Assembly: GCA_017541885.1 (NCBI GenBank) | Contig: JAFXYF010000004.1 | Location: 1 to 64,000 of the forward strand | Source of the DNA: Bacilli bacterium | Lineage (GTDB): Bacteria; Bacillota_I; Bacilli_A; RF39; UBA660 | Length of the DNA stretch: 64,000 nucleotides | Reading direction: 5' to 3' | Part shown: positions 1 through 64,000 of the stretch, piece by piece | Layout: every line of letters starts with the position of its first letter | How positions within the stretch are numbered: position 1 is the stretch's first letter | Made by a program: the position numbers and the translations under genes | Notes under the pieces: model-generated | The model's database searches: none | What the model saw: the letters and a program-made list of their open reading frames with translations, nothing else | Told to the model about the DNA's origin: nothing

Positions 1-621
1 CAACAACAGAAAAGTAATAAGAGATATTTTGCAGTAATCATTTTATTATTAGTTATATTAGGACTTAGTGTAGGTTATTCAATTCTATCAGCAAGTTTTA
101 ATATTAACGGTACATCTACAATCAAGAGTAACTCTTGGGAAATTGGAGTAGGTGATGGAGACATCGTTTGTCCTACTGGTCAAACATGTACAATTAATCC
201 TACTGATCCTGATAGCTTAACTCCAGATGAATCTGGACCTAATGGTGCAATTATTTGGACAGATGGTAATACTGTTTACTTCAAACATTTACTAACTAAA
301 CCAGGTGATGTATTTACATTTACTGCTAAATATTCTAATACTGGATCTATCGATGCTAAGGTTTCTTCTGTTACAACAAGTTCATTAAATGCAACTGCAC
401 AAAATTTCATGACTTATGATGTAACATATGCAAACGGAACTGCAATTGCTGCTGGTGATACTTTAGCTGCTGGAGCTAGTGCTACATTCAAAGTTACTGT
501 TGCATATAAGAGCAATATTGCTACTTTACCAACTGCTGCTGAATTAGCATTAATCAATGAAACAGCAAATGGTCATACAGGAGCAACTTCATTATTTACT
601 GTAACTTACGAACAAGCTTAG
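1..621 (+). CDS. TasA-like SipW-dependent secreted protein (5' end outside window)
   Basis: The reading frame is open from base 1 and ends at TAG 619-621, giving 206 residues without a start codon, so the N-terminus lies upstream. A basic stretch (KSNKRYF) is followed by a hydrophobic segment and then GYSILSASFNINGTSTI, the same export signal as in the neighbouring secreted proteins. The body has the family's PGDVFTFTAKYSNTGSIDAK segment, a close relative of the PGDFYEFTVDVVN block in the next gene. This fits the TasA/CalY-like biofilm-matrix or camelysin class processed by SipW signal peptidase. Two cysteines (VCPTGQTC) are not seen in the paralogues. The family link rests on sequence pattern; the filament role is inferred. 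Confidence 0.75.
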   Translation, partial: QQQKSNKRYFAVIILLLVILGLSVGYSILSASFNINGTSTIKSNSWEIGVGDGDIVCPTGQTCTINPTDPDSLTPDESGPNGAIIWTDGNTVYFKHLLTKPGDVFTFTAKYSNTGSIDAKVSSVTTSSLNATAQNFMTYDVTYANGTAIAAGDTLAAGASATFKVTVAYKSNIATLPTAAELALINETANGHTGATSLFTVTYEQA

Positions 622-640
622 TATAAAATGAGTTAATTAA

Positions 641-669
641 AAACCAATGATTATTCATTGGTTTTTTTC
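641..669 (+). terminator. Intrinsic terminator after first TasA-like gene
   Basis: Stem AACCAATGA / TCATTGGTT with a four-base loop is followed by a run of seven T. It separates the first and second TasA-like genes. Confidence 0.85.
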
Positions 670-726
670 TTTACATAAATCTTATGTCTTTTTGTGTAAA
701 GTTTAATAAATTATTGACATCTCTTA

Positions 727-755
727 TTGTGTGTATAAAAAAATGATAATATAAT
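727..755 (+). promoter_or_regulatory. Candidate sigma-A promoter for TasA-like gene
   Basis: TTGTGT at 727-732 and TATAAT at 750-755 are 17 bases apart. The leader then holds AGGAGGT at 769-775. A nearby TTGACA at 714-719 has no well-spaced -10 and is less likely. Confidence 0.6.
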
Positions 756-782
756 TGAATTATAAAATAGGAGGTAGAATCT

Positions 783-1325
783 ATGGAAAAAGGAAAGAAA
801 GTTATTGGTGTTATTGTACTATTATTAATGGTACTATCTATTACAATTGGTTATTCTTATCTTAGTGCTAACTTAACTATTACAGGTACTTCTAAGATTA
901 AGACTTCATCATGGGATGTACATTTTAATAATATCCAAACTACATCTGGTAGTGTTACTCCTACAACTGCACCTGCAATTGCAGCTAACGGATTAAGCAT
1001 TACTTATTCAATTGAACTTGAAAATCCTGGAGATTTTTATGAGTTCACTGTAGATGTAGTTAATGGTGGAACAGTTGACGCTAAATTATCAGCTTTACCT
1101 ACTTTATCTGGTGTAAGTACAGCTCAAGATGTTTATACTAATTTCACATTTAAACATGCTGATGGTACTGCAATTACTACATTAGCTAATGAAAACTTAG
1201 CTGCAGGAACAACTAAATCTTACAAAGTTAGAGTAGAATTTGATAGTAATGTTACAGCTGCTCAATTACCAACTGCTAACCAAAACATGACTTTAGTAGT
1301 TTCAATGGCTTATGAGCAAGCTTAA
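783..1325 (+). CDS. TasA/camelysin-like SipW-dependent secreted protein
   Basis: This 180-residue exported protein probably forms extracellular matrix or fibres. The N-terminus is MEKGKKVIG, a hydrophobic stretch, then GYSYLSANLTITGTSKI, the SipW-type signal. The mature part holds the WDVHFNN motif and ENPGDFYEFTVDVVNGGTVD, the most conserved block among the paralogues here (3317, 24166). The start is fixed by AGGAGGT eight bases upstream. The gene has its own promoter and terminator-like hairpin, and sipW follows directly, the usual arrangement of peptidase and substrate. Length and signal fit TasA/CalY-like proteins. No metalloprotease motif is visible, so a structural role is preferred. 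Confidence 0.8.
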   Translation: MEKGKKVIGVIVLLLMVLSITIGYSYLSANLTITGTSKIKTSSWDVHFNNIQTTSGSVTPTTAPAIAANGLSITYSIELENPGDFYEFTVDVVNGGTVDAKLSALPTLSGVSTAQDVYTNFTFKHADGTAITTLANENLAAGTTKSYKVRVEFDSNVTAAQLPTANQNMTLVVSMAYEQA

Positions 1326-1340
1326 TAAAGAATAAAATAA

Positions 1341-1368
1341 AGTTACTACCTTCGGGTAGTTAACTTTC
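1341..1368 (+). other. UUCG-tetraloop hairpin between TasA-like gene and sipW
   Basis: The stem is AGTTACTACC / GGTAGTTAACT with a single bulged T, closed by a C(TTCG)G loop, one of the most stable RNA tetraloops. It is not followed by a T-run (TTCTATG), so it is a poor terminator. It may protect the upstream mRNA 3' end or dampen transcription into sipW. Confidence 0.6.
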
Positions 1369-1432
1369 TATGTCTACTATTATTTATGGTGGATATAGAA
1401 AGTTATCTGTAAAAAGAATAAGAGAGGTCTAC

Positions 1433-2602
1433 ATGGAAAAGAGAAGCATTAAAAATATTGGAATTATAGTTGCACTTATTGCTTACATATTTATTTATAA
1501 GTTTGTTGTATTTGCTAATTTCATGAGATATTCTGAAATGATCAATGCATCTTTCTTAGCTATTGTGTTAGCAGTATCTATATTCTTATTAGGTTATAGA
1601 AGAGATAAGAGTACTATATTATTTCAAAATATTATTAAATATACAGCATTTTATATAATACTTGCAGGAATAGTAATCTATGGAGCTGGATTTGCTGTAG
1701 GATTCTTAAAAAATGCTTATTCTAGAGAATTCTTAACATTATTTGATAATATTTTTGCACCTATTATTATATATGGATTATTTGAATTTATTCGTTATGT
1801 ATTAATATGGGCTAATAAAGATAAAAAAGAGTTTGTAATTGGATTTACAGTAGTTCTAACATTATTAGAACTAGTATTTAGAATACGTTCTATTGATTTT
1901 GGTAGTTTTGAAGCTTTATTTAGATTATCTGCTACAACAATATTACCAACAATTGTTAAGAATGCATTCTTTAGTTATGTATGTTTCCATGTTGGATATA
2001 AAGTACCAATTTTATATCGTATGTTAGTAGATGTACTATATGTATATATTGTTCCAATCATTCCAGATTTAGGAGAATATATTCATTCAATAGTTGCTAT
2101 TTCATTACCAATAATTATTTATATGAATATATATGAAATGATTGATACTAAGTGTAATAAGCCTAGACCTATTATTAAGAAAGATTCATTTAGTTTTGTG
2201 GATTTAGGTATTGGAACTATTTTAGTTATTCTTATTTCATTAGTATCTGGATTATTCCCTCTATATATGATTGGTATAGGATCTACATCAATGGCTCCTA
2301 CTATTAATAAGGGAGATGCAGTTATCTTACTTAAAGTAGATCCAAATAAGAAAGTTAAACAAGGCGATGTTATTGCTTTTACAAGAAATGATAGTAAAAA
2401 GAGTATTACTGTAGTACATAGGGTTACTGAAGTTACAAATAGTAATGGTAAAGTTGTATATGTTACTAAAGGTGATGCGAATAAGAGTGAGGACGTTAAT
2501 ATGGTTTCACAATCACAGGTTAGGGGAGTTGTTCAATTCCGTATACCTTTGATTGCTTATCCAACTATCTTTTTCAACGACTTTGTTTCGAATTGGAGGT
2601 AA
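1433..2602 (+). CDS. sipW: SipW-like (ER-type) signal peptidase with long membrane domain
   Basis: Predicted signal peptidase of the Ser/His type that cleaves TasA-like precursors at the outer face of the membrane. The start at ATG 1433 follows GAGAGGT; an upstream in-frame ATG at 1370 sits against a hairpin with no ribosome site. Residues 1 to about 260 contain roughly eight hydrophobic spans, and another span precedes the catalytic part. The catalytic part has GIGSTSMAPTI with nucleophile Ser286, GDVIAFTR, and VVHRVTEV with His329 where ordinary bacterial enzymes have Lys; KGDANKSED follows. SipW proteins are usually around 190 residues, so this 389-residue form carries an extra N-terminal half. 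It lies between TasA-like genes. Confidence 0.85.
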   Translation: MEKRSIKNIGIIVALIAYIFIYKFVVFANFMRYSEMINASFLAIVLAVSIFLLGYRRDKSTILFQNIIKYTAFYIILAGIVIYGAGFAVGFLKNAYSREFLTLFDNIFAPIIIYGLFEFIRYVLIWANKDKKEFVIGFTVVLTLLELVFRIRSIDFGSFEALFRLSATTILPTIVKNAFFSYVCFHVGYKVPILYRMLVDVLYVYIVPIIPDLGEYIHSIVAISLPIIIYMNIYEMIDTKCNKPRPIIKKDSFSFVDLGIGTILVILISLVSGLFPLYMIGIGSTSMAPTINKGDAVILLKVDPNKKVKQGDVIAFTRNDSKKSITVVHRVTEVTNSNGKVVYVTKGDANKSEDVNMVSQSQVRGVVQFRIPLIAYPTIFFNDFVSNWR

Positions 2603-2607
2603 GTTAA

Positions 2608-3285
2608 ATGAAAAAATCTAAAAATATCATTTTATTAGGTTTATGTGGATTTTGTTTCTTAATCGGAATAGTCTGCATTACAAAAGCTTCAACAGGTTAT
2701 GCAATTTTGGCTTTTACAGTTGCAGTTATATTTGGATTATTTGGAGCTAAAGCTTTTATTGGAAATCGTAATCCAGATACTGTCTATGAAAATGAAGTTA
2801 AGGATTTGTTAAATACTTATGATTCTATTTTATTAAAATGTGGAACTGTTCCTAATATGGAAGATAGAAATATTGTTAGAGTTGAATCTATGGATGATTT
2901 AGTAGATGCTCAATATGAAATACGTAAACCAATTTGTTATTTAAAACAAACTGAGAGTTGTGCATTTATGTTATTAGATGATAAAGAAGCTTATGTTTAT
3001 ATTGTTAAATTACATGATGATGTTACATCTCCTGTAGAGATTGAAATTAATAATATGAAATTCCGTAAAAGAGAAAATGCTGATATGGATTCTGAAATGT
3101 TACAAGATATTGATAAAACAACAATTATTAAATTATCTAATAAGAAAAGTTATAAAGTTTCTCCAATTCGTAAGAAAGAAGAAGAAACTAAACCTAAAGA
3201 GTATGAAACAGAATACTTATTTGATGCAGATGAGATAAAAGATGTAAAAGCACCTGCAGATGAAATTGAAATATTAGACATATAA
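2608..3285 (+). CDS. Membrane protein with DUF5305-like C-terminal domain
   Basis: A 225-residue protein with two hydrophobic spans (about residues 6-24 and 30-50) and a soluble, probably cytoplasmic, tail. Residues about 65-140 (LLNTYDSILLKCG, VESMDDLVDAQYEIRKPICYL, EAYVYIVKL) align by eye with the C-terminus of the protein encoded at 20920-22872 (ILNEYDRLIVIA, YTFEELLDARSILNKPIIY, EVIYKFVLK). This pattern resembles DUF5305, a family I recall near SipW-type peptidases, although here the extracytoplasmic domain between the spans is missing. The gene starts six bases after sipW behind TTGGAGGT, so it is co-transcribed and probably works with the SipW pathway. The exact function is unknown. Confidence 0.6.
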   Translation: MKKSKNIILLGLCGFCFLIGIVCITKASTGYAILAFTVAVIFGLFGAKAFIGNRNPDTVYENEVKDLLNTYDSILLKCGTVPNMEDRNIVRVESMDDLVDAQYEIRKPICYLKQTESCAFMLLDDKEAYVYIVKLHDDVTSPVEIEINNMKFRKRENADMDSEMLQDIDKTTIIKLSNKKSYKVSPIRKKEEETKPKEYETEYLFDADEIKDVKAPADEIEILDI

Positions 3286-3316
3286 TTATATATAGATTGA
3301 GAGGAGGTCTATCCAT

Positions 3317-3898
3317 ATGATTAACATGAGAAAGAGATATGGAAGAGGTCGAATATCTAATTTCTTAATGGCATTCTTAATATTATTAGCTTGTGGTATG
3401 GGTATTGGTTATGCTGCACTTAGTACAACATTAACTATTGATGGTACAAGTGATATAGATCGTGCTGTATGGGATGTTCATTTTGAAAATGTACAAGTTA
3501 CAACAGGAAGTGTTAATGCTACTGCTCCTGCAATTTCAAATGATACTGAGGTAGGATTTAGTGTTAGCTTAGAAGATCCTGGAGACTTCTATGAATTTAC
3601 TGTTGATGTAGTAAATGATGGTACATTTGATGCTAAACTTGATACTCTTACAATTCTTCCAGTACTTACTTCAGCACAACAAAATTATTTTGCATATACT
3701 GTTACATATAGTGATGGAACTGCTGTCAGTTTAAATGATGCTTTAGATGCAGGTGATACTGAGACTTTAAAGATAAGATTTGAGTATTTAACTCAAACTA
3801 ATACTTCTCTTTATCCTACTGCAGATGACTCATTAGAGTTTAGTGTAGCTATGAGTTATATTCAAGGAACTGGTACTCCAGTAGTACATAATCCTTAG
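3317..3898 (+). CDS. TasA/camelysin-like SipW-dependent secreted protein
   Basis: A 193-residue exported matrix-type protein. The basic N-terminus (MRKRYGRGR) precedes a hydrophobic stretch ending in GIGYAALSTTLTIDGTSDI, the SipW-type signal. WDVHFENVQV and EDPGDFYEFTVDVVNDGTFD match the protein at 783 closely. GAGGAGGT at 3301-3308 is eight bases from ATG 3317, favouring it over the second ATG at 3326. It follows the sipW and DUF5305-like genes by 31 bases without a terminator, so peptidase and substrate are probably one transcript. A strong terminator follows the stop. Confidence 0.8.
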   Translation: MINMRKRYGRGRISNFLMAFLILLACGMGIGYAALSTTLTIDGTSDIDRAVWDVHFENVQVTTGSVNATAPAISNDTEVGFSVSLEDPGDFYEFTVDVVNDGTFDAKLDTLTILPVLTSAQQNYFAYTVTYSDGTAVSLNDALDAGDTETLKIRFEYLTQTNTSLYPTADDSLEFSVAMSYIQGTGTPVVHNP

Positions 3899-3910
3899 TA
3901 ATTAGTTATT

Positions 3911-3938
3911 AAAGACCAGAAAATGGTCTTTTTTTTTG
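3911..3938 (+). terminator. Intrinsic terminator of sipW operon
   Basis: Stem AAAGACCA / TGGTCTTT with loop GAAAA is followed by a run of T. Confidence 0.85.
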
Positions 3939-3955
3939 CTTTTTTTCATATTTTG

Positions 3956-3964
3956 TGGTATAAT
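3956..3964 (+). promoter_or_regulatory. Extended -10 promoter for gene at 4014
   Basis: TGGTATAAT (TGn plus consensus -10) lies just after two T-runs. No good -35 is visible at 17 bases. The leader is about 43 bases. Confidence 0.6.
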
Positions 3965-4013
3965 ATGTACACATTGAGGAATACTAGTAGTAAATAGTAT
4001 TTTGGAGGGGTTT

Positions 4014-4466
4014 ATGGTTAAATATATTCGTGTGATACTTTTTAGTATCATAGCTGTTTTTGGTATTGCAATGAGCTTAGGATCTAGTTATGCATATTCA
4101 GATAAAGGTGTATACTATGATAATGTACGTTATAGTGATAATGTTACATTTTATGGTGTAGATGGATTAAACTTAGGTTTTGATGCTGCTTTAGCTGATT
4201 TAGGAGATTCTTATGAGGTTATCTTTGATGTAGTTAATGATAATGATGTTGATATGGTTATTACTGATACTACAGTTAAAGAAGATGATCCATATATTAC
4301 TTATGAATTAACTTACTTAGATGGAAAAAAAGTACAAGTTGGAGATGTTTTAGAGAAAAATAATACTAAAACATTAAAATATGTTGTTACTTATGTTAAT
4401 CCAGTAATGGTTGATAACTATCAAATTGATTCTAGTTTCAACATACAATACGATCAAAAAATATAG
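4014..4466 (+). CDS. Divergent TasA-like secreted protein
   Basis: A 150-residue protein starting at ATG 4014, five bases after GGAGGGG (4003-4009). The N-terminus MVKYIRVILFSIIAVFGIAM leads to GSSYAYSDKG, a signal peptide that lacks the GYxxLS hallmark of its neighbours. The body still shows the family block (ADLGDSYEVIFDVVNDNDVDM) and the later LTYLDGKKVQVGD, comparable to YSDGTAVSLND in the 3317 product. It is therefore a shortened, diverged paralogue, possibly a minor subunit or anchor for the other TasA-like proteins. It has its own promoter and terminator. Confidence 0.6.
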   Translation: MVKYIRVILFSIIAVFGIAMSLGSSYAYSDKGVYYDNVRYSDNVTFYGVDGLNLGFDAALADLGDSYEVIFDVVNDNDVDMVITDTTVKEDDPYITYELTYLDGKKVQVGDVLEKNNTKTLKYVVTYVNPVMVDNYQIDSSFNIQYDQKI

Positions 4467-4489
4467 AGAAGATTATCTTCTCTTTTTTT
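4465..4489 (+). terminator. Intrinsic terminator
   Basis: Stem AGAGAAGA / TCTTCTCT with loop TTA and seven T. It starts in the stop codon of the preceding gene and its last T is the T of the next promoter's TGn. Confidence 0.85.
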
Positions 4490-4510
4490 GTTATAATATC
4501 TTTAGGTGAT
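4489..4510 (+). promoter_or_regulatory. Extended -10 promoter with SD at predicted +1
   Basis: TGTTATAAT at 4489-4497, six bases (ATCTTT), then AGGTGAT at 4504-4510 and ATG at 4514. If initiation is six bases after the -10, the mRNA begins with the Shine-Dalgarno sequence and the leader is ten bases. Confidence 0.7.
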
Positions 4511-4513
4511 TTT

Positions 4514-5200
4514 ATGGTTAAAATAGGTATACCTTTAAAGTATCATCATTTAGATGATGGAAGATGTATTTTGTATTTAGGAGAAAGAACTAGAAGAACT
4601 ATTCAATTAGCTGGAGGATTTGTAATACCTATTGTACAAGTACAAGATGTTGATTACTATGATACTAAGTTTAATGAATATAAAGAATTAAGTGAATTAG
4701 AAAAGAAATCTATTGATAATTATTTAGATATGGTAGATGGTGTGTTATTTCCAGGAGGACATAAGATAACTCCTTTTGATGTATATCTACTTAGAAGATG
4801 TATTGAGAGAGATATTCCTACTTTAGGTATATGTTTAGGGATGCAACTAATGAGTTGTTATAATGAATATTTTGAAGTATATCGTAATGAATCAGATATT
4901 AATCATTATCAAGATAGTGATTTTGGTTTTGCACATAAAGTGTTAATAAAAAAAGATTCTACTTTATATAAGATATTAGGAAAAGAAGAATTAATGGTAA
5001 ATAGTTTTCATAATTATCATGTATCTATTGATAATCAATATATAGTTACTGCTAATTCAGAAGATGGATATATTGAAGGAATAGAACTTCCAAATAAAAA
5101 GTTTCATATGGGAATTCAATGGCATCCAGAGATAAGTTATGAGTTTGACGAAGACTCTAAAAAAATAATTAATTATTTTATAGAAGTATGTAAAAAATAA
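4514..5200 (+). CDS. Class-I glutamine amidotransferase-like peptidase (C26, PuuD-like)
   Basis: A 228-residue cytoplasmic hydrolase of the gamma-glutamyl hydrolase/PuuD group, which cleave gamma-glutamyl bonds. The nucleophile elbow is GICLGMQL (Cys), and the His-Glu pair is GIQWHPE near the C-terminus. VDGVLFPGGHKI is the usual loop before the active site. Length fits the family. The substrate cannot be read from sequence; gamma-glutamyl-GABA or a gamma-glutamyl peptide are candidates. It has a compact upstream promoter, and no terminator is seen before the next gene. Confidence 0.8.
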   Translation: MVKIGIPLKYHHLDDGRCILYLGERTRRTIQLAGGFVIPIVQVQDVDYYDTKFNEYKELSELEKKSIDNYLDMVDGVLFPGGHKITPFDVYLLRRCIERDIPTLGICLGMQLMSCYNEYFEVYRNESDINHYQDSDFGFAHKVLIKKDSTLYKILGKEELMVNSFHNYHVSIDNQYIVTANSEDGYIEGIELPNKKFHMGIQWHPEISYEFDEDSKKIINYFIEVCKK

Positions 5201-5209
5201 TGTTATACT
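5201..5209 (+). promoter_or_regulatory. Extended -10 promoter for gene at 5232
   Basis: TGTTATACT starts at the first base after the preceding stop codon and is followed ten bases later by GGGAGG. A -35 would fall inside the upstream gene. Confidence 0.5.
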
Positions 5210-5231
5210 TATAAGTAGTGGGAGGCATACA

Positions 5232-5615
5232 ATGAAAAAAGAAATGATTTTTGGAAAACCTGTGTGTTTTTTTACAGAACTTAGTTATGAACAACCTGAA
5301 AATAATAGTTATAATGAAGATGGCGAAGAAAACTCTGAAATATACTATGAATATAGAGAATTAAAATCAGGTAGCACAGAATTTGGTGTTGCTTTTCACA
5401 ATGTTCCTTATTATCCAGCTAATATTCCTGCAGTTAAGTATTCATTAAATGTAGAAACTGTTGGAGAAGGGGATTATAAGCTAGATAAAACTATTACATA
5501 TAATGATGTAGTTAAAGCATATAATGAATTAATTGCAAAAGGAATCGATATTGTAGATATCACTGCAGAGTCTATAAAAGAGGTTTTACATAAAGAAGAA
5601 GTTAAAACATTATAA
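5232..5615 (+). CDS. Hypothetical protein
   Basis: A 127-residue protein I do not recognise. The start is supported by GGGAGG seven bases upstream. It has no signal peptide or hydrophobic span. The first third is acidic and Tyr/Glu-rich; the centre holds FHNVPYYPANIPAVKYSLNV; the C-terminal part (ITYNDVVKAYNELIAKGID) looks helical. It lies between the C26 peptidase and infC, and no terminator is visible after it, so some transcription may run into the infC leader. Confidence 0.6.
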   Translation: MKKEMIFGKPVCFFTELSYEQPENNSYNEDGEENSEIYYEYRELKSGSTEFGVAFHNVPYYPANIPAVKYSLNVETVGEGDYKLDKTITYNDVVKAYNELIAKGIDIVDITAESIKEVLHKEEVKTL

Positions 5616-5621
5616 AAAGTG

Positions 5622-5650
5622 TTGACAAAATAAGGATTTTAACATAAAAT
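5622..5650 (+). promoter_or_regulatory. Sigma-A promoter of infC operon
   Basis: Perfect TTGACA at 5622-5627, a 17-base spacer, and TAAAAT at 5645-5650. This is one of the few promoters here with a consensus -35, as expected for a highly expressed ribosomal operon. Confidence 0.85.
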
Positions 5651-5654
5651 ATTT

Positions 5655-5794
5655 CTAGTCGAGAAAAAAGGAAAGAGATTTATATCCACCTGATCAGCGA
5701 ATAGCGATAGGTAAAAAGCCAAAGAAATGTTAATATTTTATAATATTGTGTTTTTTTAGCGGATATAGATTTCTATATCTGCTTTTCTTATTTA
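5655..5794 (+). promoter_or_regulatory. infC leader with terminator/antiterminator (L20 leader-like)
   Basis: The roughly 140-base leader ends in a terminator stem 5759-5768 / 5773-5782 (ten pairs, one G-U) followed by TTTTCTTATTT. An upstream arm at 5678-5687 can pair with 5761-5770 over ten pairs with one G-U, using the same bases as the terminator, so the two folds exclude each other. In Firmicutes the infC-rpmI-rplT operon is controlled by L20 through such a leader. The regulatory protein is inferred from that precedent. Confidence 0.75.
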
Positions 5795-5809
5795 TTGGAG
5801 GTGTTTGTT

Positions 5810-6340
5810 ATCGCAAGGGATAATGATAACATGTTGATTAACGATCAGATTAGGGTTCCAGAAGTATTAGTTATTGGACCAAATGGAGAGCAAGTAGGAA
5901 TTAAGTCTATTAGTGATGCATTAACTTTAGCTGGTTATGCTGCTTTAGATTTAGTATTAATTAGTCCTAATGCTAATCCACCAGTTTGTAAATTAATGGA
6001 CTATAACAAGTTCCGTTATGAAAAACAAAAGAAGCAAAAAGAAGCTTTAAAGAAACAAAAAGCTAGTATGGCTGAACTTAAAGAGTATCGTTTATCACCT
6101 GTAATTGATGTAGGAGACTTTGAGACGAAGTTAAGAAATGCTACTAAGTATCTTGAAAAAGGTGATAAGATTAAGCTTAGTGTTCGTTTTAAAGGACGTC
6201 AAATGGCTCATACTGAGTTAGGTAAAGAAGTTTTAGACAAATTTGCTGAAAGAGTACAAGACATTGCAGATATAGAGCAAAAACCTAAATTAGAAGGTAG
6301 AACAATGACTATGTTATTAATACCAAAAAAAGACAAATAA
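5810..6340 (+). CDS. infC: Translation initiation factor IF-3
   Basis: IF-3 binds the 30S subunit, prevents early 50S joining and checks start codons. The product, starting [18 protein letters not shown], aligns with IF-3 N-termini of Bacilli; [16 protein letters not shown] is the typical N-domain end, and the C-domain holds [18 protein letters not shown] at 5797-5803 lies six bases before ATC 5810, making AUC the likely start. The in-frame TTG at 5795 overlaps this ribosome site, and ATG 5831 is 27 bases beyond it. Non-AUG starts in infC are the known basis of IF-3 autoregulation. rpmI and rplT follow in one operon. Confidence 0.9.
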
Positions 6341-6360
6341 AAATGTAGGAGGAATTATTT

Positions 6361-6546
6361 ATGCCAAAAATTAAAACACATAAAGGTACTGCAAAAGTTA
6401 TCAGAAAAAGAAAAAATGATATCGTAATTGGTAAACCAGGAAGTAGACATAATACTGGTTCTAAAAGTGCAAGCTTCAATAGAAGTTGCAGAAAGGGATC
6501 TAACCTAAGTAAGGCAGATCAAAAAAGATTAAAGAATATTATTTAA
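6361..6546 (+). CDS. rpmI: 50S ribosomal protein L35
   Basis: A 61-residue basic protein beginning MPKIKTHKGTAKVIRKRKN, the L35 signature, with GSRHNTGSKS and a Lys/Arg-rich C-terminus. GTAGGAGGA lies a few bases before the ATG. It sits between infC and rplT as in most Firmicutes. Its role is structural, in the large ribosomal subunit. Confidence 0.95.
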   Translation: MPKIKTHKGTAKVIRKRKNDIVIGKPGSRHNTGSKSASFNRSCRKGSNLSKADQKRLKNII

Positions 6547-6572
6547 TCTAGAATATTGAAGGAGGAAGAACA

Positions 6573-7157
6573 ATGGCAAGAGTTAGAAATGGAGCAGTTA
6601 CAAAAGCTCGTCATAAGAAAGTTTTAAAAGAAGCTAAAGGTTACTTTGGTAGTAAACATAGATTATATAAAACTGCTAAAGAACAATTAATGCATTCTGG
6701 ACAATATGCTTTTAGAGATAGAAAGCAAAAGAAGAGAGATTTTAGAAAATTATGGATTACAAGAATCAATGCTGCTTGTAGACAAAATGAAATTTCTTAT
6801 TCAAGATTTATTGAAGGTCTTACTAAGGCTGGAGTAGAAGTTAATAGAAAGATGTTATCAGAAATCGCTATTAACGATCCAAAGGCATTTGCAGAATTAG
6901 TAAAAACTGCAAAAGATGGAAAAGCTGGAAAGATTACTAGAGCTACAGAAGTTGCTGGTAAAGAAGTAACTATTGGTGCTGCTAAGAAAGCAACAAAAAA
7001 AGAAGAAGTTAAAGAAGAAAAAGTAGAAAAAGCTGAAAAACCTGCTAAGAAGACAACTACAACAAAGAAAGCTACAACTACTAAGACTACTGCAGCTAAG
7101 AAAACTACAACTACAAAAACAACTACTAAGAAAACAACAAAAAAGGAAGATAAATAA
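6573..7157 (+). CDS. rplT: 50S ribosomal protein L20 with long Lys/Thr-rich tail
   Basis: Residues 1 to about 119 are canonical L20 ([39 protein letters not shown]), needed for 50S assembly and a known repressor of its own operon. L20 is normally about 118 residues; this one has 194. The extra 75 residues are low-complexity, with Lys/Glu-rich then Lys/Thr-rich blocks ([19 protein letters not shown]). GGAGG precedes the ATG. The extension is encoded without frame changes, so it is a genuine part of the protein or a recent low-complexity expansion. Similar tracts occur in the protein at 9490. Confidence 0.93.
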
Positions 7158-7165
7158 AATAAACA

Positions 7166-7221
7166 TATTAGTGGATTGACTAGTCTAGTGCCTATATGGT
7201 GATTGGTCTTAGAAACTAATA
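7166..7221 (+). promoter_or_regulatory. Candidate structured leader of rpsB
   Basis: TATTAGT at 7166-7172 can pair with ACTAATA at 7215-7221, closing a domain. Inside it GACTA (7177-7181) can pair with TGGTC (7204-7208), counting one G-U. It sits 31 bases before rpsB. S2 autogenous leaders are known in other bacteria; no consensus is claimed here. Confidence 0.35.
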
Positions 7222-7252
7222 GAAGATTAAAACGAAAAGGAGAAAATAAAAA

Positions 7253-8227
7253 ATGACTGTTGTATCAATGAATTATTTATTAGAAGCTGGTGTTCAATTC
7301 GGACATCAAAAGAGAAGATGGAATCCTAAGATGAAGGAATATATCTTCACTACAAGAGATGATATTTATATTATCGATTTACAAAAAACTGTTAAAAAAT
7401 TAGAAGAAGCTTATGATGCTATGAAAGAAATAGCTCAAAATGAAGGAAAGGTATTATTTGTAGGTACTAAGAAACAAGCTCAAGAAGCTGCTGAAGAATC
7501 AGCTACTAGAACTAACATGTATTTCGTTAATGAAAGATGGTTAGGTGGTACTTTAACAAACTTCAAGACTATTCGTTCTAGAATTCGTAGAATGGAAGAA
7601 ATTGAAAAAATGGAAACAGATGGTACTTTCGAAGCATTACCAAAGAAAGAAGTTATTCAAATTCGTAAAGAATATGATAAGTTAAATAAAAACTTAAGAG
7701 GTATTCGTGAAATGAAGAAGATGCCTCAAGCTATGGTAATTGTTGATCCTCGTAAGGAAGAAATTGCTATTAAAGAAGCTCATATTTTAGGAATCCCAGT
7801 ATTTGGTGTTGTTGACACTAACTGTGATCCAGATGTTGTTGATTATGTTATTCCAGGAAACGATGATGCAGTTCGTTCTGTTAAATTACTAATTGGTGTT
7901 TTAACTAATGCTATTGCTGAAGTAAATGGAAATGAAGTAATTGATTTCATTAGTGAAGAAGAAAAAGCTGGTAAACCTGAAAAACAAGAAAAGGTTGAAA
8001 AAGAAGAAAAAGCTGAAAAAGAAGTTGCTACTAAAAAAGCTCCAAAGGCTGAAGTAAAAGAAGTAGAAGAAGTTAAAACTGAGAAAGTTGAAAAGAAGCA
8101 AGAAAAAGTAGAAGAAGATTTAAACTCATTAACATTAGCTGATTTAAAAGCTAGAGCTAAGGATGCTGGTTTAAAAGGATATTCTACAATGAAGAAAAAC
8201 GATTTAGTTGAGGCTTTATCTAAATAG
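7253..8227 (+). CDS. rpsB: 30S ribosomal protein S2 with C-terminal Rho_N/SAP-like domain
   Basis: Residues 1 to about 232 are canonical S2 ([50 protein letters not shown]), a structural 30S protein. A Lys/Glu-rich linker (about 233-288) leads to residues 290-324: [19 protein letters not shown], then [11 protein letters not shown], the helix-strand-helix pattern of Rho N-terminal/SAP nucleic-acid-binding domains. S2 is usually about 230-260 residues; this is 324. AAAGGAG precedes the ATG by ten bases. A terminator separates it from tsf. The tail may add RNA or DNA contacts; that is inference. Confidence 0.93.
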
Positions 8228-8234
8228 TTTACTT

Positions 8235-8263
8235 AAGAGGATGGAGTACATCCTCTTTTTCTT
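8235..8263 (+). terminator. Intrinsic terminator between rpsB and tsf
   Basis: Stem AAGAGGATG / CATCCTCTT with loop GAGTA, then TTTTTCTT. rpsB and tsf are normally co-transcribed, so this may give partial termination and lower tsf expression. Confidence 0.85.
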
Positions 8264-8296
8264 ATAAATATATAATTAAAAAGGAGGAATTAATAT

Positions 8297-9190
8297 ATGT
8301 TTAGTGCAAGTGATGTAAAAGAATTAAGAGAAAAAACAGGTGCTGGAATGATGGATTGTAAGAAGGCACTTGAAGCATGTGAAGGAAATCAAGACAAAGC
8401 TGTTGATTGGTTAAGAGAAAAAGGTATTGCTAAAGCTGCAAAGAAAGAATCTAGAATTGCTGCTGAAGGAATTACTGAATCAAATGAAAACGGAAATGAA
8501 GCTATTATTTTCGAAGTTAACTGTGAAACAGATTTCGTTACTAAGAATGAAAAGTTCCATGCATTAGTAAAAGAATTAAAGGATACTTTAATGAATGCAA
8601 AATGTAATAATACTGAAGAAGCTTTAGAAGTTAAACTTTCTGATGGAAAGACAGTTCAAGAAAGAATAGTTGAAGAAACTGCTACTATTGGAGAAAAAAT
8701 TAGTTTTAGACGTTTTGCAAGAGTTACTAAGAATGATGATGAAGTATTTGGAATTTACTCACACATGGGTGGAAAGATTACTTCTATCGTTGTAGTTAAG
8801 GGTGCAAATGCTGAAGTTGCTAAAGATGTAGCAATGCAAGCTGCTGCTATGAGCCCAATTGCTGTTAATCGTGATAATGTTCCAGCTGACGTTGTTGAAC
8901 ATGAAAAAGAAATGATTAAAGCAGAAATGAAAAATGATGAAAAGAATGCATCTAAACCTGAAGAAATTTTAGATAAAATGGCAACTGGTAAATTAGGTAA
9001 ATTCTTTAAAGAAAATTGTTTAGTAGAGCAAGACTTTATTAAAGATTCATCTACTACTGTTGAAAAATATGTTAAAGAAAACGGTGGAGAAGTTTTATCA
9101 ATGGTTAGATATGCTGTTGGTGAAGGAATTGAAAAGAGAGTAGAAAACTTTGCTGAAGAAGTTGCTGCTCAAATGAATGCTGCTAACTAA
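8297..9190 (+). CDS. tsf: Elongation factor Ts
   Basis: EF-Ts recycles EF-Tu by promoting GDP release. The N-terminal UBA-like part has VKELREKTGAGMMDCKKALE and KAVDWLREKGIAKAAKK; the core shows FEVNCETDFVTKN, VAMQAAAMSP and ENCLVEQDFIKD, all typical. The 297-residue length fits. AAAGGAGGA precedes the ATG. No pyrH follows, unlike the usual rpsB-tsf-pyrH-frr order. Confidence 0.96.
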   Translation: MFSASDVKELREKTGAGMMDCKKALEACEGNQDKAVDWLREKGIAKAAKKESRIAAEGITESNENGNEAIIFEVNCETDFVTKNEKFHALVKELKDTLMNAKCNNTEEALEVKLSDGKTVQERIVEETATIGEKISFRRFARVTKNDDEVFGIYSHMGGKITSIVVVKGANAEVAKDVAMQAAAMSPIAVNRDNVPADVVEHEKEMIKAEMKNDEKNASKPEEILDKMATGKLGKFFKENCLVEQDFIKDSSTTVEKYVKENGGEVLSMVRYAVGEGIEKRVENFAEEVAAQMNAAN

Positions 9191-9201
9191 TTATGTAAAT
9201 A

Positions 9202-9224
9202 AAAGAGCGTAATGCTCTTTTTTT
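9202..9224 (+). terminator. Intrinsic terminator of tsf
   Basis: Stem AAAGAGC / GCTCTTT with loop GTAAT, followed by T residues. Confidence 0.85.
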
Positions 9225-9272
9225 ATTCCATTTTTCGACATTATTGATTATAATATTGATAGTGTGAGGTTT

Positions 9273-9419
9273 ATGGATATAAAGAAAAATACTAAGAAAA
9301 ATAATAAACAAGATGATGGTCACGTAATATTTATTGATAGACTTACTGATTTTCACATACAGAGAGATAAAAACAATAAGAAAAAACAAACTGTAAAAGA
9401 GAATAAAAAGAGTCGTTAA
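9273..9419 (+). CDS. Small Lys-rich hypothetical protein (48 aa)
   Basis: A short frame from ATG 9273 to TAA 9419 encodes MDIKKNTKKNNKQDDGHVIF and a Lys/Asn-rich tail. GTGAGG lies a few bases upstream and TATAAT at 9249-9254 could be its -10. It sits between the tsf terminator and the promoter of the 9490 gene. No family is recognised. The charge resembles nucleic-acid-binding tails, but short AT-rich frames of Lys and Asn arise easily, so this call is tentative. Confidence 0.45.
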   Translation: MDIKKNTKKNNKQDDGHVIFIDRLTDFHIQRDKNNKKKQTVKENKKSR

Positions 9420-9433
9420 CCAATATAAAATGC

Positions 9434-9461
9434 TTGTATTTTTGTCATTTTTTGATATAAT
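9434..9461 (+). promoter_or_regulatory. Promoter of gene at 9490
   Basis: TTGTAT at 9434-9439, a 16-base spacer and the extended -10 TGATATAAT ending at 9461. The leader contains AAAGGGG. Confidence 0.6.
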
Positions 9462-9489
9462 AAGCAAGTAAATAAAGGGGATGATTTTG

Positions 9490-10722
9490 ATGGCTAAAAA
9501 GACTGCAAATAATGCTGTTAAAAAAATTGATGAACAAATTAAAGATTTAGAGTCTAAAACTAAAAAATCAACTGATAATACTGTTAAGACATCTTCTGTT
9601 AAAAAGAGTACTACAAAGAAGACTACAGCTACTAAGAGTACTACTAAGAAGAGTACTACTAGAGAAAAAGTTGTTGTTACTCCAGCTAAGAAGACTACAA
9701 CTACTACTAAGAAGAAGACTACTACAACAAAACAAGTTAGAGAAAAAGTTGTAACTCCTAAAAAGAGAAGTACTACTAAGACTATTGAATCAGAAAAAAT
9801 TAAAAATGATTTAAAGAGTACTAAAACTAAAAAAGATGAAGTTAAAGTTGTTGCTCCTAGATATAGAAAGAAAGATTTAGTTGCAGAAGTAAATAAGATT
9901 TTAGGAATAGATGAAGAACCAGAAAAAGTAGAAACTCCTAAATTTATTGAAGAAGAAAAACCTGTTGAGGAAGTAGAAGTTTCAGTTCCAAAATTTATTG
10001 AAGAAGAAAAGACTGCTGAAATTAATACTAAAGAAGTAGTAAAAGAATTTTTAGAAAAAGAAGATAAAAAAGAATTAGAAAATACTTCTAATATTAGTTT
10101 AGATGATGTTGATGTTATAAAATTTGATAAACCTTCAAAATCAAAGAAGAGTAGTTTAAAGAAAAAAACTAGAGATGAAGATTTAAAATTAGATAAACCT
10201 ATTAATCTTGATGAGATTGATAAAGTTGAAGAATATAAGATTGTAGAAGATATTTCTAAAGATGTTTCTAAAAAGAAACAAGAATTTACTAGAAAACGTA
10301 AAGGTAAAGGTTATGTTGTAGAGATTAAGAAAAAACCTACATATACTGAATTAGAAAGTGATTTAAGATCTTTATATGATGAAGTTGAAGATGTTGTAGA
10401 TGATTTTGATAAGACTGCATCTATACCAGTTCAACCAGTACCAAAGAAGAAAAAGTTTAGCTTATTTGGTTCAAAGAAAGAAAAGAAAAAAGTAGTAAAA
10501 CCTACTATTAAACCAATTCCTAAAGCAGTAGAACCTGTAAAGAAAACAAGAGTTGTTAAAGATACTGTTGTTATTGCAGATACTGTTCCAGGTGAAAAAC
10601 CTAGTATATTAGATCGTATTAGTCAGAAGGTATTAAACTTCTTCTTGACAGTATTATTTATTATATTCTTTATAATGGTAATAGCTTTTATAGGATTTGT
10701 CATTTATGTAAGTACTTTTTAG
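9490..10722 (+). CDS. Tail-anchored low-complexity Lys/Glu/Thr-rich protein, unknown function
   Basis: A 410-residue protein. The start at ATG 9490 is nine bases after AAAGGGG; the in-frame ATG at 9481 touches that site. Residues about 15-100 are Lys/Thr/Ser-rich with a repeated TKK(S/T)TT pattern and two REKVV segments. The middle has two KFIEEEK repeats and long charged helices, with DVDVIKFDKPSKSKK and YTELESDLRSLYDEVED. The last 30 residues (FFLTVLFIIFFIMVIAFIGF) form one membrane span at the extreme C-terminus. A cytoplasmic tail-anchored scaffold, or a nucleic-acid/ribosome-associated protein, is possible. It occupies the usual pyrH position between tsf and frr. Confidence 0.6.
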   Translation: MAKKTANNAVKKIDEQIKDLESKTKKSTDNTVKTSSVKKSTTKKTTATKSTTKKSTTREKVVVTPAKKTTTTTKKKTTTTKQVREKVVTPKKRSTTKTIESEKIKNDLKSTKTKKDEVKVVAPRYRKKDLVAEVNKILGIDEEPEKVETPKFIEEEKPVEEVEVSVPKFIEEEKTAEINTKEVVKEFLEKEDKKELENTSNISLDDVDVIKFDKPSKSKKSSLKKKTRDEDLKLDKPINLDEIDKVEEYKIVEDISKDVSKKKQEFTRKRKGKGYVVEIKKKPTYTELESDLRSLYDEVEDVVDDFDKTASIPVQPVPKKKKFSLFGSKKEKKKVVKPTIKPIPKAVEPVKKTRVVKDTVVIADTVPGEKPSILDRISQKVLNFFLTVLFIIFFIMVIAFIGFVIYVSTF

Positions 10723-10733
10723 TACTTTTTTTC
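10710..10733 (+). terminator. Intrinsic terminator overlapping stop codon
   Basis: Stem AAGTACT / AGTACTT with loop TTTT and a T-run. The TAG stop of the 9490 gene lies inside it. Confidence 0.7.
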
Positions 10734-10788
10734 TTTATTTTCTTTTTTAGTTATAATATAATTATTAGTAAGGAGAGATGATAAGTAT

Positions 10789-11337
10789 ATGGATAGTGAC
10801 ATGATTTTACTAGATATTACGGATAAAATGGATAAGACTATTGAAAACTTAGGTAAGAGATTTGCTACTGTTAGAGCAGGTAGAGCTAATCCTTCTAGTT
10901 TAGATGGTATTATGGTTGAATACTATGGAGCAATGACTCCTTTAAAACAGTTAGCAACAATATCTGTACCAGAAGCTAGACAATTATTAATTAAACCTTT
11001 TGATAAGAGTTGTTTAAGTGCTATTGAAAAGGCTATTTTAGCTTCTAATTTAGGTTATAATCCTGGAAATGACGGAGAAACAATTCGTATTGTTATTCCT
11101 GAATTAACTGAAGAGAGAAGACGTGAACTTGCTAAACAAGTTAAAGCTATTGCAGAAGATGCTAAAGTATCTATTCGTAATATTAGACATGAAGGTCTAG
11201 AAGAAGTAGAAAAAGCTGAACTTCCAGAAGATGAAGAAAAAGGAATGGAAAAAGACATTCAAGATTTAGTAAACGAGTATAATAAAAAAATTGAAGATTC
11301 TTTAAAAGAGAAGGAACAAGAATTACTAACTGTATAG
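10789..11337 (+). CDS. frr: Ribosome recycling factor
   Basis: With EF-G, RRF splits post-termination ribosomes. Visible signatures are KTIENLGKRFATVRAGRANP, PLKQLATISVPEARQLLIKP, SNLGYNPGNDGETIRI and LTEERRRELAKQVKAIAEDAKVSIRNIR. Length 182 fits. AAGGAGAG at 10770-10777 supports the start at 10789. It is followed 22 bases later by the folD gene, probably co-transcribed. Confidence 0.96.
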   Translation: MDSDMILLDITDKMDKTIENLGKRFATVRAGRANPSSLDGIMVEYYGAMTPLKQLATISVPEARQLLIKPFDKSCLSAIEKAILASNLGYNPGNDGETIRIVIPELTEERRRELAKQVKAIAEDAKVSIRNIRHEGLEEVEKAELPEDEEKGMEKDIQDLVNEYNKKIEDSLKEKEQELLTV

Positions 11338-11359
11338 TAATTCTTTTTTAGGAGGTATT

Positions 11360-12175
11360 ATGTTATTTGATGGAAAACTAGTTAGAGAAGAGTGCTTGAA
11401 GAAATTAAAAAAACAATATAGTAAGATTAAAGTTGGACTTGCTGTTATACAAGTTGGAGATGATTTTGCAAGTAATAGATATATTGCTCAAAAAGAGAAA
11501 CTTGCAAATGAATTAGGAGTAGAATTTAAATTAATTAAATTAGAAAAAACTACTACTAATAAACTATGTAAATTAATTGATGAATTAAATGAAGATAAAA
11601 GTATTCATGGAATTATAGTTCAATTACCAATTCCAAAATAATTAGATTATGAAGTTATAAGAAATAGAATTAGTCCTAATAAGGATATTGATGGAGTAAA
11701 TGATGTTAATGTACTTAGAGTATTTAATAATCATCCTGATGCATTAGTTCCTTGTACTGCTTTAGGTATTATGAAAATATTAGATTATTATAAAATACCT
11801 TTAGAGGGAATGGATGTTACTATAATTGGTCGTAGTATTCATATTGGTAAAGCTTTATATAGTTTATTATTAAATCGTAATTGTACTGTTACAATTTGTC
11901 ACTCTAAAACTAAAGATTTAGTAAAACATACTAAGAAAGCAGATATGGTAATAAGTAGTGTAGGAAAAGCTGACTTTATTACACAAGATATGATTAATAA
12001 AGATGTTATCTTAATAGATGTTGGATTTAATTATAAAGATGGAAAAATTTGTGGAGATGTTTCTAGTGAAGTTAAGAAATATAAGTATCTTACACCTGTT
12101 CCAGGTGGGGTAGGACAAATGACTGTTTATTCTATCTATGAAAATTTAATTAAAGCATATAAATTAAATAAATAG
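11360..12175 (+). pseudogene. folD: folD interrupted by one in-frame TAA stop
   Basis: Bifunctional methylenetetrahydrofolate dehydrogenase/cyclohydrolase, which interconverts one-carbon folates. Start ATG 11360 after AGGAGG. The frame stays open from 11360 to 12175 except for TAA at 11639-11641, between VQLPIPK and LDYEVIRNRISP. A CAA to TAA change would explain it. Catalytic YIAQKEK, DIDGVND, VTIIGRSIHIGKALYSLLL and TPVPGGVGQMT are all intact, so decay is recent, or the stop is read through, or it is a base-calling error. Reinitiation at ATG 11771 would lack the catalytic half. It follows frr closely. Confidence 0.85.
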
Positions 12176-12195
12176 TTTTCTTTTCAAAAATAATA

Positions 12196-12204
12196 TGTTA
12201 TAAT
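12196..12204 (+). promoter_or_regulatory. Extended -10 promoter of T-box transcript
   Basis: TGTTATAAT directly precedes the T-box leader. Only a weak TTTTCT is present at the -35 distance. Confidence 0.6.
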
Positions 12205-12210
12205 AAGCGT

Positions 12211-12428
12211 ATCGATGTTGATCGAGGAGTAGTAATAAAATGATGATGTATAGAGAGTCTATGGTAGGTGGAAATAGATCATATAGTTTTATGAATTCGT
12301 CTCGGGAGTTCTTATTAATAATAAGCGTTGTCTTGCGTTAAAAGATTTAAGTGTGTAGTAAATAACTATGAATTAAGGTGGTACCGCGGATTATCCGTCC
12401 TTAAATTTATAGTTATTTTTTTTAGGGG
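12211..12428 (+). promoter_or_regulatory. T-box riboswitch, Phe specifier (TTC)
   Basis: The conserved T-box core AAGGTGGTACCGCGG lies near 12374-12388. The stem I 3' side reads GAA-TTC-GTCTCGGGAG; TTC at 12296-12298 is the specifier codon for phenylalanine. The terminator pairs ATAACTAT and AATTAAGG on the 5' side with CCTTAAATT and ATAGTTAT on the 3' side, followed by eight or more T. Uncharged tRNA-Phe should stabilise the antiterminator and switch on the HAD-pheS-pheT operon. Confidence 0.93.
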
Positions 12429-12436
12429 GAGATTAT

Positions 12437-13063
12437 ATGGGAAAACGATTTATATTTGATTTAGATGGTACATTACTTACTGGAGATTATTCTTCTGTAA
12501 ATAAATATTTTAAGGAGAAATATGGAGATAGAGCAGGAGAATTTCTTGCGAATATATCTGAAATTCTAGATAGATATGAAAAGACATATCCTAAATATGA
12601 TTATGAGTTTTTAAGTGATTATTTGGAAATTAAGACTGGACTTCCTTTTACTCCAGAAATTATTAAGGAGTGGGATCAGTTAGTTGGAGATGTTCCTTCT
12701 ACTGTAGAAGAGGGAGCAATAGATACTCTTAAAGATTTAAAAGAGTCAGGAGTTAGTTTAGTTGTTCTTACTAATTGGTTTGGAGAGAGTCAAGAAAAAA
12801 GATTAGAAAAAGCTGGATTACTTGAATATATTGAGACTGTATATGGTGGAGATATAGTTACTAAACCTCATAAAGAAGCATATTGGATAGCATCTGCTCA
12901 ATACAAACCAGAAGATTGTTATTTCATTGGTGATAGTATTGATAATGATTATATTGGACCTAGATGTGTTGGGATGAATTCTATTATTTATGATAAAGAA
13001 AATGTACAACATAAATCACTTATTAAAGTACGTAGATTAGAAGATTTAAAGAAATTTAAATAG
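12437..13063 (+). CDS. HAD-superfamily hydrolase in the Phe T-box operon
   Basis: A 208-residue haloacid dehalogenase-type phosphatase. Motif I is FIFDLDGTLL (Asp nucleophile and acid), motif II VVLTNW, motif III Lys in VTKPHKEAYW, and motif IV YFIGDSIDNDYIGP. The residues after motif I form a helical cap. GGGGGA precedes ATG 12437. It is the first gene after the Phe T-box and lies 11 bases before pheS, so it is induced by phenylalanine starvation along with the synthetase. The substrate is unknown; a housekeeping phosphatase is equally possible. Confidence 0.85.
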   Translation: MGKRFIFDLDGTLLTGDYSSVNKYFKEKYGDRAGEFLANISEILDRYEKTYPKYDYEFLSDYLEIKTGLPFTPEIIKEWDQLVGDVPSTVEEGAIDTLKDLKESGVSLVVLTNWFGESQEKRLEKAGLLEYIETVYGGDIVTKPHKEAYWIASAQYKPEDCYFIGDSIDNDYIGPRCVGMNSIIYDKENVQHKSLIKVRRLEDLKKFK

Positions 13064-13074
13064 GAGGTATTATT

Positions 13075-14124
13075 ATGGAGACAAAAAAATTTGAAGAGAT
13101 TCAAAAAGAAATGGATGCAGATTTAAAAGATGTAGAAGAATTAAAAGTATTGGAAGATTTAAGAATTAAATATTTAGGTAAAAAAGGTTTAATTACTGAA
13201 CTAAATAGTGAAATTAAGAATGTTCCTAATGAAGAGAAAAAAGAATTTGGAATGAAGGTAAATGAACTTAGAAATAGATTTAATGAATTCTATGATTCAG
13301 TTAAAGAAGAATTAGATAGAGCAGAACTTAATAAGAGATTAGAAAGTGAAGCTATTGATATTAGTTTACCTGCAACTAAGATTCCAGTAGGAGCTCCTCA
13401 TATTCTAGAAAAAGTAATTGAGGAAGTTGAAGAGTTATTCTTATCTATGGGATATGATGTAGTAGATGGACCTGAAATTGAAGAGGATAAGTATAACTTT
13501 GAAATGTTAAATATTCCAAAGGGACATCCTGCAAGAGATGCTCAAGATACTTTCTATATTGAAGGAGAAGAAATATTACTTCGTAGTCAAACTTCTCCAG
13601 TACAAGTTCGTACTATGTTAAAGGGTGAAGGAAAAGTACCTATTCGTATGATTTGTCCTGGAAAGACTTATAGAAGAGATGATGATGATGCATCTCACTC
13701 TCATCAATTTATGCAAATTGAAGGTTTACTTGTAGATAAGAATATTAGTTTAAGTGATTTAAAAGGAACTATGGATATTCTATTTAAGAGATTATTTGGT
13801 AAAGATGTAGAAACTAGATTTAGACCTAGCTATTATCAATTTACTGAACCTTCTGTAGAAGTAGATATTACTTGTGTTAACTGTCATGGTAAAGGATGTA
13901 ATGTATGTAAGCATACTGGATGGGTAACTGTTGTTGGTGCTGGAGTAGTTCATCCTAATGTACTTCGTATGAGTGGATATGATCCAGAGGTATGGAGTGG
14001 ATTTGCTTTCGGATTTGGAGCTGAGAGACTTGCAATGATGAAGTATGATATTAATGATATTAGAACTTTCTATAATGCTGACCTTAGAGAAGCAAAAGTA
14101 TTTGATAGGGAGGATGAAGAATAA
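13075..14124 (+). CDS. pheS: Phenylalanine-tRNA ligase alpha subunit
   Basis: Class II aminoacyl-tRNA synthetase alpha chain, paired with PheT as alpha2-beta2. The N-terminal coiled coil is followed by RIKYLGKKG; catalytic motifs are HPARDAQDTFYIE, LLRSQTSPVQVRTM, GKTYRRDDDDASHSHQF and FGFGAERLAMMKY (motif 3). CVNCHGKGCNVCKHTGW is the Cys-rich loop found in some members. AGGAGG precedes ATG 13075. The stop codon overlaps the pheT start by one base (TAATG), indicating translational coupling. Confidence 0.97.
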   Translation: METKKFEEIQKEMDADLKDVEELKVLEDLRIKYLGKKGLITELNSEIKNVPNEEKKEFGMKVNELRNRFNEFYDSVKEELDRAELNKRLESEAIDISLPATKIPVGAPHILEKVIEEVEELFLSMGYDVVDGPEIEEDKYNFEMLNIPKGHPARDAQDTFYIEGEEILLRSQTSPVQVRTMLKGEGKVPIRMICPGKTYRRDDDDASHSHQFMQIEGLLVDKNISLSDLKGTMDILFKRLFGKDVETRFRPSYYQFTEPSVEVDITCVNCHGKGCNVCKHTGWVTVVGAGVVHPNVLRMSGYDPEVWSGFAFGFGAERLAMMKYDINDIRTFYNADLREAKVFDREDEE

Positions 14125-16487
14125 TGATAAGTTTAAATTGGGTAGGAGACTACATTGATATAAAAGATCAAGATGTTCATGAATTAGCTACTAAGATTAC
14201 TAAAGCTGGTATTAATATTGAAGGAGTAGTATCTCATCAAATTAAAGGATTAGTAATTGGTTATGTAGAAGAAGTTGAAGATCATCCTGATAGTGATCAT
14301 TTACATGTTTGTAAGGTAGATATTGGAAAAGAAAAATTACAAATAGTTTGTGGAGCACCTAATGTTAGAGAAGGACTTAAAGTTATAGTTGCGACTGTTG
14401 GTACTGTACTTCCAGGAGACTTTGAAATTAAACAAAGTAAGATTAGAGGAGTAGAGTCTTGTGGAATGATTTGTGCTCTATTTGAATTAGGTTTAGAAGA
14501 GAAAAATGATGAGACTTATGCTAAAGGAATTACTGAATTAGATAAAGATGCACCTGTTGGAGAAGATCCTTTAAGTTACTTAGGTCTTGATGATACTTTA
14601 TATGATTTAGATATTCATAAACATAGAAATAATGATTGCTACTATCATATTGGATTTGCTTATGAAATAGCTTGTATATTAAATAGAAAAGTTACTCTTC
14701 CAAGTTTAGAGTATAAAACACTTAAAGATAAAATTAATTTTGATTTAAAAGTAGATACACCTAAGTGTACTTACTATATGGCTAGAGAAGTTCGTAATGT
14801 AAAAATTGGAGAAAGTCCTGATTTTATTAAGAGAAGACTTCTTGCAGCTGGTATGAGACCAATTAATAATGTAGTAGATATTTCTAATTATGTTATGCTT
14901 GAATTTGGTCAACCACTTCATTTCTTTGATAAAGATAAATTAGGAAATAAGATTGTTGTTAGAGATGCAAAAGAAAATGAAGAAATTGTTACATTAGATG
15001 GTAAGACTAGAGTATTATCTAGTAAAGATATAGTTATTACTGATGGAAAGAAACCTGTATGTATTGCTGGTGTAATGGGTGGAGAAAATACTGAGGTAGA
15101 TGAAAATACTAAGAATATTTTAATTGAGTCTGCTATATTTGATCCTGTTTCTATTCGTTATACTTCAAGAAACTTAGAACTTCCTAGTGAAGCATCTATT
15201 AGATATGGTAAAGGACTTTCTTATGAGTATACAGAAATGGCTTCTAAGAGAGCTTGTCATTTACTAGAAAAGTATGCTGATGCAGAAGTATTAGATGGTT
15301 ATGTATTAATTGATAATGAAGATCATACTGAAAAGAAATTAACATTTAAACCTGAAGATGTTGATCAAGTATTAGGTATTGAAATATCTGAAGAAGATAT
15401 GAAACATGAATTAGAGAGATTAGATTTCCCATACACTTTAAAGAAGGGTGTATTTGAAGTAGTAATTCCTAGAAGAAGATTAGATGTTGATCCTAATGTT
15501 AATGATATTGCTGAAGAGATTGGTAGACTTTATGGATATAATAACTTAGTATCTTCTATTCCTGAAATTCCAGTTAGAAGAGGGGAATATATTGGAGATG
15601 TTAAGTATCGTAAGATTGTATCTAAGAGACTTCGTAGTTTAGGTTTAACTGAGGTTAAGACTTATACATTAGTTAGTCCAGAAATGGCTTCTAAATTTAA
15701 TTATGAAGATAAAGAATGTGTCGTTTTACCTAATCCAATGAGTGTTGATAAGAGTGTTGTTCGTAAAACATTAATACCTTCACTTATGAATGTATATGAA
15801 TATAATAAGGCTCGTGGAGTTAAAGATGTTTCTATTTATGAAATAGCTAAGACTTATGATTCTAAATATAATGAAGTTAGTAAGATTGCTGGACTTCTTA
15901 CAGGAGATTATGCATTTAATGATTGGAAGGGTAATCAAGCAGTAGACTTCTATGTATTAAAAGGTATTGTTGAAAACTTACTTGATTATATGGGATATGA
16001 AAAGAGATATAGTTTTGTACGTAGTAGTTGTAATGATTTACATCCTGGAGTACAAGCAAATATTATCTTAGATGGTAAGAGTATTGGTATTTTAGGAAAA
16101 GTTCATCCAAATATTTCTAAAAAAGATATTTATGTATTTGAACTTGATCTTAATAGTATTTTTGGTAAGACTAATAAATTAAAATACAAAGAAGCTTATA
16201 AATATCCTAGCATTCAAAAAGATATGGCATATTTACTTGATAAGAGTATAGATGTTAGTGAAGTTATTAAAACTATTAATAAAGCTGCTAATAAGACTCT
16301 ACAAGAAGTATCTGTATTTGATGTATATGAAGGAGATAGAATTGATTCTAATAAGAAGAGTGTTGCATTCAATTTAGTATTTAATGGAGTTGATAGAACA
16401 CTTACTGATGAAGAAGTAATGGATGTATTTAACAAGATTGTTGAAAAAGTTACATCTACTCATCATGCAGAATTAAGAGATAAATAA
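14124..16487 (+). CDS. pheT: Phenylalanine-tRNA ligase beta subunit
   Basis: A 787-residue beta chain. The N-terminal tRNA-binding OB fold is at about residues 40-150 (VIGYVEEVEDHPDSDHLHVC, KIRGVESCGMICA). The B3/B4 editing domain follows (SNYVMLEFGQPLHFFD, GVMGGENTEV), then B5 (RRRLDVDPNVNDIAEEIGRL), the catalytic-like core, and the C-terminal anticodon-recognition domain (AYKYPSIQKDMAYLLDKS). Length is normal for Bacilli. It ends at a two-way terminator shared with the converging sspI gene. Confidence 0.97.
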   Translation: MISLNWVGDYIDIKDQDVHELATKITKAGINIEGVVSHQIKGLVIGYVEEVEDHPDSDHLHVCKVDIGKEKLQIVCGAPNVREGLKVIVATVGTVLPGDFEIKQSKIRGVESCGMICALFELGLEEKNDETYAKGITELDKDAPVGEDPLSYLGLDDTLYDLDIHKHRNNDCYYHIGFAYEIACILNRKVTLPSLEYKTLKDKINFDLKVDTPKCTYYMAREVRNVKIGESPDFIKRRLLAAGMRPINNVVDISNYVMLEFGQPLHFFDKDKLGNKIVVRDAKENEEIVTLDGKTRVLSSKDIVITDGKKPVCIAGVMGGENTEVDENTKNILIESAIFDPVSIRYTSRNLELPSEASIRYGKGLSYEYTEMASKRACHLLEKYADAEVLDGYVLIDNEDHTEKKLTFKPEDVDQVLGIEISEEDMKHELERLDFPYTLKKGVFEVVIPRRRLDVDPNVNDIAEEIGRLYGYNNLVSSIPEIPVRRGEYIGDVKYRKIVSKRLRSLGLTEVKTYTLVSPEMASKFNYEDKECVVLPNPMSVDKSVVRKTLIPSLMNVYEYNKARGVKDVSIYEIAKTYDSKYNEVSKIAGLLTGDYAFNDWKGNQAVDFYVLKGIVENLLDYMGYEKRYSFVRSSCNDLHPGVQANIILDGKSIGILGKVHPNISKKDIYVFELDLNSIFGKTNKLKYKEAYKYPSIQKDMAYLLDKSIDVSEVIKTINKAANKTLQEVSVFDVYEGDRIDSNKKSVAFNLVFNGVDRTLTDEEVMDVFNKIVEKVTSTHHAELRDK

Positions 16488-16521
16488 AAAAAAGACTAGA
16501 TATCATTATCTAGTCCTTTTT
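16487..16521. terminator. Bidirectional terminator between pheT and sspI
   Basis: Nine-pair stem GACTAGATA / TATCTAGTC with A-run on one side and T-run on the other. The sspI stop codon lies inside the stem. Confidence 0.85.
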
Positions 16522-16723
16522 GTACTCTTTTACGTATTATTTCTATTAGTTCATTTTTTAATTCTTGTGATGCGTTTTCCCAGATTAATTCAAAGAATAC
16601 TCCTAGACCGGGTAGGGTTAATTCATCTTTCTCTTTAACTGATTCTTCTATTGCTTCTTTTAGAGTATGAAAATCATCTCCTTGAAAATTATTAATAATA
16701 TGATGTCTTATATTAGTATCCAT
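16496..16723 (-). CDS. sspI: Small acid-soluble spore protein SspI family
   Basis: A 75-residue protein, MDTNIRHHIINNFQGDDF onward, with ELTLPGLGVFFELIWENAS, closely matching the SspI pattern (MDLNLRHAVIAN, then LPGLGVLFEVIWQHAS) and length (about 70). SspI is a minor SASP of the spore core, made late in the forespore. In Bacillus it lies beside the ysgA methyltransferase gene and pheST; here pheT and a TrmH-type methyltransferase are also neighbours. AGGAGG precedes ATG at 16723. It implies that this AT-rich organism, or a recent ancestor, forms spores. Confidence 0.9.
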   Translation of the reverse strand: MDTNIRHHIINNFQGDDFHTLKEAIEESVKEKDELTLPGLGVFFELIWENASQELKNELIEIIRKRVQKGLDNDI

Positions 16724-16738
16724 AAAGCCTCCTATCGT

Positions 16739-16769
16739 TATTATGAAAATAAATTGTAAACTCTATACA
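16739..16769 (-). promoter_or_regulatory. Candidate forespore (sigma-G/F type) promoter of sspI
   Basis: On the minus strand TGTATA (forward 16764-16769) and CATAATA (forward 16739-16745) are 18 bases apart, resembling the forespore consensus (GYATR and CATnnTA), although one or two bases longer than usual spacing. CATAATA could also act as a weak sigma-A -10. Confidence 0.4.
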
Positions 16770-16836
16770 TTTATATTTGTATTTATTGAGAAAAAAGTTA
16801 ATTTGTGATAAATTTATTATGATAGAGGTGCTAGTT

Positions 16837-17664
16837 ATGAAGAAAAGGGTTAGTACTAGTGAAATTGAACTTGCGAAGTCATCTACAAGAAAAGTATTTA
16901 TATTATCTACTCTATGTGTAGTAGTATTATTTGTAGTAGTAGGAGCATTATGTTTATTTAATGTAGATAATATGAATAATAATGATGATTTTGAGAAAAA
17001 GGGATATAGTATTGAGAAGAATGCTAAAGTCGCAATTTCTTTAGATAATGAAGATGAAAACATTAAAGAATTATTTGAAATTGTTAAAATGAGTAATAAT
17101 TTATGTACTGAAGATTATATTGAAAAAGATTATGTAGATGTATCTAAATTAAGTGATAGATGTAAATGGGAATTAGTAAGTGCTGGATATAAAAATAATG
17201 TAGTAAAGAGTAAGGATGGAAAGATTACTGTAGAAGAGAAATATGTAAAACGTGCTTATGAAAAATTATATGGAATTGGTACTTATAAAAGAGCAGATAC
17301 TATTCCATATCAAAATATGACATTATTATTTAAAGATAACTATTATTATATTGATAAAGCAGTTGATTTAAAGAAAGATACTTTAGTTAGAAATGAAATA
17401 ATAGTTAAAGCTATTCGTGAAGGAGATTCATTATATATTACTTCTTCTATTGTATATTATGAAAAGAATCTAAATTTATTATGTAGAGATAGTAAATGTA
17501 AATACGTTTTAGAAACAATAGATAAGAATAAGAGTTATGATGAAGATTATTTAAACTTATATATTGAACATAATAATAAAAAATTATATCAATATACATA
17601 TAAATTTGAAGCTGATGATGGTGGTTTTTACCATTACTTAGGTTATCAAAAGACTAATCAATAA
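16837..17664 (+). CDS. Membrane-anchored extracytoplasmic protein, unknown function
   Basis: A 275-residue protein starting at ATG 16837 behind GAGGTG; upstream in-frame ATGs lack a ribosome site. Residues about 20-42 (VFILSTLCVVVLFVVVGALC) form one membrane span after a basic N-terminus, leaving a globular outside domain. This domain has paired cysteines (RCKWEL, LLCRDSKCKY) and a C-terminal Tyr-rich strand region (YQYTYKFEADDGGFYHYLGY). The layout resembles the protein at 31952 (short cytoplasmic part, one span, similar outside domain ending in LYxY/MIYTF), so the two may be distant paralogues. No known family is recognised. Confidence 0.65.
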   Translation: MKKRVSTSEIELAKSSTRKVFILSTLCVVVLFVVVGALCLFNVDNMNNNDDFEKKGYSIEKNAKVAISLDNEDENIKELFEIVKMSNNLCTEDYIEKDYVDVSKLSDRCKWELVSAGYKNNVVKSKDGKITVEEKYVKRAYEKLYGIGTYKRADTIPYQNMTLLFKDNYYYIDKAVDLKKDTLVRNEIIVKAIREGDSLYITSSIVYYEKNLNLLCRDSKCKYVLETIDKNKSYDEDYLNLYIEHNNKKLYQYTYKFEADDGGFYHYLGYQKTNQ

Positions 17665-17676
17665 TTAGTCTTTTTT
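17648..17676 (+). terminator. Intrinsic terminator
   Basis: Stem AGACTAAT / ATTAGTCT with loop CAATA and a T-run; overlaps the last codons of the preceding gene. Confidence 0.8.
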
Positions 17677-17685
17677 CTTGTTTTA

Positions 17686-17706
17686 TGATAAAATAAATTT
17701 GGTGAT
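17686..17706 (+). promoter_or_regulatory. Extended -10 promoter with SD at predicted +1
   Basis: TGATAAAAT at 17686-17694, six bases, then GGTGAT at 17701-17706, ahead of ATG 17711. Confidence 0.6.
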
Positions 17707-17710
17707 GGAC

Positions 17711-18349
17711 ATGTTGTTTACTTACAATAATAAAAGCTATGATGTAGTTATCGAAAAGAAGATGGGTAATCGTAATACTTATATTAGAGTAAAGAAAGAT
17801 TTAAAGATTCATGTTACTACTAATACATTTACTCCTAATTTTAGTATTGAAAGATTAATTAGAGATAACTATGAAAGAATATGTGACATGATTGATGTTC
17901 AAGAAGTTAAAGCAAGAAATAATAGTGGTTTTTATTATTTAGGTAAGCAATATAGAATTATTTATTCTGATCAAAAAGATATTTCTTTTGAGGAAGATTC
18001 AATATATGTTCCTCATAATTTTGATATAGATAAATGGTATTTAAAAAAGGCTAAAGAATTATTCTTGGAAAGATTAAATTATAATTATGATAAATATACA
18101 AGAAATATTCCTTATCCTAAACTTAGAATTCGTAAGATGACTAGTAGATGGGGAGTATGTAATACTAAGACACATGTAATTACATTAAATCTTGAATTAA
18201 TAAAAAGAGATATTTGTTATTTAGATTATGTAATTATTCATGAAATGGCACATTTAATATATGGAGATCATTCTAGAGCCTTTTGGAAATTAGTAGAGGA
18301 TAATATGCCTGAGTATAAAAAATATAGAGATGAAATGAAGGAGTTTTAA
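17711..18349 (+). CDS. YgjP-like zinc metallopeptidase domain protein (DUF45)
   Basis: A 212-residue cytoplasmic protein of the YgjP/DUF45 group, related to SprT/WLM zincins. Signatures are LRIRKMTSRWGVC (the RxxxSRWG motif), ITLNLELI and VIIHEMAHLIYGDHSRAFW, giving HExxH with His177, Glu178 and His181 and a third ligand in GDHSRAFW. Start ATG 17711 is five bases after GGTGA; ATG 17705 overlaps that site. Its stop overlaps the next start by one base, so it is co-translated with the TrmH-type methyltransferase. The substrate is unknown. Confidence 0.85.
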   Translation: MLFTYNNKSYDVVIEKKMGNRNTYIRVKKDLKIHVTTNTFTPNFSIERLIRDNYERICDMIDVQEVKARNNSGFYYLGKQYRIIYSDQKDISFEEDSIYVPHNFDIDKWYLKKAKELFLERLNYNYDKYTRNIPYPKLRIRKMTSRWGVCNTKTHVITLNLELIKRDICYLDYVIIHEMAHLIYGDHSRAFWKLVEDNMPEYKKYRDEMKEF

Positions 18350-19083
18350 TGGTTATTACAAGTTTAGAAAATGATAAAGTAAAAGAACTAGTTAAATTAC
18401 AGCAAAAGAAGTTTAGAGATCAAACTAGTACTTATTTAGTTGAAGGAGAACATTTAGTAGAAGAAGCAGATAAGAGTAATTCTATAATTGAAATTATTCT
18501 ATTAGATGGAGAATACTCTGAATATAATTATCCAATAATTACTGTGAATGAATCTGTTATGAAAAAGATTAGTTCTTTAGAAACTGCTCCTAAGATTATG
18601 GCTTTATGTAAGAAAAATAATAATACTGATATTGTTGGAGATAGAATACTATTATTAGATTCTATTCAAGATCCTGGAAACTTAGGTACAATGATTCGTA
18701 GTAGTTTAGCTTTTGGAGTAACTTCAATTGTTTTATCTAATTGTGTTGATTTATATAATCCTAAAGTACTTAGAGGTACTCAAGGAATGATATTTCATAT
18801 ACCAATTATTATGAAGGATTCTAAAAGTACAATTAGTTATATGAAAGATAATAAAATACCAGTATATGGTACTAGTGTAATAAATGGAGTAGAAGCTTCT
18901 AAGTTAAGTAGTGAAGAAAAGATGAAATACTGTTTAATAATGGGTAATGAAGGATCTGGACTTCCACAAGAAATATTTGATTTATGTGATAAGAATTTAT
19001 ATATTCCAATGAATGAACAAGTAGAAAGTTTAAATGTTGGGGTAGCTTGTAGTATATTATTATATGAGTTAGGGAGAGATTAA
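18349..19083 (+). CDS. TrmH/SpoU-family RNA 2'-O-methyltransferase (YsgA-like)
   Basis: A SAM-dependent RNA methyltransferase with the knotted SPOUT fold. The N-terminal substrate-binding part (residues 1-100) has TYLVEGEHLVEEA. The SPOUT motifs are LLLDSIQDPGNLGTMIRSSL, CLIMGNEGSGLP and IPMNEQVESLNVGVACSILL. Length 244 fits the YsgA group. In Bacillus this gene sits between sspI and pheS; here it remains in the same neighbourhood. The methylated RNA (23S rRNA likely) cannot be read from sequence. Confidence 0.88.
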   Translation: MVITSLENDKVKELVKLQQKKFRDQTSTYLVEGEHLVEEADKSNSIIEIILLDGEYSEYNYPIITVNESVMKKISSLETAPKIMALCKKNNNTDIVGDRILLLDSIQDPGNLGTMIRSSLAFGVTSIVLSNCVDLYNPKVLRGTQGMIFHIPIIMKDSKSTISYMKDNKIPVYGTSVINGVEASKLSSEEKMKYCLIMGNEGSGLPQEIFDLCDKNLYIPMNEQVESLNVGVACSILLYELGRD

Positions 19084-19084
19084 G

Positions 19085-19198
19085 ATGGCAGTTGGTAGTA
19101 TGTTTTTATTATTAGGAATAGCTTTGTTATTACTTGCTTTAGGAATTGTTGTTGGATTAGTAATACTTATAATATTTCTTACTAAGAAGAAAAAGTAG
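19085..19198 (+). CDS. Small single-span membrane protein (37 aa)
   Basis: ATG 19085 lies one base after the methyltransferase stop; the frame ends at TAG 19198. It encodes MAVGSMFLLLGIALLLLALG, more hydrophobic residues, and a KKKK tail: a single membrane span with a cytoplasmic anchor. AGGGAGAG in the end of the preceding gene can act as ribosome site, and rimM follows eight bases later, so the spacing supports a real gene. Function unknown. Confidence 0.6.
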   Translation: MAVGSMFLLLGIALLLLALGIVVGLVILIIFLTKKKK

Positions 19199-19206
19199 GT
19201 GATACT

Positions 19207-19689
19207 ATGGATTTAGTTAAAGTAGGTAAGATTGTTAATACTCATGGTATTAAAGGAGAAATAAGAATTCTTAGTTCTTTTCCTTTTAAAGATAAAGTAT
19301 TTAAAATTAATAATTATTTAATTATTGATGATAAGAAATATAAAATAATGACTTATAGAGTTCATAAGAATTTTGATATGGTTACTTTAGAAGGATATAA
19401 TGATATTAATGAAGTATTATTCTTAATGAAGAAAGATGTATATGTAGAGAAGAGTAGTTTATCACTTGAAGATGATGAAGTTCTTGATGAAGATTTAATA
19501 GATTATACTGTCTTGACAAAAGATGGTAGAAGTGGAACAATAAAAGAAATTTTTTATGCGAGTGAGACTAATAAAATACTTCGAGTTATGTTAGATGAAG
19601 AAGTATTAATACCTTATTATTCTCCAATGGTAGTAGAAATAAATAAAAAAGATAGAACAATTACAATAGATGTAGTTAAGGGATTGTGA
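19207..19689 (+). CDS. rimM: Ribosome maturation factor RimM
   Basis: RimM helps fold the 3' domain of 16S rRNA with S19. The N-terminal RimM domain begins VKVGKIVNTHGIKGEIRIL; the PRC-barrel shows ILRVMLDEEVLIPYYSPMVV. Length 160 fits. GTAGGTGATACT precedes ATG 19207. The gene ends in TGA and runs into trmD with five bases between stop and start, the usual rimM-trmD pair. Confidence 0.94.
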   Translation: MDLVKVGKIVNTHGIKGEIRILSSFPFKDKVFKINNYLIIDDKKYKIMTYRVHKNFDMVTLEGYNDINEVLFLMKKDVYVEKSSLSLEDDEVLDEDLIDYTVLTKDGRSGTIKEIFYASETNKILRVMLDEEVLIPYYSPMVVEINKKDRTITIDVVKGL

Positions 19690-19694
19690 TAAAG

Positions 19695-20360
19695 ATGAGA
19701 ATTGATATATTAACATTATTTCCAGATATGTTTAATGGTGTGTTTGAAGAGTCAATTATTAAAAGAGCAATTGAATCTGGAAAAGTAAATATTAATTTAA
19801 TTAATTTTAGAGATTATACTGATGATCCTCATAATAAAGTAGATGATACTCCTTTTGGTGGAGGAGCTGGAATGGTTTTAATGTGTCAACCAATATATGA
19901 TTGTATTGAAGATATTAAAACTGATGATTCTATTGTTGTACTTCTTACACCTGATGGAGAAGTATATAAACAAGAAATGGCTAAAAAATTTACTTCAGCA
20001 AAACATTTAATTCTAATTTGTGGACATTATGAAGGATTTGATGAGAGAATTAGAAAATTATGTGATTATGAGATTAGTATAGGAGACTATGTACTTACTG
20101 GAGGAGAAATACCTGCGATGGTATTAGTTGATTCTATTACTAGATTACTTCCTGGAGTAATAACAGAAGAATCTTATATTAATGATTCTTTTCAAGATAA
20201 TCTACTTGATTATCCTACTTATACTAAACCTAGAGTTTTTAGAGATATGGAAGTACCTGAAGTATTAGTATCTGGAGATCATAAAAAAATAGATTTATGG
20301 AGAAAAGAAGAGAGTATTAAAAGAACTAAAGAACGTAGACCTGATTTATTAGAGAAGTAG
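19695..20360 (+). CDS. trmD: tRNA (guanine-37-N1)-methyltransferase
   Basis: TrmD methylates G37 next to the anticodon, preventing frameshifts. Start ATG 19695 gives MRIDILTLFPDMF, the family N-terminus; an upstream GTG at 19686 overlaps rimM. Motifs are TPFGGGAGMVLMCQP, ILICGHYEGFDERI, ISIGDYVLTGGEIPAMVLVD and GVITEESY. Length 221 is slightly short of the usual 240, but all catalytic-knot motifs are present. Confidence 0.95.
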   Translation: MRIDILTLFPDMFNGVFEESIIKRAIESGKVNINLINFRDYTDDPHNKVDDTPFGGGAGMVLMCQPIYDCIEDIKTDDSIVVLLTPDGEVYKQEMAKKFTSAKHLILICGHYEGFDERIRKLCDYEISIGDYVLTGGEIPAMVLVDSITRLLPGVITEESYINDSFQDNLLDYPTYTKPRVFRDMEVPEVLVSGDHKKIDLWRKEESIKRTKERRPDLLEK

Positions 20361-20369
20361 GTGGAGAAT

Positions 20370-20807
20370 ATGTATTCCGTAAATAGTGCAGTTAAACATA
20401 AAGGTAAAATGGATAATGTAGTTTTCCATGATGGGTTTCCTATGGGTGGAAATAATAAAGTATTTAAGATACAAGATTGTGAGATTAAAAAAATAAAAAT
20501 TACTGGAAATAGTCTTGCAGAACCTATGGTATCTGATCTTGTCATGAAAAAATATTATAAATTAATTTCTTTACTTACAACATTACTTACGGATGATGAT
20601 GACTCTGGAGATTCTCTTAGAGAAGCACTTAATCAGATCGAAAAGTTTCGTTTAGAAATAAAAAATAAGTATAGAGACTATTTAAAAAAGAAGGAATTAG
20701 AGCTTATGTCTAAGCAGTTAATGGTATTACAAAAAGAGGCAACATTAAGATATATGGAGATTAGAAATAGCTTTATAAAAACAGAAGAAAATAAAAGAAG
20801 TAAATAA
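20370..20807 (+). CDS. Hypothetical coiled-coil protein
   Basis: A 145-residue protein from ATG 20370, which follows GTGGAG at the trmD stop. The N-terminal 60 residues (MYSVNSAVKHKGKMDNVVFH, then IKKIKITGNSLAEPMVSDLV) look beta-rich; residues about 75-140 are a charged helix with coiled-coil character (LNQIEKFRLEIKNKYRDYLK). No family is recognised. It is in one operon with rimM-trmD and ends at a terminator. Confidence 0.65.
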   Translation: MYSVNSAVKHKGKMDNVVFHDGFPMGGNNKVFKIQDCEIKKIKITGNSLAEPMVSDLVMKKYYKLISLLTTLLTDDDDSGDSLREALNQIEKFRLEIKNKYRDYLKKKELELMSKQLMVLQKEATLRYMEIRNSFIKTEENKRSK

Positions 20808-20821
20808 CTTCTTTTTTTTTA
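20793..20821 (+). terminator. Intrinsic terminator
   Basis: Stem GAAGT / ACTTC extended by A-T pairs, loop AAATA, ten T. Confidence 0.75.
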
Positions 20822-20851
20822 TTTAAAAATATTTTATTTCGACAAAAAATA

Positions 20852-20860
20852 TGTTATACT
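20852..20860 (+). promoter_or_regulatory. Extended -10 promoter of gene at 20920
   Basis: TGTTATACT. TTCGACA lies eight bases upstream, too close to be a -35. Confidence 0.5.
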
Positions 20861-20919
20861 CGATAGTAGAATAGAATAAGTGTCTAAAGGTAATGTTGGT
20901 TAAGGTGGTGTATTTCTAC

Positions 20920-22872
20920 ATGAATAATGAAGAAAACAAACGATTTGCAAGATTTCAATTCTCAACTGAACTTGATCGCGGAGAGAATAAAGACTCTAAT
21001 GTAGTTATGAATAATACTACTAATGTAGGGGAAGAAGCACCTAAAGCAGAAAAGAAAAAGCGTAATAAGAAAATTCCTGAGAATAAAAAGCGTGCAATGA
21101 AAAGACAAAAGAAGAAAGCAAATCGTAATAAAAATAATGATAATAATGTAGTAATTACTAATGATAATAAACCTGTAATGGAGGAGAAAAAGACTATTGA
21201 GACTACTCCAGTAGAGGTAGTAGAAGATGTTGTTACTAATGTACCTGTTACTGAACCAGTAGCTATTTATACTGATCCTATAGAGGAATTATTACCAGAA
21301 GAAGAAATAGTCCTTCCTAAATTAGAAGAAGAACATGAAAGTGAAGGAGTTATTTCTATACCTGAAGAGTATGTAATGCCTAGACCAGCAGAAGTAACTA
21401 CTCCAGTAGAAGAACATATTGTTGTACCTACTGTAGAAGAGACTATTCCACAAGAGGAAATTACTGAAGAAAAAGTAGAAGAGGTAATTCCAAAAGAAGA
21501 AATACAAGAAGTAGTTCCTGAAACTGAACCTGTGACGGTTCCAGATTTTAATGTAGAAACTACTCCTGTTCAAGAAAATATACCTGAACCTGTTTTAGAG
21601 ACAGGTCCTGTAGCAGAGATTCCTACAGTACCAGAGACAACTCCTGTTGTTTCTACTGAACCTGTAGCATTATCTCCTTATGAACAAGAAATATCTTCTA
21701 TAAAAGAAAAGGGTATTAATTTACCTGAAGCTAGAGATATTAATTTAGATCATACTTTGTATCGTGATCAATATTTTATAGCTAATCCAGAAGATACTAC
21801 TGTTCAAGATGTTAAAGAAGCAATTAATAATAGTGCACCAGTTGATTCTGGCGAGACTCATACAATTAAAAAAGTATATTTGAGTTTCCAAGCAAGAGTT
21901 ACTTTATTAATAATTGGTATTATTATATTATTTGGTGCAGCTTGTTTTATTATTATTTCTACATTAAATAGTAATGAGACTAAAAAAATTGACTTTGTTG
22001 AAAAAACAACAATTCATTATGATGTATGTGATGAGAATTCTAAATGTTTAAAAGAAGGAGACGTCTATAAATCAGATGATGCTTCAAAAGTACATATTGA
22101 TTATCATTATGAAGCATTATTTGATGAGGCTATTGATTATGACTTAAATTATCATGTAGAAGTTGTTCATAAAATATTTGATCAATATGATTCAAATAAA
22201 GTATCTTATGAAGATGAAAATAAAATTTTAGATGATAAGAGTGTTGTGAAGGGTACTAATCCTGCAGTAGCAGATGTAAACGTTGAATTAGATTTCCAAA
22301 AGTACTATAATTTTGTAAATGAATTTAAAGAAGAGTATTCAGCTAATGCAGAATCTATAGTAACTGTAATATTATATATGGATGATGGTAATGAGACTAG
22401 AAATGTTGGAGAAGTAGATATTCCACTTAGTCGTAAAGAATTTGATGTTACTCGTAAAGAGGTTAATGATTCTAAACAAGTATATTTATTAGAAGTTAAG
22501 GATTGGACTAATACAAATACTCTTTATATAGTAGTTGGATCAATATTTGTATTATTATCATTATTCTTATTATTCCATTTAACTAGACTTTCTTTAGCAA
22601 TTACTGGAAAGAAATCTAAGTATCAAGAATATTTAATGAGTATTCTTAATGAATATGATAGATTAATTGTTATTGCGAGAGATGGATTTGAGACTAATGT
22701 TGAAAAAAAGATTATTAAAGTTTATACTTTTGAAGAATTATTAGATGCTAGAAGTATATTAAATAAACCTATAATATATTCTAGAATTAATAATGTTAAG
22801 AGTGAATTCTTAGTAGAAGATGAAGAAGTTATTTATAAGTTTGTATTAAAAGAAGCTGATATGGGAGAGTAA
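20920..22872 (+). CDS. DUF5305-like two-span membrane protein with long Pro/Glu/Val-rich cytoplasmic tail
   Basis: A 650-residue protein; ATG 20920 is chosen because upstream in-frame ATG 20893 lacks a ribosome site. The first 320 residues are Lys-rich, then Pro/Glu/Val/Thr low-complexity (repeats such as ETTPVxE and TEPV). TM1 is near residues 330-350 (VTLLIIGIIILFGAACFIII); a roughly 185-residue outside beta-rich domain follows; TM2 is TLYIVVGSIFVLLSLFLLFH. The C-terminal domain (ILNEYDRLIVIA, FEELLDARSILNKPIIY) matches the 2608 product. This two-span layout fits DUF5305. It is inserted between trmD and rplS. Function unknown; a link to the SipW system is inferred. Confidence 0.6.
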   Translation: MNNEENKRFARFQFSTELDRGENKDSNVVMNNTTNVGEEAPKAEKKKRNKKIPENKKRAMKRQKKKANRNKNNDNNVVITNDNKPVMEEKKTIETTPVEVVEDVVTNVPVTEPVAIYTDPIEELLPEEEIVLPKLEEEHESEGVISIPEEYVMPRPAEVTTPVEEHIVVPTVEETIPQEEITEEKVEEVIPKEEIQEVVPETEPVTVPDFNVETTPVQENIPEPVLETGPVAEIPTVPETTPVVSTEPVALSPYEQEISSIKEKGINLPEARDINLDHTLYRDQYFIANPEDTTVQDVKEAINNSAPVDSGETHTIKKVYLSFQARVTLLIIGIIILFGAACFIIISTLNSNETKKIDFVEKTTIHYDVCDENSKCLKEGDVYKSDDASKVHIDYHYEALFDEAIDYDLNYHVEVVHKIFDQYDSNKVSYEDENKILDDKSVVKGTNPAVADVNVELDFQKYYNFVNEFKEEYSANAESIVTVILYMDDGNETRNVGEVDIPLSRKEFDVTRKEVNDSKQVYLLEVKDWTNTNTLYIVVGSIFVLLSLFLLFHLTRLSLAITGKKSKYQEYLMSILNEYDRLIVIARDGFETNVEKKIIKVYTFEELLDARSILNKPIIYSRINNVKSEFLVEDEEVIYKFVLKEADMGE

Positions 22873-22873
22873 A

Positions 22874-23023
22874 ATGAAAGATTGGAATGCAGTTAATTTT
22901 AAAAATTTTAGTTTTATAATTATATTATTAATTGTATTAGGTATTTCATTTGGAATTGTCCGTTTAGTTGGAACTTTTGATCATTCTTCTATGTATACAC
23001 AATTAGTTTATGGTGATGAATAA
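22874..23023 (+). CDS. Small single-span membrane protein (49 aa)
   Basis: ATG 22874 is one base after the stop of the 20920 gene, with GGGAGAG as ribosome site. It encodes MKDWNAVNFKNFSFIIILLI, then LGISFGIVRLVG and a polar tail ending VYGDE. The close spacing and the terminator right after its stop support a true second gene of the operon, perhaps a partner of the DUF5305-like protein. Confidence 0.65.
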   Translation: MKDWNAVNFKNFSFIIILLIVLGISFGIVRLVGTFDHSSMYTQLVYGDE

Positions 23024-23047
23024 AGTAGACTTTGTCTACTTTTTCTT
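23022..23047 (+). terminator. Intrinsic terminator
   Basis: Stem AAAGTAGAC / GTCTACTTT with loop TTT and a T-run; overlaps the preceding stop codon. Confidence 0.85.
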
Positions 23048-23065
23048 TTATTTTCAAAGTTTTTG

Positions 23066-23094
23066 TTGTGTTTTTTAATAAAATATGTTATTAT
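23066..23094 (+). promoter_or_regulatory. Promoter of rplS
   Basis: TTGTGT at 23066-23071, 17-base spacer, TATTAT at 23089-23094 with TGT before it. The same TTGTGT -35 is seen at 727. Confidence 0.7.
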
Positions 23095-23097
23095 TGT

Positions 23098-23135
23098 ATT
23101 CGTCTAGTGGAATGATCCGCTGATTCTTAAATTAT
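23098..23135 (+). promoter_or_regulatory. Candidate L19 leader hairpin
   Basis: AGTGGA (23106-23111) pairs with TCCGCT (23116-23121, one G-U) around loop ATGA in the 5' leader of rplS. Firmicutes often carry a small autoregulatory hairpin here; the match to that family is a guess from position. Confidence 0.45.
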
Positions 23136-23174
23136 GATCATTTGTAAAAATATATATAGAGAGGAGCTTTTAAT

Positions 23175-23519
23175 ATGAATATTATAGACAAGATTAATGA
23201 AAAACAAATTAAACCTGATGTTCCTGAGTTCCGTGTTGGAGATACTGTTAAAGTAGACGTTAAGATTATTGAAGGAAACAGAGAACGTATCCAAACTTTT
23301 GAAGGTGTTGTAGTTGCTCGTAGAGGTGGAAGTGTTAGTGAAACTTTCACAGTTCGTAAAATGTCTAGTGGTGTTGGAGTTGAGAGAACTTTCCCAATTC
23401 ATTCACCAAAAGTTGCTGGTATTACAGTTGTACGTAGAGGTAAAGTTAGACGTGCTAAACTTACATTCCTTAAAGGTATGGTTGGCGGATACCGTATTAA
23501 AGAAAGAGGACAACAATAA
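23175..23519 (+). CDS. rplS: 50S ribosomal protein L19
   Basis: A 114-residue large-subunit protein at the 30S interface. Signatures are [55 protein letters not shown] and [29 protein letters not shown] precedes the ATG. It normally follows trmD directly; here two membrane-protein genes intervene, and it has its own promoter. Confidence 0.97.
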
Positions 23520-23520
23520 A

Positions 23521-23545
23521 AATAAGGCCAATGCCTTATTTTTTT
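23521..23545 (+). terminator. Intrinsic terminator of rplS
   Basis: Stem AATAAGGC / GCCTTATT with loop CAAT and a T-run. Confidence 0.88.
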
Positions 23546-23561
23546 GTTATAGGGTGATACT

Positions 23562-24071
23562 ATGGAAGAAGAGAAGAATAATAAGATTGTTTCTATTATT
23601 AAAGAATACTTACCGTTTGTCTTATTATTAGTTGCAATTATTCTATTTAAACGTTATTATTATTCTCCAGTATATGTTAATGGAGATAGTATGCTAAATA
23701 CTCTTCATAATGGAGATATAATGATTCTTGATGTTGTTGGATATCGTCACAAAGAATTAAAACGTTTTGATATAGTTGTAATTGATAGTGGAAAAGAACT
23801 AATTATTAAAAGAGTAGTTGGACTTCCAGGAGAGAAAATAGAATATACTGATGGTGTCTTTTATGTTAATGGTAAAGAAGTAGAGGATCCATATAGTGAT
23901 AAAACAGAAGATTTAAGTGTTACTGTTCCAAAAGGAAAATACTTTGTATTAGGTGATAATAGAACAAATTCTATGGATAGTCGTTATTTTGGACCTTTTT
24001 CAAAGAAAGATATTATTGGAAAGACAAGCTTTGTTTTGTATCCATTTAATAGAACTGGAACTAAAAAATAA
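23562..24071 (+). CDS. lepB: Signal peptidase I (Ser/Lys type)
   Basis: General signal peptidase that removes ordinary N-terminal signals outside the membrane. One span (YLPFVLLLVAIILF) precedes VNGDSMLNTLHNGD with nucleophile Ser43 and KELIIKRVVGLPGE with general-base Lys83; KYFVLGDNRTNSMDSRYFG is the third signature. Length 169 fits Bacilli SipS/T types. AGGGTGAT precedes ATG 23562. The rplS-lepB order is common in Firmicutes. It contrasts with the Ser/His SipW-like enzyme at 1433. Confidence 0.95.
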   Translation: MEEEKNNKIVSIIKEYLPFVLLLVAIILFKRYYYSPVYVNGDSMLNTLHNGDIMILDVVGYRHKELKRFDIVVIDSGKELIIKRVVGLPGEKIEYTDGVFYVNGKEVEDPYSDKTEDLSVTVPKGKYFVLGDNRTNSMDSRYFGPFSKKDIIGKTSFVLYPFNRTGTKK

Positions 24072-24077
24072 TATGTA

Positions 24078-24106
24078 AAATAGACAATTTAATTGTCTAT
24101 TTTTTT
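24078..24106 (+). terminator. Intrinsic terminator of lepB
   Basis: Stem ATAGACAA / TTGTCTAT with a five-base loop and seven T. Confidence 0.85.
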
Positions 24107-24165
24107 GTAAAGGGTTTTGCTTTTTCTAAAAAGATGCTAAAATTGTAATTGGAGGATGGATGATT

Positions 24166-25224
24166 ATGAATGAGATTAATGAACAATTAGAACCTAAGAA
24201 AGAGAAAAAAGGAAAAGGAATAATCCTAGCATTACTTGCATTAGTATTATTTTTAAGTATTGGTTATGCAATTTTATCAACAACTATTAATATTACTGGT
24301 ACTTCTACTATTGCTAATACTAACTGGGATATTCATTTTAATAATATACAAGTTACTCCTGGAAGTGTAGCAATTGGTACAGGAGATTCTGCTGCAACTA
24401 TTAATCCAGCAAATCTTACTAGTGTAGCTTATACTATTACACTTGATAAACCTGGAGATTTTTATGAGTTTACTGTTGATGTAGTTAATGGTGGTACTGT
24501 TGATGGTATGATTGATACTGTTACATCTAAAATGAATGGAGTAGAAATATCTGCTTTACCTAACTATTTAGATTATAGTGTTGCTTATAGTGATGGAAAG
24601 AGTATTGCTGCTAACCATTTACTTGCTGCTGGACAAACTCATACATATAGAGTAAGAGTTGAATATAAGAAAAATATTGATTCAACTGATTTACCTGCAA
24701 ATGATGAACATTTATCATTCCAAGTTAATGTTGAATTTGTACAAGCTAATGAATTTGCAGTTGATAGATTAGCTGCTCGTTATGTATATCGTAATAATGA
24801 GAATTCTGTAGATGCTGGTGCTAATATTTCTTCTTTAGGAACAATCTATGGAACATATCAACAAGCTATTAATAATACTGGTAAGAATTATTTCTTAAGA
24901 CATAAAGTTGAAGGTACTGAAGTAGTTGAAACAAGTGTTGGATTTGTATTAGGAGGAAATGTTTACTACCTAATGGGTGGTGGAGTTACTTATGATGCAG
25001 GTACTGATACATATAGTGATAGTGCTTACTTCGAAGATAATGTTGATATATTAAAAACTGCATTTGGTGTAGCTAACTGTGAAATTGATCCAGACTATAT
25101 TGAATGTACTAAAGATGGTATTACTGCAAATGCTGCTTTAGATGGTGGTGTTGATGCAGGAGATACAAATGGTAACTTATGTGATGTTGGACCATTTGAA
25201 TCATCATACTGTTATAATAATTAA
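24166..25224 (+). CDS. Large TasA-like SipW-dependent protein with extra C-terminal domain
   Basis: A 352-residue exported protein. ATG 24166 is ten bases after GGAGG; in-frame ATG 24160, four bases after it, is an alternative. After a Lys/Glu-rich start the signal is hydrophobic and ends SIGYAILSTTINITGTSTI. NWDIHFNNIQVTPGS and DKPGDFYEFTVDVVNGGTVD make residues about 30-205 a clear paralogue of the proteins at 783 and 3317. Residues about 205-352 are an added domain with four cysteines (NCEIDPDYIEC, NLC, SSYC) and YFEDNVDILKTAFG, of a kind I associate with surface or pilin-like proteins. It lies beside lepB, far from sipW. Confidence 0.75.
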   Translation: MNEINEQLEPKKEKKGKGIILALLALVLFLSIGYAILSTTINITGTSTIANTNWDIHFNNIQVTPGSVAIGTGDSAATINPANLTSVAYTITLDKPGDFYEFTVDVVNGGTVDGMIDTVTSKMNGVEISALPNYLDYSVAYSDGKSIAANHLLAAGQTHTYRVRVEYKKNIDSTDLPANDEHLSFQVNVEFVQANEFAVDRLAARYVYRNNENSVDAGANISSLGTIYGTYQQAINNTGKNYFLRHKVEGTEVVETSVGFVLGGNVYYLMGGGVTYDAGTDTYSDSAYFEDNVDILKTAFGVANCEIDPDYIECTKDGITANAALDGGVDAGDTNGNLCDVGPFESSYCYNN

Positions 25225-25232
25225 TAAATAGT

Positions 25233-25262
25233 AAAAGACAATTCTTAGAATTGTCTTTTTTT
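25233..25262 (+). terminator. Intrinsic terminator
   Basis: Stem GACAATTC / GAATTGTC with loop TTA and a T-run that abuts the next promoter. Confidence 0.88.
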
Positions 25263-25283
25263 GTTATAATAAATCTAGGTGAT
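25262..25283 (+). promoter_or_regulatory. Extended -10 promoter with SD at predicted +1
   Basis: TGTTATAAT at 25262-25270, six bases (AAATCT), AGGTGAT at 25277-25283, ATG 25287. Confidence 0.7.
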
Positions 25284-25286
25284 ATT

Positions 25287-25871
25287 ATGTCTAAAATATC
25301 TAATGTACTTTTAATGCTTCAATATTTAGAAAATGGTCGTAAATATAGTATTCCTGAACTTGCTGAAAAGTTAGAAGTAAGTCCTAGAATGATTAGAGTC
25401 TATAAAGAAGATTTAGAAAAAGCAGGTATATATATTGATACTATTAAAGGGCCTTATGGAGGATATGTATTAAATCAGAGTGTACGTATTCCAACTCGTA
25501 AATTTAGATTAGAAGATTATGAGTTTTTAAAAAACTTAAAAGTATCAGATAGTGATAGAGAACAACTTGATATACTAGCGGATAAAGTTCATGGGGTATA
25601 TTTTGATTCAAAAGATGAGAACTTCGAATTAAAAGATAATATCAGAGATGTTTATAATGCTTTAACTAGAGCAATTAAGAATAAACAAAAAGTAAAAATT
25701 AATTATTATTCATTTACTAAAGGTAATCAAGAAAGAGTAATACATCCGTATGACATGTTTTATTATAGTAGTGGTTGGGGTTGTGCTGCATATTGTGAAT
25801 TAAGAAAAGATTTAAGACATTTTGAATTAAAAAGAATTAATTCTTTTGAAGTTTTAGATGAAAAATATTAG
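25287..25871 (+). CDS. HTH/WYL-domain transcriptional regulator
   Basis: A 194-residue regulator. Residues about 5-60 form a DeoR/HTH_11-type winged helix (YSIPELAEKLEVSPRMIRVY, KEDLEKAGI, GPYGGY). Residues about 125-190 resemble a WYL sensor domain (KQKVKINYYSFTKGNQERVI, HPYDMFYY, FELKRINSFEVLD). The eponymous WYL triplet is not present (GWGCAAYCE lies in that region), so the ligand site has diverged. Start ATG 25287 is fixed by AGGTGAT. The next gene, a MacB-type ABC exporter, is a possible target but has its own upstream terminator. Confidence 0.8.
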   Translation: MSKISNVLLMLQYLENGRKYSIPELAEKLEVSPRMIRVYKEDLEKAGIYIDTIKGPYGGYVLNQSVRIPTRKFRLEDYEFLKNLKVSDSDREQLDILADKVHGVYFDSKDENFELKDNIRDVYNALTRAIKNKQKVKINYYSFTKGNQERVIHPYDMFYYSSGWGCAAYCELRKDLRHFELKRINSFEVLDEKY

Positions 25872-25903
25872 AATTTTTAAAAAATAAAAGAATAATATAA
25901 ATA

Positions 25904-25928
25904 GAGGATGATTTAATCATCTTTTTTC
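25904..25928 (+). terminator. Intrinsic terminator
   Basis: Stem GATGAT / ATCATC with loop TTA and a T-run. Confidence 0.75.
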
Positions 25929-25985
25929 TTTTAAAAAAACAGAGAAAGTTATATAATATAATTGAGTAAAATGGAAGTGATAAAA

Positions 25986-28900
25986 ATGCTTGAAATTAAG
26001 AAAATTAGTAAAACTTATATCACTGGTAGTTTGAAACAAGTTGCATTAAACAACGTTAGTCTAAACTTTAGAGATAGTGAATTTGTTTCTATTCTTGGAC
26101 CTTCTGGATCTGGGAAAACTACATTACTTAATATAATTGGTGGACTTGATCATTATGATGAAGGAGATCTAATTATTAATAATGTATCAACAAAACTATA
26201 TAAGAGTAAAGATTGGGATAGTTATCGTAATCATACTATTGGTTTTGTTTTTCAAAATTATAATTTAATTCCACATCAAACAATTTTATCTAATGTAGAA
26301 CTTGCTTTAACAATTAGTGGAATATCTAAGAGAGAAAGAAGAAAAAGAGCATTAAATGCTTTAAAGGAAGTTGGATTAAAAGAGCAAGCTCATAAGAGAC
26401 CAAATCAAATGAGTGGTGGACAAATGCAAAGAGTAGCAGTGGCGAGAGCTCTTGTTAATAATCCTGATATATTACTTGCTGATGAACCTACTGGAGCATT
26501 AGATTCAGTTACTAGTAAACAAGTAATGGAATTACTTAAGAAAATTGCAGAAAATAGACTTGTAATTATGGTTACTCATAATCCTGAACTTGCAGAAGAG
26601 TATTCTACAAGAATTGTTAAATTAAAAGATGGAAAGATTACTGATGACTCTAATCCATTTAAAATTACTAGTAAAACTAAAGTAGAAAAGTATCGTAATC
26701 TAGGAAAGTCTTCTATGTCTATTCCAACAGCTTTTGGACTTAGTTTAAATAATTTACTTACTAAGAAAGGAAGAACTATTCTTACTTCTTTTGCAGGATC
26801 TATTGGTATTATAGGTATTGCATTAATCCTTTCTTTATCTAATGGATTCCAAAAATATATTGATAAAGTACAAGAAGATACATTAACTTCTTACCCTTTA
26901 ACAATTCAATCTGAAACAGCTGATACTGCTGGACTTATTTTATCTACAATTTCTCCTCAAGATGAGAAGAAAAAGGCTAAGAAAAATACTGTTACAGAAG
27001 TTAAGAATTTAGAGAAGATGTTTTCATCTATTGGTAAGAATGATATGAGATCATTTAAATCATATATAGAGAAGAATAGTGATGAAGTTGATAAAATGAC
27101 TACTCATATTCGTTATGAATATAGTGTAGTACCTAATATTTATACAGTTGATGTTAATAAGAAAGTAACTAAAATAAATCCTAGTAGTGTAATGAGTACT
27201 TTGATGGGTGGAATGTATGGTAGAAGTACTAATGCAGGATTTAGTATGAGTGTATTTAATGAGCTTGGTGATGATGAGAAAGCAATGAAAAAGAACTATG
27301 AAGTAATTGCTGGAAAGTTCCCAGAAAAATACAATGAAGTTGTTATTATATTACCTGATAAGAGTCATATTTCTGATTTACTTCTTTATACTATTGGATT
27401 AAAAGATTCTAGTAATTTAGATAGTATGATTACTAAGATTATGAATGGTGAAAAAGTAGAAGCTAATGATGATAATAAAGAATTTACTTATGATGATTTA
27501 ATGGATATAGAGTTAAAACTTATTCCTAGAGCAGATACTTATCAATTTAATTCTAAGTATAATTTATATGAAGATAGATCTGATGATGTAGATTATATGA
27601 ATAATCTTTATAATAATGCTGAGAAATTAGAAGTTGTTGGAATTATACAACCTAAAGATGCAGCAGGTATGAGTGCTTTAATGTCTGGTGTAGGTTACAC
27701 AGAAAAACTTACAGAGTATGTTGTTAATGAAGCTAGTAAGAGAGAGATTGTTCAAAAACAAGTAGCAAATCCAAATATTAATGTATTTAGTGGTAAGAGT
27801 TTTGATGATAAAGGTAATGATGTAGGAATTGATTTCCAAGAATTAATATCTGTTGATAGTGATATGCTTGCATCTGCATTTAATATTAATATTGATCAAA
27901 ACTATATTGGTAATTTATCAAAAAATTATATGGAAGAAATTGGTAATGCTATTACTGCTGATACTAGTAATGCTAAGAGCTTATTCCATAATAATTTAAG
28001 TAGTATGATGAAAGAATTATTAAATAATCATATTGCAAATAATCCTGTAATGGGAATGGATGGAGTTAGTTCTATTGCTTTAGAAGATGTTGATTATATA
28101 GTAGATGAGTATTTTGGAAGAGATGAAGCTACTAATACTTTTGCACAGATGGAAGCTGATTATTTAATTCCTGGGGATGTTTACAAAAGTATTTATACAG
28201 AAACTGTTAAGACATTCTTAAAAGGATATGTAATTATGCTTAGTCCTGATACAGAAGAACATACTGCTGTTATTGCTAGTGAAGCTGTTGATGGATTAGT
28301 AGATGCAGCACTTTCTTCTGAAGAGATGCAAGGTATTGAAGATGAATTTGCTAAGAATATGGTAGAAGCTAAAATGAAAATAACTATTATGTCTAAGATT
28401 CAAGAATTAATGGGAGACATGATGGGAGCTGTAGCTAATTCATTTAATGTAGATCAAGAAAAGATTGCTGGAGCATTTAAATTTAATTTAACTGAAGATG
28501 ATATTCGTAGAATATTTAGTGCAATGACTGCAACTTCTGTTACTACTGATGCTAATACAAATTTATTAGAGTTAGAATATCAAGACTTTAATAATCCTTC
28601 TTCAATTTATTTCTATTTTAAGGATTTTGAAGCTAAAGAGAAATTTATAGATTTCTTAGAAGATTATAATAAGAAGATGAAGAAAACTGATGAAGAGAAA
28701 GTAATTGAGTATACTGATATTACAAGTATTATGATTTCTTCAGTTAAAGTAATAGTTGATAGTGTAAGTTATGTATTAATTGCATTTGTATCTATTTCAT
28801 TAATTGTTTCTTCTATAATGATTGGAATTATAACTTATATTTCAGTATTAGAGAGAACTAAAGAAATTGGTATTTTAAGAGCAATAGGTGCATCTAAGAA

Positions 28901-29168
28901 GAATATTTCTTCAATATTTAATGCTGAGACATTTATTGTTGGATTCTTAGCTGGATGTATTGGAGTAGTAGTTTCATTCTTATTATTAATACCTATTAAT
29001 GCGATTATTCATATACTTACAAATAATCCTAATATTACGGCAGTACTTCCATTACCTGCAGCAATTATACTTATTATTCTAAGTACAGGTCTTACAGTAA
29101 TTGGTGGTTTAATTCCATCTAAGAAAGCTGCTGCACAAGATCCAGTACTTGCACTTAGAAGTGAATAA
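25986..29168 (+). CDS. MacB-like ABC exporter, fused ATPase and FtsX-type permease
   Basis: A 1060-residue fusion. ATG 25986 follows GGAAGTGAT; upstream in-frame ATGs lack spacing. Residues 1-230 are the ATPase: Walker A GPSGSGKTT, Q-loop FVFQNYN, signature MSGGQMQRVAVARAL, Walker B DILLADEPTGALD, H-loop MVTHNPE. One span (about 265-290) is followed by a large extracytoplasmic domain (about 290-920) and three C-terminal spans with ERTKEIGILRAIGASKKNIS, the FtsX/MacB permease motif. Such exporters handle peptides, lipoproteins or drugs. The very large outside domain suggests a bulky substrate or mechanotransmission. Confidence 0.88.
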   Translation: MLEIKKISKTYITGSLKQVALNNVSLNFRDSEFVSILGPSGSGKTTLLNIIGGLDHYDEGDLIINNVSTKLYKSKDWDSYRNHTIGFVFQNYNLIPHQTILSNVELALTISGISKRERRKRALNALKEVGLKEQAHKRPNQMSGGQMQRVAVARALVNNPDILLADEPTGALDSVTSKQVMELLKKIAENRLVIMVTHNPELAEEYSTRIVKLKDGKITDDSNPFKITSKTKVEKYRNLGKSSMSIPTAFGLSLNNLLTKKGRTILTSFAGSIGIIGIALILSLSNGFQKYIDKVQEDTLTSYPLTIQSETADTAGLILSTISPQDEKKKAKKNTVTEVKNLEKMFSSIGKNDMRSFKSYIEKNSDEVDKMTTHIRYEYSVVPNIYTVDVNKKVTKINPSSVMSTLMGGMYGRSTNAGFSMSVFNELGDDEKAMKKNYEVIAGKFPEKYNEVVIILPDKSHISDLLLYTIGLKDSSNLDSMITKIMNGEKVEANDDNKEFTYDDLMDIELKLIPRADTYQFNSKYNLYEDRSDDVDYMNNLYNNAEKLEVVGIIQPKDAAGMSALMSGVGYTEKLTEYVVNEASKREIVQKQVANPNINVFSGKSFDDKGNDVGIDFQELISVDSDMLASAFNINIDQNYIGNLSKNYMEEIGNAITADTSNAKSLFHNNLSSMMKELLNNHIANNPVMGMDGVSSIALEDVDYIVDEYFGRDEATNTFAQMEADYLIPGDVYKSIYTETVKTFLKGYVIMLSPDTEEHTAVIASEAVDGLVDAALSSEEMQGIEDEFAKNMVEAKMKITIMSKIQELMGDMMGAVANSFNVDQEKIAGAFKFNLTEDDIRRIFSAMTATSVTTDANTNLLELEYQDFNNPSSIYFYFKDFEAKEKFIDFLEDYNKKMKKTDEEKVIEYTDITSIMISSVKVIVDSVSYVLIAFVSISLIVSSIMIGIITYISVLERTKEIGILRAIGASKKNISSIFNAETFIVGFLAGCIGVVVSFLLLIPINAIIHILTNNPNITAVLPLPAAIILIILSTGLTVIGGLIPSKKAAAQDPVLALRSE

Positions 29169-29194
29169 AAACGAATCATTGATTCGTTTTTTTT
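29167..29194 (+). terminator. Intrinsic terminator of ABC exporter
   Basis: Stem ACGAATC / GATTCGT with loop ATT and eight T. Confidence 0.88.
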
Positions 29195-29220
29195 GTTTCA
29201 TTTACAATTAATATCTCTCA

Positions 29221-29241
29221 TGATAAAATTAATTATAGGAG
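29221..29241 (+). promoter_or_regulatory. Extended -10 promoter close to SD
   Basis: TGATAAAAT at 29221-29229, seven bases, AGGAG at 29237-29241, ATG 29251. Confidence 0.55.
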
Positions 29242-29250
29242 AGTGTTAAA

Positions 29251-29922
29251 ATGAAAAAGAAATATTATCTTTTTGAGATGAATATGAATTATTTAAATGT
29301 TGTATCTATTGTTTTATTCTTCTTATGTATTGTAGTTACAGCATTATTTTATAAAATAGGAATTATTCATAATTGGGATTATAATATGGGAATTATATTA
29401 CTATTAATGATTCCATATTTGTGTTTACATGAATTATTACATAGTTTAGCTTATGTACTTCATGGAGCAAAGTTTAAAAATGTTACTTATGGGGCACATT
29501 TAGAAAAAGGAATTCTTTGTTGTTTATGTAAACAAAATATTAGTAAGAGAAATATCTTAACTTCTTTATTATATCCATTTGTAATTATTGGAGTAATTAC
29601 TTATATTATTGGATTAATATTTGATTTACCTATATTAATTGCTTTATCTATTGTGAATATATCTGGAGCTGCCGGAGATTTAGTTATGTTTGCGGCGTTT
29701 GCAGGTCTTAAAGATTTTGAATATTCTGAATATGATAATCCTACAGCATTTGGTCTTTATTCTGAAAAAGATTTAAGTAAGAAGAAATTATTTGGACTTA
29801 ATTATATAGGTGTAGAAGATAAGTTAGAAATTAAAGACTTAAAAAAAGTTACAATTAGTAAAACAAGTATTATTTTATTTATTATAATTATTCTTGTTGG
29901 AATACTTTATACTTTTATTTAA
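29251..29922 (+). CDS. DUF3267-type membrane zincin
   Basis: A 223-residue integral membrane protein with about five spans. YLCLHELLHSLAYVLHG contains HExxH (HELLH), the putative zinc site of DUF3267 metalloproteases. GAKFKNVTYGAHLEKGILCC and the later NISGAAGDLVM are typical of that family. AGGAGAG precedes ATG 29251. Members are implied in membrane proteolysis; no substrate is known. The next gene follows after 55 bases. Confidence 0.8.
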   Translation: MKKKYYLFEMNMNYLNVVSIVLFFLCIVVTALFYKIGIIHNWDYNMGIILLLMIPYLCLHELLHSLAYVLHGAKFKNVTYGAHLEKGILCCLCKQNISKRNILTSLLYPFVIIGVITYIIGLIFDLPILIALSIVNISGAAGDLVMFAAFAGLKDFEYSEYDNPTAFGLYSEKDLSKKKLFGLNYIGVEDKLEIKDLKKVTISKTSIILFIIIILVGILYTFI

Positions 29923-29977
29923 TATTGATTTTATTGTTATAAAATGTCATAATTATAGTATAGAAAGGATGATGTAG

Positions 29978-30493
29978 ATGGATAATAAGGGAAAAGGAGT
30001 TATAGCTTATTTATTTAGTTGGCTTGGTGGAATTATTGTTATGTTTGGATTCAAAGATAATGATCGTAAAACAGTATTCCATGCAGCTCAATCTATAGTA
30101 ATTGGTGGAGCTTATACAGTAGTAAGTATTGGTATTGGATTTATTAATTTTGTTTTAGCTCTTGCGATTGGATTTGGAATTCCATTTGTTTCTTGGATTA
30201 TTGGAGTATTATATTTAGTATTAATGATTTTAGGAATTGTTAAAGTTCTAAATAATGAACCAGATCCTAAATTACCTGTTGTAGGTGATTTAGCTGAAAA
30301 ATTATTTGAAAAACAAATTAATGCTGCACCTGAAACTTATGTAAAGCCTACAGTTGCTAAATTTGATCCAAATACTGGTGAACCTATTACTACACCAGCA
30401 CCACAACCAACAGTTACTCCTAAGTTTGATCCAAATACTGGAGAACCATTAGATAAAAAAGAAGAAGCTCCAGAAGAGAAAACTGAAGAATAA
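29978..30493 (+). CDS. DUF4870-family membrane protein
   Basis: A 171-residue protein. Residues about 5-90 hold three hydrophobic spans with GVIAYLFSWLGGIIVMF, DRKTVFHAAQSI and IIGVLYLVLMILGIVKVLN, the DUF4870 pattern (F-H-A-x-Q in the first loop). The cytoplasmic tail has two near-identical KFDPNTGEP segments separated by Pro/Thr-rich sequence and ends in acidic Lys/Glu residues. AAAGGATGATGTAG precedes the ATG. The function of DUF4870 is unknown. Confidence 0.8.
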   Translation: MDNKGKGVIAYLFSWLGGIIVMFGFKDNDRKTVFHAAQSIVIGGAYTVVSIGIGFINFVLALAIGFGIPFVSWIIGVLYLVLMILGIVKVLNNEPDPKLPVVGDLAEKLFEKQINAAPETYVKPTVAKFDPNTGEPITTPAPQPTVTPKFDPNTGEPLDKKEEAPEEKTEE

Positions 30494-30515
30494 TTAGTAT
30501 AGAGACGAAATATTT

Positions 30516-30554
30516 CCTCTTTAAGTATTAAATTGTACTTAAGGAGGATTTTTT
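30516..30554 (+). promoter_or_regulatory. Terminator-like hairpin that contains the SD of the next gene
   Basis: Twelve-pair stem 30516-30527 / 30536-30547 (one G-U), loop of eight, followed by ATTTTTT. Its 3' arm is TACTTAAGGAGG, so the AAGGAGG ribosome site of the SIS-domain gene is fully paired. It can act both as a terminator for the upstream gene and as a translational lock. Confidence 0.7.
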
Positions 30555-31469
30555 ATGGAAAAAAATGGAAATTTAAATTTTTCAAAATTAGAAAAAAGAG
30601 TAAGAGAGGGATTTAATGATTCTGACTTAGAATTAATAAATAGTAAGTTAAAAAGTATTGATGGACCAACTTTAGTTTCTGGAGTAGGAGGATCAAGCGT
30701 AGTATCAGAGCTTGCTTCTAAAGTACTTAGAGAAAAGAATCATATTATTACTGAAAATGTAGAACCGAGAGATTTTATTTATAGGAATTTAGATGGATAC
30801 AAAAATGTATTATCTTGTAGTTATTCTGGTAATAATTATGGAGTAGAATTATCTTTTCTAAATAACTTAAAACATTATCTTCTTAGTAGTAAGAAAAATG
30901 ATAGAGAAGATATTTGTAATATTACTTATACTTGTAGTGATCCTGAAAAGAGTTTTATATCGATAGGGGCAACACTTGTTCCTTGTAGTATCTTAATGAA
31001 TTATTATTTAGATGGTAATATTGATTTATTACTTGAAAGTATTAAAGAAAAATCTTTTACTTTTGAACCTACTAGTAATATTTATGAAATATTTAGTGGA
31101 ATTGATACTAGTACAGCTTCTAAGTATTTAGAGTCTACTATGGTAGAAGCTGGTATTGGTATTCCAATAGTTCATGATAAATATTCTTATTGTCATGGAA
31201 GAAGTACAATGTGTAAGAATTATTCATCTACAGCAATCTACTATAATACTCATTCAGAGCTTGATAAACTTCTTTTAGAGGAGATTTTACCATATTATGA
31301 TAAATTAATCGTGATTGATGTAGAAAAGGGCTTATTAGGCGATTATAGGGCTTTAATTGAGAGTATGTATCTAACTAAATATTTAGCAGATAAACAAGCT
31401 AAAGATATTTCGGGAGTAGATTATAATCCAATAGTCAAAAAGCTTTATAAATATAATAGAGGAGTATGA
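30555..31469 (+). CDS. SIS-domain sugar isomerase-like protein
   Basis: A 304-residue cytoplasmic protein. LVSGVGGSSVVSELASKVL followed by NVEPRDFIYRNL and VLSCSYSGNNYGV is the first SIS motif (phosphosugar-binding loop). A second half includes AGIGIPIVHDKYSYCHGR and LTKYLADKQAKDISG near the C-terminus, like isomerase/deaminase SIS proteins (GlmS-type fold). The substrate is unknown; a phosphosugar is likely. Its ribosome site is locked in a hairpin. The stop TGA (31467-31469) forms part of the next promoter. Confidence 0.75.
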   Translation: MEKNGNLNFSKLEKRVREGFNDSDLELINSKLKSIDGPTLVSGVGGSSVVSELASKVLREKNHIITENVEPRDFIYRNLDGYKNVLSCSYSGNNYGVELSFLNNLKHYLLSSKKNDREDICNITYTCSDPEKSFISIGATLVPCSILMNYYLDGNIDLLLESIKEKSFTFEPTSNIYEIFSGIDTSTASKYLESTMVEAGIGIPIVHDKYSYCHGRSTMCKNYSSTAIYYNTHSELDKLLLEEILPYYDKLIVIDVEKGLLGDYRALIESMYLTKYLADKQAKDISGVDYNPIVKKLYKYNRGV

Positions 31470-31487
31470 TATAATTTCTATAGGAGG
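31467..31487 (+). promoter_or_regulatory. Extended -10 promoter using a stop codon, SD at predicted +1
   Basis: TGATATAAT at 31467-31475, of which TGA is the preceding stop codon; six bases; AGGAGG at 31482-31487; ATG 31495. Confidence 0.65.
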
Positions 31488-31494
31488 ATATATT

Positions 31495-31887
31495 ATGGAA
31501 GAAATATTAGAGTTTTTAAAGAAAGCAGGATGCTTTTATTTCGCAACAGCAGAAGGAGATCAACCTAGAGTTAGACCATTTGGAGTTGTTGAAATATACA
31601 ATAATAGATTATATTTTTTAACTGGAAAAGGTAAGAATGTTACTAAACAGTTACATGAAAATAATAAGATAGAGATATGTGCAACAATTGGAGAAGAATG
31701 GATTCGTTTAGAAGGCACTATTATGATGGATGATGAAAGAGACGCAAAGAAATATTTCTTAGATAAAAATCCACAACTTAGAGGAATGTATAGTGAAGAT
31801 GATCAAAATACACAACTTCTTTATTTAGAGCATGGTAAAGCAACAATCTCATCTTTTACTAAGCCACCTAAAGAAATTAATTTTTAA
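31495..31887 (+). CDS. Pyridoxamine 5'-phosphate oxidase-fold flavin protein
   Basis: A 130-residue split-barrel protein. MEEILEFLKKAGCFYFATAE, QPRVRPFGVVEIYNNRLYF, KGKNVTKQLHENNKIEICA and WIRLEGTI are the usual PNPOx-like strands, and the FMN-binding Lys/Arg positions appear preserved. Such small proteins act as flavin reductases or redox proteins; the substrate is unknown. AGGAGG lies seven bases before the ATG. Confidence 0.85.
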   Translation: MEEILEFLKKAGCFYFATAEGDQPRVRPFGVVEIYNNRLYFLTGKGKNVTKQLHENNKIEICATIGEEWIRLEGTIMMDDERDAKKYFLDKNPQLRGMYSEDDQNTQLLYLEHGKATISSFTKPPKEINF

Positions 31888-31912
31888 ACAAGATTTAAAA
31901 TCTTGTTTTTTA
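31886..31912 (+). terminator. Intrinsic terminator
   Basis: Stem AAACAAGAT / ATCTTGTTT followed by T residues. Confidence 0.8.
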
Positions 31913-31951
31913 TTTTAAAAATATTTATAATGATATTAGGAGGGTAAGGTT

Positions 31952-32890
31952 ATGCCAAAGAAAAAAGAAGTAGAAGATACTGTTAATAAAAATGAAATTA
32001 AAAAGGAACTTATGGCCTATGTGGATACTGCATTAGAAGAGAGACTTGAAAAGGCGATTGATAGTAAAGTTAAGAAAGAAGTTATTGGTGAAGTAGAGAA
32101 GAATTATAAGAGAATTATAAGAGAGAAGAATCATAAAATATTTTGGAAGAATATATGGTTACTTATATTTATAATTATTATTTGTGCTCTTGTTTATCTA
32201 ATTTATAATACTCATTATTATGATTCATATGTTCATAAGATATTTCCTGTAAAAGATAAGGAAGAAGTAGTAGAGAAGAAAGATAATAATAAAGAAGTAG
32301 AAAAAGATAATGATACTGATAAAATATTAGATGTAGTAGAAGAACCTAATTTAGATGATTTAAAAGAGAAATATGCACCTTATATTGATTCATATATTTT
32401 ATCTGAAAAATCTATTTATATTGATTCTTTCTATAATGGAGAACTTACTACTGAAGTTAAGAATTATATTAGTTTGAATTCAATGAATTTTGATAAATTA
32501 CAAGTAGAAGAAGATTATAATTTAATTGATGGAACATTACTAAATAAAGTATGTTTAGAATTATTTAATAATTGTAAGAAAGAGTCATTTGATTATAATG
32601 GTAATAATGCAAGATACTTTAATAAATTAGATTCTTATGTAACTAATAGTATATTAGAGAGAGAAACTAGCTTAATTCAAAGAGATATTTTAGATATTAA
32701 AGAAGAGAAAGATACTGTTACTATTACTACTATTGAAGGAGTAGTTGCAGGAGACCAATTATATAAAGTAAGTCCTAATGAGTATGTAGGTGAATACTAT
32801 GGAGAAGGATTTATGAATTATCAAGATTCTTTAAATAAGATGATTTATACTTTTAAAAATAAGAAATTAGTTAGTATAGAAAAAGGATAA
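31952..32890 (+). CDS. Membrane-anchored extracytoplasmic protein, unknown function
   Basis: A 312-residue protein. The first 65 residues are a charged cytoplasmic helix (KKELMAYVDTALEERLEKAI); residues about 68-88 form one span (IWLLIFIIIICALVYLIY); a Lys/Glu/Asp linker follows, and the outside domain (about 130-312) contains ESFDYNGNNARYFNKLDSYV and YQDSLNKMIYTFKNKKLVS. Its general layout resembles the protein at 16837. GGAGGG precedes ATG. No family recognised; a terminator overlaps its stop. Confidence 0.65.
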   Translation: MPKKKEVEDTVNKNEIKKELMAYVDTALEERLEKAIDSKVKKEVIGEVEKNYKRIIREKNHKIFWKNIWLLIFIIIICALVYLIYNTHYYDSYVHKIFPVKDKEEVVEKKDNNKEVEKDNDTDKILDVVEEPNLDDLKEKYAPYIDSYILSEKSIYIDSFYNGELTTEVKNYISLNSMNFDKLQVEEDYNLIDGTLLNKVCLELFNNCKKESFDYNGNNARYFNKLDSYVTNSILERETSLIQRDILDIKEEKDTVTITTIEGVVAGDQLYKVSPNEYVGEYYGEGFMNYQDSLNKMIYTFKNKKLVSIEKG

Positions 32891-32907
32891 AACTATCCTT
32901 TTTTTTA
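32881..32907 (+). terminator. Intrinsic terminator overlapping stop codon
   Basis: Stem AAAAGGATA / TATCCTTTT with loop AAAC and eight T. Confidence 0.85.
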
Positions 32908-32913
32908 TTCAAA

Positions 32914-32934
32914 TGATATAATATTTTTAGGTGG
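32914..32934 (+). promoter_or_regulatory. Extended -10 promoter with SD at predicted +1
   Basis: TGATATAAT at 32914-32922, six bases, AGGTGG at 32929-32934, ATG 32939. Stop to start distance is 48 bases including the terminator. Confidence 0.7.
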
Positions 32935-32938
32935 TTAT

Positions 32939-34243
32939 ATGAATTTATTTGATTTAGATAATTCAACTGAATTTAAACCTTTAGCAGATAAAATGAGACC
33001 TATGAGTTTAGATGACTTTGTAGGTCAAGAAGATGTTGTTGGGAAAGATTCATCTATTCGTAAAATGATTGAATCTGATCAAATTTCTTCTATGATCTTT
33101 TGGGGACCTCCGGGAGTTGGTAAAACAACACTCGCAAAGATAATTGCTGAAAAAACTAAATCTAGTTTTCATGAATTATCTGCGGTTACTTCAGGAGTAA
33201 AAGAAGTAAAAGAAATATTTGAGATTGCTAAATACAATAAGAGTATGGGTAAAAAAACTATACTATTTGTAGATGAAATACATAGATTTAATAAAGCTCA
33301 ACAAGATGCATTTTTACCTTATGTAGAAAATGGTACTATTGTACTTATTGGGGCAACTACTGAGAATCCTTCTTTTGAAGTAAACTCCGCTTTACTTTCG
33401 AGAACAAAAGTATATGTACTTCATTCTTTAACAAATGAAAATATTTTAGAAGTATTACATAGAGCAATGTCTAAGGTATATCCAAATATTACTTTAGATG
33501 ATGACTCTTTTAATATAATTGCGAATATTAGTAATGGAGATGCTAGAAGTGCACTTAATACTTTAGAAAATGTTATTAATACAATTACTAGTAAAGGACA
33601 TAAGAAAAAGATTACTAAGAAAGATTTAGAGACTGTATTACATAGTAAAACATTTTTATATGATAAAAATGGAGAAGAACATTATAATTTAATATCTGCT
33701 CTTCATAAATCTATGAGAAATAGTGATCCTGATGCAGCACTTTATTATTTAGCAAGAATGTTAGAAGCTGGAGAAGATCCAAAATATATTGCGAGAAGAA
33801 TTGTTAGATTTGCATCTGAAGATATTGGTATGGCTAATACTAATGCTTTGGTACAAGCAGTATCTGCATATCAAGCAGTAACATTTATAGGAGTACCTGA
33901 ATGTAATGTTAATCTTGCGCAAGCAGTAGTTTATTTAAGTGTATCTCCTAAATCTAATTCGTTAGAAGTAGGTTATATGAAAGCAGCAGAAGATGCGATT
34001 AAAACAGCTAAAGAAAAAGTACCATTACATCTTAGAAATGCTGAGACTAAGTTAGATAAAGATTTAGGTTATGGAAAAGGTTATATGTATGCTCATGACT
34101 ATGGAGGACTTACTCCAATGGAGTGTTTACCTGAAGTATTAAAGGGTAGAAAGTACTATGAACCTACTGATCATGGAAATGAAAAGAATGTACAAGCTAT
34201 ATTAAAAGATATAGAAAAAAGAAAGAAAAATATGAAAATATAG
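32939..34243 (+). CDS. rarA: Replication-associated recombination protein A (RarA/MgsA)
   Basis: AAA+ ATPase acting at stalled replication forks. PLADKMRPMSLDDFVGQEDV is the family start; Walker A is GPPGVGKTTLAKIIA; Walker B is ILFVDEIHRFNKAQQDAFLP; sensor 1 is GATTENPSFEVNSALLSRT. The C-terminal tetramerisation domain includes LIKSM-type HKSMRNSDPDAALYYLARML, EDIGMA and LGYGKGYMYAHDYGG. Length 434 fits. AGGTGG precedes ATG 32939. Confidence 0.96.
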   Translation: MNLFDLDNSTEFKPLADKMRPMSLDDFVGQEDVVGKDSSIRKMIESDQISSMIFWGPPGVGKTTLAKIIAEKTKSSFHELSAVTSGVKEVKEIFEIAKYNKSMGKKTILFVDEIHRFNKAQQDAFLPYVENGTIVLIGATTENPSFEVNSALLSRTKVYVLHSLTNENILEVLHRAMSKVYPNITLDDDSFNIIANISNGDARSALNTLENVINTITSKGHKKKITKKDLETVLHSKTFLYDKNGEEHYNLISALHKSMRNSDPDAALYYLARMLEAGEDPKYIARRIVRFASEDIGMANTNALVQAVSAYQAVTFIGVPECNVNLAQAVVYLSVSPKSNSLEVGYMKAAEDAIKTAKEKVPLHLRNAETKLDKDLGYGKGYMYAHDYGGLTPMECLPEVLKGRKYYEPTDHGNEKNVQAILKDIEKRKKNMKI

Positions 34244-34268
34244 AAAACCTTTTTAGGTTTTCTTTTTT
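34242..34268 (+). terminator. Intrinsic terminator of rarA
   Basis: Stem AGAAAACCT / AGGTTTTCT with loop TTTT and a T-run. Confidence 0.87.
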
Positions 34269-34269
34269 A

Positions 34270-34278
34270 TGTTATAAT
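34270..34278 (+). promoter_or_regulatory. Extended -10 promoter for gene at 34303
   Basis: TGTTATAAT one base after the terminator's T-run. Confidence 0.6.
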
Positions 34279-34302
34279 TTTTATATAAGATTGGGGGAAT
34301 CT

Positions 34303-34803
34303 ATGAATTACAAGGACTTAAAGAAAAAATTAGCTGCATTAGGTATTGCTGTTGCGATTGGTACTACATACTGTGCAGTAGATACGAACTATACACCTCA
34401 CTATGAAATATTAAGTGAAAGTGAGGCTTTTGCAGAGTGTCCTTGTGGTTTAATCTATATTGGTGATAAAGAGTTTTTAGAGACTATTCCTAAAGGTGAT
34501 AGAGTAATCTTAATAGAAGATCAAAGATTTAGTAAAGATGATCCTAATATGAAAATATATAATTCTTGTAGTATATGTGATAAGAATGATAGAAATGATA
34601 TACTAGAAGTAATACAAGAATATGAAAGACTTAATCCTAGTCCATGGGAAAGAAGTATAGAATCTATGAGACTAGAATGGTATTTTCATAATTTATCTTA
34701 TGATTGTAGTTATAAACAAAATAGAACAGAAGATGTAGATTTAGATAATTTAGATGAAGAAAAGTATGATAATAAAGTACTTAGAAAGATACTTAAAATA
34801 TAG
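34303..34803 (+). CDS. Hypothetical secreted or membrane-anchored Cys-rich protein
   Basis: A 166-residue protein from ATG 34303, after TTGGGGGA. The N-terminus (KKKLAALGIAVAIGTTYCAV) is a short signal-like hydrophobic segment. Further on are ECPCGLIYIGDKEFLE, SCSICDKND and LSYDCSYKQNRTEDVDLDN, so cysteines occur in close pairs and could bind metal or form disulphides. No family recognised. Nine bases separate it from the transglutaminase-like gene, so the two are probably one operon. Confidence 0.6.
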   Translation: MNYKDLKKKLAALGIAVAIGTTYCAVDTNYTPHYEILSESEAFAECPCGLIYIGDKEFLETIPKGDRVILIEDQRFSKDDPNMKIYNSCSICDKNDRNDILEVIQEYERLNPSPWERSIESMRLEWYFHNLSYDCSYKQNRTEDVDLDNLDEEKYDNKVLRKILKI

Positions 34804-34811
34804 GAGTAATT

Positions 34812-35678
34812 ATGGGGTTTTTTAAAGAACATAAATTTATTGGTTCAATTATTTTATTCATAATAGTTTATGGAATTTTTATTATGATTAGAAATAATAA
34901 TGTAGATATTCATAATGTTAATTCTTTATATAAGAGTGATGAAAGAATCTATAAAGAAGAACTTGGAGAAGATGATAAGAAAATGTATGACTTGATATTA
35001 GAAGGTGCATTAAAACATCAAGTATACTTTAATATAGATATGGATGAATTTCATTGCTACGACTATGAAGATTGTGCAGATATTATTAATTATGCTAATG
35101 AAGCAATAATGGTAGATCATCCAGAACTTATGAATTATGGTGGATATTCATGGCAATATAATAATGGTAAATTTAGATTGTTTTTAAAACCATCTTATTA
35201 TTTATCTTTAAAAGATTATTATGGAGTATGGAGAATTGAATCTATTCTAAATAAAATAGAAAAAGAAACTAAGAATATGACTGATAAACAAAAAATTATA
35301 TATGTATATAATTGGATGGGTAGTCATAATGACTATGATTATTACTTTACTTTTGCATCAAAGAATCAATCTATTTATAGTGTCTTTATAAAGAAGAATG
35401 CAGTATGTGCAGGGTTTGCGAAAGCTAGTCAAATAATATTCCAAAGAATTGGAATAGAGTCATATATTGTGAATGGTTCTTCAGAGGATTATCATATGTG
35501 GAATATTGTTAAATATAATGATAAATATTACTATTATGATTCTACTGTAGCGGTAGGATATAAGAAGAGTAGTGAACATTACTATGATGGATTAAGACAA
35601 GAAACTATGAAAGGATATAGTGCATTTCATCCTAATTGGTATCCTAAAATTGAAGAAACAAATATGTTTGCTGAATAA
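34812..35678 (+). CDS. Membrane-anchored transglutaminase-like protein
   Basis: A 288-residue protein with one N-terminal span (IGSIILFIIVYGIFIMI) and an outside transglutaminase/protease core. The Cys-His-Asp triad is visible: Cys in KKNAVCAGFAKASQIIF, His in EDYHMWNIVKYNDKYY, and Asp in YYDST. The preceding KIIYVYNWMGSHNDYDY is typical of the family's N-terminal helix. It may crosslink or cleave surface proteins, and could act on the cell-surface matrix. Ribosome site GGAGTAA precedes the ATG. Confidence 0.8.
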   Translation: MGFFKEHKFIGSIILFIIVYGIFIMIRNNNVDIHNVNSLYKSDERIYKEELGEDDKKMYDLILEGALKHQVYFNIDMDEFHCYDYEDCADIINYANEAIMVDHPELMNYGGYSWQYNNGKFRLFLKPSYYLSLKDYYGVWRIESILNKIEKETKNMTDKQKIIYVYNWMGSHNDYDYYFTFASKNQSIYSVFIKKNAVCAGFAKASQIIFQRIGIESYIVNGSSEDYHMWNIVKYNDKYYYYDSTVAVGYKKSSEHYYDGLRQETMKGYSAFHPNWYPKIEETNMFAE

Positions 35679-35706
35679 AAAAACGACATTTTTAAATGTC
35701 GTTTTT
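35677..35706. terminator. Bidirectional terminator
   Basis: Stem ACGACATTT / AAATGTCGT flanked by A-run and T-run between converging genes. Confidence 0.88.
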
Positions 35707-36297
35707 AAATAGTCCAATAATTAAATCTACTACTAAATCAGTCATTTTATCATAATCCATTTTTTTATGTTTATGATAGATTACTTCATGACATAGATTA
35801 TCTATTAATCCCATAGAAATATGTACTTTTTCTTGAAGATTATTATCTTTAAATCCATTATTTAATAAATATTTTGTAACTCTATCAGTTGACTCTAATT
35901 CTTTTTTGTAGAAGTACTCTGCAACATCACTATCTGAGTGAACCATTGCGGTTATTTCTTCATGAGCAACTTTTGATATCTTATGATTATTAATATACTC
36001 TTTAATCATAGATTTCATAGTATTTTCAAAATCTTTTTTAAGATCTACTTTTTCAATTCTAATGATAGGAAAGAAGATATCTTCTCCATATTTTTCAAGT
36101 CCTGCGATTAGAATATCATGTTTATCTTTGAAGTATTGATATATTATACCAGTTGAAACATTTGCTTCTTTTGCAATCTCTGCAGTATTAGTATTATGAT
36201 AACCAACTTCACATATACACTTGAAGCCTGCGTCAATAATACTTTCTTTCTTTAGGATTGCTCTCTGTTGTTTTGGCTCTCTTACATCATACTCCAT
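35692..36297 (-). CDS. TetR-family transcriptional regulator
   Basis: A 201-residue repressor-type regulator. The N-terminal helix-turn-helix is IIDAGFKCICEVGYHNTNTA, EIAKEANVSTGIIYQYFKDK, standard for TetR. The C-terminal ligand/dimer domain is divergent (EEITAMVHSDSDVAEYFYKK). GAGGTGAT precedes the ATG. The inverted repeat overlapping its own -10 suggests autoregulation; the downstream glycosyltransferase on the same strand is transcribed separately, so other targets are unknown. Confidence 0.9.
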   Translation of the reverse strand: MEYDVREPKQQRAILKKESIIDAGFKCICEVGYHNTNTAEIAKEANVSTGIIYQYFKDKHDILIAGLEKYGEDIFFPIIRIEKVDLKKDFENTMKSMIKEYINNHKISKVAHEEITAMVHSDSDVAEYFYKKELESTDRVTKYLLNNGFKDNNLQEKVHISMGLIDNLCHEVIYHKHKKMDYDKMTDLVVDLIIGLFKNDI

Positions 36298-36309
36298 ATT
36301 ATCACCTCA

Positions 36310-36330
36310 GTTATAAAAGTTATTATAACA
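36310..36330 (-). promoter_or_regulatory. TetR promoter with overlapping operator-like inverted repeat
   Basis: The minus-strand extended -10 TGTTATAAT covers 36322-36330. GTTATAA (36310-36316) and TTATAAC (36323-36329) form a perfect 7-base inverted repeat with a 6-base centre, overlapping the -10, a good operator candidate. Confidence 0.55.
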
Positions 36331-36335
36331 TAAAA

Positions 36336-36366
36336 TAAAAAAAAGATAATATTTATTATCTTTTTT
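36336..36366 (-). terminator. Intrinsic terminator of glycosyltransferase gene
   Basis: Stem GATAAT / ATTATC with loop ATTT, flanked by A-run and T-run; adjoins the stop codon of the minus-strand gene. Confidence 0.75.
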
Positions 36367-37795
36367 ATTTTATTAGTAAATCTTTATAACCTTCATACAT
36401 CTCAGGTGATAAGTTATTAGTTGTTTTCTTATGTTGATCTTTTACTATTTGTAATACAACTTCTCTTAATTTTTCTTTATTATCATCTTCAAAATATTCA
36501 AATGGAATAATGAATCCTTGATCTTCATCAATCTTCATTTCTTTGTAACAATCAAGTGGAGTAAGTATTACTTTAGTATTTAATGATAAAGCTTCCATTA
36601 CTGAATAACTACAAGCTTCACTATCACTTAATTGAACGAAGTAGTCTGCATCATTTATATAAGGTAGTGCATTTTGAACTGATCTTCTATAAATTACTCC
36701 CCCATAAACACTTTCTGGTGGATAAGGATTAGTATCAGTAAAAACATTCCATGTATAAGGTACTCCTTCTTCATCTAAAATCTTAGATATTTTATGAATT
36801 CTTTCACCTTTCTTAATAGGATCATTTCTTTGAGCAGAAACTAATTTTAAGTGAGGTAATACATCATTTGGATCTATTTTAATTGGATTCATAATATGTT
36901 CAAAATGATCAGTAGGGAAGTAACCTTCAGCTTTTTTAGCACTTATTTCAGATACTCCAATATACTTAGTATAATTATCATATTTATATTTTCTTGAATG
37001 AGGATAATCTGACATATTTCCATGAATAAATAAATAGTTTTCTCCATTTACTAAAAGATCTTTAGGATAATAATAAGTAGAGTATGTTACAAATAATTTA
37101 TCACATAAATAAAGTGTGCTTTTATCTCTTTCTATCATTTCAAAATACTTAGATAATGCTACTCTTGTAGGTTCATATATTTTGTCATATATAATTGTCA
37201 TTTTATAATCATTACTAAAACATCTACCTATGTTTTTAAGCCATGTGATATAGCCATTAAATTGACCATTAATATAATTACCTAAATAGAATACATTACT
37301 TCTTTTTTCTAGCTTTTTTTCATCTGTATAGATAAAGTCTGTTACTAATTGTTCAGATGGTTTATGATTATAAATTGGTTCTCTAATAAAATTAACATAA
37401 TAGAATAGGGAATCTACATATTCATTTGATTTATCATTTGATTCTAATAATTCAATTAGTTTTTCTTTTTTCCACAAGTAACACCAAATATAATCTCCAA
37501 CATAAGGTTTCTTTTGAATTTCAGGTTCTTCAAGTACTTCTGTAGATAAAATTTTTCCATCTATTTCAATTGTATAATTTAAGAAACATACATCAAACTC
37601 TGTTTCACTAATAGATAAGATTTTTTCAAAATATGTTTCTTTAATATTTTCAAAGTTTTTAATAAAATTAATATATTTACCTTTAGCATTTTTAATGTCT
37701 TCTAAAATAGTATCTTTATTATATTTAATAAACTCTATTTTATCTTCATAATTATCTAATTCCCCTTTTATTAAGAAGGTTGTGATATTAGCCAT
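36365..37795 (-). CDS. Glycosyltransferase (GT4-like C-terminal domain)
   Basis: A 476-residue cytoplasmic glycosyltransferase. The C-terminal half looks GT-B: LPHLKLVSAQRNDPIKKGER, then WNVFTDTNPYPPESVYGGVI and YINDADYFVQLSDSEACSYS, VMEALSLNTKVILTPLDCYK, the donor-binding region with a Glu in SEACSYSVMEAL. The N-terminal 150 residues are unusual for the family (FLIKGELDNYEDKIEFIKYN) and may act as an acceptor or partner domain. It probably builds a surface polysaccharide or glycosylates proteins; GtrA lies nearby. Confidence 0.78.
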   Translation of the reverse strand: MANITTFLIKGELDNYEDKIEFIKYNKDTILEDIKNAKGKYINFIKNFENIKETYFEKILSISETEFDVCFLNYTIEIDGKILSTEVLEEPEIQKKPYVGDYIWCYLWKKEKLIELLESNDKSNEYVDSLFYYVNFIREPIYNHKPSEQLVTDFIYTDEKKLEKRSNVFYLGNYINGQFNGYITWLKNIGRCFSNDYKMTIIYDKIYEPTRVALSKYFEMIERDKSTLYLCDKLFVTYSTYYYPKDLLVNGENYLFIHGNMSDYPHSRKYKYDNYTKYIGVSEISAKKAEGYFPTDHFEHIMNPIKIDPNDVLPHLKLVSAQRNDPIKKGERIHKISKILDEEGVPYTWNVFTDTNPYPPESVYGGVIYRRSVQNALPYINDADYFVQLSDSEACSYSVMEALSLNTKVILTPLDCYKEMKIDEDQGFIIPFEYFEDDNKEKLREVVLQIVKDQHKKTTNNLSPEMYEGYKDLLIK

Positions 37796-37856
37796 ATTAT
37801 CATACTCCCTATGATATTATTATACATTATTTTTTATATAAAAAAACTATTATTTT

Positions 37857-37865
37857 TGATATAAT
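37857..37865 (+). promoter_or_regulatory. Extended -10 promoter for gene at 37889
   Basis: TGATATAAT; AGGAGG follows 11 bases later. Confidence 0.55.
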
Positions 37866-37888
37866 AATTTATGAATAGGAGGAATATT

Positions 37889-38521
37889 ATGAAATTAACT
37901 AAAGCAGATAAAGCTGCTATTCAAAGCGGAGATTCTAATTATTTATGTAATAAAGGTATTAGATATTATCATGATCAAGATTATGAAGTAGCACTTGAAT
38001 ATTTCCATTTAGCAGGATCTATGGGAAACTCAAAAGCAATTGGAAATATTGGAGTTTGTTATATGTATGGAGAAGGAGTACCAGCAGAAGTTGATATTGC
38101 ACTATCTTATTTTAAGATTGCAATGGAACTAAGAGACGTAGATGCTTTCTATGAATTAGGTAAAATATACTGTGATGGAATAGGTGTTGAAAAAGACAAA
38201 GAACTTGGAGTATATTACTATGAAAATGCTCTTGCAGAATTAATTAATAATTATTCATTACAAGATCAATTATTGCATCCAGGATTATTTGCAAGACTTG
38301 CTGAAGAAAAACTTCCAGGTGGAGGAATGAGTGAGAATGTATCAACATCTTATAAGTATTTATTAGTTGCAAATATGGGTTATCAATTAGCAATAGATGA
38401 TGGTAAATATTACTATCAAAATGATTTAGAAGAGATTAAAGATAAAATGAATAATGCAATATACGATGAAGTAAGAAATGCAGTTAAAAAAGATTTTAAA
38501 GAAGAATATGGAATTAAGTAA
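37889..38521 (+). CDS. Sel1-like repeat protein
   Basis: A 210-residue cytoplasmic protein starting at ATG 37889 after AGGAGG. Residues about 20-120 contain Sel1/TPR-like alpha-alpha repeats (EVALEYFHLAGSMGNSKAIG, NIGVCYMYGEGVPAEVDIAL, ALYELGKI-type FYELGKIYCDGIGVEKDKEL). Sel1 repeats mediate protein contacts in signalling or stress. No signal peptide. The HD-domain gene starts two bases after its stop. Confidence 0.82.
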   Translation: MKLTKADKAAIQSGDSNYLCNKGIRYYHDQDYEVALEYFHLAGSMGNSKAIGNIGVCYMYGEGVPAEVDIALSYFKIAMELRDVDAFYELGKIYCDGIGVEKDKELGVYYYENALAELINNYSLQDQLLHPGLFARLAEEKLPGGGMSENVSTSYKYLLVANMGYQLAIDDGKYYYQNDLEEIKDKMNNAIYDEVRNAVKKDFKEEYGIK

Positions 38522-38522
38522 T

Positions 38523-39101
38523 ATGGATAATATTGTTAAAAAAGTAGAAGAAATTATTAAAAGAGATTCTTTATCTTATCAGGAACAAGCGGTTGATCAT
38601 TATGACTTTTGGGGAGAACATATTAAGTATGTTTATAATGAAGCAATTGCTTTAGCAGAAAAGTATAAAGCAGATTCTGAAATTGTAAGATTAGGTGCTT
38701 TACTTCATGATATAGCTCTTGTTAGAAAAGTAGGGGATAGAGAGAATCATCATACAAATGGAAGAATTATTGCTGAAGAAATTCTTACTGAATTAAAGTA
38801 TCCTGAAGATAAAAAAGTAAAAGTATTAGGCTGTGTAGAACACCATCGTAGTAGTAAGAATGCAATGAACTTGGAAGAGTTATGTGTAGCTGATGCTGAT
38901 ATCTTAGCGCACTTTGATAATATTCCAATGTTATTTCATTCAATGTTTACAAGAAAAGGTGTTTCACTTAAAGACTCAAGAGATTATATGAGAGAAACAT
39001 TTAAGAAAGACTTTCAAGATTTAAGTGAACATACTAAAAAAGAATTTAAGGGTAGATACAAAGAAATATGTAAAACAGTTTTAGGTGATGAATATGAGTA
39101 A
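38523..39101 (+). CDS. HD-domain phosphohydrolase
   Basis: A 192-residue enzyme. ATG 38523 is chosen one base after the preceding stop, because it begins the conserved MDNIVKKVEEIIKRD helix. LGALLHDIALVRKVGDRENH gives the HD dyad; H in YDFWGEHIKYV and HHRSSKN are further metal ligands; the second D is in VADADILAHFD. The family hydrolyses nucleotides or related phosphates. The gene overlaps the next start by eight bases. Confidence 0.85.
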   Translation: MDNIVKKVEEIIKRDSLSYQEQAVDHYDFWGEHIKYVYNEAIALAEKYKADSEIVRLGALLHDIALVRKVGDRENHHTNGRIIAEEILTELKYPEDKKVKVLGCVEHHRSSKNAMNLEELCVADADILAHFDNIPMLFHSMFTRKGVSLKDSRDYMRETFKKDFQDLSEHTKKEFKGRYKEICKTVLGDEYE

Positions 39102-39600
39102 CAAAATGAAAATAAAAGTAAAAAAAGAAAAAGAGAAAAAGGTAGTAGAAAAACCAGATGAACTTACATTAATGGTAAGAGAGAGTTTAGGTAGTATGGG
39201 TAGGAAGGTTGCTCCAGGACAAGAGCAAATGTTAGTAACTATTTTAAAATCTTTCTTAGTAGGTGGAATATCTACAATAGTTGATGTAATTATTTATTTC
39301 ATTCTTTATCACTTTGTAAAATTAGATCCAATGATTGCTAATGCAATATCTTTTGTAATTATCTTAATATTTAGTTACTTTATGAGTAATAAGTATGTAT
39401 TTGATAAGAATAATAAAAAACAAATGGTTAAAGAATTATTTATTTTATACTTCTTAGGATTAATACTTACTGAAGGTATTATCTTTGGATTAGTTACTAC
39501 AATATCTTGGAATCCATTACTAGTTAAGATAATTGCAGTAGTTTTAGTAATAATTATGAAATTCTTAGTTAAAAGATTTATATTAAATAAAAAGCACTAA
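39094..39600 (+). CDS. GtrA-family membrane protein
   Basis: A 168-residue protein. ATG 39094 is supported by AGGTGAT at 39083-39089 and overlaps the end of the HD gene. After a 45-residue Lys-rich cytoplasmic part come four spans with FLVGGISTIVDVIIYFILYH and ISFVIILIFSYFMSNKYVFD, matching GtrA (N-x-x-F-x-F-like NKYVFD motif). GtrA proteins are thought to flip or deliver lipid-linked sugars, fitting the nearby glycosyltransferase. Confidence 0.88.
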   Translation: MSNKMKIKVKKEKEKKVVEKPDELTLMVRESLGSMGRKVAPGQEQMLVTILKSFLVGGISTIVDVIIYFILYHFVKLDPMIANAISFVIILIFSYFMSNKYVFDKNNKKQMVKELFILYFLGLILTEGIIFGLVTTISWNPLLVKIIAVVLVIIMKFLVKRFILNKKH

Positions 39601-39614
39601 AAAGTGCTTTTTTT
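39591..39614 (+). terminator. Intrinsic terminator of gtrA-like gene
   Basis: Stem AAAGCACT / AGTGCTTT with loop AAAA and a T-run; overlaps the stop codon. Confidence 0.85.
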
Positions 39615-39671
39615 ATGTGTAAAGTCTTGTTTTTATATGGCTATTTTGTTGAAGACTATTATGATAAATTA

Positions 39672-39688
39672 TATAATTATAATAGGAG
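39672..39688 (+). promoter_or_regulatory. -10 with SD at predicted +1, first repeat-protein gene
   Basis: TATAAT at 39672-39677, six bases (TATAAT again), AGGAG at 39684-39688, ATG 39695. Confidence 0.6.
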
Positions 39689-39694
39689 AATAAT

Positions 39695-42600
39695 ATGAAA
39701 CATACTAGAAGAAAGCGTAGATTTGATAATAGAAAATATAGAATCTTTGCAATTCTAGTTTTTGTGTTGTGTTTAACTGTTGGATATTCACTTCTTAGCA
39801 CGGGGTTAGGTATTTCAGGATCAATTAGCTTAGCAAGATATAAAGAGCCAATTATTAGAACTTCAAGTGATACTGATACAACTGCATTCAAAAATGATGC
39901 TTATAGAGAAAAGATTAAGATTATTAATTTAGATGATGAGATTAATCCTCCAAATAATGTTGTTGCATCTTGGGATATAGGAGAAGCAGGCAACGGAAAT
40001 GTAATGGCTTATGTTACAAGAAATCATGATGATAATACAATGTATGATTTATATATACAAGGTGATGGACATTTATATGCAAATGAGGATAGCAGTTATT
40101 TATTTTACAAATTAAAAGGTGTAGATCAAATAAATGGAATTGATAATTTAGATATATCAAGAACTACAAATATGTCCTATCTTTTTTATCAAACTGGATA
40201 CAATAGTATGGTATTCACTTTAGATTTAGGAAACAATTTTGATACAAGCAATGTAACTAATATGAAAAAAACATTTGAGGATGCAGGTCATGAAAGTCCA
40301 ATATTTACTTTAAATTTGGGTAGCAAGTTTGATACTAGTAATGTTACAACTATGGAATCAATGTTTAATGCTGCTGGTCGAAATAGCACTGTATTTACTT
40401 TAGATTTGGGAGATAAATTTGATACAAGTAAAGTTACTAATATGAAAACTTTGTTTTACTATGCTGGCTATAGTAGTCCAAGTTTTACCTTGGATTTAGG
40501 AGATAAATTTGATACAAGTAATGTAACAAACATGATTGGTTTATTTTATAATACTGGCTATAGTAATACAAATTTTACTTTAGATTTAGGAGATAAATTT
40601 GATACAAGTTCGGCCACAAGTATGTATAGTATGTTTAGAAATACAGGATATAAAAGTACAGTTTTTACCTTAGATCTAGGCAACAAATTTTACACAAGCA
40701 ATGTAACAGATATGAGTTATATGTTTACTAATACAGGTTATAGCAATACTACTTTTAGCTTAAATTTAGGTGACAAATTTGATACAAGCAATGTAACAAA
40801 TATGAATTATATGTTCTATAGTACTGGTTATAGTAGTACAGTATTTACTTTAGATTTAGGTGCTAGCTTTGATACAAGCAATGTAACAAATATGAGTTCT
40901 ATGTTTTATTGCACAGGTTATAGTAGTCCAGTTTTTACTTTAGATTTAGGTAGTAAATTTGATACAAGTAATGTAACAAATTTTAGTTTTATGTTTAGAA
41001 GTACTGGTCATGATAGTCTATCTTTTACACTAGACTTAGGAAATAAATTTGATACAAGTAGTGCAACAAATATGCAGGCTATGTTTAATGATATTGGTTA
41101 TAGTAGCACAGTGTTTACTTTGGATTTGGGCAATAATTTTGATACAAGTAATGTAGAAAATATGAGTGGCATGTTTTCTAAAACTGGTTATGGTAGTACA
41201 ATATTTGCGCTTGATTTAGGCGATAAATTCGATACAAGTAAAGTAACGAATATGAACAGCATGTTTAATGAAACAGGCAATAATAGTACAAATTTCATCT
41301 TGGATTTAAGAAATAGTTTTGACACAGGTAGTGTAACAACTATGGAGTGGATGTTTGCACATGTTGGATATAATAGTACGGCAATAACCTTAGATTTAGG
41401 AGATAAATTTGATACAAGCAATGTTACAACTATGAAAGCGATGTTTAAGGAAGCGTGTCATAGTAGTCAAGTGTTTATTTTAGATTTAGAAGATAATTTT
41501 GACACAAGTAAAGTTACTGATATGTCATATATGTTTCATGAAACTGGTTATAATAGTCCAGTGTTTACTTTGAATTTAGGTAATAATTTTGATACAAGTA
41601 ATGTAACTAACATGTACTGTATGTTTGAAGATGCTGGATATAGTAGTACAAGTATTACTTTAGATTTGGGAGATAAATTTGATACAGGCAATGTTACAAC
41701 AATGTTTAATATGTTTAATAGCACAGGCTATAGTAGCCCAATCTTTACTTTAAATCTTGGAACTAATTTTGATACAAGTAATGTAACAAATATGGATGGA
41801 GTTTTTTATTGTACTGGATTCAGTAGTACTATATTTACTTTGGATTTAGGGGATAAATTTGATACAAGCAATGTAACTGATATGAGTTACATGTTTAGAA
41901 GTACAGGACGTAGTAGTCTTTCTTTCGAGTTGAATTTAGGGGATAAATTTGATACAAGCAATGTAACATCAATGATTAGTTTGTTTGATGAAACAGGCTA
42001 CAGTAGTACAGTTTTTACTTTAGATTTGGGAGATAAATTTGATACAAGTAATGTAACAAATATGAAAACTGTTTTTTTAAGGACTGGTTATAGTAGTCCA
42101 GTCTTTACCTTAGACTTAGGAAATAAATTTGATACAAGTAAAGCAGAAACTATGGAATCAATGTTTAGTGGCACAGGATATAATAGTCAAGTATTTACCT
42201 TGGACTTAGGAAGTAAATTTGATACAAGTAATGTAATAAATATGCATGGTTTATTCTATTGTACTGGATTTAATAGTCCAGTGTTTACCTTAGATTTAGG
42301 TTCTGAATTTGATACAAGTAAAGTAACTGATATGAGTCTTATGTTTAGAAGTACTGGTCATAGTAATACCTCTTTCACATTAGATTTGGGTTCTAAATTT
42401 GATACAAGCAATGTAACAAATATGTTAGGATTGTTTAATGATACAGGTTATAGTAGTACTGTATTTACCTTAGATTTAGGAGATAAATTTGATACAAGTA
42501 AAGTTACAGATATGAAATCTATGTTTTGCAAAACGGGGTATAATAGTACTGGATTTACATTAGATTTAGGAAATAAATTTGATACAAGTAATGTAACAAA

Positions 42601-42820
42601 TATGGAAACAATGTTTGATGGTGTTGGTTATGTAAATGATAATATGGTTATTGATGTGTCAACTTTTGATTTTAGCAATTTATCATCATATACTAATATA
42701 TTCAAAGTTTGGAAAACAACACAAAAAATCTATGTAAAAGATGCTACTGATCAAGCATGGGTTATTGCTAATGGAGGAAGTAGTAACTTAACTACAAGTA
42801 ATGTTCTTATTAAGACATAG
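39695..42820 (+). CDS. Giant DUF285/BspA-like repeat surface protein 1
   Basis: A 1041-residue secreted protein. The basic start MKHTRRKRRFDNRKYRIF and hydrophobic stretch end in TVGYSLLSTGLGISGS, the SipW-type signal. Residues about 50-180 form an N-terminal region with VVASWDIGEAGNGNVMAYVT and YIQGDGHLYANED. Residues 182-961 are 26 units of exactly 30 residues with consensus FDTSNVTNM-xxMF-xxTGYSST-VFTLDLGDK, an elongated solenoid related to DUF285/Listeria-Mycoplasma surface repeats. A C-terminal cap ends IYVKDATDQAWVIANGG and NVLIKT. No LPxTG, lipobox or C-terminal span is visible. Role as adhesin is inferred. Confidence 0.85.
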   Translation: MKHTRRKRRFDNRKYRIFAILVFVLCLTVGYSLLSTGLGISGSISLARYKEPIIRTSSDTDTTAFKNDAYREKIKIINLDDEINPPNNVVASWDIGEAGNGNVMAYVTRNHDDNTMYDLYIQGDGHLYANEDSSYLFYKLKGVDQINGIDNLDISRTTNMSYLFYQTGYNSMVFTLDLGNNFDTSNVTNMKKTFEDAGHESPIFTLNLGSKFDTSNVTTMESMFNAAGRNSTVFTLDLGDKFDTSKVTNMKTLFYYAGYSSPSFTLDLGDKFDTSNVTNMIGLFYNTGYSNTNFTLDLGDKFDTSSATSMYSMFRNTGYKSTVFTLDLGNKFYTSNVTDMSYMFTNTGYSNTTFSLNLGDKFDTSNVTNMNYMFYSTGYSSTVFTLDLGASFDTSNVTNMSSMFYCTGYSSPVFTLDLGSKFDTSNVTNFSFMFRSTGHDSLSFTLDLGNKFDTSSATNMQAMFNDIGYSSTVFTLDLGNNFDTSNVENMSGMFSKTGYGSTIFALDLGDKFDTSKVTNMNSMFNETGNNSTNFILDLRNSFDTGSVTTMEWMFAHVGYNSTAITLDLGDKFDTSNVTTMKAMFKEACHSSQVFILDLEDNFDTSKVTDMSYMFHETGYNSPVFTLNLGNNFDTSNVTNMYCMFEDAGYSSTSITLDLGDKFDTGNVTTMFNMFNSTGYSSPIFTLNLGTNFDTSNVTNMDGVFYCTGFSSTIFTLDLGDKFDTSNVTDMSYMFRSTGRSSLSFELNLGDKFDTSNVTSMISLFDETGYSSTVFTLDLGDKFDTSNVTNMKTVFLRTGYSSPVFTLDLGNKFDTSKAETMESMFSGTGYNSQVFTLDLGSKFDTSNVINMHGLFYCTGFNSPVFTLDLGSEFDTSKVTDMSLMFRSTGHSNTSFTLDLGSKFDTSNVTNMLGLFNDTGYSSTVFTLDLGDKFDTSKVTDMKSMFCKTGYNSTGFTLDLGNKFDTSNVTNMETMFDGVGYVNDNMVIDVSTFDFSNLSSYTNIFKVWKTTQKIYVKDATDQAWVIANGGSSNLTTSNVLIKT
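40238..42577 (+). repeat. 26 tandem 90-bp units in repeat protein 1
   Basis: Each unit starts at TTT-GAT-ACA (FDT) and is exactly 90 bases, without one indel over 2340 bases. Units differ by many substitutions, mostly in the middle third. Confidence 0.9.
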
Positions 42821-42846
42821 AAAAAGAACCTTTTTGGTTCTTTTTT
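42821..42846 (+). terminator. Intrinsic terminator after repeat protein 1
   Basis: Stem AAAGAACC / GGTTCTTT and a T-run. The same AGAACC/GGTTCT stem ends all three repeat-protein genes. Confidence 0.87.
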
Positions 42847-43009
42847 GTTAATAATTGTAAAGTAATAGCTTAATTATCTCTCATTCATTGAGAAATATAT
42901 CTAGAAAATATATAATTATAATAGGAGAATAATATGAAACATACTAGAAGAAAGAGAAGATTTGATAATAGAAAATATAGAATCTTTGCAATTCTAGTTT
43001 TTGTGTTGT
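42846..43009 (+). repeat. Duplicated leader and signal-peptide block, copy 1
   Basis: These 164 bases match 45272-45435 with only three differences. They cover the upstream region, -10, ribosome site and the signal-peptide codons. A hairpin-capable TCTCA / TGAGA lies upstream of the -10. Confidence 0.9.
42911..42927 (+). promoter_or_regulatory. -10 with SD at predicted +1, second repeat-protein gene
   Basis: TATAAT at 42911-42916, six bases, AGGAG at 42923-42927, ATG 42934. Confidence 0.6.
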
Positions 43010-45249
43010 GTTTAACTGTTGGGTATTCTCTTTTAAGTACAGGATTAGGTATAAGTGGAAACTTAGTATTAAAAAAATATAAGGAGCCTATTATTCGTAC
43101 TGTTTCATCCGAGTATGATACGACTGCTTTTCGAAGCTCTAGTTATATTTACTACATTAAAAATATTACATTGGATAATGAAATCAATCCTCCTGATAAT
43201 GTGGTCGCATCATGGGATTATAGTGTTGCTCGTAATGGAAATGTAATGGCTTATTTAACTAGAAATTCAAATGATAATACCAAGTATGATTTATATATTC
43301 AAGGTGATGGACATTTATATGCAAATGAAAATAGCTCTTATTTGTTTTCTAAACTTTCTGGTGTTGACAATATTTATGGATTAGATAAACTTGATACTTC
43401 AAGGGTAAAAAATATGAGTTATATGTTTAAAGGATTTGGATCATCTGGAACTGTTGCATTAGATTTGGGTGATAATTTTGATACAAGCAATGTTACAAAT
43501 ATGTCTTATATGTTCAATGAAGCAGGATCTCATAATAGATCTTTTACATTGGATTTAGGATCAAAATTTGATACAAGCAAAGTAACAAATATGAAATATA
43601 TGTTTAAGAATACAGGAATTTATTCTCAAGCTTTTACTATTAATCTAGGAGACAAATTTGATACAAGTAATGTAACTGATATGAGTTATATGTTTTATGA
43701 GCTTGGTGATGGTAGTTCTTTCTTAACGTTGGATTTAGGTGACAAATTTGATACTTCAAATGTAACAAATATGGAATATATGTTTCCATCTGCCGGTTAT
43801 AGTTGTACAATTTTTACTCTAAATTTAGGAAATAAATTTGATACAAGTAATGTTACCAATATGGATCACATGTTTGATGTCACAGGACTTAAAAGTACTG
43901 TAATGACATTAGATTTGGGAGACAAATTTGATACTTCAAATGTAACTAATATGGATAGTATGTTTAATGCAGTTGGAAGGGATAGTACAGTTTTTACATT
44001 AGATTTAGGAGATAAATTTGATACTAGTAAAGTTACAAATATGAATATAATGTTCAGTTCTGTTGGTAAAAACAGTTCTTCATTTACTTTGGATTTAGGT
44101 GATAAGTTTGATACTTCAAATGTTACAAACATGAACAGTATGTTTTCTAATACTGGATATAAGAATTCTAATTTTACATTAGATTTAGGCGACAAATTTG
44201 ATACAAGCAAAGTAACAAATATGAATGGAATGTTTTACAGTACGGGCTATAATAGTACAGTATTTACCTTAGATTTAGGAGACAAATTTGATACAAGAAA
44301 TGTAACAACTATGAGTGACATGTTTCACAGTACGGGCTATAATAGTACAGTATTTACCTTAGATTTAGGAGATAAGTTTGATACAAGTAATGTTACTTAT
44401 ATGATAGATATGTTTAACTATGCAGGAAGAAGTAGTATGGTAATGACCTTAGATTTAGGAGATAATTTTGATACTAGTGAAGTAATAAGTACGTGTAGAA
44501 TGTTTGAATCAACTGGATATAGTAGTCCAGTGTTTACTCTAGACTTAGGGAGTAAGTTTGATACAAGCAATGTCGCAAATATGGACTCTATGTTTAGTAG
44601 AATTGGATATAATAATACCTCTTTCACTTTAGATTTAGGCGATAAATTTGATACATCTTCTGTAACAGATATGAGTGGTATGTTTAATAAAACTGGGTAT
44701 TTGAGTACTATATTTACTTTAGATTTAGGAGATAAGTTTGATACAAGTAGTGTATTATATACAAGATCAATGTTTAGTGAAACGGGCTATTCAAGTCCAG
44801 TGTTTACACTAGATTTAGGAAACAAATTTGATACAAGTAGTGTAAAAGGTATGGGTCGTATGTTTTATTTTGCAGGTTATGGTAATCCAAATTTTACTTT
44901 AGATTTGGGAGGCAAATTTGATACTTCAAATGTACAAGATATGGATTATATGTTTTATAATGCTGGTTGTAATAATCCAAATTTTGTGTTGGACTTAGGC
45001 GATAAATTTGATACAGGTAATGTTTTTACAATGGATTCAATGTTTAGTTCTACTGGATATGCTAATGATAATTTTGTGCTTGATATTTCTTTGTTTGATT
45101 TTAGTAGTGTAACGGATTATCAACATATGTTTTATATGTGGAAAACAACACAGAAGATATATGTAAAAGATAGTAGTGATCAAGCATGGATTATTAATAA
45201 CAGTGGAAACTCTAATTTAACAACTTCAAATGTACTTATAAAAACATAA
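42934..45249 (+). CDS. Giant DUF285/BspA-like repeat surface protein 2
   Basis: A 771-residue paralogue of the protein at 39695. The signal region is almost identical (KYRIFAILVFVLCLTVGYSL, LSTGLGISG), followed by the same N-terminal region (NVVASWDYSVARNGNVMAYL). Residues 182-691 are 17 exact 30-residue units, then a partial unit and the shared C-terminal cap (KTTQKIYVKDSSDQAWII). A few units have lost the T-N-M turn (FDTSEVISTCRMF, FDTSSVLYTRSMF). It has its own promoter and terminator, so the three paralogues are separate transcription units. Surface role inferred; anchoring not visible. Confidence 0.85.
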   Translation: MKHTRRKRRFDNRKYRIFAILVFVLCLTVGYSLLSTGLGISGNLVLKKYKEPIIRTVSSEYDTTAFRSSSYIYYIKNITLDNEINPPDNVVASWDYSVARNGNVMAYLTRNSNDNTKYDLYIQGDGHLYANENSSYLFSKLSGVDNIYGLDKLDTSRVKNMSYMFKGFGSSGTVALDLGDNFDTSNVTNMSYMFNEAGSHNRSFTLDLGSKFDTSKVTNMKYMFKNTGIYSQAFTINLGDKFDTSNVTDMSYMFYELGDGSSFLTLDLGDKFDTSNVTNMEYMFPSAGYSCTIFTLNLGNKFDTSNVTNMDHMFDVTGLKSTVMTLDLGDKFDTSNVTNMDSMFNAVGRDSTVFTLDLGDKFDTSKVTNMNIMFSSVGKNSSSFTLDLGDKFDTSNVTNMNSMFSNTGYKNSNFTLDLGDKFDTSKVTNMNGMFYSTGYNSTVFTLDLGDKFDTRNVTTMSDMFHSTGYNSTVFTLDLGDKFDTSNVTYMIDMFNYAGRSSMVMTLDLGDNFDTSEVISTCRMFESTGYSSPVFTLDLGSKFDTSNVANMDSMFSRIGYNNTSFTLDLGDKFDTSSVTDMSGMFNKTGYLSTIFTLDLGDKFDTSSVLYTRSMFSETGYSSPVFTLDLGNKFDTSSVKGMGRMFYFAGYGNPNFTLDLGGKFDTSNVQDMDYMFYNAGCNNPNFVLDLGDKFDTGNVFTMDSMFSSTGYANDNFVLDISLFDFSSVTDYQHMFYMWKTTQKIYVKDSSDQAWIINNSGNSNLTTSNVLIKT
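43477..45006 (+). repeat. 17 tandem 90-bp units in repeat protein 2
   Basis: Period exactly 90 bases with no indels. Two neighbouring units share an identical stretch of about 45 bases (from 44238 and from 44328), a sign of recent unit duplication or conversion. Confidence 0.9.
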
Positions 45250-45272
45250 AAGAACCAATTGGTTCTTTTTTT
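45248..45272 (+). terminator. Intrinsic terminator after repeat protein 2
   Basis: Stem AAGAACC / GGTTCTT with loop AATT and a T-run. Confidence 0.87.
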
Positions 45273-45435
45273 GTTAATAATTGTAAAGTAATAGCTTAAT
45301 TATCTCTCATTCATTGAGAAATATATCTAGAAAATATATAATTATAATAGGAGAATAATATGAAATATACTAGAAGAAAGCGTAGATTTGATAATAGAAA
45401 ATATAGAATCTTTGCAATTCTAGTTTTTGTGTTGT
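45272..45435 (+). repeat. Duplicated leader and signal-peptide block, copy 2
   Basis: Partner of 42846-43009, three differences in 164 bases. Confidence 0.9.
45337..45353 (+). promoter_or_regulatory. -10 with SD at predicted +1, third repeat-protein gene
   Basis: TATAAT at 45337-45342, six bases, AGGAG at 45349-45353, ATG 45360. Confidence 0.6.
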
Positions 45436-48137
45436 CATTAACTGTTGGATATTCTCTACTTAGTACAGGACTTGGAATTACGGGTAATATTACTCTTTCA
45501 AAATATAAGGAACCAATAATTAGAACTACATCTTCATCAGATACAACAGCATTTAGAAATAGTACATATCGTGATAAAATAAAGACTATTACCTTGGATG
45601 ATGAAATAAATGCACCTGATAATGTAGTTGCAAGTTGGGATATTGGTGTAGCACAGAATGGAAATGTAATAGCTTATATTACAACTAACCAAGATGATAA
45701 TACAAAGTATGATTTGTATATACAAGGCGATGGGCATTTATATGCTAATGAGAATAGCTCATATTTATTCTACAATTTTTTATATGTGGATAATATAAAT
45801 GGAATAGAAAAATTAGATATTTCAAAAGTAAAGAATATGAAAAGAATGTTTTCACTACTTGGATACAGTAGTCCAATATTTACGTTAGATTTAGGTAACA
45901 ACTTTGATACTAGTAATGTAATTAATATGGCTGATATGTTTACAGGTACAGGGAGAAATAGTACAGTTTTCACTTTAAACTTAGGCAACAACTTTGATAC
46001 AAGCAATGTAATTGATATGAGCGATTCAGAAATGAACAATAATGGTGGAACATATGGAGGAATATTTTGTGATACCGGTTATAAAAGCACAGTCTTCACA
46101 CTAGATTTGGGAGACAAATTTGATACAAGTAATGTTACAGACATGACTAATCTTTTTCATGGAGCTGGTTATAGTAGTACAGTATTCACTTTGGATTTAG
46201 GAAATAAATTTGACACAAGTAATGTAACAAATATGTTTGGAATGTTTGATTCAGCTGGATATAAAAGCACAGTTTTCACATTAGATTTGGGAGACAAATT
46301 TGATACAAGCAATGTTATAGACATGGGAAGTATGTTTGAAAATGTTGGATATTACAATCAAAATTTCACATTAGATTTAGGGGATAAATTTGATACTGGA
46401 AATGTAACAAATATGAGAAATATGTTTAAAGGTGTTGGTGCTTCAAGTAGTATTTTTACTTTTTCTTTGGGAGACAAATTTGATACAAGCAATGTTATAA
46501 ATATGGGCTATATGTTTAGTCATGCTGGAACAAATAGTACAATAATAGAATTAAGGTTAGGAAATAAATTTGACACAAGTAATGTCACTTATATGGATTA
46601 TATGTTTGAATGGATTGGAGTAAACAATCCAAATTTTAGTTTAATCTTAAATAATAGATTTGATACAAGTAATGTAACTAATATGGAAGGAATGTTTAAT
46701 AATACAAGTGGTCAAAGCGGGCAATTCACATTAGATTTAGGAGACAAATTTGATACAGGTAACGTAACTAATATGAAAGGTATGTTTAATTGTGTTGGAA
46801 GGAGCAATACAGATTTTGTTTTAGATTTAGGTAATGATTTTGATACAAGTAATGTTAAGACAATGGAATTTATGTTTGCAAGAGCTGGATATGCTAGTAC
46901 CAATTTCACAATACAATTTGGAAATAAATTTGACACAAGCAGTGTTACAAACATGGGAGGAATGTTTTCGCTTGCTGGATATAGTAGTAGTGTTTTTTGT
47001 CTAGATTTAGATTTTAATACCAGTAATGTAACTAATATGGCTGCGATGTTTTATGATACGGGTTATAATAATAATTTATTTACATTAAATTTGGGGCAAA
47101 ATTTTGATACAAGTAAAGTGGAAAATATGGCTGCAATGTTTTATGATACTGGATATAGTAGCACTATCTTTACATTGAATCTAGGCGATAAGTTTGATAC
47201 AAGTAATGTAACAGAAATGTCATCAAATAATTTAAAAATTGGATTAATAGGATCGAGTGGTGCTGATATGGGTTTAGGAATGTTCTGGAAAACAGGATAT
47301 AGTAGCCAGGTTTTTACATTAGATTTAGGAGATAAATTTGATACAAGTAAAGTAACAAATATGGGTGCAATGTTTTATAGTACAGGTCATAATAGCACGA
47401 TTTTCACTTTGGATTTAGGAGATAAATTTGATACAAGTAGTGTTACACAAATGCAATGGATGTTTATGGACACTGGTTATTCAAATTCCAATTTCATATT
47501 AAATTTAGGAGATAAATTTGATACAAGTAATGTTATAAATATGCATAATATGTTCTATAGAACTGGATATTCTAGCAGCTTATTTACCTTAGATTTAGGA
47601 GATAAATTCGATACAAGTAAAGTAACAAACATGAGATCTATGTTTTATAAGACAGGATATAGTAGCCAGGTTTTTACTTTGGATTTAGGAAATAAATTTG
47701 ATACAAGTAATGTAACAAATATGCAAGCAATGTTTTATAGTACAGGTCATAATAGCACGATTTTCACTTTGGATTTAGGGAACAAATTTGATACAGGAAA
47801 TGTTACAATAATGACATCATATGCTCCAGTAGAAGGAATGTTTAGTAATTGTGGATATAGTAATCCAAATTTTACATTGAATTTGGGTGATAAATTCTAT
47901 ATTAATAATGTAACAAATATTGAAACTCTCTTTTCTAATGTAGGACATAGTAATCCTAATTTTGAAATTGATATATCATCGTTCGACTTTAGTAATATTA
48001 CTACTTATACTGATGTATTTAATGGTTGGCAGTCTTCACAAAAAATATATGTTAAAGATGCGACTGCTCAGGCATGGATTATTAATAATAGTGGTAATGC
48101 TAATTTGACTACTGCTAATGTACTTATTAAGACATAA
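45360..48137 (+). CDS. Giant DUF285/BspA-like repeat surface protein 3
   Basis: A 925-residue third paralogue with the same signal (LTVGYSLLSTGLGITGN), N-terminal region and C-terminal cap (IYVKDATAQAWIINNSGNAN). It has about 21 repeat units. Unlike its neighbours it carries extra residues, always between the T-x-M turn and the MF pair: 12 in one unit (MSDSEMNNNGGTYGGIFC), 18 in another (MSSNNLKIGLIGSSGADMG) and 6 in a third (MTSYAPVEGMF). One unit (SVFCLDLDFNTSN) is two residues short. Loops of this kind may form binding surfaces on the solenoid. Secretion by SipW and an adhesive role are inferred. Confidence 0.85.
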   Translation: MKYTRRKRRFDNRKYRIFAILVFVLSLTVGYSLLSTGLGITGNITLSKYKEPIIRTTSSSDTTAFRNSTYRDKIKTITLDDEINAPDNVVASWDIGVAQNGNVIAYITTNQDDNTKYDLYIQGDGHLYANENSSYLFYNFLYVDNINGIEKLDISKVKNMKRMFSLLGYSSPIFTLDLGNNFDTSNVINMADMFTGTGRNSTVFTLNLGNNFDTSNVIDMSDSEMNNNGGTYGGIFCDTGYKSTVFTLDLGDKFDTSNVTDMTNLFHGAGYSSTVFTLDLGNKFDTSNVTNMFGMFDSAGYKSTVFTLDLGDKFDTSNVIDMGSMFENVGYYNQNFTLDLGDKFDTGNVTNMRNMFKGVGASSSIFTFSLGDKFDTSNVINMGYMFSHAGTNSTIIELRLGNKFDTSNVTYMDYMFEWIGVNNPNFSLILNNRFDTSNVTNMEGMFNNTSGQSGQFTLDLGDKFDTGNVTNMKGMFNCVGRSNTDFVLDLGNDFDTSNVKTMEFMFARAGYASTNFTIQFGNKFDTSSVTNMGGMFSLAGYSSSVFCLDLDFNTSNVTNMAAMFYDTGYNNNLFTLNLGQNFDTSKVENMAAMFYDTGYSSTIFTLNLGDKFDTSNVTEMSSNNLKIGLIGSSGADMGLGMFWKTGYSSQVFTLDLGDKFDTSKVTNMGAMFYSTGHNSTIFTLDLGDKFDTSSVTQMQWMFMDTGYSNSNFILNLGDKFDTSNVINMHNMFYRTGYSSSLFTLDLGDKFDTSKVTNMRSMFYKTGYSSQVFTLDLGNKFDTSNVTNMQAMFYSTGHNSTIFTLDLGNKFDTGNVTIMTSYAPVEGMFSNCGYSNPNFTLNLGDKFYINNVTNIETLFSNVGHSNPNFEIDISSFDFSNITTYTDVFNGWQSSQKIYVKDATAQAWIINNSGNANLTTANVLIKT
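45903..47918 (+). repeat. About 21 tandem 90-bp-type units in repeat protein 3
   Basis: Mostly 90-base units with in-frame insertions of 36, 54 and 18 bases and one deletion of 6. Bases 47290-47440 and 47650-47800, four units apart, are nearly identical. Confidence 0.85.
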
Positions 48138-48163
48138 AAAAAGAACCTTATGGTTCTTTTTAT
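48137..48163. terminator. Bidirectional terminator between repeat protein 3 and mgtE
   Basis: Stem AAAGAACC / GGTTCTTT with loop TTAT, A-run and T-run on either side. Confidence 0.85.
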
Positions 48164-48164
48164 T

Positions 48165-49502
48165 TTATATTCCTAGAAGTATTCCTGCTATCTTAAAATA
48201 GATTAATAGGGAACATGCATCTACTATTGTTGTGATAAATGGAGATGCCATAACTGCTGGGTCAAATCCAATTTTCTTTGCTAAGATTGGTAGTGAACAA
48301 CCAACGAACTTTGCAAATATTATTGTTAGTAAAAGTGTTGAACATACTACTGTTGCTATTGGCATTGCTACTTTATCTAGTAATAATAATTTAATAAAGT
48401 TTGCAGCTGCTAGAGTTATTCCACAAAGTAGGGCAACCCTTATTTCTTTCCACATAACTTTAAATGTATCTTTAAATTCAATTTCATCTAGAGATAAACT
48501 ACGAATTACTGATACACTTGCTTGAGAACCAGCGTTTCCACCTGAGTCCATAAGCATTGGTATAAATGATGTTAATACTACATAAGCGGCTAGTGCTTTT
48601 TCAAAGTGAGTAATAATACTACCAGTAAATGTTGCGGATATCATTAAGAGTAATAACCATGGTATACGTTTTTTCCATGTTTCAAATACTCCTGTTTTCA
48701 TATATGGCTTATCAGTTGGTGTGATAGCGGCCATCTTTTCGATATCCTCTGTTGCCTCTTCCTCCATGATATCGATAACATCATCGACTGTGATAATACC
48801 AACAAGTCTATTCTCTGAATCTACTACTGGTAATGTACTATAGTCATAATCTTGGAAGATATTAGCAACTTCCTCTTGATCCATTGATGTAGTTAGTACA
48901 TGATCACACTCTTGCATGATATCATTAATCATTGTATCTGGTTCATTTATGATTAAATCTTTTACTGTTACATAACCTAAAAGTTTTCTTTCTTTATCAG
49001 TTATAAAACATGAATCATATGATACGAAGTCTTCTTGTTGTTTTCTAATTCTTGCGATAGACTGTTCAATCGTTAGGTCTTTCTTTAGGTGGATATATTC
49101 CATCGCCATTAAGGAACCTGCTGAATTTTCTTTATATTTTAATAATTTATTGATATCTGCACGTGTATCTTTATCAACGTTTGATAAAAGTCTTGTTACC
49201 ATTACGGCTGGCATTTCTTCAAAAAGGTCAGCTGCATCATCGGTAAACATGTCTTCAATAATCTCTTTAGCTTCATTTTTAGTAAGAGATGTAATTAAGT
49301 TTCTTTGAACTTCATCATCCATATTTACAAAAACATCACTTGCGATATCTTTTGGTAATAATCTAAATACTTGTATTAGTTGTTCTTCAGGAAGATCTTC
49401 AATTAAGGAGGCTATATCATACTCGTTCATTTCTGATAATAGTTTCTTTACTTCACTTCTTTTTTTCTCTTGTAGTAATTCTTGTAAGTTTTCTAATTCC
49501 AT
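48165..49502 (-). CDS. mgtE: Magnesium transporter MgtE
   Basis: A 445-residue Mg2+ channel. Residues 1-130 are the MgtE N-domain (helical, LPEEQLIQVFRLLPKDIASD), residues about 135-255 hold two CBS domains (YVTVKDLIINEPDTMINDIM, STLPVVDSENRLVGIITVDD), and the C-terminal third has five spans with PMLMDSGGNAGSQASVS, the pore-loop signature. Intracellular Mg2+ normally closes it through the first two domains. No M-box riboswitch is visible upstream. AAGGAGTGAT precedes the ATG. Confidence 0.96.
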   Translation of the reverse strand: MELENLQELLQEKKRSEVKKLLSEMNEYDIASLIEDLPEEQLIQVFRLLPKDIASDVFVNMDDEVQRNLITSLTKNEAKEIIEDMFTDDAADLFEEMPAVMVTRLLSNVDKDTRADINKLLKYKENSAGSLMAMEYIHLKKDLTIEQSIARIRKQQEDFVSYDSCFITDKERKLLGYVTVKDLIINEPDTMINDIMQECDHVLTTSMDQEEVANIFQDYDYSTLPVVDSENRLVGIITVDDVIDIMEEEATEDIEKMAAITPTDKPYMKTGVFETWKKRIPWLLLLMISATFTGSIITHFEKALAAYVVLTSFIPMLMDSGGNAGSQASVSVIRSLSLDEIEFKDTFKVMWKEIRVALLCGITLAAANFIKLLLLDKVAMPIATVVCSTLLLTIIFAKFVGCSLPILAKKIGFDPAVMASPFITTIVDACSLLIYFKIAGILLGI

Positions 49503-49532
49503 ATATAATCACTCCTTTTCTTCTCTGCTTTT

Positions 49533-49541
49533 CTTATACCA
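49533..49541 (-). promoter_or_regulatory. Extended -10 promoter of mgtE
   Basis: Minus-strand TGGTATAAG; weak TTCCTT at the -35 distance. Confidence 0.5.
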
Positions 49542-49593
49542 CAAAATAGGGTAAAAAGGAATATTTAAATGATTAATTTGACATTTCTATGTC

Positions 49594-49622
49594 TTGTACT
49601 TATTAACAAAATAATTTATAAT
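49594..49622 (+). promoter_or_regulatory. Promoter of lipoprotein gene at 49647
   Basis: TTGTAC at 49594-49599, 17 bases, TATAAT at 49617-49622; diverges from the mgtE promoter. Confidence 0.65.
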
Positions 49623-49646
49623 GTTTATAGAATATGAGGTGTTTGT

Positions 49647-50084
49647 ATGAAGAAAATTATTATTTCTTGTTTAATTATAATGATGTGTTTCTTGCTTACT
49701 GGGTGTGGTGCTGAAGGTATTGGAAAAGTAACTTATAAAGTATTTGATAATGTTACTGAAACAAAAGAAGAAAATGGAAAGTTAGAAACTGGTAATAAAT
49801 GGGAATCTAAGAAATATGTATCTAAAGGTTTGGTTCTTACTGTTACTAAGTATGAAGATAGAGACTTATCTTTAGGTATTGCAAAGACTGATGGTATTAA
49901 GACAAAAAAGATAAATGGTAGAAAGTTCTATTATAAAGTTACTGAAATTGAAGGTATTTATTTAGGACAATATTATACACAAGTTAAAGAAGATGCTTAT
50001 TTATTTGCTTTTACTTATAAGAAGAGTGATGCGAATGAAAAAGCTGTTAATGATTTATTAGAATCAATTGAAGTAAAAAAATAG
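49647..50084 (+). CDS. Lipoprotein, unknown function
   Basis: A 145-residue lipoprotein. MKKIIISCLIIMMCFLLTGC ends in the lipobox L-T-G-C at Cys20, so it should be lipidated and held at the outer membrane face. The mature part shows a repeated beta-like pattern with KINGRKFYYKVTEIEGIYLG and YLFAFTYKKSDANEKAVNDL. The protein at 52389 has a similar ending (INGFEWYFGERDTAYYYCGY, then VYNVEIKQ), so the two may be related. GAGGTG precedes the ATG. Confidence 0.75.
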   Translation: MKKIIISCLIIMMCFLLTGCGAEGIGKVTYKVFDNVTETKEENGKLETGNKWESKKYVSKGLVLTVTKYEDRDLSLGIAKTDGIKTKKINGRKFYYKVTEIEGIYLGQYYTQVKEDAYLFAFTYKKSDANEKAVNDLLESIEVKK

Positions 50085-50109
50085 CAAGTAATTATACTTG
50101 TTTTTTTTA
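50084..50109 (+). terminator. Intrinsic terminator
   Basis: Stem CAAGTA / TACTTG with loop ATTA and nine T. Confidence 0.83.
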
Positions 50110-50151
50110 TTTATTTTTATTATAATTATCTCGTAAATAAATTTATATATT

Positions 50152-50248
50152 ACCTTATCAAGAGTGATTGAGAGAACAGGCTCTGTGAAATCCAGCAACC
50201 CATTTCGGGTGGGTGCTAAATCCTGCGGTATTAACCGAAAGATGAGTT
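50152..50248 (+). promoter_or_regulatory. SAM-I (S-box) riboswitch aptamer
   Basis: CTTATCAAGAG at the 5' side, GTGAAATCCAGCAACC in the core, GGTGCTAAATCC and finally GAAAGATGAG are the S-box landmarks; CTTATC pairs with GATGAG (one G-U) as P1. It lies before metK, the SAM synthetase gene, and TATAAT at 50121-50126 is its likely -10. SAM binding should favour the downstream terminator. Confidence 0.95.
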
Positions 50249-50253
50249 TTAAT

Positions 50254-50290
50254 AAGACATTCTATTGGTTAATAGAATGTCTTTTCTTTT
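50254..50290 (+). terminator. SAM riboswitch expression-platform terminator
   Basis: Thirteen-pair stem AAGACATTCTATT / AATAGAATGTCTT with loop GGTT, then a TTTTCTTTT tract. Confidence 0.92.
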
Positions 50291-50315
50291 TAAGGTAATT
50301 AAGAAGGAGGATATT

Positions 50316-51452
50316 ATGAAAAAGTTATTTACAAGTGAAATGGTGTGTAAAGGGCACCCTGATAAGTTATGTGATCTTATCTCTGATACAATTTTAGATG
50401 AGTATCTAGCACATGACGATAATTCAAGAGTTGCGGTAGAGACGGCAGTAAGTAGTAAGCGAGTATTTGTTTTTGGAGAAGTTACAAGTAATTATTCTTT
50501 TGATGTGGAAAAACTTGTTAGAGAAGTTATTTGTAATGTTGGATACGATAGAGAAGAATTAGGTTTTGATGGTAAAACTATTCCAATTATAATTGATATT
50601 CATGAACAATCTTCTGATATTGCTCAAGGGGTAGATGGAGATGATACTGGAGCAGGAGATCAAGGTATTATGTTTGGTTATGCTTGTAGTGAGACAGATG
50701 AATACTTACCGCTTAGTTATGTACTAGCAAGTCGCTTAGCAAAAAGAGTAGAAGAAGTTAGAAAGAATAAAATTCTTCCATATTTAAGACCCGATGGTAA
50801 GATGCAAGTAACTGTTGAATATGTTGATGGGGTACCTACTAGAGTAGACACTGTAGTTATTTCTCTTCAACATAATGAAGAAGTCTCTTATGGCCAACTA
50901 AGAGAAGATGTTACAACTGAGATCATTGAAAAGGTTATTGATAGTAAATATTTAGTTGATACTAAATACTTGATTAATCCTACTGGTAGATTTGTAATTG
51001 GTGGACCTATTGGGGATTCTGGTTTAACTGGTAGAAAAATAGTAGTTGATAATTATGGTGGATATTGTCCTCATGGAGGAGGAGCATTTTCTGGAAAAGA
51101 TTATACTAAAGTAGATAGAAGTGCTGCATACTATGCAAGATATGTTTGTAAGAATTTAGTTGCTTCTGGAATATGTTCTAAATGTTTATTAGAAGTTGGA
51201 TATGCTATAGGAGTTAGTAAACCAGTAAGTATTTACATTGATACTTATGATACTAGTAAATATGATAATAATGTAATACTTGAGATGATTAATGAATTAT
51301 TTGATTTTAGACCAAAAAACATTATTGATACATTTGATTTAAAACATATTACTTATCATGAATTATCTAATTATGGACATTTTGGTAGAGAGACTAGTCC
51401 ATTTGAAGCATTAGACATGGTTGAAAAAATTAAGAATTATATTGAAAAATAG
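50316..51452 (+). CDS. metK: S-adenosylmethionine synthetase
   Basis: Makes SAM from methionine and ATP. ATG 50316 follows AAGGAGG; an in-frame ATG at 50265 lies in the terminator stem and is not used. MKKLFTSEMVCKGHPDKLCD, GDDTGAGDQGIMFGYACSET (the MetK signature), GGPIGDSGLTGRKIVVDNYG and GGGAFSGKDYTKVDRSAAY are all present. At 378 residues it is slightly shorter than the usual 385-400. The SAM-I riboswitch gives product feedback on transcription. Confidence 0.97.
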   Translation: MKKLFTSEMVCKGHPDKLCDLISDTILDEYLAHDDNSRVAVETAVSSKRVFVFGEVTSNYSFDVEKLVREVICNVGYDREELGFDGKTIPIIIDIHEQSSDIAQGVDGDDTGAGDQGIMFGYACSETDEYLPLSYVLASRLAKRVEEVRKNKILPYLRPDGKMQVTVEYVDGVPTRVDTVVISLQHNEEVSYGQLREDVTTEIIEKVIDSKYLVDTKYLINPTGRFVIGGPIGDSGLTGRKIVVDNYGGYCPHGGGAFSGKDYTKVDRSAAYYARYVCKNLVASGICSKCLLEVGYAIGVSKPVSIYIDTYDTSKYDNNVILEMINELFDFRPKNIIDTFDLKHITYHELSNYGHFGRETSPFEALDMVEKIKNYIEK

Positions 51453-51475
51453 ACCTTTTAAGGGTCTCTTTTTTT
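51451..51475 (+). terminator. Intrinsic terminator of metK
   Basis: Stem AGACC / GGTCT enlarged by T-A pairs, then CTTTTTTT. Its T-tract runs into the next -35. Confidence 0.75.
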
Positions 51476-51502
51476 GACAAAATCGTAAAAATATGGTATA
51501 AT
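51474..51502 (+). promoter_or_regulatory. Consensus sigma-A promoter of sortase gene
   Basis: TTGACA at 51474-51479, 17 bases, TATAAT at 51497-51502 with TGG in front. Confidence 0.85.
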
Positions 51503-51528
51503 GTGCGTACTAATGGGGGTTAGGTATT

Positions 51529-52341
51529 ATGAAAAAGGGATTACTAGCAAGAGTCCTTAAAATGGGACTTGTATTTGCCAGTGTTTATACTGGTATATTT
51601 GGTTATATTATTAATTTAAATACAGTTTATGCTATATCAGAAGAAGATAAACCTTATGTTTTTATTGATCGTTTACAATATGAAGAAGAACAAGTAGAAG
51701 AAGAAAAAGCAGAAGAGTCTGTATTAGAAGAGACAATTGTTGATACTAGAGTTGGGGATACTTATTCAGTTTATGTTCCTCCTGTAACATCTAATACTAT
51801 TTCTGGTAACTCTATTAAAGTAGCATCAATTTATAATCATTTAATGAGTGATGATGGATCAAGCTTTTATCTTAATCGTGATATAAATGGTAACTATGAT
51901 GGTAGAGGAGTACCTTTTGTAGACTTTAGAAATGATTTTAATGGTCGTAAATCAATTGTTTATGCACATAGTTCAGTATATGGAAATGGACCATTCCAAG
52001 CATTACAAAATTATCATAATAATCCTGGATATTATCAAAACAATAAAACTATTACAATAAACTATAATGGTCGTACTTATACATATTTAATATTCTCAGT
52101 TTATGTTTCAACTGCGACTGATGAATATAGTGATGGATTAGAATACTATTACAGAATGGATTATAGTGATGCAGAGTGGGGAGAAGTAATTCAAAGTTAT
52201 AAAAACCATTCTGAGTATGAAACTGGAGTATCTGTTAATAGTAATGATAAGATAATTATTTTACAAACTTGTTCAATGGATCCTAACTACTATGAAAAAT
52301 ATTATCGTTATAATTTACTAATTATGGGTAAATTAATTTAG
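51529..52341 (+). CDS. Class-B-like sortase
   Basis: A 270-residue membrane-anchored transpeptidase. One N-terminal span (LVFASVYTGIFGYIINL) precedes an acidic linker (residues 45-75) and the sortase barrel. Catalytic residues are His147 in SIVYAHSS, Cys248 in IIILQTCSMD and Arg260 in YYRYNLLIMG. FYLNRDINGNYDGRGVPFVD and QALQNYHNNPGYYQNNKTIT follow the SrtB pattern. Substrate motifs (NPQTN, LPxTG) are not seen in any protein of the window, so its targets lie elsewhere or use an unfamiliar signal. It has the best promoter in this part of the window. Confidence 0.88.
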   Translation: MKKGLLARVLKMGLVFASVYTGIFGYIINLNTVYAISEEDKPYVFIDRLQYEEEQVEEEKAEESVLEETIVDTRVGDTYSVYVPPVTSNTISGNSIKVASIYNHLMSDDGSSFYLNRDINGNYDGRGVPFVDFRNDFNGRKSIVYAHSSVYGNGPFQALQNYHNNPGYYQNNKTITINYNGRTYTYLIFSVYVSTATDEYSDGLEYYYRMDYSDAEWGEVIQSYKNHSEYETGVSVNSNDKIIILQTCSMDPNYYEKYYRYNLLIMGKLI

Positions 52342-52366
52342 AAGTAGATTTCTACTTCTTTTTTTT
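52340..52366 (+). terminator. Intrinsic terminator
   Basis: Stem GAAGTAGA / TCTACTTC with loop TT and a T-run. Confidence 0.85.
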
Positions 52367-52367
52367 A

Positions 52368-52385
52368 TATAATTATATTGGTGAT
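52368..52385 (+). promoter_or_regulatory. -10 with SD at predicted +1
   Basis: TATAAT at 52368-52373 directly after the terminator, six bases, GGTGAT at 52380-52385, ATG 52389. Stop to start is 47 bases. Confidence 0.6.
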
Positions 52386-52388
52386 AAT

Positions 52389-52919
52389 ATGAAAAAGATT
52401 ATAGTATTTATATGTTTAATAATAATGGCTTTTATGATTACTGGTTGTCAAAAGACTGGGTCTGGGGCTAGTAAAGAAAATAAAAGACCTAAAGCAGAAG
52501 GAGAGTCTTATTCTGTTCGTTACTTAGAGTTTTTTCTTCCTAAAGAATTAAAGAAAAACTATGCAAAAGAAAGAGAAGAAATATATGAGTTTTATACAGG
52601 AGAATTTAAAAGTACTGGTCCTACTGGTATAGATGTAGTTATTAGTACTTCTAAAGTAGATGAGAAGTTTAAATTAAAAGATTATGCTAATAAAGATTCA
52701 GTTGCGGCTAAAAAGAAAATTAGATTAGAGAAGAAAACTATAAATGGATTTGAGTGGTATTTTGGAGAAAGAGATACTGCATACTATTATTGTGGATATT
52801 ATGAAGGATATGTTTATAATGTAGAAATTAAACAAAATAGTGATCCTGATGATGTTTATGCTGATTTATTAAAAATGTTTGAAGAAACTATGTATTTTGA
52901 CATATTAGAAGAAAAATAG
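52389..52919 (+). CDS. Lipoprotein, unknown function
   Basis: A 176-residue lipoprotein. MKKIIVFICLIIMAFMITGC is a type II signal with lipobox I-T-G-C (Cys20). A Lys/Glu-rich linker leads to SVRYLEFFLPKELKKNYAKE, EFYTGEFKSTGPTGID and GFEWYFGERDTAYYYCGYYE, which resemble the lipoprotein at 49647 in order of elements. It is the first of two neighbouring lipoprotein genes downstream of the sortase gene. No known family recognised. Confidence 0.75.
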   Translation: MKKIIVFICLIIMAFMITGCQKTGSGASKENKRPKAEGESYSVRYLEFFLPKELKKNYAKEREEIYEFYTGEFKSTGPTGIDVVISTSKVDEKFKLKDYANKDSVAAKKKIRLEKKTINGFEWYFGERDTAYYYCGYYEGYVYNVEIKQNSDPDDVYADLLKMFEETMYFDILEEK

Positions 52920-52942
52920 AGTTTATTTAAACTCTTTTTTTT
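52918..52942 (+). terminator. Intrinsic terminator
   Basis: Stem AGAGTTT / AAACTCT with loop ATTT and eight T; begins in the stop codon. Confidence 0.83.
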
Positions 52943-52950
52943 GTTATAAT
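52942..52950 (+). promoter_or_regulatory. Extended -10 promoter for gene at 52974
   Basis: TGTTATAAT beginning on the last T of the terminator's T-run. Confidence 0.6.
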
Positions 52951-52973
52951 TTTCATAGATAGTGAGTGATTTT

Positions 52974-53441
52974 ATGAAAAGAATAATTCTTTTATTATTT
53001 GGAATACTTGTATTTGTTACTGGTTGTGGAATAGAGTATAAAATACATGGACACTATGTAACATTAGATGAAAGTGTAGATTTTAGACATATTCATTATA
53101 AGACATCTACTTCTTTTGATTTTGGTAGTGATAAGTCTTTTAAATCATATAGTTTATATGATAAGAGACCTAAAGTTTTATATAGTGTTACTGTTAATAG
53201 AGTAAAAGGTAAAATAAAAGATGGGATTAGTGCTTTAGAAAAGAAAGAGAAAGCAGATAAGAAAGATAAAAAAATTGGTAGTGAAAAATGGACTATTATT
53301 TCTTATAAAGAAGAGGATATAGATTATACTTCATATTTTTCAGGATATGATGAGAATGAATATTATAGAATTGATTTTTATAATTCTAAATTAGGAAAAG
53401 AGTTTGAAAATAATTTTATAAAGAAAGTTAAAATTAAATAG
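52974..53441 (+). CDS. Lipoprotein, unknown function
   Basis: A 155-residue lipoprotein; ATG 52974 follows GAGTGAT, while an in-frame GTG at 52962 would overlap that site. MKRIILLLFGILVFVTGC gives lipobox V-T-G-C (Cys18). The mature part is Lys-rich with SVTVNRVKGKIKDGISALEK and DYTSYFSGYDENEYYRIDFY, again the 'ends with a short Tyr-rich beta segment' layout of the two preceding lipoproteins. The next gene starts 11 bases later. Confidence 0.72.
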   Translation: MKRIILLLFGILVFVTGCGIEYKIHGHYVTLDESVDFRHIHYKTSTSFDFGSDKSFKSYSLYDKRPKVLYSVTVNRVKGKIKDGISALEKKEKADKKDKKIGSEKWTIISYKEEDIDYTSYFSGYDENEYYRIDFYNSKLGKEFENNFIKKVKIK

Positions 53442-53452
53442 GGAGTTTATTT

Positions 53453-54034
53453 ATGGAAACAAAAAGAAATGCTAGAAGAAAGAATCGTAAAATTAAATTT
53501 AGTGAAGATGAATATATTGAAAAGCAATATTATGTAGATGGAAAAGCTGTAATACCTGTTAAGTTAGATAATGTATCTGATTTATATATGTTACATGATT
53601 ATAAGCAAGTAGAGTTAGCCGACTCTGTATGTGCTTATATTGAAGAGATTGCTTATATGGTTCCAATTAATACTGATATTGTATTAGAAATACATTGTCC
53701 TAGAGTAGATTTTGCAACACAAGAGAGAATGATTAAATCTATACGTAATAATTATGGTATTGAGATTGATGATATTGATTATGAAATGTATCTTGCTAAT
53801 CGTAGAAGTGTTATTTTAGGAATAGTTGGAGTTATATTACTTGCTTTAAATATATTACTTGAGAAATATGTTGGTTCAATTGTATCTAATTTTTTATGTG
53901 TAGTATGGTGGGTTGCTATTTGGGATATGATTGAAATACAAACTATGGATAAATCTGATAATAAAGCTAAGAGACTTTCTTATCAACAATTATATGATGC
54001 ACAAATTACTTTTGTATTTGATGATGAAAAATAA
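53453..54034 (+). CDS. Membrane protein, unknown function
   Basis: A 193-residue protein. A basic start (METKRNARRKNRKIK) leads to a soluble alpha/beta region of about 115 residues (VELADSVCAYIEEIAYMVPI, DIVLEIHCPRVDFATQERMI), then two hydrophobic spans (RSVILGIVGVILLALNILL; IVSNFLCVVWWVAIWDMI) and a short charged tail. Probably the soluble part is cytoplasmic. No family recognised. Co-transcribed with the lipoprotein gene before it. Confidence 0.65.
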   Translation: METKRNARRKNRKIKFSEDEYIEKQYYVDGKAVIPVKLDNVSDLYMLHDYKQVELADSVCAYIEEIAYMVPINTDIVLEIHCPRVDFATQERMIKSIRNNYGIEIDDIDYEMYLANRRSVILGIVGVILLALNILLEKYVGSIVSNFLCVVWWVAIWDMIEIQTMDKSDNKAKRLSYQQLYDAQITFVFDDEK

Positions 54035-54055
54035 ATGGGAATTCCCATTTTTTTT
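54033..54055 (+). terminator. Intrinsic terminator
   Basis: Stem AATGGG / CCCATT with loop AATT and a T-run. Confidence 0.83.
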
Positions 54056-54056
54056 A

Positions 54057-54065
54057 TGATATAAT
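54057..54065 (+). promoter_or_regulatory. Extended -10 promoter for GH13 gene
   Basis: TGATATAAT one base after the terminator T-run; AGGAG follows later. Confidence 0.6.
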
Positions 54066-54099
54066 TTTATTAGAATAAAGATGGGTTTATAGGAGTAAT

Positions 54100-56196
54100 A
54101 TGGATAGAGTAGATAATGTTCATTTTAATTTTAGAGACCTACATAAGAATAGTATAGATAATGAATTTCTTGTACATTTAGAAATTCCAATGAGTGTAGG
54201 ATGGATTGATTCATCTTTTTTAGTAATTGATGGTAATACTATTCCTTTAACTTATGTAGATAATAATGAGACTAGTGCAATATTTGAGGGGGTAATATCC
54301 CTTAAACAGAGGGCAGTTTATCAATATTATTTTGAATACTATGCAGATGGTAAAAGACATATTATTAATAATCATAATACTAAAGATACTATTAATTATG
54401 ATGAGAAAAATAAACTAAGTGTTATGTTTGATGCTCCTGAGTGGGCTAAGGGTGCAATGATGTATCATATCTTTGTTGATAGATTTTATCATGCTGGAGA
54501 AGAATTAAAAGAAATGCCTAGAAGAGTTATTCATAAAGACTGGGATGAAGATGTTGTACTTGGTGTTAATCCTGATGTAGAAAAGAAATATCCTGGAGAA
54601 GAAATTTGGAATGTTGATTTCTTTGGTGGAAATTTAAAAGGTATCGAAGAAAAACTAGATTATTTAGAATCTCTTGGAATTACTCTTTTATATTTAAGCC
54701 CTATTATGAAGAGTCAATCTAATCATAGATATGATACTGCTGATTATGAGAGTGTTGATCCTTATGCAGGATGTAATGAGGATTTAAAGAATCTTTGTGA
54801 AGCTGCTCATAAAAGAGGAATGAAAGTTATAATTGATGCAGTATTTAATCATGTTGGAGATGAGAGTAAATATTTTGATAGATATGGAGATTATGTTGGA
54901 CCTAATCCTAAAGAGAATGGTATATATCAGAGTGGTGTAAGTAAATATCATGATTTCTTTAATTATAATGAGCATGGTAAGAATACTTTTTGGTGGAATT
55001 TTCCTACTTTACCTGAGTTAAATTCAGATTCTAACTTTTGGAGAGAATATATTTGTGGTGAAGGTGGAGTAATTGATAAATGGTTTGCACTTGGAATAGA
55101 TGGTTTAAGATTAGATGTTGCGGATAACTTATCAGATCCTGCTTTAGAAGAAATACATAAAGCAGTAATTAGAAATAAAGAAGATGGATTTATTCTTGGA
55201 GAAGTATGGGATAATCCAATGAGAAATGGACGTATTTATATATCTTCTGGAAAGAGTATGCATTCTGTAATGAATTATCCATTAGTAGATGGATTAGTTA
55301 GATATTTTAAATATAAAGATCCGAGAAAATTAGAATATACAATTAGAGATACTTTTGCAGAATATCCTAAATGTACAATTGATACTTTAATGAATTTTAC
55401 TTCTACTCATGATATATCTCGAGCAATTACTCTTCTTGGAAAAAGAAAATTTGATGGTAAGGGAGAGTTTAGTAAATTAGAAGATTATTTTAAACATAAA
55501 ATATATGAATCATTATGGGAGTTAGGATTTAATCAAGATGCAATTGTTTCCTTATTAACTGGTAAGAGTGAAATTAATTATTATACTTATTGTAGTTTAA
55601 TTAATAAGTTACAAGAAAAAGGAATTTATGGAGATGCACTTGAACACTTTAAAAATAGTTTTTCATATACTCCTTTTGATCCTGATCAAGGATGGGCTAA
55701 AGATTTACCTGATGATGTTAAAAAGAATTTAGAATTTACTAAGAATTATAAACTTACACCTGAAGAATATTTAGAAGCTAAAAAAGTATATGAAGCATAT
55801 CTTTTCTTTTTAGCAGCTTATCCTGGAATATTTTCAATATTCTATGGAGATGAAGTTGGTATGCAAGGACTTAATAATTTAGCAAATAGAAGAAGTTTTC
55901 CATGGAATAATATAGATAAAGAATTATTAAGTTATGTACAAACTTTAGGACAATTTAGAAAGAAATATCCATTCTTAAGAAAAGCAGATTTTAGACTTCT
56001 TGAATTAACTCCTGAAGTAGTTACATTTGAACGAATGGATGATAAAAATAAAATGTTTATTGCGGTAAATAATACTGATAGTGATAAAGAAATATATTTA
56101 CCTTCAGAGTATAGAGATGGAGAAAAGGTTCTTACACTTAAAAGAGTGAAAAATAATTGTCTTTCTTCTTATGGAGGTGTTATTATAAAGAAATAG
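54100..56196 (+). CDS. GH13 alpha-amylase-family enzyme (neopullulanase/cyclomaltodextrinase-like)
   Basis: A 698-residue cytoplasmic glycoside hydrolase for alpha-glucans; no signal peptide. Residues 1-110 form a beta domain as in neopullulanases. The barrel shows MYHIFVDRFYHAG, DAVFNHVG (region I), DGLRLDVAD with nucleophile Asp339 (II), LGEVWDNP with acid Glu368 (III) and TSTHD with Asp438 (IV). Residues about 450-560 insert an unusual helical segment (DYFKHKIYESLWELGFNQDA, INKLQEKGIYGDALEHFKNS) before PGIFSIFYGDEVGMQG. It may degrade imported maltodextrins or glycogen. Confidence 0.9.
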   Translation: MDRVDNVHFNFRDLHKNSIDNEFLVHLEIPMSVGWIDSSFLVIDGNTIPLTYVDNNETSAIFEGVISLKQRAVYQYYFEYYADGKRHIINNHNTKDTINYDEKNKLSVMFDAPEWAKGAMMYHIFVDRFYHAGEELKEMPRRVIHKDWDEDVVLGVNPDVEKKYPGEEIWNVDFFGGNLKGIEEKLDYLESLGITLLYLSPIMKSQSNHRYDTADYESVDPYAGCNEDLKNLCEAAHKRGMKVIIDAVFNHVGDESKYFDRYGDYVGPNPKENGIYQSGVSKYHDFFNYNEHGKNTFWWNFPTLPELNSDSNFWREYICGEGGVIDKWFALGIDGLRLDVADNLSDPALEEIHKAVIRNKEDGFILGEVWDNPMRNGRIYISSGKSMHSVMNYPLVDGLVRYFKYKDPRKLEYTIRDTFAEYPKCTIDTLMNFTSTHDISRAITLLGKRKFDGKGEFSKLEDYFKHKIYESLWELGFNQDAIVSLLTGKSEINYYTYCSLINKLQEKGIYGDALEHFKNSFSYTPFDPDQGWAKDLPDDVKKNLEFTKNYKLTPEEYLEAKKVYEAYLFFLAAYPGIFSIFYGDEVGMQGLNNLANRRSFPWNNIDKELLSYVQTLGQFRKKYPFLRKADFRLLELTPEVVTFERMDDKNKMFIAVNNTDSDKEIYLPSEYRDGEKVLTLKRVKNNCLSSYGGVIIKK

Positions 56197-56206
56197 GAGA
56201 TGTAGT

Positions 56207-58030
56207 ATGAAGGATAATTATCTTAAAAATACATGGAATATGATTTTCTATAATTTTAAGACTTTTATGTGTTTTGAGTTTTTATTCAAAATTATTATAA
56301 GTTTTATTATAATGCCTATTACTATTTCAGTATTTAATTTAATTATGAAGAAAACGGGATATTCTTATATTACAGTTGAGAATATTTCTTCTTTTGTGTG
56401 GAATCCTGTTACTTTTACCTTTGTAGTATGTTTACTATTATTTTTAGCAATTATTGCGATATTTGATTTATCTACGATGATTGTTATATTTGATGAGAGT
56501 TATCATAAGAATAAGATTTCTTTAGGAGAAGCAATTAAAGTATCTTTTGCGAAATGTAAAAATATATTTAAGTTTAATAATATATTATCTGTTTTTATGA
56601 TTGCTTTTATGATTCCATTTTTTAATGTAGGAATTGAATCTAATGTTATTACTTCTTTGAAAGTACCTGATTTTGTATTGAATTTTTTTGTTAGAAATCA
56701 AGAGAAGTTTATGTATGGAATGGTTTTTTATTTTGCTTTAGCAATTCTTTTATTTAGTTGGGTATTTTCTCTACATTATATGATTATTGAAGAGAAGAAT
56801 TTTAAGAATGCTAGAAGATGTTCTAGAGAACTTATGAATAGACATCAATTACTTGATTTAATAGAACTTGCTTTTGGAAGAATTGTTTTTATATTACTTT
56901 TTATTTTATCTTTAGGAATAGGGTATTTACTCTTAATTTTACTTCATAAAATATTTGTTTATTACAAGATTGCGAAGAGTACTTTTGTAATGGTTATTTG
57001 GGTACTATTAGTTTTAACATTACTAATATTTATGATTTTATCTAATGGAGTAAGTTATGCAATTATTAGTTCATTATTTTATAAACATAAAAAACAAAAT
57101 AAAGAAAGAATAGTTCCTGTTAAAAGAAAAATGATTTTAAGAAATAAAAAGAATAATGAAACTTTTCCTTATTTTGCATTTATTACGATTATTATTTCAA
57201 TGATTGGAGGATCTTTCCTTACTTATCAACTTGTTAGTGGACAAGCAAATTATAATATTGAATTTTTAAAAGAAACTGAAGTTACTGCTCATAGAGGAGC
57301 TAGTGTTAAGTATCCAGAAAATACTATGGCTGCTTTTGTAGGTGCAAAGAATATGGGTACTGATTGGATTGAATTAGATGTACAACAGACAAAAGATAGA
57401 AAAGTAATTGTTAGTCATGATACTAATTTATATAGAACTGCAGGAATAGATGCGAATATTTATGATTTAACATATGATGAATTAAAAGATTTAGATGTTG
57501 GTTCTTTCTTAGATCCAAAGTATAAAGATGAGAGAATTCCATTACTTTCTGAAGTATTAGAGTTTGCTAGAGAAAATGGTATTAGATTAAATATTGAAGT
57601 TAAACCTACTGGATTTGATGTAGGACTTGAAGAACAAGTAGTAGATTTAATACATAAATATCATTATGAAGATTTATGTGTAGTATCAAGTCAAGCTTAT
57701 GGAGTACTAGAGAATATTAAAAGTTTTAGTGATGATATTACTACATTATATATAGTTGCGTATTTTGAAGGTAATCTTACTGATTATGATGCAGCTGATG
57801 CTTATTCAGTAGAAGCACTTAATGTAACAGAAGGTCTTGTTCATCAAGTCCATGCTAAAGGTAAAGAAATAGGTGTTTGGACTGCCAATATGGAAGAAGA
57901 TATAAATGAATTTATTGATATTAATGTAGATAATATTACTACTGATAATATTGAATTATGTAAGGAATTAATTGTTAAGAGAAGAAGTAGTAATATGATT
58001 CAAGATTTTGTAAATACGATATGGAAATAG
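56207..58030 (+). CDS. Glycerophosphodiester phosphodiesterase with membrane domain
   Basis: A 607-residue protein. Residues 1 to about 345 are an eight-or-so-span domain of the GDPDase membrane type (NTWNMIFYNFKTFMCFEF at the start). Residues about 355-595 are the catalytic TIM barrel: TEVTAHRGASVKYPENTMAA, WIELDVQQTKDRKVIVSHD, with the HR-E-D-H metal and acid/base set, and NIEVKPTG. It hydrolyses glycerophosphodiesters to glycerol-3-phosphate outside the membrane. Eleven bases separate it from the GH13 gene. Confidence 0.92.
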   Translation: MKDNYLKNTWNMIFYNFKTFMCFEFLFKIIISFIIMPITISVFNLIMKKTGYSYITVENISSFVWNPVTFTFVVCLLLFLAIIAIFDLSTMIVIFDESYHKNKISLGEAIKVSFAKCKNIFKFNNILSVFMIAFMIPFFNVGIESNVITSLKVPDFVLNFFVRNQEKFMYGMVFYFALAILLFSWVFSLHYMIIEEKNFKNARRCSRELMNRHQLLDLIELAFGRIVFILLFILSLGIGYLLLILLHKIFVYYKIAKSTFVMVIWVLLVLTLLIFMILSNGVSYAIISSLFYKHKKQNKERIVPVKRKMILRNKKNNETFPYFAFITIIISMIGGSFLTYQLVSGQANYNIEFLKETEVTAHRGASVKYPENTMAAFVGAKNMGTDWIELDVQQTKDRKVIVSHDTNLYRTAGIDANIYDLTYDELKDLDVGSFLDPKYKDERIPLLSEVLEFARENGIRLNIEVKPTGFDVGLEEQVVDLIHKYHYEDLCVVSSQAYGVLENIKSFSDDITTLYIVAYFEGNLTDYDAADAYSVEALNVTEGLVHQVHAKGKEIGVWTANMEEDINEFIDINVDNITTDNIELCKELIVKRRSSNMIQDFVNTIWK

Positions 58031-58047
58031 AATTTGTATTATAAATG

Positions 58048-58068
58048 TGATATATTAAAAATAGGAGG
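58048..58068 (+). promoter_or_regulatory. Extended -10 promoter with SD at predicted +1
   Basis: TGATATATT at 58048-58056, six bases, AGGAGG at 58063-58068, ATG 58074. Confidence 0.6.
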
Positions 58069-58073
58069 AAGTT

Positions 58074-58538
58074 ATGAAAGGAATATATATTTTTATAGCT
58101 ATTATTGTTGTTTTAATTTTAATTGTTTTAGGAGTTGTATTATTCTATCATCCTAAAGTAAATATTTCTGATATAAAGAGTTTTAGATATCACTATACTA
58201 TGGGTACAGCTTTTAATGCAGATGTTTTATATGAATTAAATTGTGAAGATAAATGTATTGCTTTAGTTAAAGCTTATGGAGAATCAGAAGAAGATGCTAA
58301 AGAATATAATGTAGATTCCGACTTTGTATCTAAACTATCACAAATACTTAATGAAAATAATGTTGGAGCTTGGGATGGATTTAATGAGAGTGATAATATG
58401 GTTTTAGATGGAGATTCATTCTCAATTAGTGTTCATTCTAGTGATAAGAATTATTCGGCTACTGGATATATGAGATGGCCAAAAGATTATGCAAAAGTAA
58501 AAGAAGAAATTAATGATTTATTTAATAGTTTAAAGTGA
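58074..58538 (+). CDS. Membrane-anchored hypothetical protein
   Basis: A 154-residue protein with one N-terminal span (IYIFIAIIVVLILIVLGVVL) and an extracytoplasmic domain of about 125 residues (FRYHYTMGTAFNADVLYELN, then LNENNVGAWDGFNESDNMVL and a C-terminal helix). Two cysteines (NCEDKCIALV) could bridge. AGGAGG precedes ATG. I recognise no family. It ends in TGA and the next gene follows at once. Confidence 0.68.
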   Translation: MKGIYIFIAIIVVLILIVLGVVLFYHPKVNISDIKSFRYHYTMGTAFNADVLYELNCEDKCIALVKAYGESEEDAKEYNVDSDFVSKLSQILNENNVGAWDGFNESDNMVLDGDSFSISVHSSDKNYSATGYMRWPKDYAKVKEEINDLFNSLK

Positions 58539-58548
58539 GGTGTATAAA

Positions 58549-59469
58549 ATGCTTGATGTATTAGAAACTGAACATTTAATACTTAGAAAAGCTAGAGAGG
58601 ATGACGTAGAACTTATTTGGAAGAATGTTTGGAGTGATCCTGAAATGGCAAAGACTATGTTATGGCCAGTTACTCCTACTTTGGATGAAGCAAAAGAAAG
58701 AATTAAAAGAACTATGAAATATCATAGTGAGAATTATGCTTATTTTGTATGTTTAAAAGAGAATGATGAACCAATAGGTTTTGCAGGTGTAATGGAAGTT
58801 AAACCAAAAGAGTATGAAGAGTCTGGTATTTGTATTGCGAGAAAATGTCAGGGAAAAGGTTATGCTAAAGAGGTAGTCGCAAGACTTAAAAAACTTATAT
58901 TTGATGAGCTAGGTGGTAACCGGTTCTATTATGGTTGTTTTAAGGAAAATGATAGAAGTAGAAGAGTTTGTTTATCTCAAGGATTCTTATACTATAAGTC
59001 TAGAGGGGGTATAAGAGAGTGGGATCAATATAAACATATTACAGATTTTTATTATTTTGATCGTGAAATGTATGAGAAGGAGAAAGGTATTATGGATGAG
59101 AAAAATATAGAGATTGAACCATTATTTTCAGAGTATGTAGATTTTGATACATTTAGTTTATCTGATTTTAGAGTTGTTAAAATAAAAGAGTGTGTAGAAG
59201 TTCCAAAGAGTAAAAAATTATTACAATTTACTTTAGATGATGGAACTGGTACTGATAGAACTATTCTTAGTGGTATTCATGCTTATTATGAACCTGAAGA
59301 ATTAGTAGGTAAGAAAGTAGTAGCAATCTTAAATTTACCTCCGAGATCAATGATGGGAATTGATTCTTGTGGAATGTTAATGTCTGCAGTACATACTGAA
59401 AATGGAGAAGAAAAATTAAATTTAATGATTGTAGATGACAGTATTCCAGCTGGATCTAAGTTATATTAG
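58549..59469 (+). CDS. GNAT acetyltransferase fused to EMAP/Trbp111-like tRNA-binding domain
   Basis: A 306-residue fusion from ATG 58549 after GTGAGGTG. Residues 1 to about 170 are a RimJ/RimL-type GNAT (LETEHLILRKAREDDVELIW, YFVCLKENDEPIGFAGVMEV, acetyl-CoA loop RKCQGKGYAKEVV). Residues about 195-306 match the OB-fold tRNA-binding domain found at the C-terminus of MetRS and as free Trbp111 (FSLSDFRVVKIKECVEVPKS, then LLQFTLDDG, ILSGIHAYYEPEELVGKKVV and PRSMMGIDSCGMLMSA). AAGGAG (59077-59082) lies nine bases before an internal ATG at 59092, so the tRNA-binding half may also be made alone. Confidence 0.85.
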   Translation: MLDVLETEHLILRKAREDDVELIWKNVWSDPEMAKTMLWPVTPTLDEAKERIKRTMKYHSENYAYFVCLKENDEPIGFAGVMEVKPKEYEESGICIARKCQGKGYAKEVVARLKKLIFDELGGNRFYYGCFKENDRSRRVCLSQGFLYYKSRGGIREWDQYKHITDFYYFDREMYEKEKGIMDEKNIEIEPLFSEYVDFDTFSLSDFRVVKIKECVEVPKSKKLLQFTLDDGTGTDRTILSGIHAYYEPEELVGKKVVAILNLPPRSMMGIDSCGMLMSAVHTENGEEKLNLMIVDDSIPAGSKLY

Positions 59470-59500
59470 GAGATAAGGTTTGCTTATCTTCTTTTTTTTT
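59470..59500 (+). terminator. Intrinsic terminator
   Basis: Stem AGATAAG / CTTATCT with loop GTTTG and nine T. Confidence 0.87.
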
Positions 59501-59508
59501 GTTATAAT
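59500..59508 (+). promoter_or_regulatory. Extended -10 promoter for gene at 59542
   Basis: TGTTATAAT whose first T is the end of the terminator T-run. Confidence 0.6.
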
Positions 59509-59541
59509 AGGGAACAAGTTTTTAAAGGGAGTGGGGTTTAT

Positions 59542-60009
59542 ATGGAAAAGAGTTTAAAAGATTATACAATTGATGAATTAATTGCTTGCGATAAAGAAAA
59601 TAGATTATTTAAAGAAAAAGAAAAAAGATTAGAAACTTTAATTATTGATTCTTTTGATGTAATGTATCCAGAAAAAATAGGTTTATGGAGTAGTTACTTA
59701 TGGATTTTTGGACCAATAGAATACTATTCTGCTGAAAGAGCTTTTGAAATTATGAAAGCAATGGAAGAAGGATTATCTATTCCTGAGGCAATAGAATTAT
59801 TAAAGAAACAAAAACATAGAGATGGAACAATGTTTTATACTTCTCATTTAGTAGAAATATATGCTAAAAACGGACCTGATTTTGCAGATGCAGTAGAAAA
59901 AGAATTTGGTTATAATACTTTAATTAAAGAAGATAGAGAAGCAATTCGTTTAAAGAATAAAATGCTAGAATTAAAGCATTCAAAAGAAAATCAAAAACAT
60001 TCTTTATAG
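59542..60009 (+). CDS. Hypothetical cytoplasmic protein
   Basis: A 155-residue mostly helical protein. MEKSLKDYTIDELIACDKEN starts with a charged helix; IGLWSSYLWIFGPIEYYSAE and AFEIMKAMEEGLSIPEAIEL follow; the tail is Lys/Glu-rich. No signal peptide, no motif I recognise. AAGGGAGTGG precedes the ATG. The terminator hairpin begins within its last codons. Confidence 0.65.
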   Translation: MEKSLKDYTIDELIACDKENRLFKEKEKRLETLIIDSFDVMYPEKIGLWSSYLWIFGPIEYYSAERAFEIMKAMEEGLSIPEAIELLKKQKHRDGTMFYTSHLVEIYAKNGPDFADAVEKEFGYNTLIKEDREAIRLKNKMLELKHSKENQKHSL

Positions 60010-60021
60010 AATGCTTTTTTT
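59998..60021 (+). terminator. Intrinsic terminator, short stem
   Basis: CATTCT / AGAATG with loop TTAT, then GC and seven T; AAAGCATTC at 59973-59981 could instead pair with GAATGCTTT. Confidence 0.65.
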
Positions 60022-60022
60022 G

Positions 60023-60031
60023 TGATATAAT
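60023..60031 (+). promoter_or_regulatory. Extended -10 promoter for gene at 60058
   Basis: TGATATAAT two bases after the terminator T-run. Confidence 0.6.
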
Positions 60032-60057
60032 ATAAAACCATTGAGGGAGTGGTTTCG

Positions 60058-61008
60058 GTGAAAATAAAGAAACTAGTTTTATATGCAACTACTATTACTT
60101 TATTAATTGGCGGATTTCATATGAAGATAAGTAGGGATGCAAAAGCTTATAATGATAATATTAATGCAATTGTTGAAACTGTTAATGATGATGATTTTAA
60201 TATTACAGCTCATAGAGGTTTTTCTTCAACTAATGTAGAAAATACAATTGAATCGATTTATTATGCTTGTGAAAAAGATTATGTAGATACTTTAGAAGTT
60301 GATGCTAGAATGACTGGAGATGGACGGATTGTTCTATCTCATAATGATGATTTAAATACTTCAATTACTAATAAAGTTACTATTTCTGATACACCTTATG
60401 ATGAATTAATGACAACTACATTTAGATATTATAGAAATATATTTAGAAATATTGATTTTGCTAGTCCTGATTGGCCTTTTGTTTATGAACGCAATAAGGC
60501 ATTATGGAATAGAGAATATCATTTAATCGGACTTAGAGAAGGAATAGAAACTTGTGGAGATAAAGAAGTATTATTAGATTTAAAATTCCAAGATGATTAT
60601 AGAATATTTACACAGGAATTAATAAAAGAGTTAGATGGTGTTGATACTAGTAATATTATCTTTCAAGGATTTAATACTGAGGCTATGCGTTATTTAAGAG
60701 ATAATAGTAATTTTAAAGTTCAAATATTAATAGATAATAAACCTAAGATAGAACAAACTATGGATTTTGATAGAGTAGGAATTAGATATGATTTAATTAC
60801 TTATGATCTAATAGATAAATACCTTAGTGAAGGAAAAAAAGTTGCAGTTTGGACAATTAATAATGAAAAAGAATTAAATTATGTTGTTGGAATTGCTGGA
60901 GATCATTATCAAGATATTGTTTATATATCTGATTATCCTGATATGCTTGCAGTAAAGCTTGATGAATATAAATTAGCAAAAGCTAAAGTAAAGACCTTAA
61001 AAAGATAA
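60058..61008 (+). CDS. Glycerophosphodiester phosphodiesterase family protein
   Basis: A 316-residue secreted or membrane-anchored GDPD. It probably starts at GTG 60058, nine bases after GAGGGA; GTG 60049 overlaps that site. A short N-terminal hydrophobic stretch (LVLYATTITLLIGGFHM) precedes the barrel: DDDFNITAHRGFSSTNVENT, EVDARMTGDGRIVLSHNDDL and LLDLKFQD. The catalytic His-Arg, Glu, Asp and His are kept. It is more divergent than the enzyme at 56207 and lacks the membrane domain; its substrate may differ. Confidence 0.83.
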   Translation: MKIKKLVLYATTITLLIGGFHMKISRDAKAYNDNINAIVETVNDDDFNITAHRGFSSTNVENTIESIYYACEKDYVDTLEVDARMTGDGRIVLSHNDDLNTSITNKVTISDTPYDELMTTTFRYYRNIFRNIDFASPDWPFVYERNKALWNREYHLIGLREGIETCGDKEVLLDLKFQDDYRIFTQELIKELDGVDTSNIIFQGFNTEAMRYLRDNSNFKVQILIDNKPKIEQTMDFDRVGIRYDLITYDLIDKYLSEGKKVAVWTINNEKELNYVVGIAGDHYQDIVYISDYPDMLAVKLDEYKLAKAKVKTLKR

Positions 61009-61013
61009 AATTA

Positions 61014-61022
61014 TGTTATAAT
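61014..61022 (+). promoter_or_regulatory. Extended -10 promoter for gene at 61046
   Basis: TGTTATAAT, eight bases, then AGGGAGG. Confidence 0.55.
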
Positions 61023-61045
61023 TAAAAAGTAGGGAGGTCGCTTGA

Positions 61046-61462
61046 ATGGAAGCACTTACAAGAATAAATGAATGTAAAAGTTGGATAAAGAAAATAAAAA
61101 AAGAAATGAATAAGTTACTTAGTGAGAGTAAAGACGTTTCAATGTATGATTATAATAAAAGATTTGCTAAATTCTATGAAGAGAAGAAAGAGTTAAGTGA
61201 AAAAGAAAAGAATCATTATTTTAAAATATCAGTAGAGATGGAAGTATTAAAAGATATTCCTGAAGTACAAACTTATTTATTACTTGAAAAACTTAATCAT
61301 TTATTAGAACAAGAAATAGAGTGTATAGAAGATTATAAAAAATCTATGGATGAACCTAATGAAGATTATTCAAAATCTAGAAATCTATTATTAGAAATAT
61401 TTGATGAACTATCTTCACTTAATAAAGATTCATTTACAGAAATATTTTTTAAAACACATTAA
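61046..61462 (+). CDS. Hypothetical coiled-coil protein
   Basis: A 138-residue all-helical, highly charged protein (SWIKKIKKEMNKLLSESKDV, FYEEKKELSEKEKNHYFKIS) with heptad-like stretches and no signal peptide. AGGGAGG precedes ATG 61046 at a suitable distance. No family recognised. The next gene starts 18 bases later, so they are probably one operon. Confidence 0.62.
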   Translation: MEALTRINECKSWIKKIKKEMNKLLSESKDVSMYDYNKRFAKFYEEKKELSEKEKNHYFKISVEMEVLKDIPEVQTYLLLEKLNHLLEQEIECIEDYKKSMDEPNEDYSKSRNLLLEIFDELSSLNKDSFTEIFFKTH

Positions 61463-61480
61463 TAAAAAGGAGAAGTTGTA

Positions 61481-62053
61481 ATGAAGTATGTTCGTGTTAT
61501 GGATGGAGATAGATCCAATGCAGGGGGATTTGTTTATAAAATTGATGAATTAAATGAAACCGATAATTGGCATCCTAATGCGGATAACCCTAAAGAGATG
61601 GGTGGCTTTAACTTTTGTCAGGATGATAAGTTATTACGTTGGTTACATAGAGGAGATACTTTATATGATGTTATTATTCCAGAAGGGGCAGAAGTAATAG
61701 AGATAGATCATAAGAATTGTCCTAATGGATTATATAGATGTAATAAGATTATTGTGACTAATCCGAGAAAAGTTACAGAAGATATGGTATTAGATTTATA
61801 TAAGATATCTACATTACCAGAAAAAACTTATTATCAATGCTTTATTACATTACTTTTTAGAGGATATAAAAATGTAGTTAAATATATGATTCATGATAGA
61901 GTTAATAAACAAAATGTAGATAATGCAATTAGTGAATTTCAAAGATATTTAACTGAAGATGATACTGGAGATATTAAGAGATTTTCATATGATGATTTAG
62001 GTAAAGATACTAAAGAAATATATGATGAATTATTAAAAATAAAGAATGAGTGA
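61481..62053 (+). CDS. Conserved hypothetical protein
   Basis: A 190-residue cytoplasmic protein. The N-terminal half looks like a small beta domain found in diverse bacterial and phage-type hypotheticals: GFNFCQDDKLLRWLHRGDTL, YDVIIPEGAEVIEI, NGLYRCNKIIVTNPRKVTED. The second half is helical and charged. AAAGGAGAAG precedes the ATG. No enzyme motif is visible. It ends in TGA just before the next gene. Confidence 0.65.
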   Translation: MKYVRVMDGDRSNAGGFVYKIDELNETDNWHPNADNPKEMGGFNFCQDDKLLRWLHRGDTLYDVIIPEGAEVIEIDHKNCPNGLYRCNKIIVTNPRKVTEDMVLDLYKISTLPEKTYYQCFITLLFRGYKNVVKYMIHDRVNKQNVDNAISEFQRYLTEDDTGDIKRFSYDDLGKDTKEIYDELLKIKNE

Positions 62054-62057
62054 TAAT

Positions 62058-62555
62058 ATGAATAATTATGTTTGTAAAATTGCAAATGTAGAAGATGTTG
62101 CTTTAAAGTATGATTATGAAATAGAGCATGCAGAAGATAAAGATAACTGGATTGTTTGGAAAGAAAATGCAATTAATAGAGTTAAAAATAATGATGTTAT
62201 TGTTTATCATGGAGTACTTGATGGAGAAATAATTTGTGAAGCAACAGCTGCATTGGACTCTAAATCTGTCCAAAATAGTGAAGAGTTAATTAATAAAGAT
62301 AAAGTTTATTTATTTGCTTTTAGAACTAATCCTCCATATAGAGGATTAGGATATTTTTCAAAATTATTTCATTATATGATTGATGATTTAAAAAGTAAAG
62401 GTTATAAGTATGCGACTGTTGGAGTTGAACCTAAAGAAAAAAAGAATTTTGAAATATATCAAAAATGGGGATTTACTAATTTTATTAAATCTTCCGAAGA
62501 AGAATATCCAAATGGGGAAAAGGTTGAAGTTAATTATTATGCGAAAGAGTTATAG
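62058..62555 (+). CDS. GNAT-family N-acetyltransferase
   Basis: A 165-residue acetyltransferase. ATG 62058 follows GAGTGAT; ATG 62046 overlaps the preceding stop region and is a less likely start. The acetyl-CoA binding part is VYLFAFRTNPPYRGLGYFSK, LFHYMIDDLKSKGYKYATVG, with NPPYRGLGYFSKL matching the Q/RxxGxG/A motif, and the C-terminal motif B is FEIYQKWGFTNF. The substrate is unknown. Confidence 0.85.
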   Translation: MNNYVCKIANVEDVALKYDYEIEHAEDKDNWIVWKENAINRVKNNDVIVYHGVLDGEIICEATAALDSKSVQNSEELINKDKVYLFAFRTNPPYRGLGYFSKLFHYMIDDLKSKGYKYATVGVEPKEKKNFEIYQKWGFTNFIKSSEEEYPNGEKVEVNYYAKEL

Positions 62556-62560
62556 TGTTA

Positions 62561-62581
62561 TGCTATAATGGGTATGGTGAT
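62561..62581 (+). promoter_or_regulatory. Extended -10 promoter with SD at predicted +1
   Basis: TGCTATAAT at 62561-62569, six bases (GGGTAT), GGTGAT at 62576-62581, ATG 62585; starts six bases after the preceding stop. Confidence 0.65.
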
Positions 62582-62584
62582 ACT

Positions 62585-63346
62585 ATGTGGATGTTTATAA
62601 TAATGTTAATAGTTGGAATAATTGGAATTGCATCTAGTTACTTTCCTCCTGGACTTAGTGCTTTAGCACTATATGGATTATTATTTGGAGGTTTCTTTTT
62701 AGCAGTAGTTTCTTTTATTCTTTTTATTTTAATGATTGTAGAGAAAAAGAAATGGATTTGGTATTTACTCACAATATTTCTATATGTAATCTATGTATTT
62801 TTATTACCTGATGTTTATCATTATTTAAGAGGAAACTTTTTAGTAAAAGAACATCTAAAAGAATTTGATGTTTCTGGTAAGGTTATTGGTGTAGATAAAA
62901 AAGATTATAAATTTGGTGATAATGGATATGATTCTTGTTCATATACATTTAATGTAAAATTAGATGATGGAGAAAATGTAGTATTTCAATCTGGTTATTG
63001 TGAAGTAGGTACGATGTGGACAGATTATGCGACTGTTGATAATTTTGGACATCATTATATTCCACATTTATTTAATAAATATAAAAAGGAACATTCTACT
63101 TCTTTAACATTAGATGTTAATGAAGAAGATTTTTCTGCTGAGCCTTGTGCATTACATTATAGTGGAAGTCGTTATGGTGGACGCAGTGATGAATTATGTG
63201 ATTTTCTTAAATATTTAGATGAGAATTCTCATGGAGCAAAGTTTAGTCTTGAACTTGTAGGTGATGATGAGAATGACTTTGAAATTGTACATAGTTGGAA
63301 TCATTTTGATATTGAATATAATTGTAAGAATGGAGTTGATTATTAA
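62585..63346 (+). CDS. Membrane protein with three N-terminal spans, unknown function
   Basis: A 253-residue protein from ATG 62585, behind GGTGAT. Three spans fill the first 85 residues (MWMFIIMLIVGIIGIASSYF; GLLFGGFFLAVVSFILFILM; WIWYLLTIFLYVIYVFLL). The rest is an outside or cytoplasmic beta-rich domain (FDVSGKVIGVDKKDYKFGDN, YSGSRYGGRSDELCDFLKYL). No family recognised. Its stop codon overlaps the next start by one base (TAATG), so the two are translationally coupled. Confidence 0.65.
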   Translation: MWMFIIMLIVGIIGIASSYFPPGLSALALYGLLFGGFFLAVVSFILFILMIVEKKKWIWYLLTIFLYVIYVFLLPDVYHYLRGNFLVKEHLKEFDVSGKVIGVDKKDYKFGDNGYDSCSYTFNVKLDDGENVVFQSGYCEVGTMWTDYATVDNFGHHYIPHLFNKYKKEHSTSLTLDVNEEDFSAEPCALHYSGSRYGGRSDELCDFLKYLDENSHGAKFSLELVGDDENDFEIVHSWNHFDIEYNCKNGVDY

Positions 63347-63783
63347 TGGATTTTAAATATGAATTTTTTATTGCTGGTAAAACAAGAAATAAAGAAAATA
63401 TTTTAAAGATATGTGATATTTTTGATAAATATAATATTCCTTATTATTGTTTTATTAAAGATGAAGCTTCAATGGGTAGTTTTGGAGCTGAAGGATTAAG
63501 TGAAGAGGAACAAATGAAAATATTTGAGTCTCTTGATTTAAGAAGTGATGTAGTAGTTAAAATATTTAAAGATGATTTAGATGCAGAAAGAGCTTCTCGT
63601 AATTTATTACTTGTACTTCCTGCCGGTAAGTCTGGTCATATGGAAGCTGGAATTGCTTATGGTTGGGGACATAAATGTTATGCAATTGGAGAGACTGAAG
63701 GAACTGATTCTTTATACAATATCTTTGAAGAAATCTTTAAAGATAATAATGAATTAGAAGAGTTCTTAAAGAATTATAAATAG
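63346..63783 (+). CDS. Nucleoside 2-deoxyribosyltransferase-like protein
   Basis: A 145-residue protein. VLPAGKSGHMEAGIAYGWGH followed by KCYAIGETEGTDSLYNIFEE resembles the C-terminal part of nucleoside 2-deoxyribosyltransferases (D/LPxGxSxxxExGxAxGxG), with the catalytic Glu in HMEAG. The N-terminal part (FFIAGKTRNKENILKICDIF) would be the first Rossmann strand. A role in nucleoside salvage or as a sensing domain is inferred; catalytic activity is uncertain. Confidence 0.72.
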   Translation: MDFKYEFFIAGKTRNKENILKICDIFDKYNIPYYCFIKDEASMGSFGAEGLSEEEQMKIFESLDLRSDVVVKIFKDDLDAERASRNLLLVLPAGKSGHMEAGIAYGWGHKCYAIGETEGTDSLYNIFEEIFKDNNELEEFLKNYK

Positions 63784-63793
63784 AGGAGTATTT

Positions 63794-64000
63794 ATGAATA
63801 CTGATTATATTGGAAAAAATATACATATTAAAATTGATAGACCATTTGGTTCAAAACATCCTAAACATGGATTTATTTATCCAGTTAATTATGGATATGT
63901 TCCTAATACTGTTAGTGGTGATGGAGAAGAACTTGATTGTTATTTACTTGGAGTATTTGAACCAGTAGAAGAGTATGATGGTAAGTGTATTGCCATTGTT
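63794..64000 (+). CDS. ppa: Inorganic pyrophosphatase (3' end outside window)
   Basis: ATG 63794 follows GAGGAG; 69 codons are open to the window edge. NIHIKIDRPFGSKHPKHGFI, YPVNYGYVPNTVSGDGEELD and CYLLGVFEPVEEYDGKCIAI match family I soluble pyrophosphatases (Y-P-x-N-Y-G-Y and D-G-E-x-x-D metal-binding motif). It would hydrolyse pyrophosphate to phosphate and drive biosynthesis. Only the N-terminal part is visible. Confidence 0.88.
   Translation, partial: MNTDYIGKNIHIKIDRPFGSKHPKHGFIYPVNYGYVPNTVSGDGEELDCYLLGVFEPVEEYDGKCIAIV

Follow-up and report, generated by a model that had tools for sequence, protein, structure and literature searches.

In an uncultured gut-type Bacilli bacterium, about a third of the recognisable promoters, which are ordinary extended -10 promoters of sigma-A type, lie so near to their genes that the RNA most probably begins with the first Shine-Dalgarno (SD) base, with the SD cut at the transcription start (+1) and its register compensating. 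In short leaders the SD moves to the 3' register GGTGAT, and its predicted pairing with 16S rRNA is kept at about -9 kcal/mol. This compensation by register is the newer part of the finding.

Genome sample and definitions

The whole stretch of DNA analysed here (the window) was 64 kb with 27.9% G+C, from contig 9 of a draft genome of 1.45 Mb. Comparison of PheS showed that the closest named relatives were uncultured Bacilli, including Candidatus Faecimonas and Candidatus Onthousia. The genome scan covered 864 kb (40 stretches plus the window), about 60% of the genome, and gave 825 genes; 326 had an assigned promoter, and 255 of these had an SD of at least 5 bases. The gap is the number of bases between the -10 box and the 5' end of the SD match. 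Gene starts were predicted from the sequence with a bonus for an SD. For the permutation control, SD positions were shuffled among the genes of the 864 kb. Relatives were compared in 149 genomes of the class; the sample drawn as "phylum" contained this same class only.

Short-leader sites in the window

All short-leader sites listed here were on the forward strand. The gene at 4514 (4514-5200) encoded a protein of the class-I glutamine amidotransferase/peptidase C26 family and had a short leader. Its promoter-to-start segment (4489-4516) consisted of TG-T-TATAAT (4489-4497), the spacer ATCTTT (4498-4503), the SD AGGTGAT (4504-4510) and ATG at 4514, with a predicted +1 at 4504 and a leader of 10 nt. 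The same gap of 6 was found at 17686-17713 before the YgjP-like metallopeptidase gene 17711 (17711-18349; TGATAAAAT-AAATTT-GGTGAT-GGAC-ATG), at 25262-25289 before the WYL-domain regulator gene 25287 (TGTTATAAT-AAATCT-AGGTGAT-ATT-ATG), at 31467-31497 before the PNPOx-like gene 31495 (TGATATAAT-TTCTAT-AGGAGG-ATATATT-ATG) and at 32914-32941 before the RarA-like AAA ATPase gene 32939 (TGATATAAT-ATTTTT-AGGTGG-TTAT-ATG). It was also present at gene 52389 (52368-52391; TATAAT-TATATT-GGTGAT-AAT-ATG), which had a minimal leader of 9 nt, at gene 58074 (58048-58076; TGATATATT-AAAAAT-AGGAGG) and at gene 62585 (62561-62587; TGCTATAAT-GGGTAT-GGTGAT-ACT-ATG). The DUF3267 gene 29251 (29221-29253; TGATAAAAT-TAATTAT-AGGAG) had a gap of 7.

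Three further sites belonged to DUF285 paralogues. The first, gene 39695 (39672-39697), had TATAAT-TATAAT-AGGAG with a gap of 6, and the second and third, genes 42934 (42911-42936) and 45360 (45337-45362), carried duplicates of this leader with the same gap and are not independent. The three leaders were nearly identical, and those of 42934 and 45360 were identical over 50 nt. The region 39695-48137 is occupied by these three large tandem surface-type paralogues with copied promoter-leader segments, and more DUF285 copies were seen elsewhere in the genome (L002, L012, L106, L107 and L110).

The earlier note on this DNA had named twelve start codons with this arrangement, and all twelve were found, with a gap of 6 at eleven and 7 at 29251. 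The TGn extension, which that note calls usual, was present at eight of the twelve. The sites exist as listed, but the three DUF285 copies reduce them to about ten independent cases, and the short leaders were borne out with a range of 9-13 nt rather than 10-13 nt. One additional site, absent from that note, was located at gene 31952 (31926-31954; TATAAT-GATATT-AGGAGG, gap 6; TATAATGATATTAGGAGG).

In the window, 35 genes had both an assigned -10 and an upstream space of 30 bases or more; ten of these had gap 6 and two had gap 7, and the others mostly had gaps of at least 10. No common function was seen among the short-leader genes of the window, which belonged to unrelated families. The window also contained exceptions with long leaders. 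One was a T-box at 12209-12405, upstream of a gene that lies before pheST, and the other a SAM riboswitch at 50152-50248.

The six-base gap compared with chance

Eight copies of the pattern TATAAT-N6-AGGNG were present in the window, whereas dinucleotide shuffles yielded 0.26 ± 0.48 and never more than 2. The looser pattern TANNATNNNNNNRGGNG occurred 15 times against 4.1 in shuffles, so the strict form carries the signal. When TATAAT-to-AGG[AT]G pairs were counted in 464 kb with no gene models, gap 6 gave 23 pairs, gap 5 gave 6, gap 7 gave 10 and gaps 0-4 gave 1-5.

The 255 SD genes of the 864 kb were distributed as 57 at gap 6, 22 at gap 7, 13 at gap 5 and three below 5. Permuted SD positions gave 16.4 ± 3.9 genes at gap 6 and 34.8 below 5. 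The earlier note had proposed such a genome scan, and the sharp peak at six bases is present genome-wide. Gaps of 5-7 together made up 36% of the genes, which is the commonest class yet a minority, and about 64% of the promoters did not have the geometry. The arrangement at these sites is genuine and non-random.

Promoter type and predicted transcription start

The promoters, judged by their motifs, are of the sigma-A extended -10 type, with TGn directly before a TATAAT-like hexamer. The TG extension was present at 62-75% of the assigned promoters in every leader class, and the -35 position had a weak TTG with a spacer of 17.

In leaders of at least 18 nt, the seventh base after the -10 was a purine in 71% (99/139), compared with 43% (60/139) at the sixth (p = 3.5e-6), and T dropped from 49% to 18% at the seventh base. 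Since no SD lies at the seventh base in long-leader genes, this purine onset probably marks +1 independently of the SD. A gap of 6 would then place +1 on the first SD base, which the earlier note had predicted and which is likely for this species from the long-leader promoters. In a 5'-RACE study of Mesoplasma florum, transcription starts 6-7 bases from the -10 (PMC7745072), agreeing with the position predicted here. In about a third of the recognisable promoters, the RNA is therefore predicted, and likely, to begin on the first SD base.

Leader length

Distances between the -10 and the start codon had a hard edge at 15 and were evenly spread up to about 26, with no peak. The predicted leader length accordingly had a floor at 9 nt and was flat from 9 to about 20 nt, and for 33 of the 326 promoters the predicted leader was 9-10 nt long. 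A first sample had small bumps at 17, 21 and 26 that looked like periodicity, but they were gone with more data.

Leaderless mRNA, in which no more than about 5 nt precede the start codon, was not indicated in this sample, as -10 to start distances below 15 were nearly absent. Three GGTGAT genes with an apparent TATAAT gap of 0 or 1 (distances 9-10) were rejected as cases, for on reading an upstream -10 with gap 6 fitted each of them. Two other genes, G000:C1:35255 (L002) and G000:C12:25289 (L013), lacked an SD, had a TCTACCAA string in common and carried TATAAT at 10-12 bases from the downstream ATGGGGGT/TTGGGGGT; they had no Rfam match and are candidate leaderless genes or mis-called starts.

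In a cut-off model, each short leader was swapped for a 3' leader segment of the same length, drawn at random from the long-leader genes; the gene's own promoter was retained and the SD match was relocated. Gap 6 then held 46 ± 4 genes, or 47 when the donors were operon genes, compared with the 57 observed. The six-base peak is thus mostly a boundary effect, because the SD cannot extend above +1. Two departures from the model were left over: gap 6 had more genes than it predicts (57 against 46 ± 4), and gap 8 had fewer (8 against about 20). An SD placed exactly at +1 may therefore be favoured to some further extent.

SD register in short leaders

The share of GGTGAT among SDs changed with the -10 to start distance: 88% at 13-15 (leaders of at most 9 nt), 59% at 16 and 43% at 17, with 73% for all distances up to 16. 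The share was 9-10% in long leaders and 9% in operon-internal genes. The SD register was correlated with the -10 to start distance (Spearman -0.40, p = 2e-11), and the aligned spacing of the SD to the start codon stayed near 7 in all leader classes. The consensus SD of Bacilli is given as AAAGGAGGU (PMC10783764), so GGTGAT is not the norm of the class.

If long-leader SDs were cut to a 9-nt leader, only 23% of them would retain 5 bases. The predicted pairing with GGAUCACCUCCUUUCU was -8.7 kcal/mol for leaders of 9 and 10 nt and -9.2 kcal/mol for 11 nt, while long-leader SDs cut to 9, 10 and 11 nt gave -4.1, -5.2 and -7.0 kcal/mol (p = 3e-8 for the 9-nt contrast). Mean pairing was -8.7 kcal/mol or better throughout leaders of 9-13 nt. 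The 16S tail for these energies came from two genomes of the class (GGATCACCTCCTTTCT end) outside the window's genus; a search by pattern did not find the 16S 3' end in 27 genomes of that genus (this one and 26 congeners, nine of high quality), which may reflect either its loss in assembly or a tail of unusual sequence. The 16S complementarity at a fixed aligned spacing points to SD-led initiation in these genes.

These observations make the following mechanism likely. General leader shortening, linked to close packing of genes, would have set the architecture rather than coupling, and leaders could become as short as 9 nt but no shorter, with TGnTATAAT-N6-GGTGAT-N3-ATG as the minimal unit. 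The SD of a short leader would be cut off at +1, because nothing upstream of +1 is transcribed, and genes would thus pile up at gap six. The lost GGAGG part would be replaced by the 3' register, in which GGUGAU may pair with AUCACC of the 16S rRNA with unchanged spacing to the start codon. The ribosome would still initiate by SD pairing, at an SD on the extreme 5' end of the mRNA.

Packing of genes and promoters

A T-run stood directly above the promoter in 45% of genes with a -10 to start distance of 15-17, against 15% at 26-45. At 4514, 25287 and 52389 the T-run was part of a hairpin that fits the terminator of the upstream gene. The hairpin above 4514 (4465-4489, forward strand) had -8.5 kcal/mol and z -2.8, and its T-tract continues into the TGn of the promoter. 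The segment 4464-4516 thus holds the upstream stop codon, a terminator-like hairpin, the T-tract, the extended -10, the SD and the start codon within about 50 bases, and 25287 and 52389 are similar. Leader length was shorter with shorter intergenic length (rho 0.36), and the space above the -10 had a weak relation with leader length (rho 0.14). This packing pattern fits general compaction, without proving it.

Occurrence in relatives

The trait recurs across many families of the class. In the 149 class genomes, TATAAT-N6-GGTGAT-N2-5-ATG had 857 matches, compared with 169 per gap at gaps 8-16, and reversed-pattern controls were nearly zero. The gap-6 ratio was 6.8 for the family of the window; most families that had enough matches gave 4-11, but f8 gave 2.4 and f11 gave 1.3. 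Analysed stretch by stretch, the window's family and a congener both had the gap-6 peak and the register shift, which were also seen elsewhere with smaller numbers.

For the YgjP-like gene 17711, 17 species with 57% to 75% protein identity had the -10, variable spacer bases and then GGTG. The gap was 6 in 16 of the 17 and 7 in one; for four of the 16 the gap was assigned by visual inspection, since the script chose another hexamer or SD. Several of these orthologues had GGTGGT in place of GGTGAT, and some had a TTG start. The geometry of gene 4514 was kept in some relatives and absent from others. In orthologues of congener G016, six of nine short-gap genes remained at 5-6, a weak result from only 18 informative pairs.

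Multi-domain ribosomal protein S1 was not found at E <= 1e-20 in any of the 18 genomes of the window's family (f1), and families f13 and f19 likewise had none at this threshold, unlike most other families of the class. Of the 149 class genomes, 80 did have it, and some of these belong to families whose gap-6 peak is strong. Loss of S1 as the cause was rejected because there was no clean association: S1-like proteins occurred in f9, f10 and f14, which had an equally strong gap-6 peak. S1 loss may permit leaders that have no upstream sequence, though it is not required.

Alternative explanations

Coupled initiation, which the earlier note offered as a possible reason for the constant spacing, is unlikely as the main cause. 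On this reading, an SD at +1 emerges from the polymerase ahead of all other RNA; the 30S subunit could load on it at once, and this benefit would fix the six-base spacing. The sharpness of the peak, the modest excess beyond the cut-off model and the kept spacing in 16 of the 17 orthologues of 17711 agree with it. Against it stand a leader length spread evenly between 9 and about 20 nt with no peak of its own, the absence of the geometry from about 64% of promoters, its occurrence in unrelated gene families of the window, and a peak that mostly follows from cutting the SD at +1. The data do not support the view that such selection must underlie the constant spacing. The small excess makes a direct benefit of coupling neither needed nor excluded, and we infer that leader shortening was the main driver. 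Less probable again, as the main cause, is selection at transcription initiation: the RNA would begin with the A or G of the SD, preceded by T at -1, and the SD would be drawn to +1 as the source of a good initiating base. In short leaders T at -1 did rise to 67% and A+G at +1 to 82%, and every gap-6 YgjP orthologue has T preceding GG. A purine is easily had without an SD, as long-leader promoters reach 71% at this position, and neither the register shift nor the kept pairing energy is accounted for. This effect and leader shortening are not mutually exclusive.

It is very improbable that the arrangement is an artefact of AT-rich sequence, copied leaders or circular calling of gene starts, with the true start sites elsewhere. 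TATAAT-like strings are indeed frequent at 28% GC, and duplicates make up three of the twelve sites. Against this stand the excess over shuffles in the window, the near-zero reversed-pattern controls across the 149 genomes and a peak that is visible without gene models. Genome G031 of family f8, with an equal GC content (28.1%), had no gap-6 gene in 140 kb, which rules out AT content as the cause, and two f11 genomes had median -10 to start distances of 33-34. AT-richness alone therefore does not yield the trait. Leader shortening with a compensating register is the explanation that we prefer.

Comparison with known systems and significance

These genes belong to a known kind, the SD-led mRNAs, and the variant here is the leader of minimum length with a compensating SD register. 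SD-led leaders are typically 25-35 nt in E. coli (PMC3415461) and mostly 15-35 nt in Streptococcus pyogenes (PMC6431027). These bacteria share the sigma-70/sigma-A promoter logic and SD-antiSD initiation, but they have a leader segment upstream of the SD, which is missing here in about a third of promoters.

The predicted leaders of about 9-15 nt with a GGTG-type SD resemble those of Thermococcales. Thermococcus onnurineus and T. kodakarensis (PMC5316973) also have very short leaders (median 11-12 nt), SDs of GGTG/GGDGRD type, a pyrimidine at -1 and a purine at +1. They differ in having an archaeal TATA/BRE promoter and archaeal initiation factors, whereas here a bacterial TGnTATAAT is combined with a register mix that depends on leader length. 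Mollicutes, a related class, are similar in AT-rich genomes, the TAWAAT -10 and the start-site position. In Mycoplasma gallisepticum, the 5' UTR mode is near 15 nt, the TG extension is rare and the 16S tail is given as UUACCUCC (PMC4245973), and Mesoplasma florum has leaders of 58 nt on average (PMC7745072); the accessible parts of these two papers describe no SDs starting at +1 and no register shift. In leaderless genes next to a -10 in Deinococcus-Thermus (PMC12340547) and others (PMC3160421), the -10 lies close to the ORF at a constant distance and likewise sets the start site and the leader, but these mRNAs have no SD, whereas here an SD of at least 5 bases is fully inside the leader of 9-13 nt. 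Our literature search, with most subscription journals outside its coverage, found no account of bacteria in which the SD starts at +1 and its register varies with leader length.

A stronger form of the finding would be that in many uncultured Bacilli the sigma-A promoter and the ribosome binding site are fused as TGnTATAAT-N6-GGTGAT-N3-ATG, kept by selection for 30S loading on a 5'-terminal SD as it leaves the polymerase, with the anti-SD register set for each gene by its leader length; we regard this as a speculative and unlikely proposal. The preferred reading, leader shortening with a compensating register, would give a concrete minimum of 9 nt for an SD-led bacterial leader, and the part of the 16S tail that a gene pairs with would depend on the position of its transcription start. 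These bacteria would also allow a test of whether a ribosome can do without any mRNA upstream of the SD. As a practical rule, promoters, start sites and start codons might be predicted jointly in genomes of uncultured Bacilli that have no RNA data.
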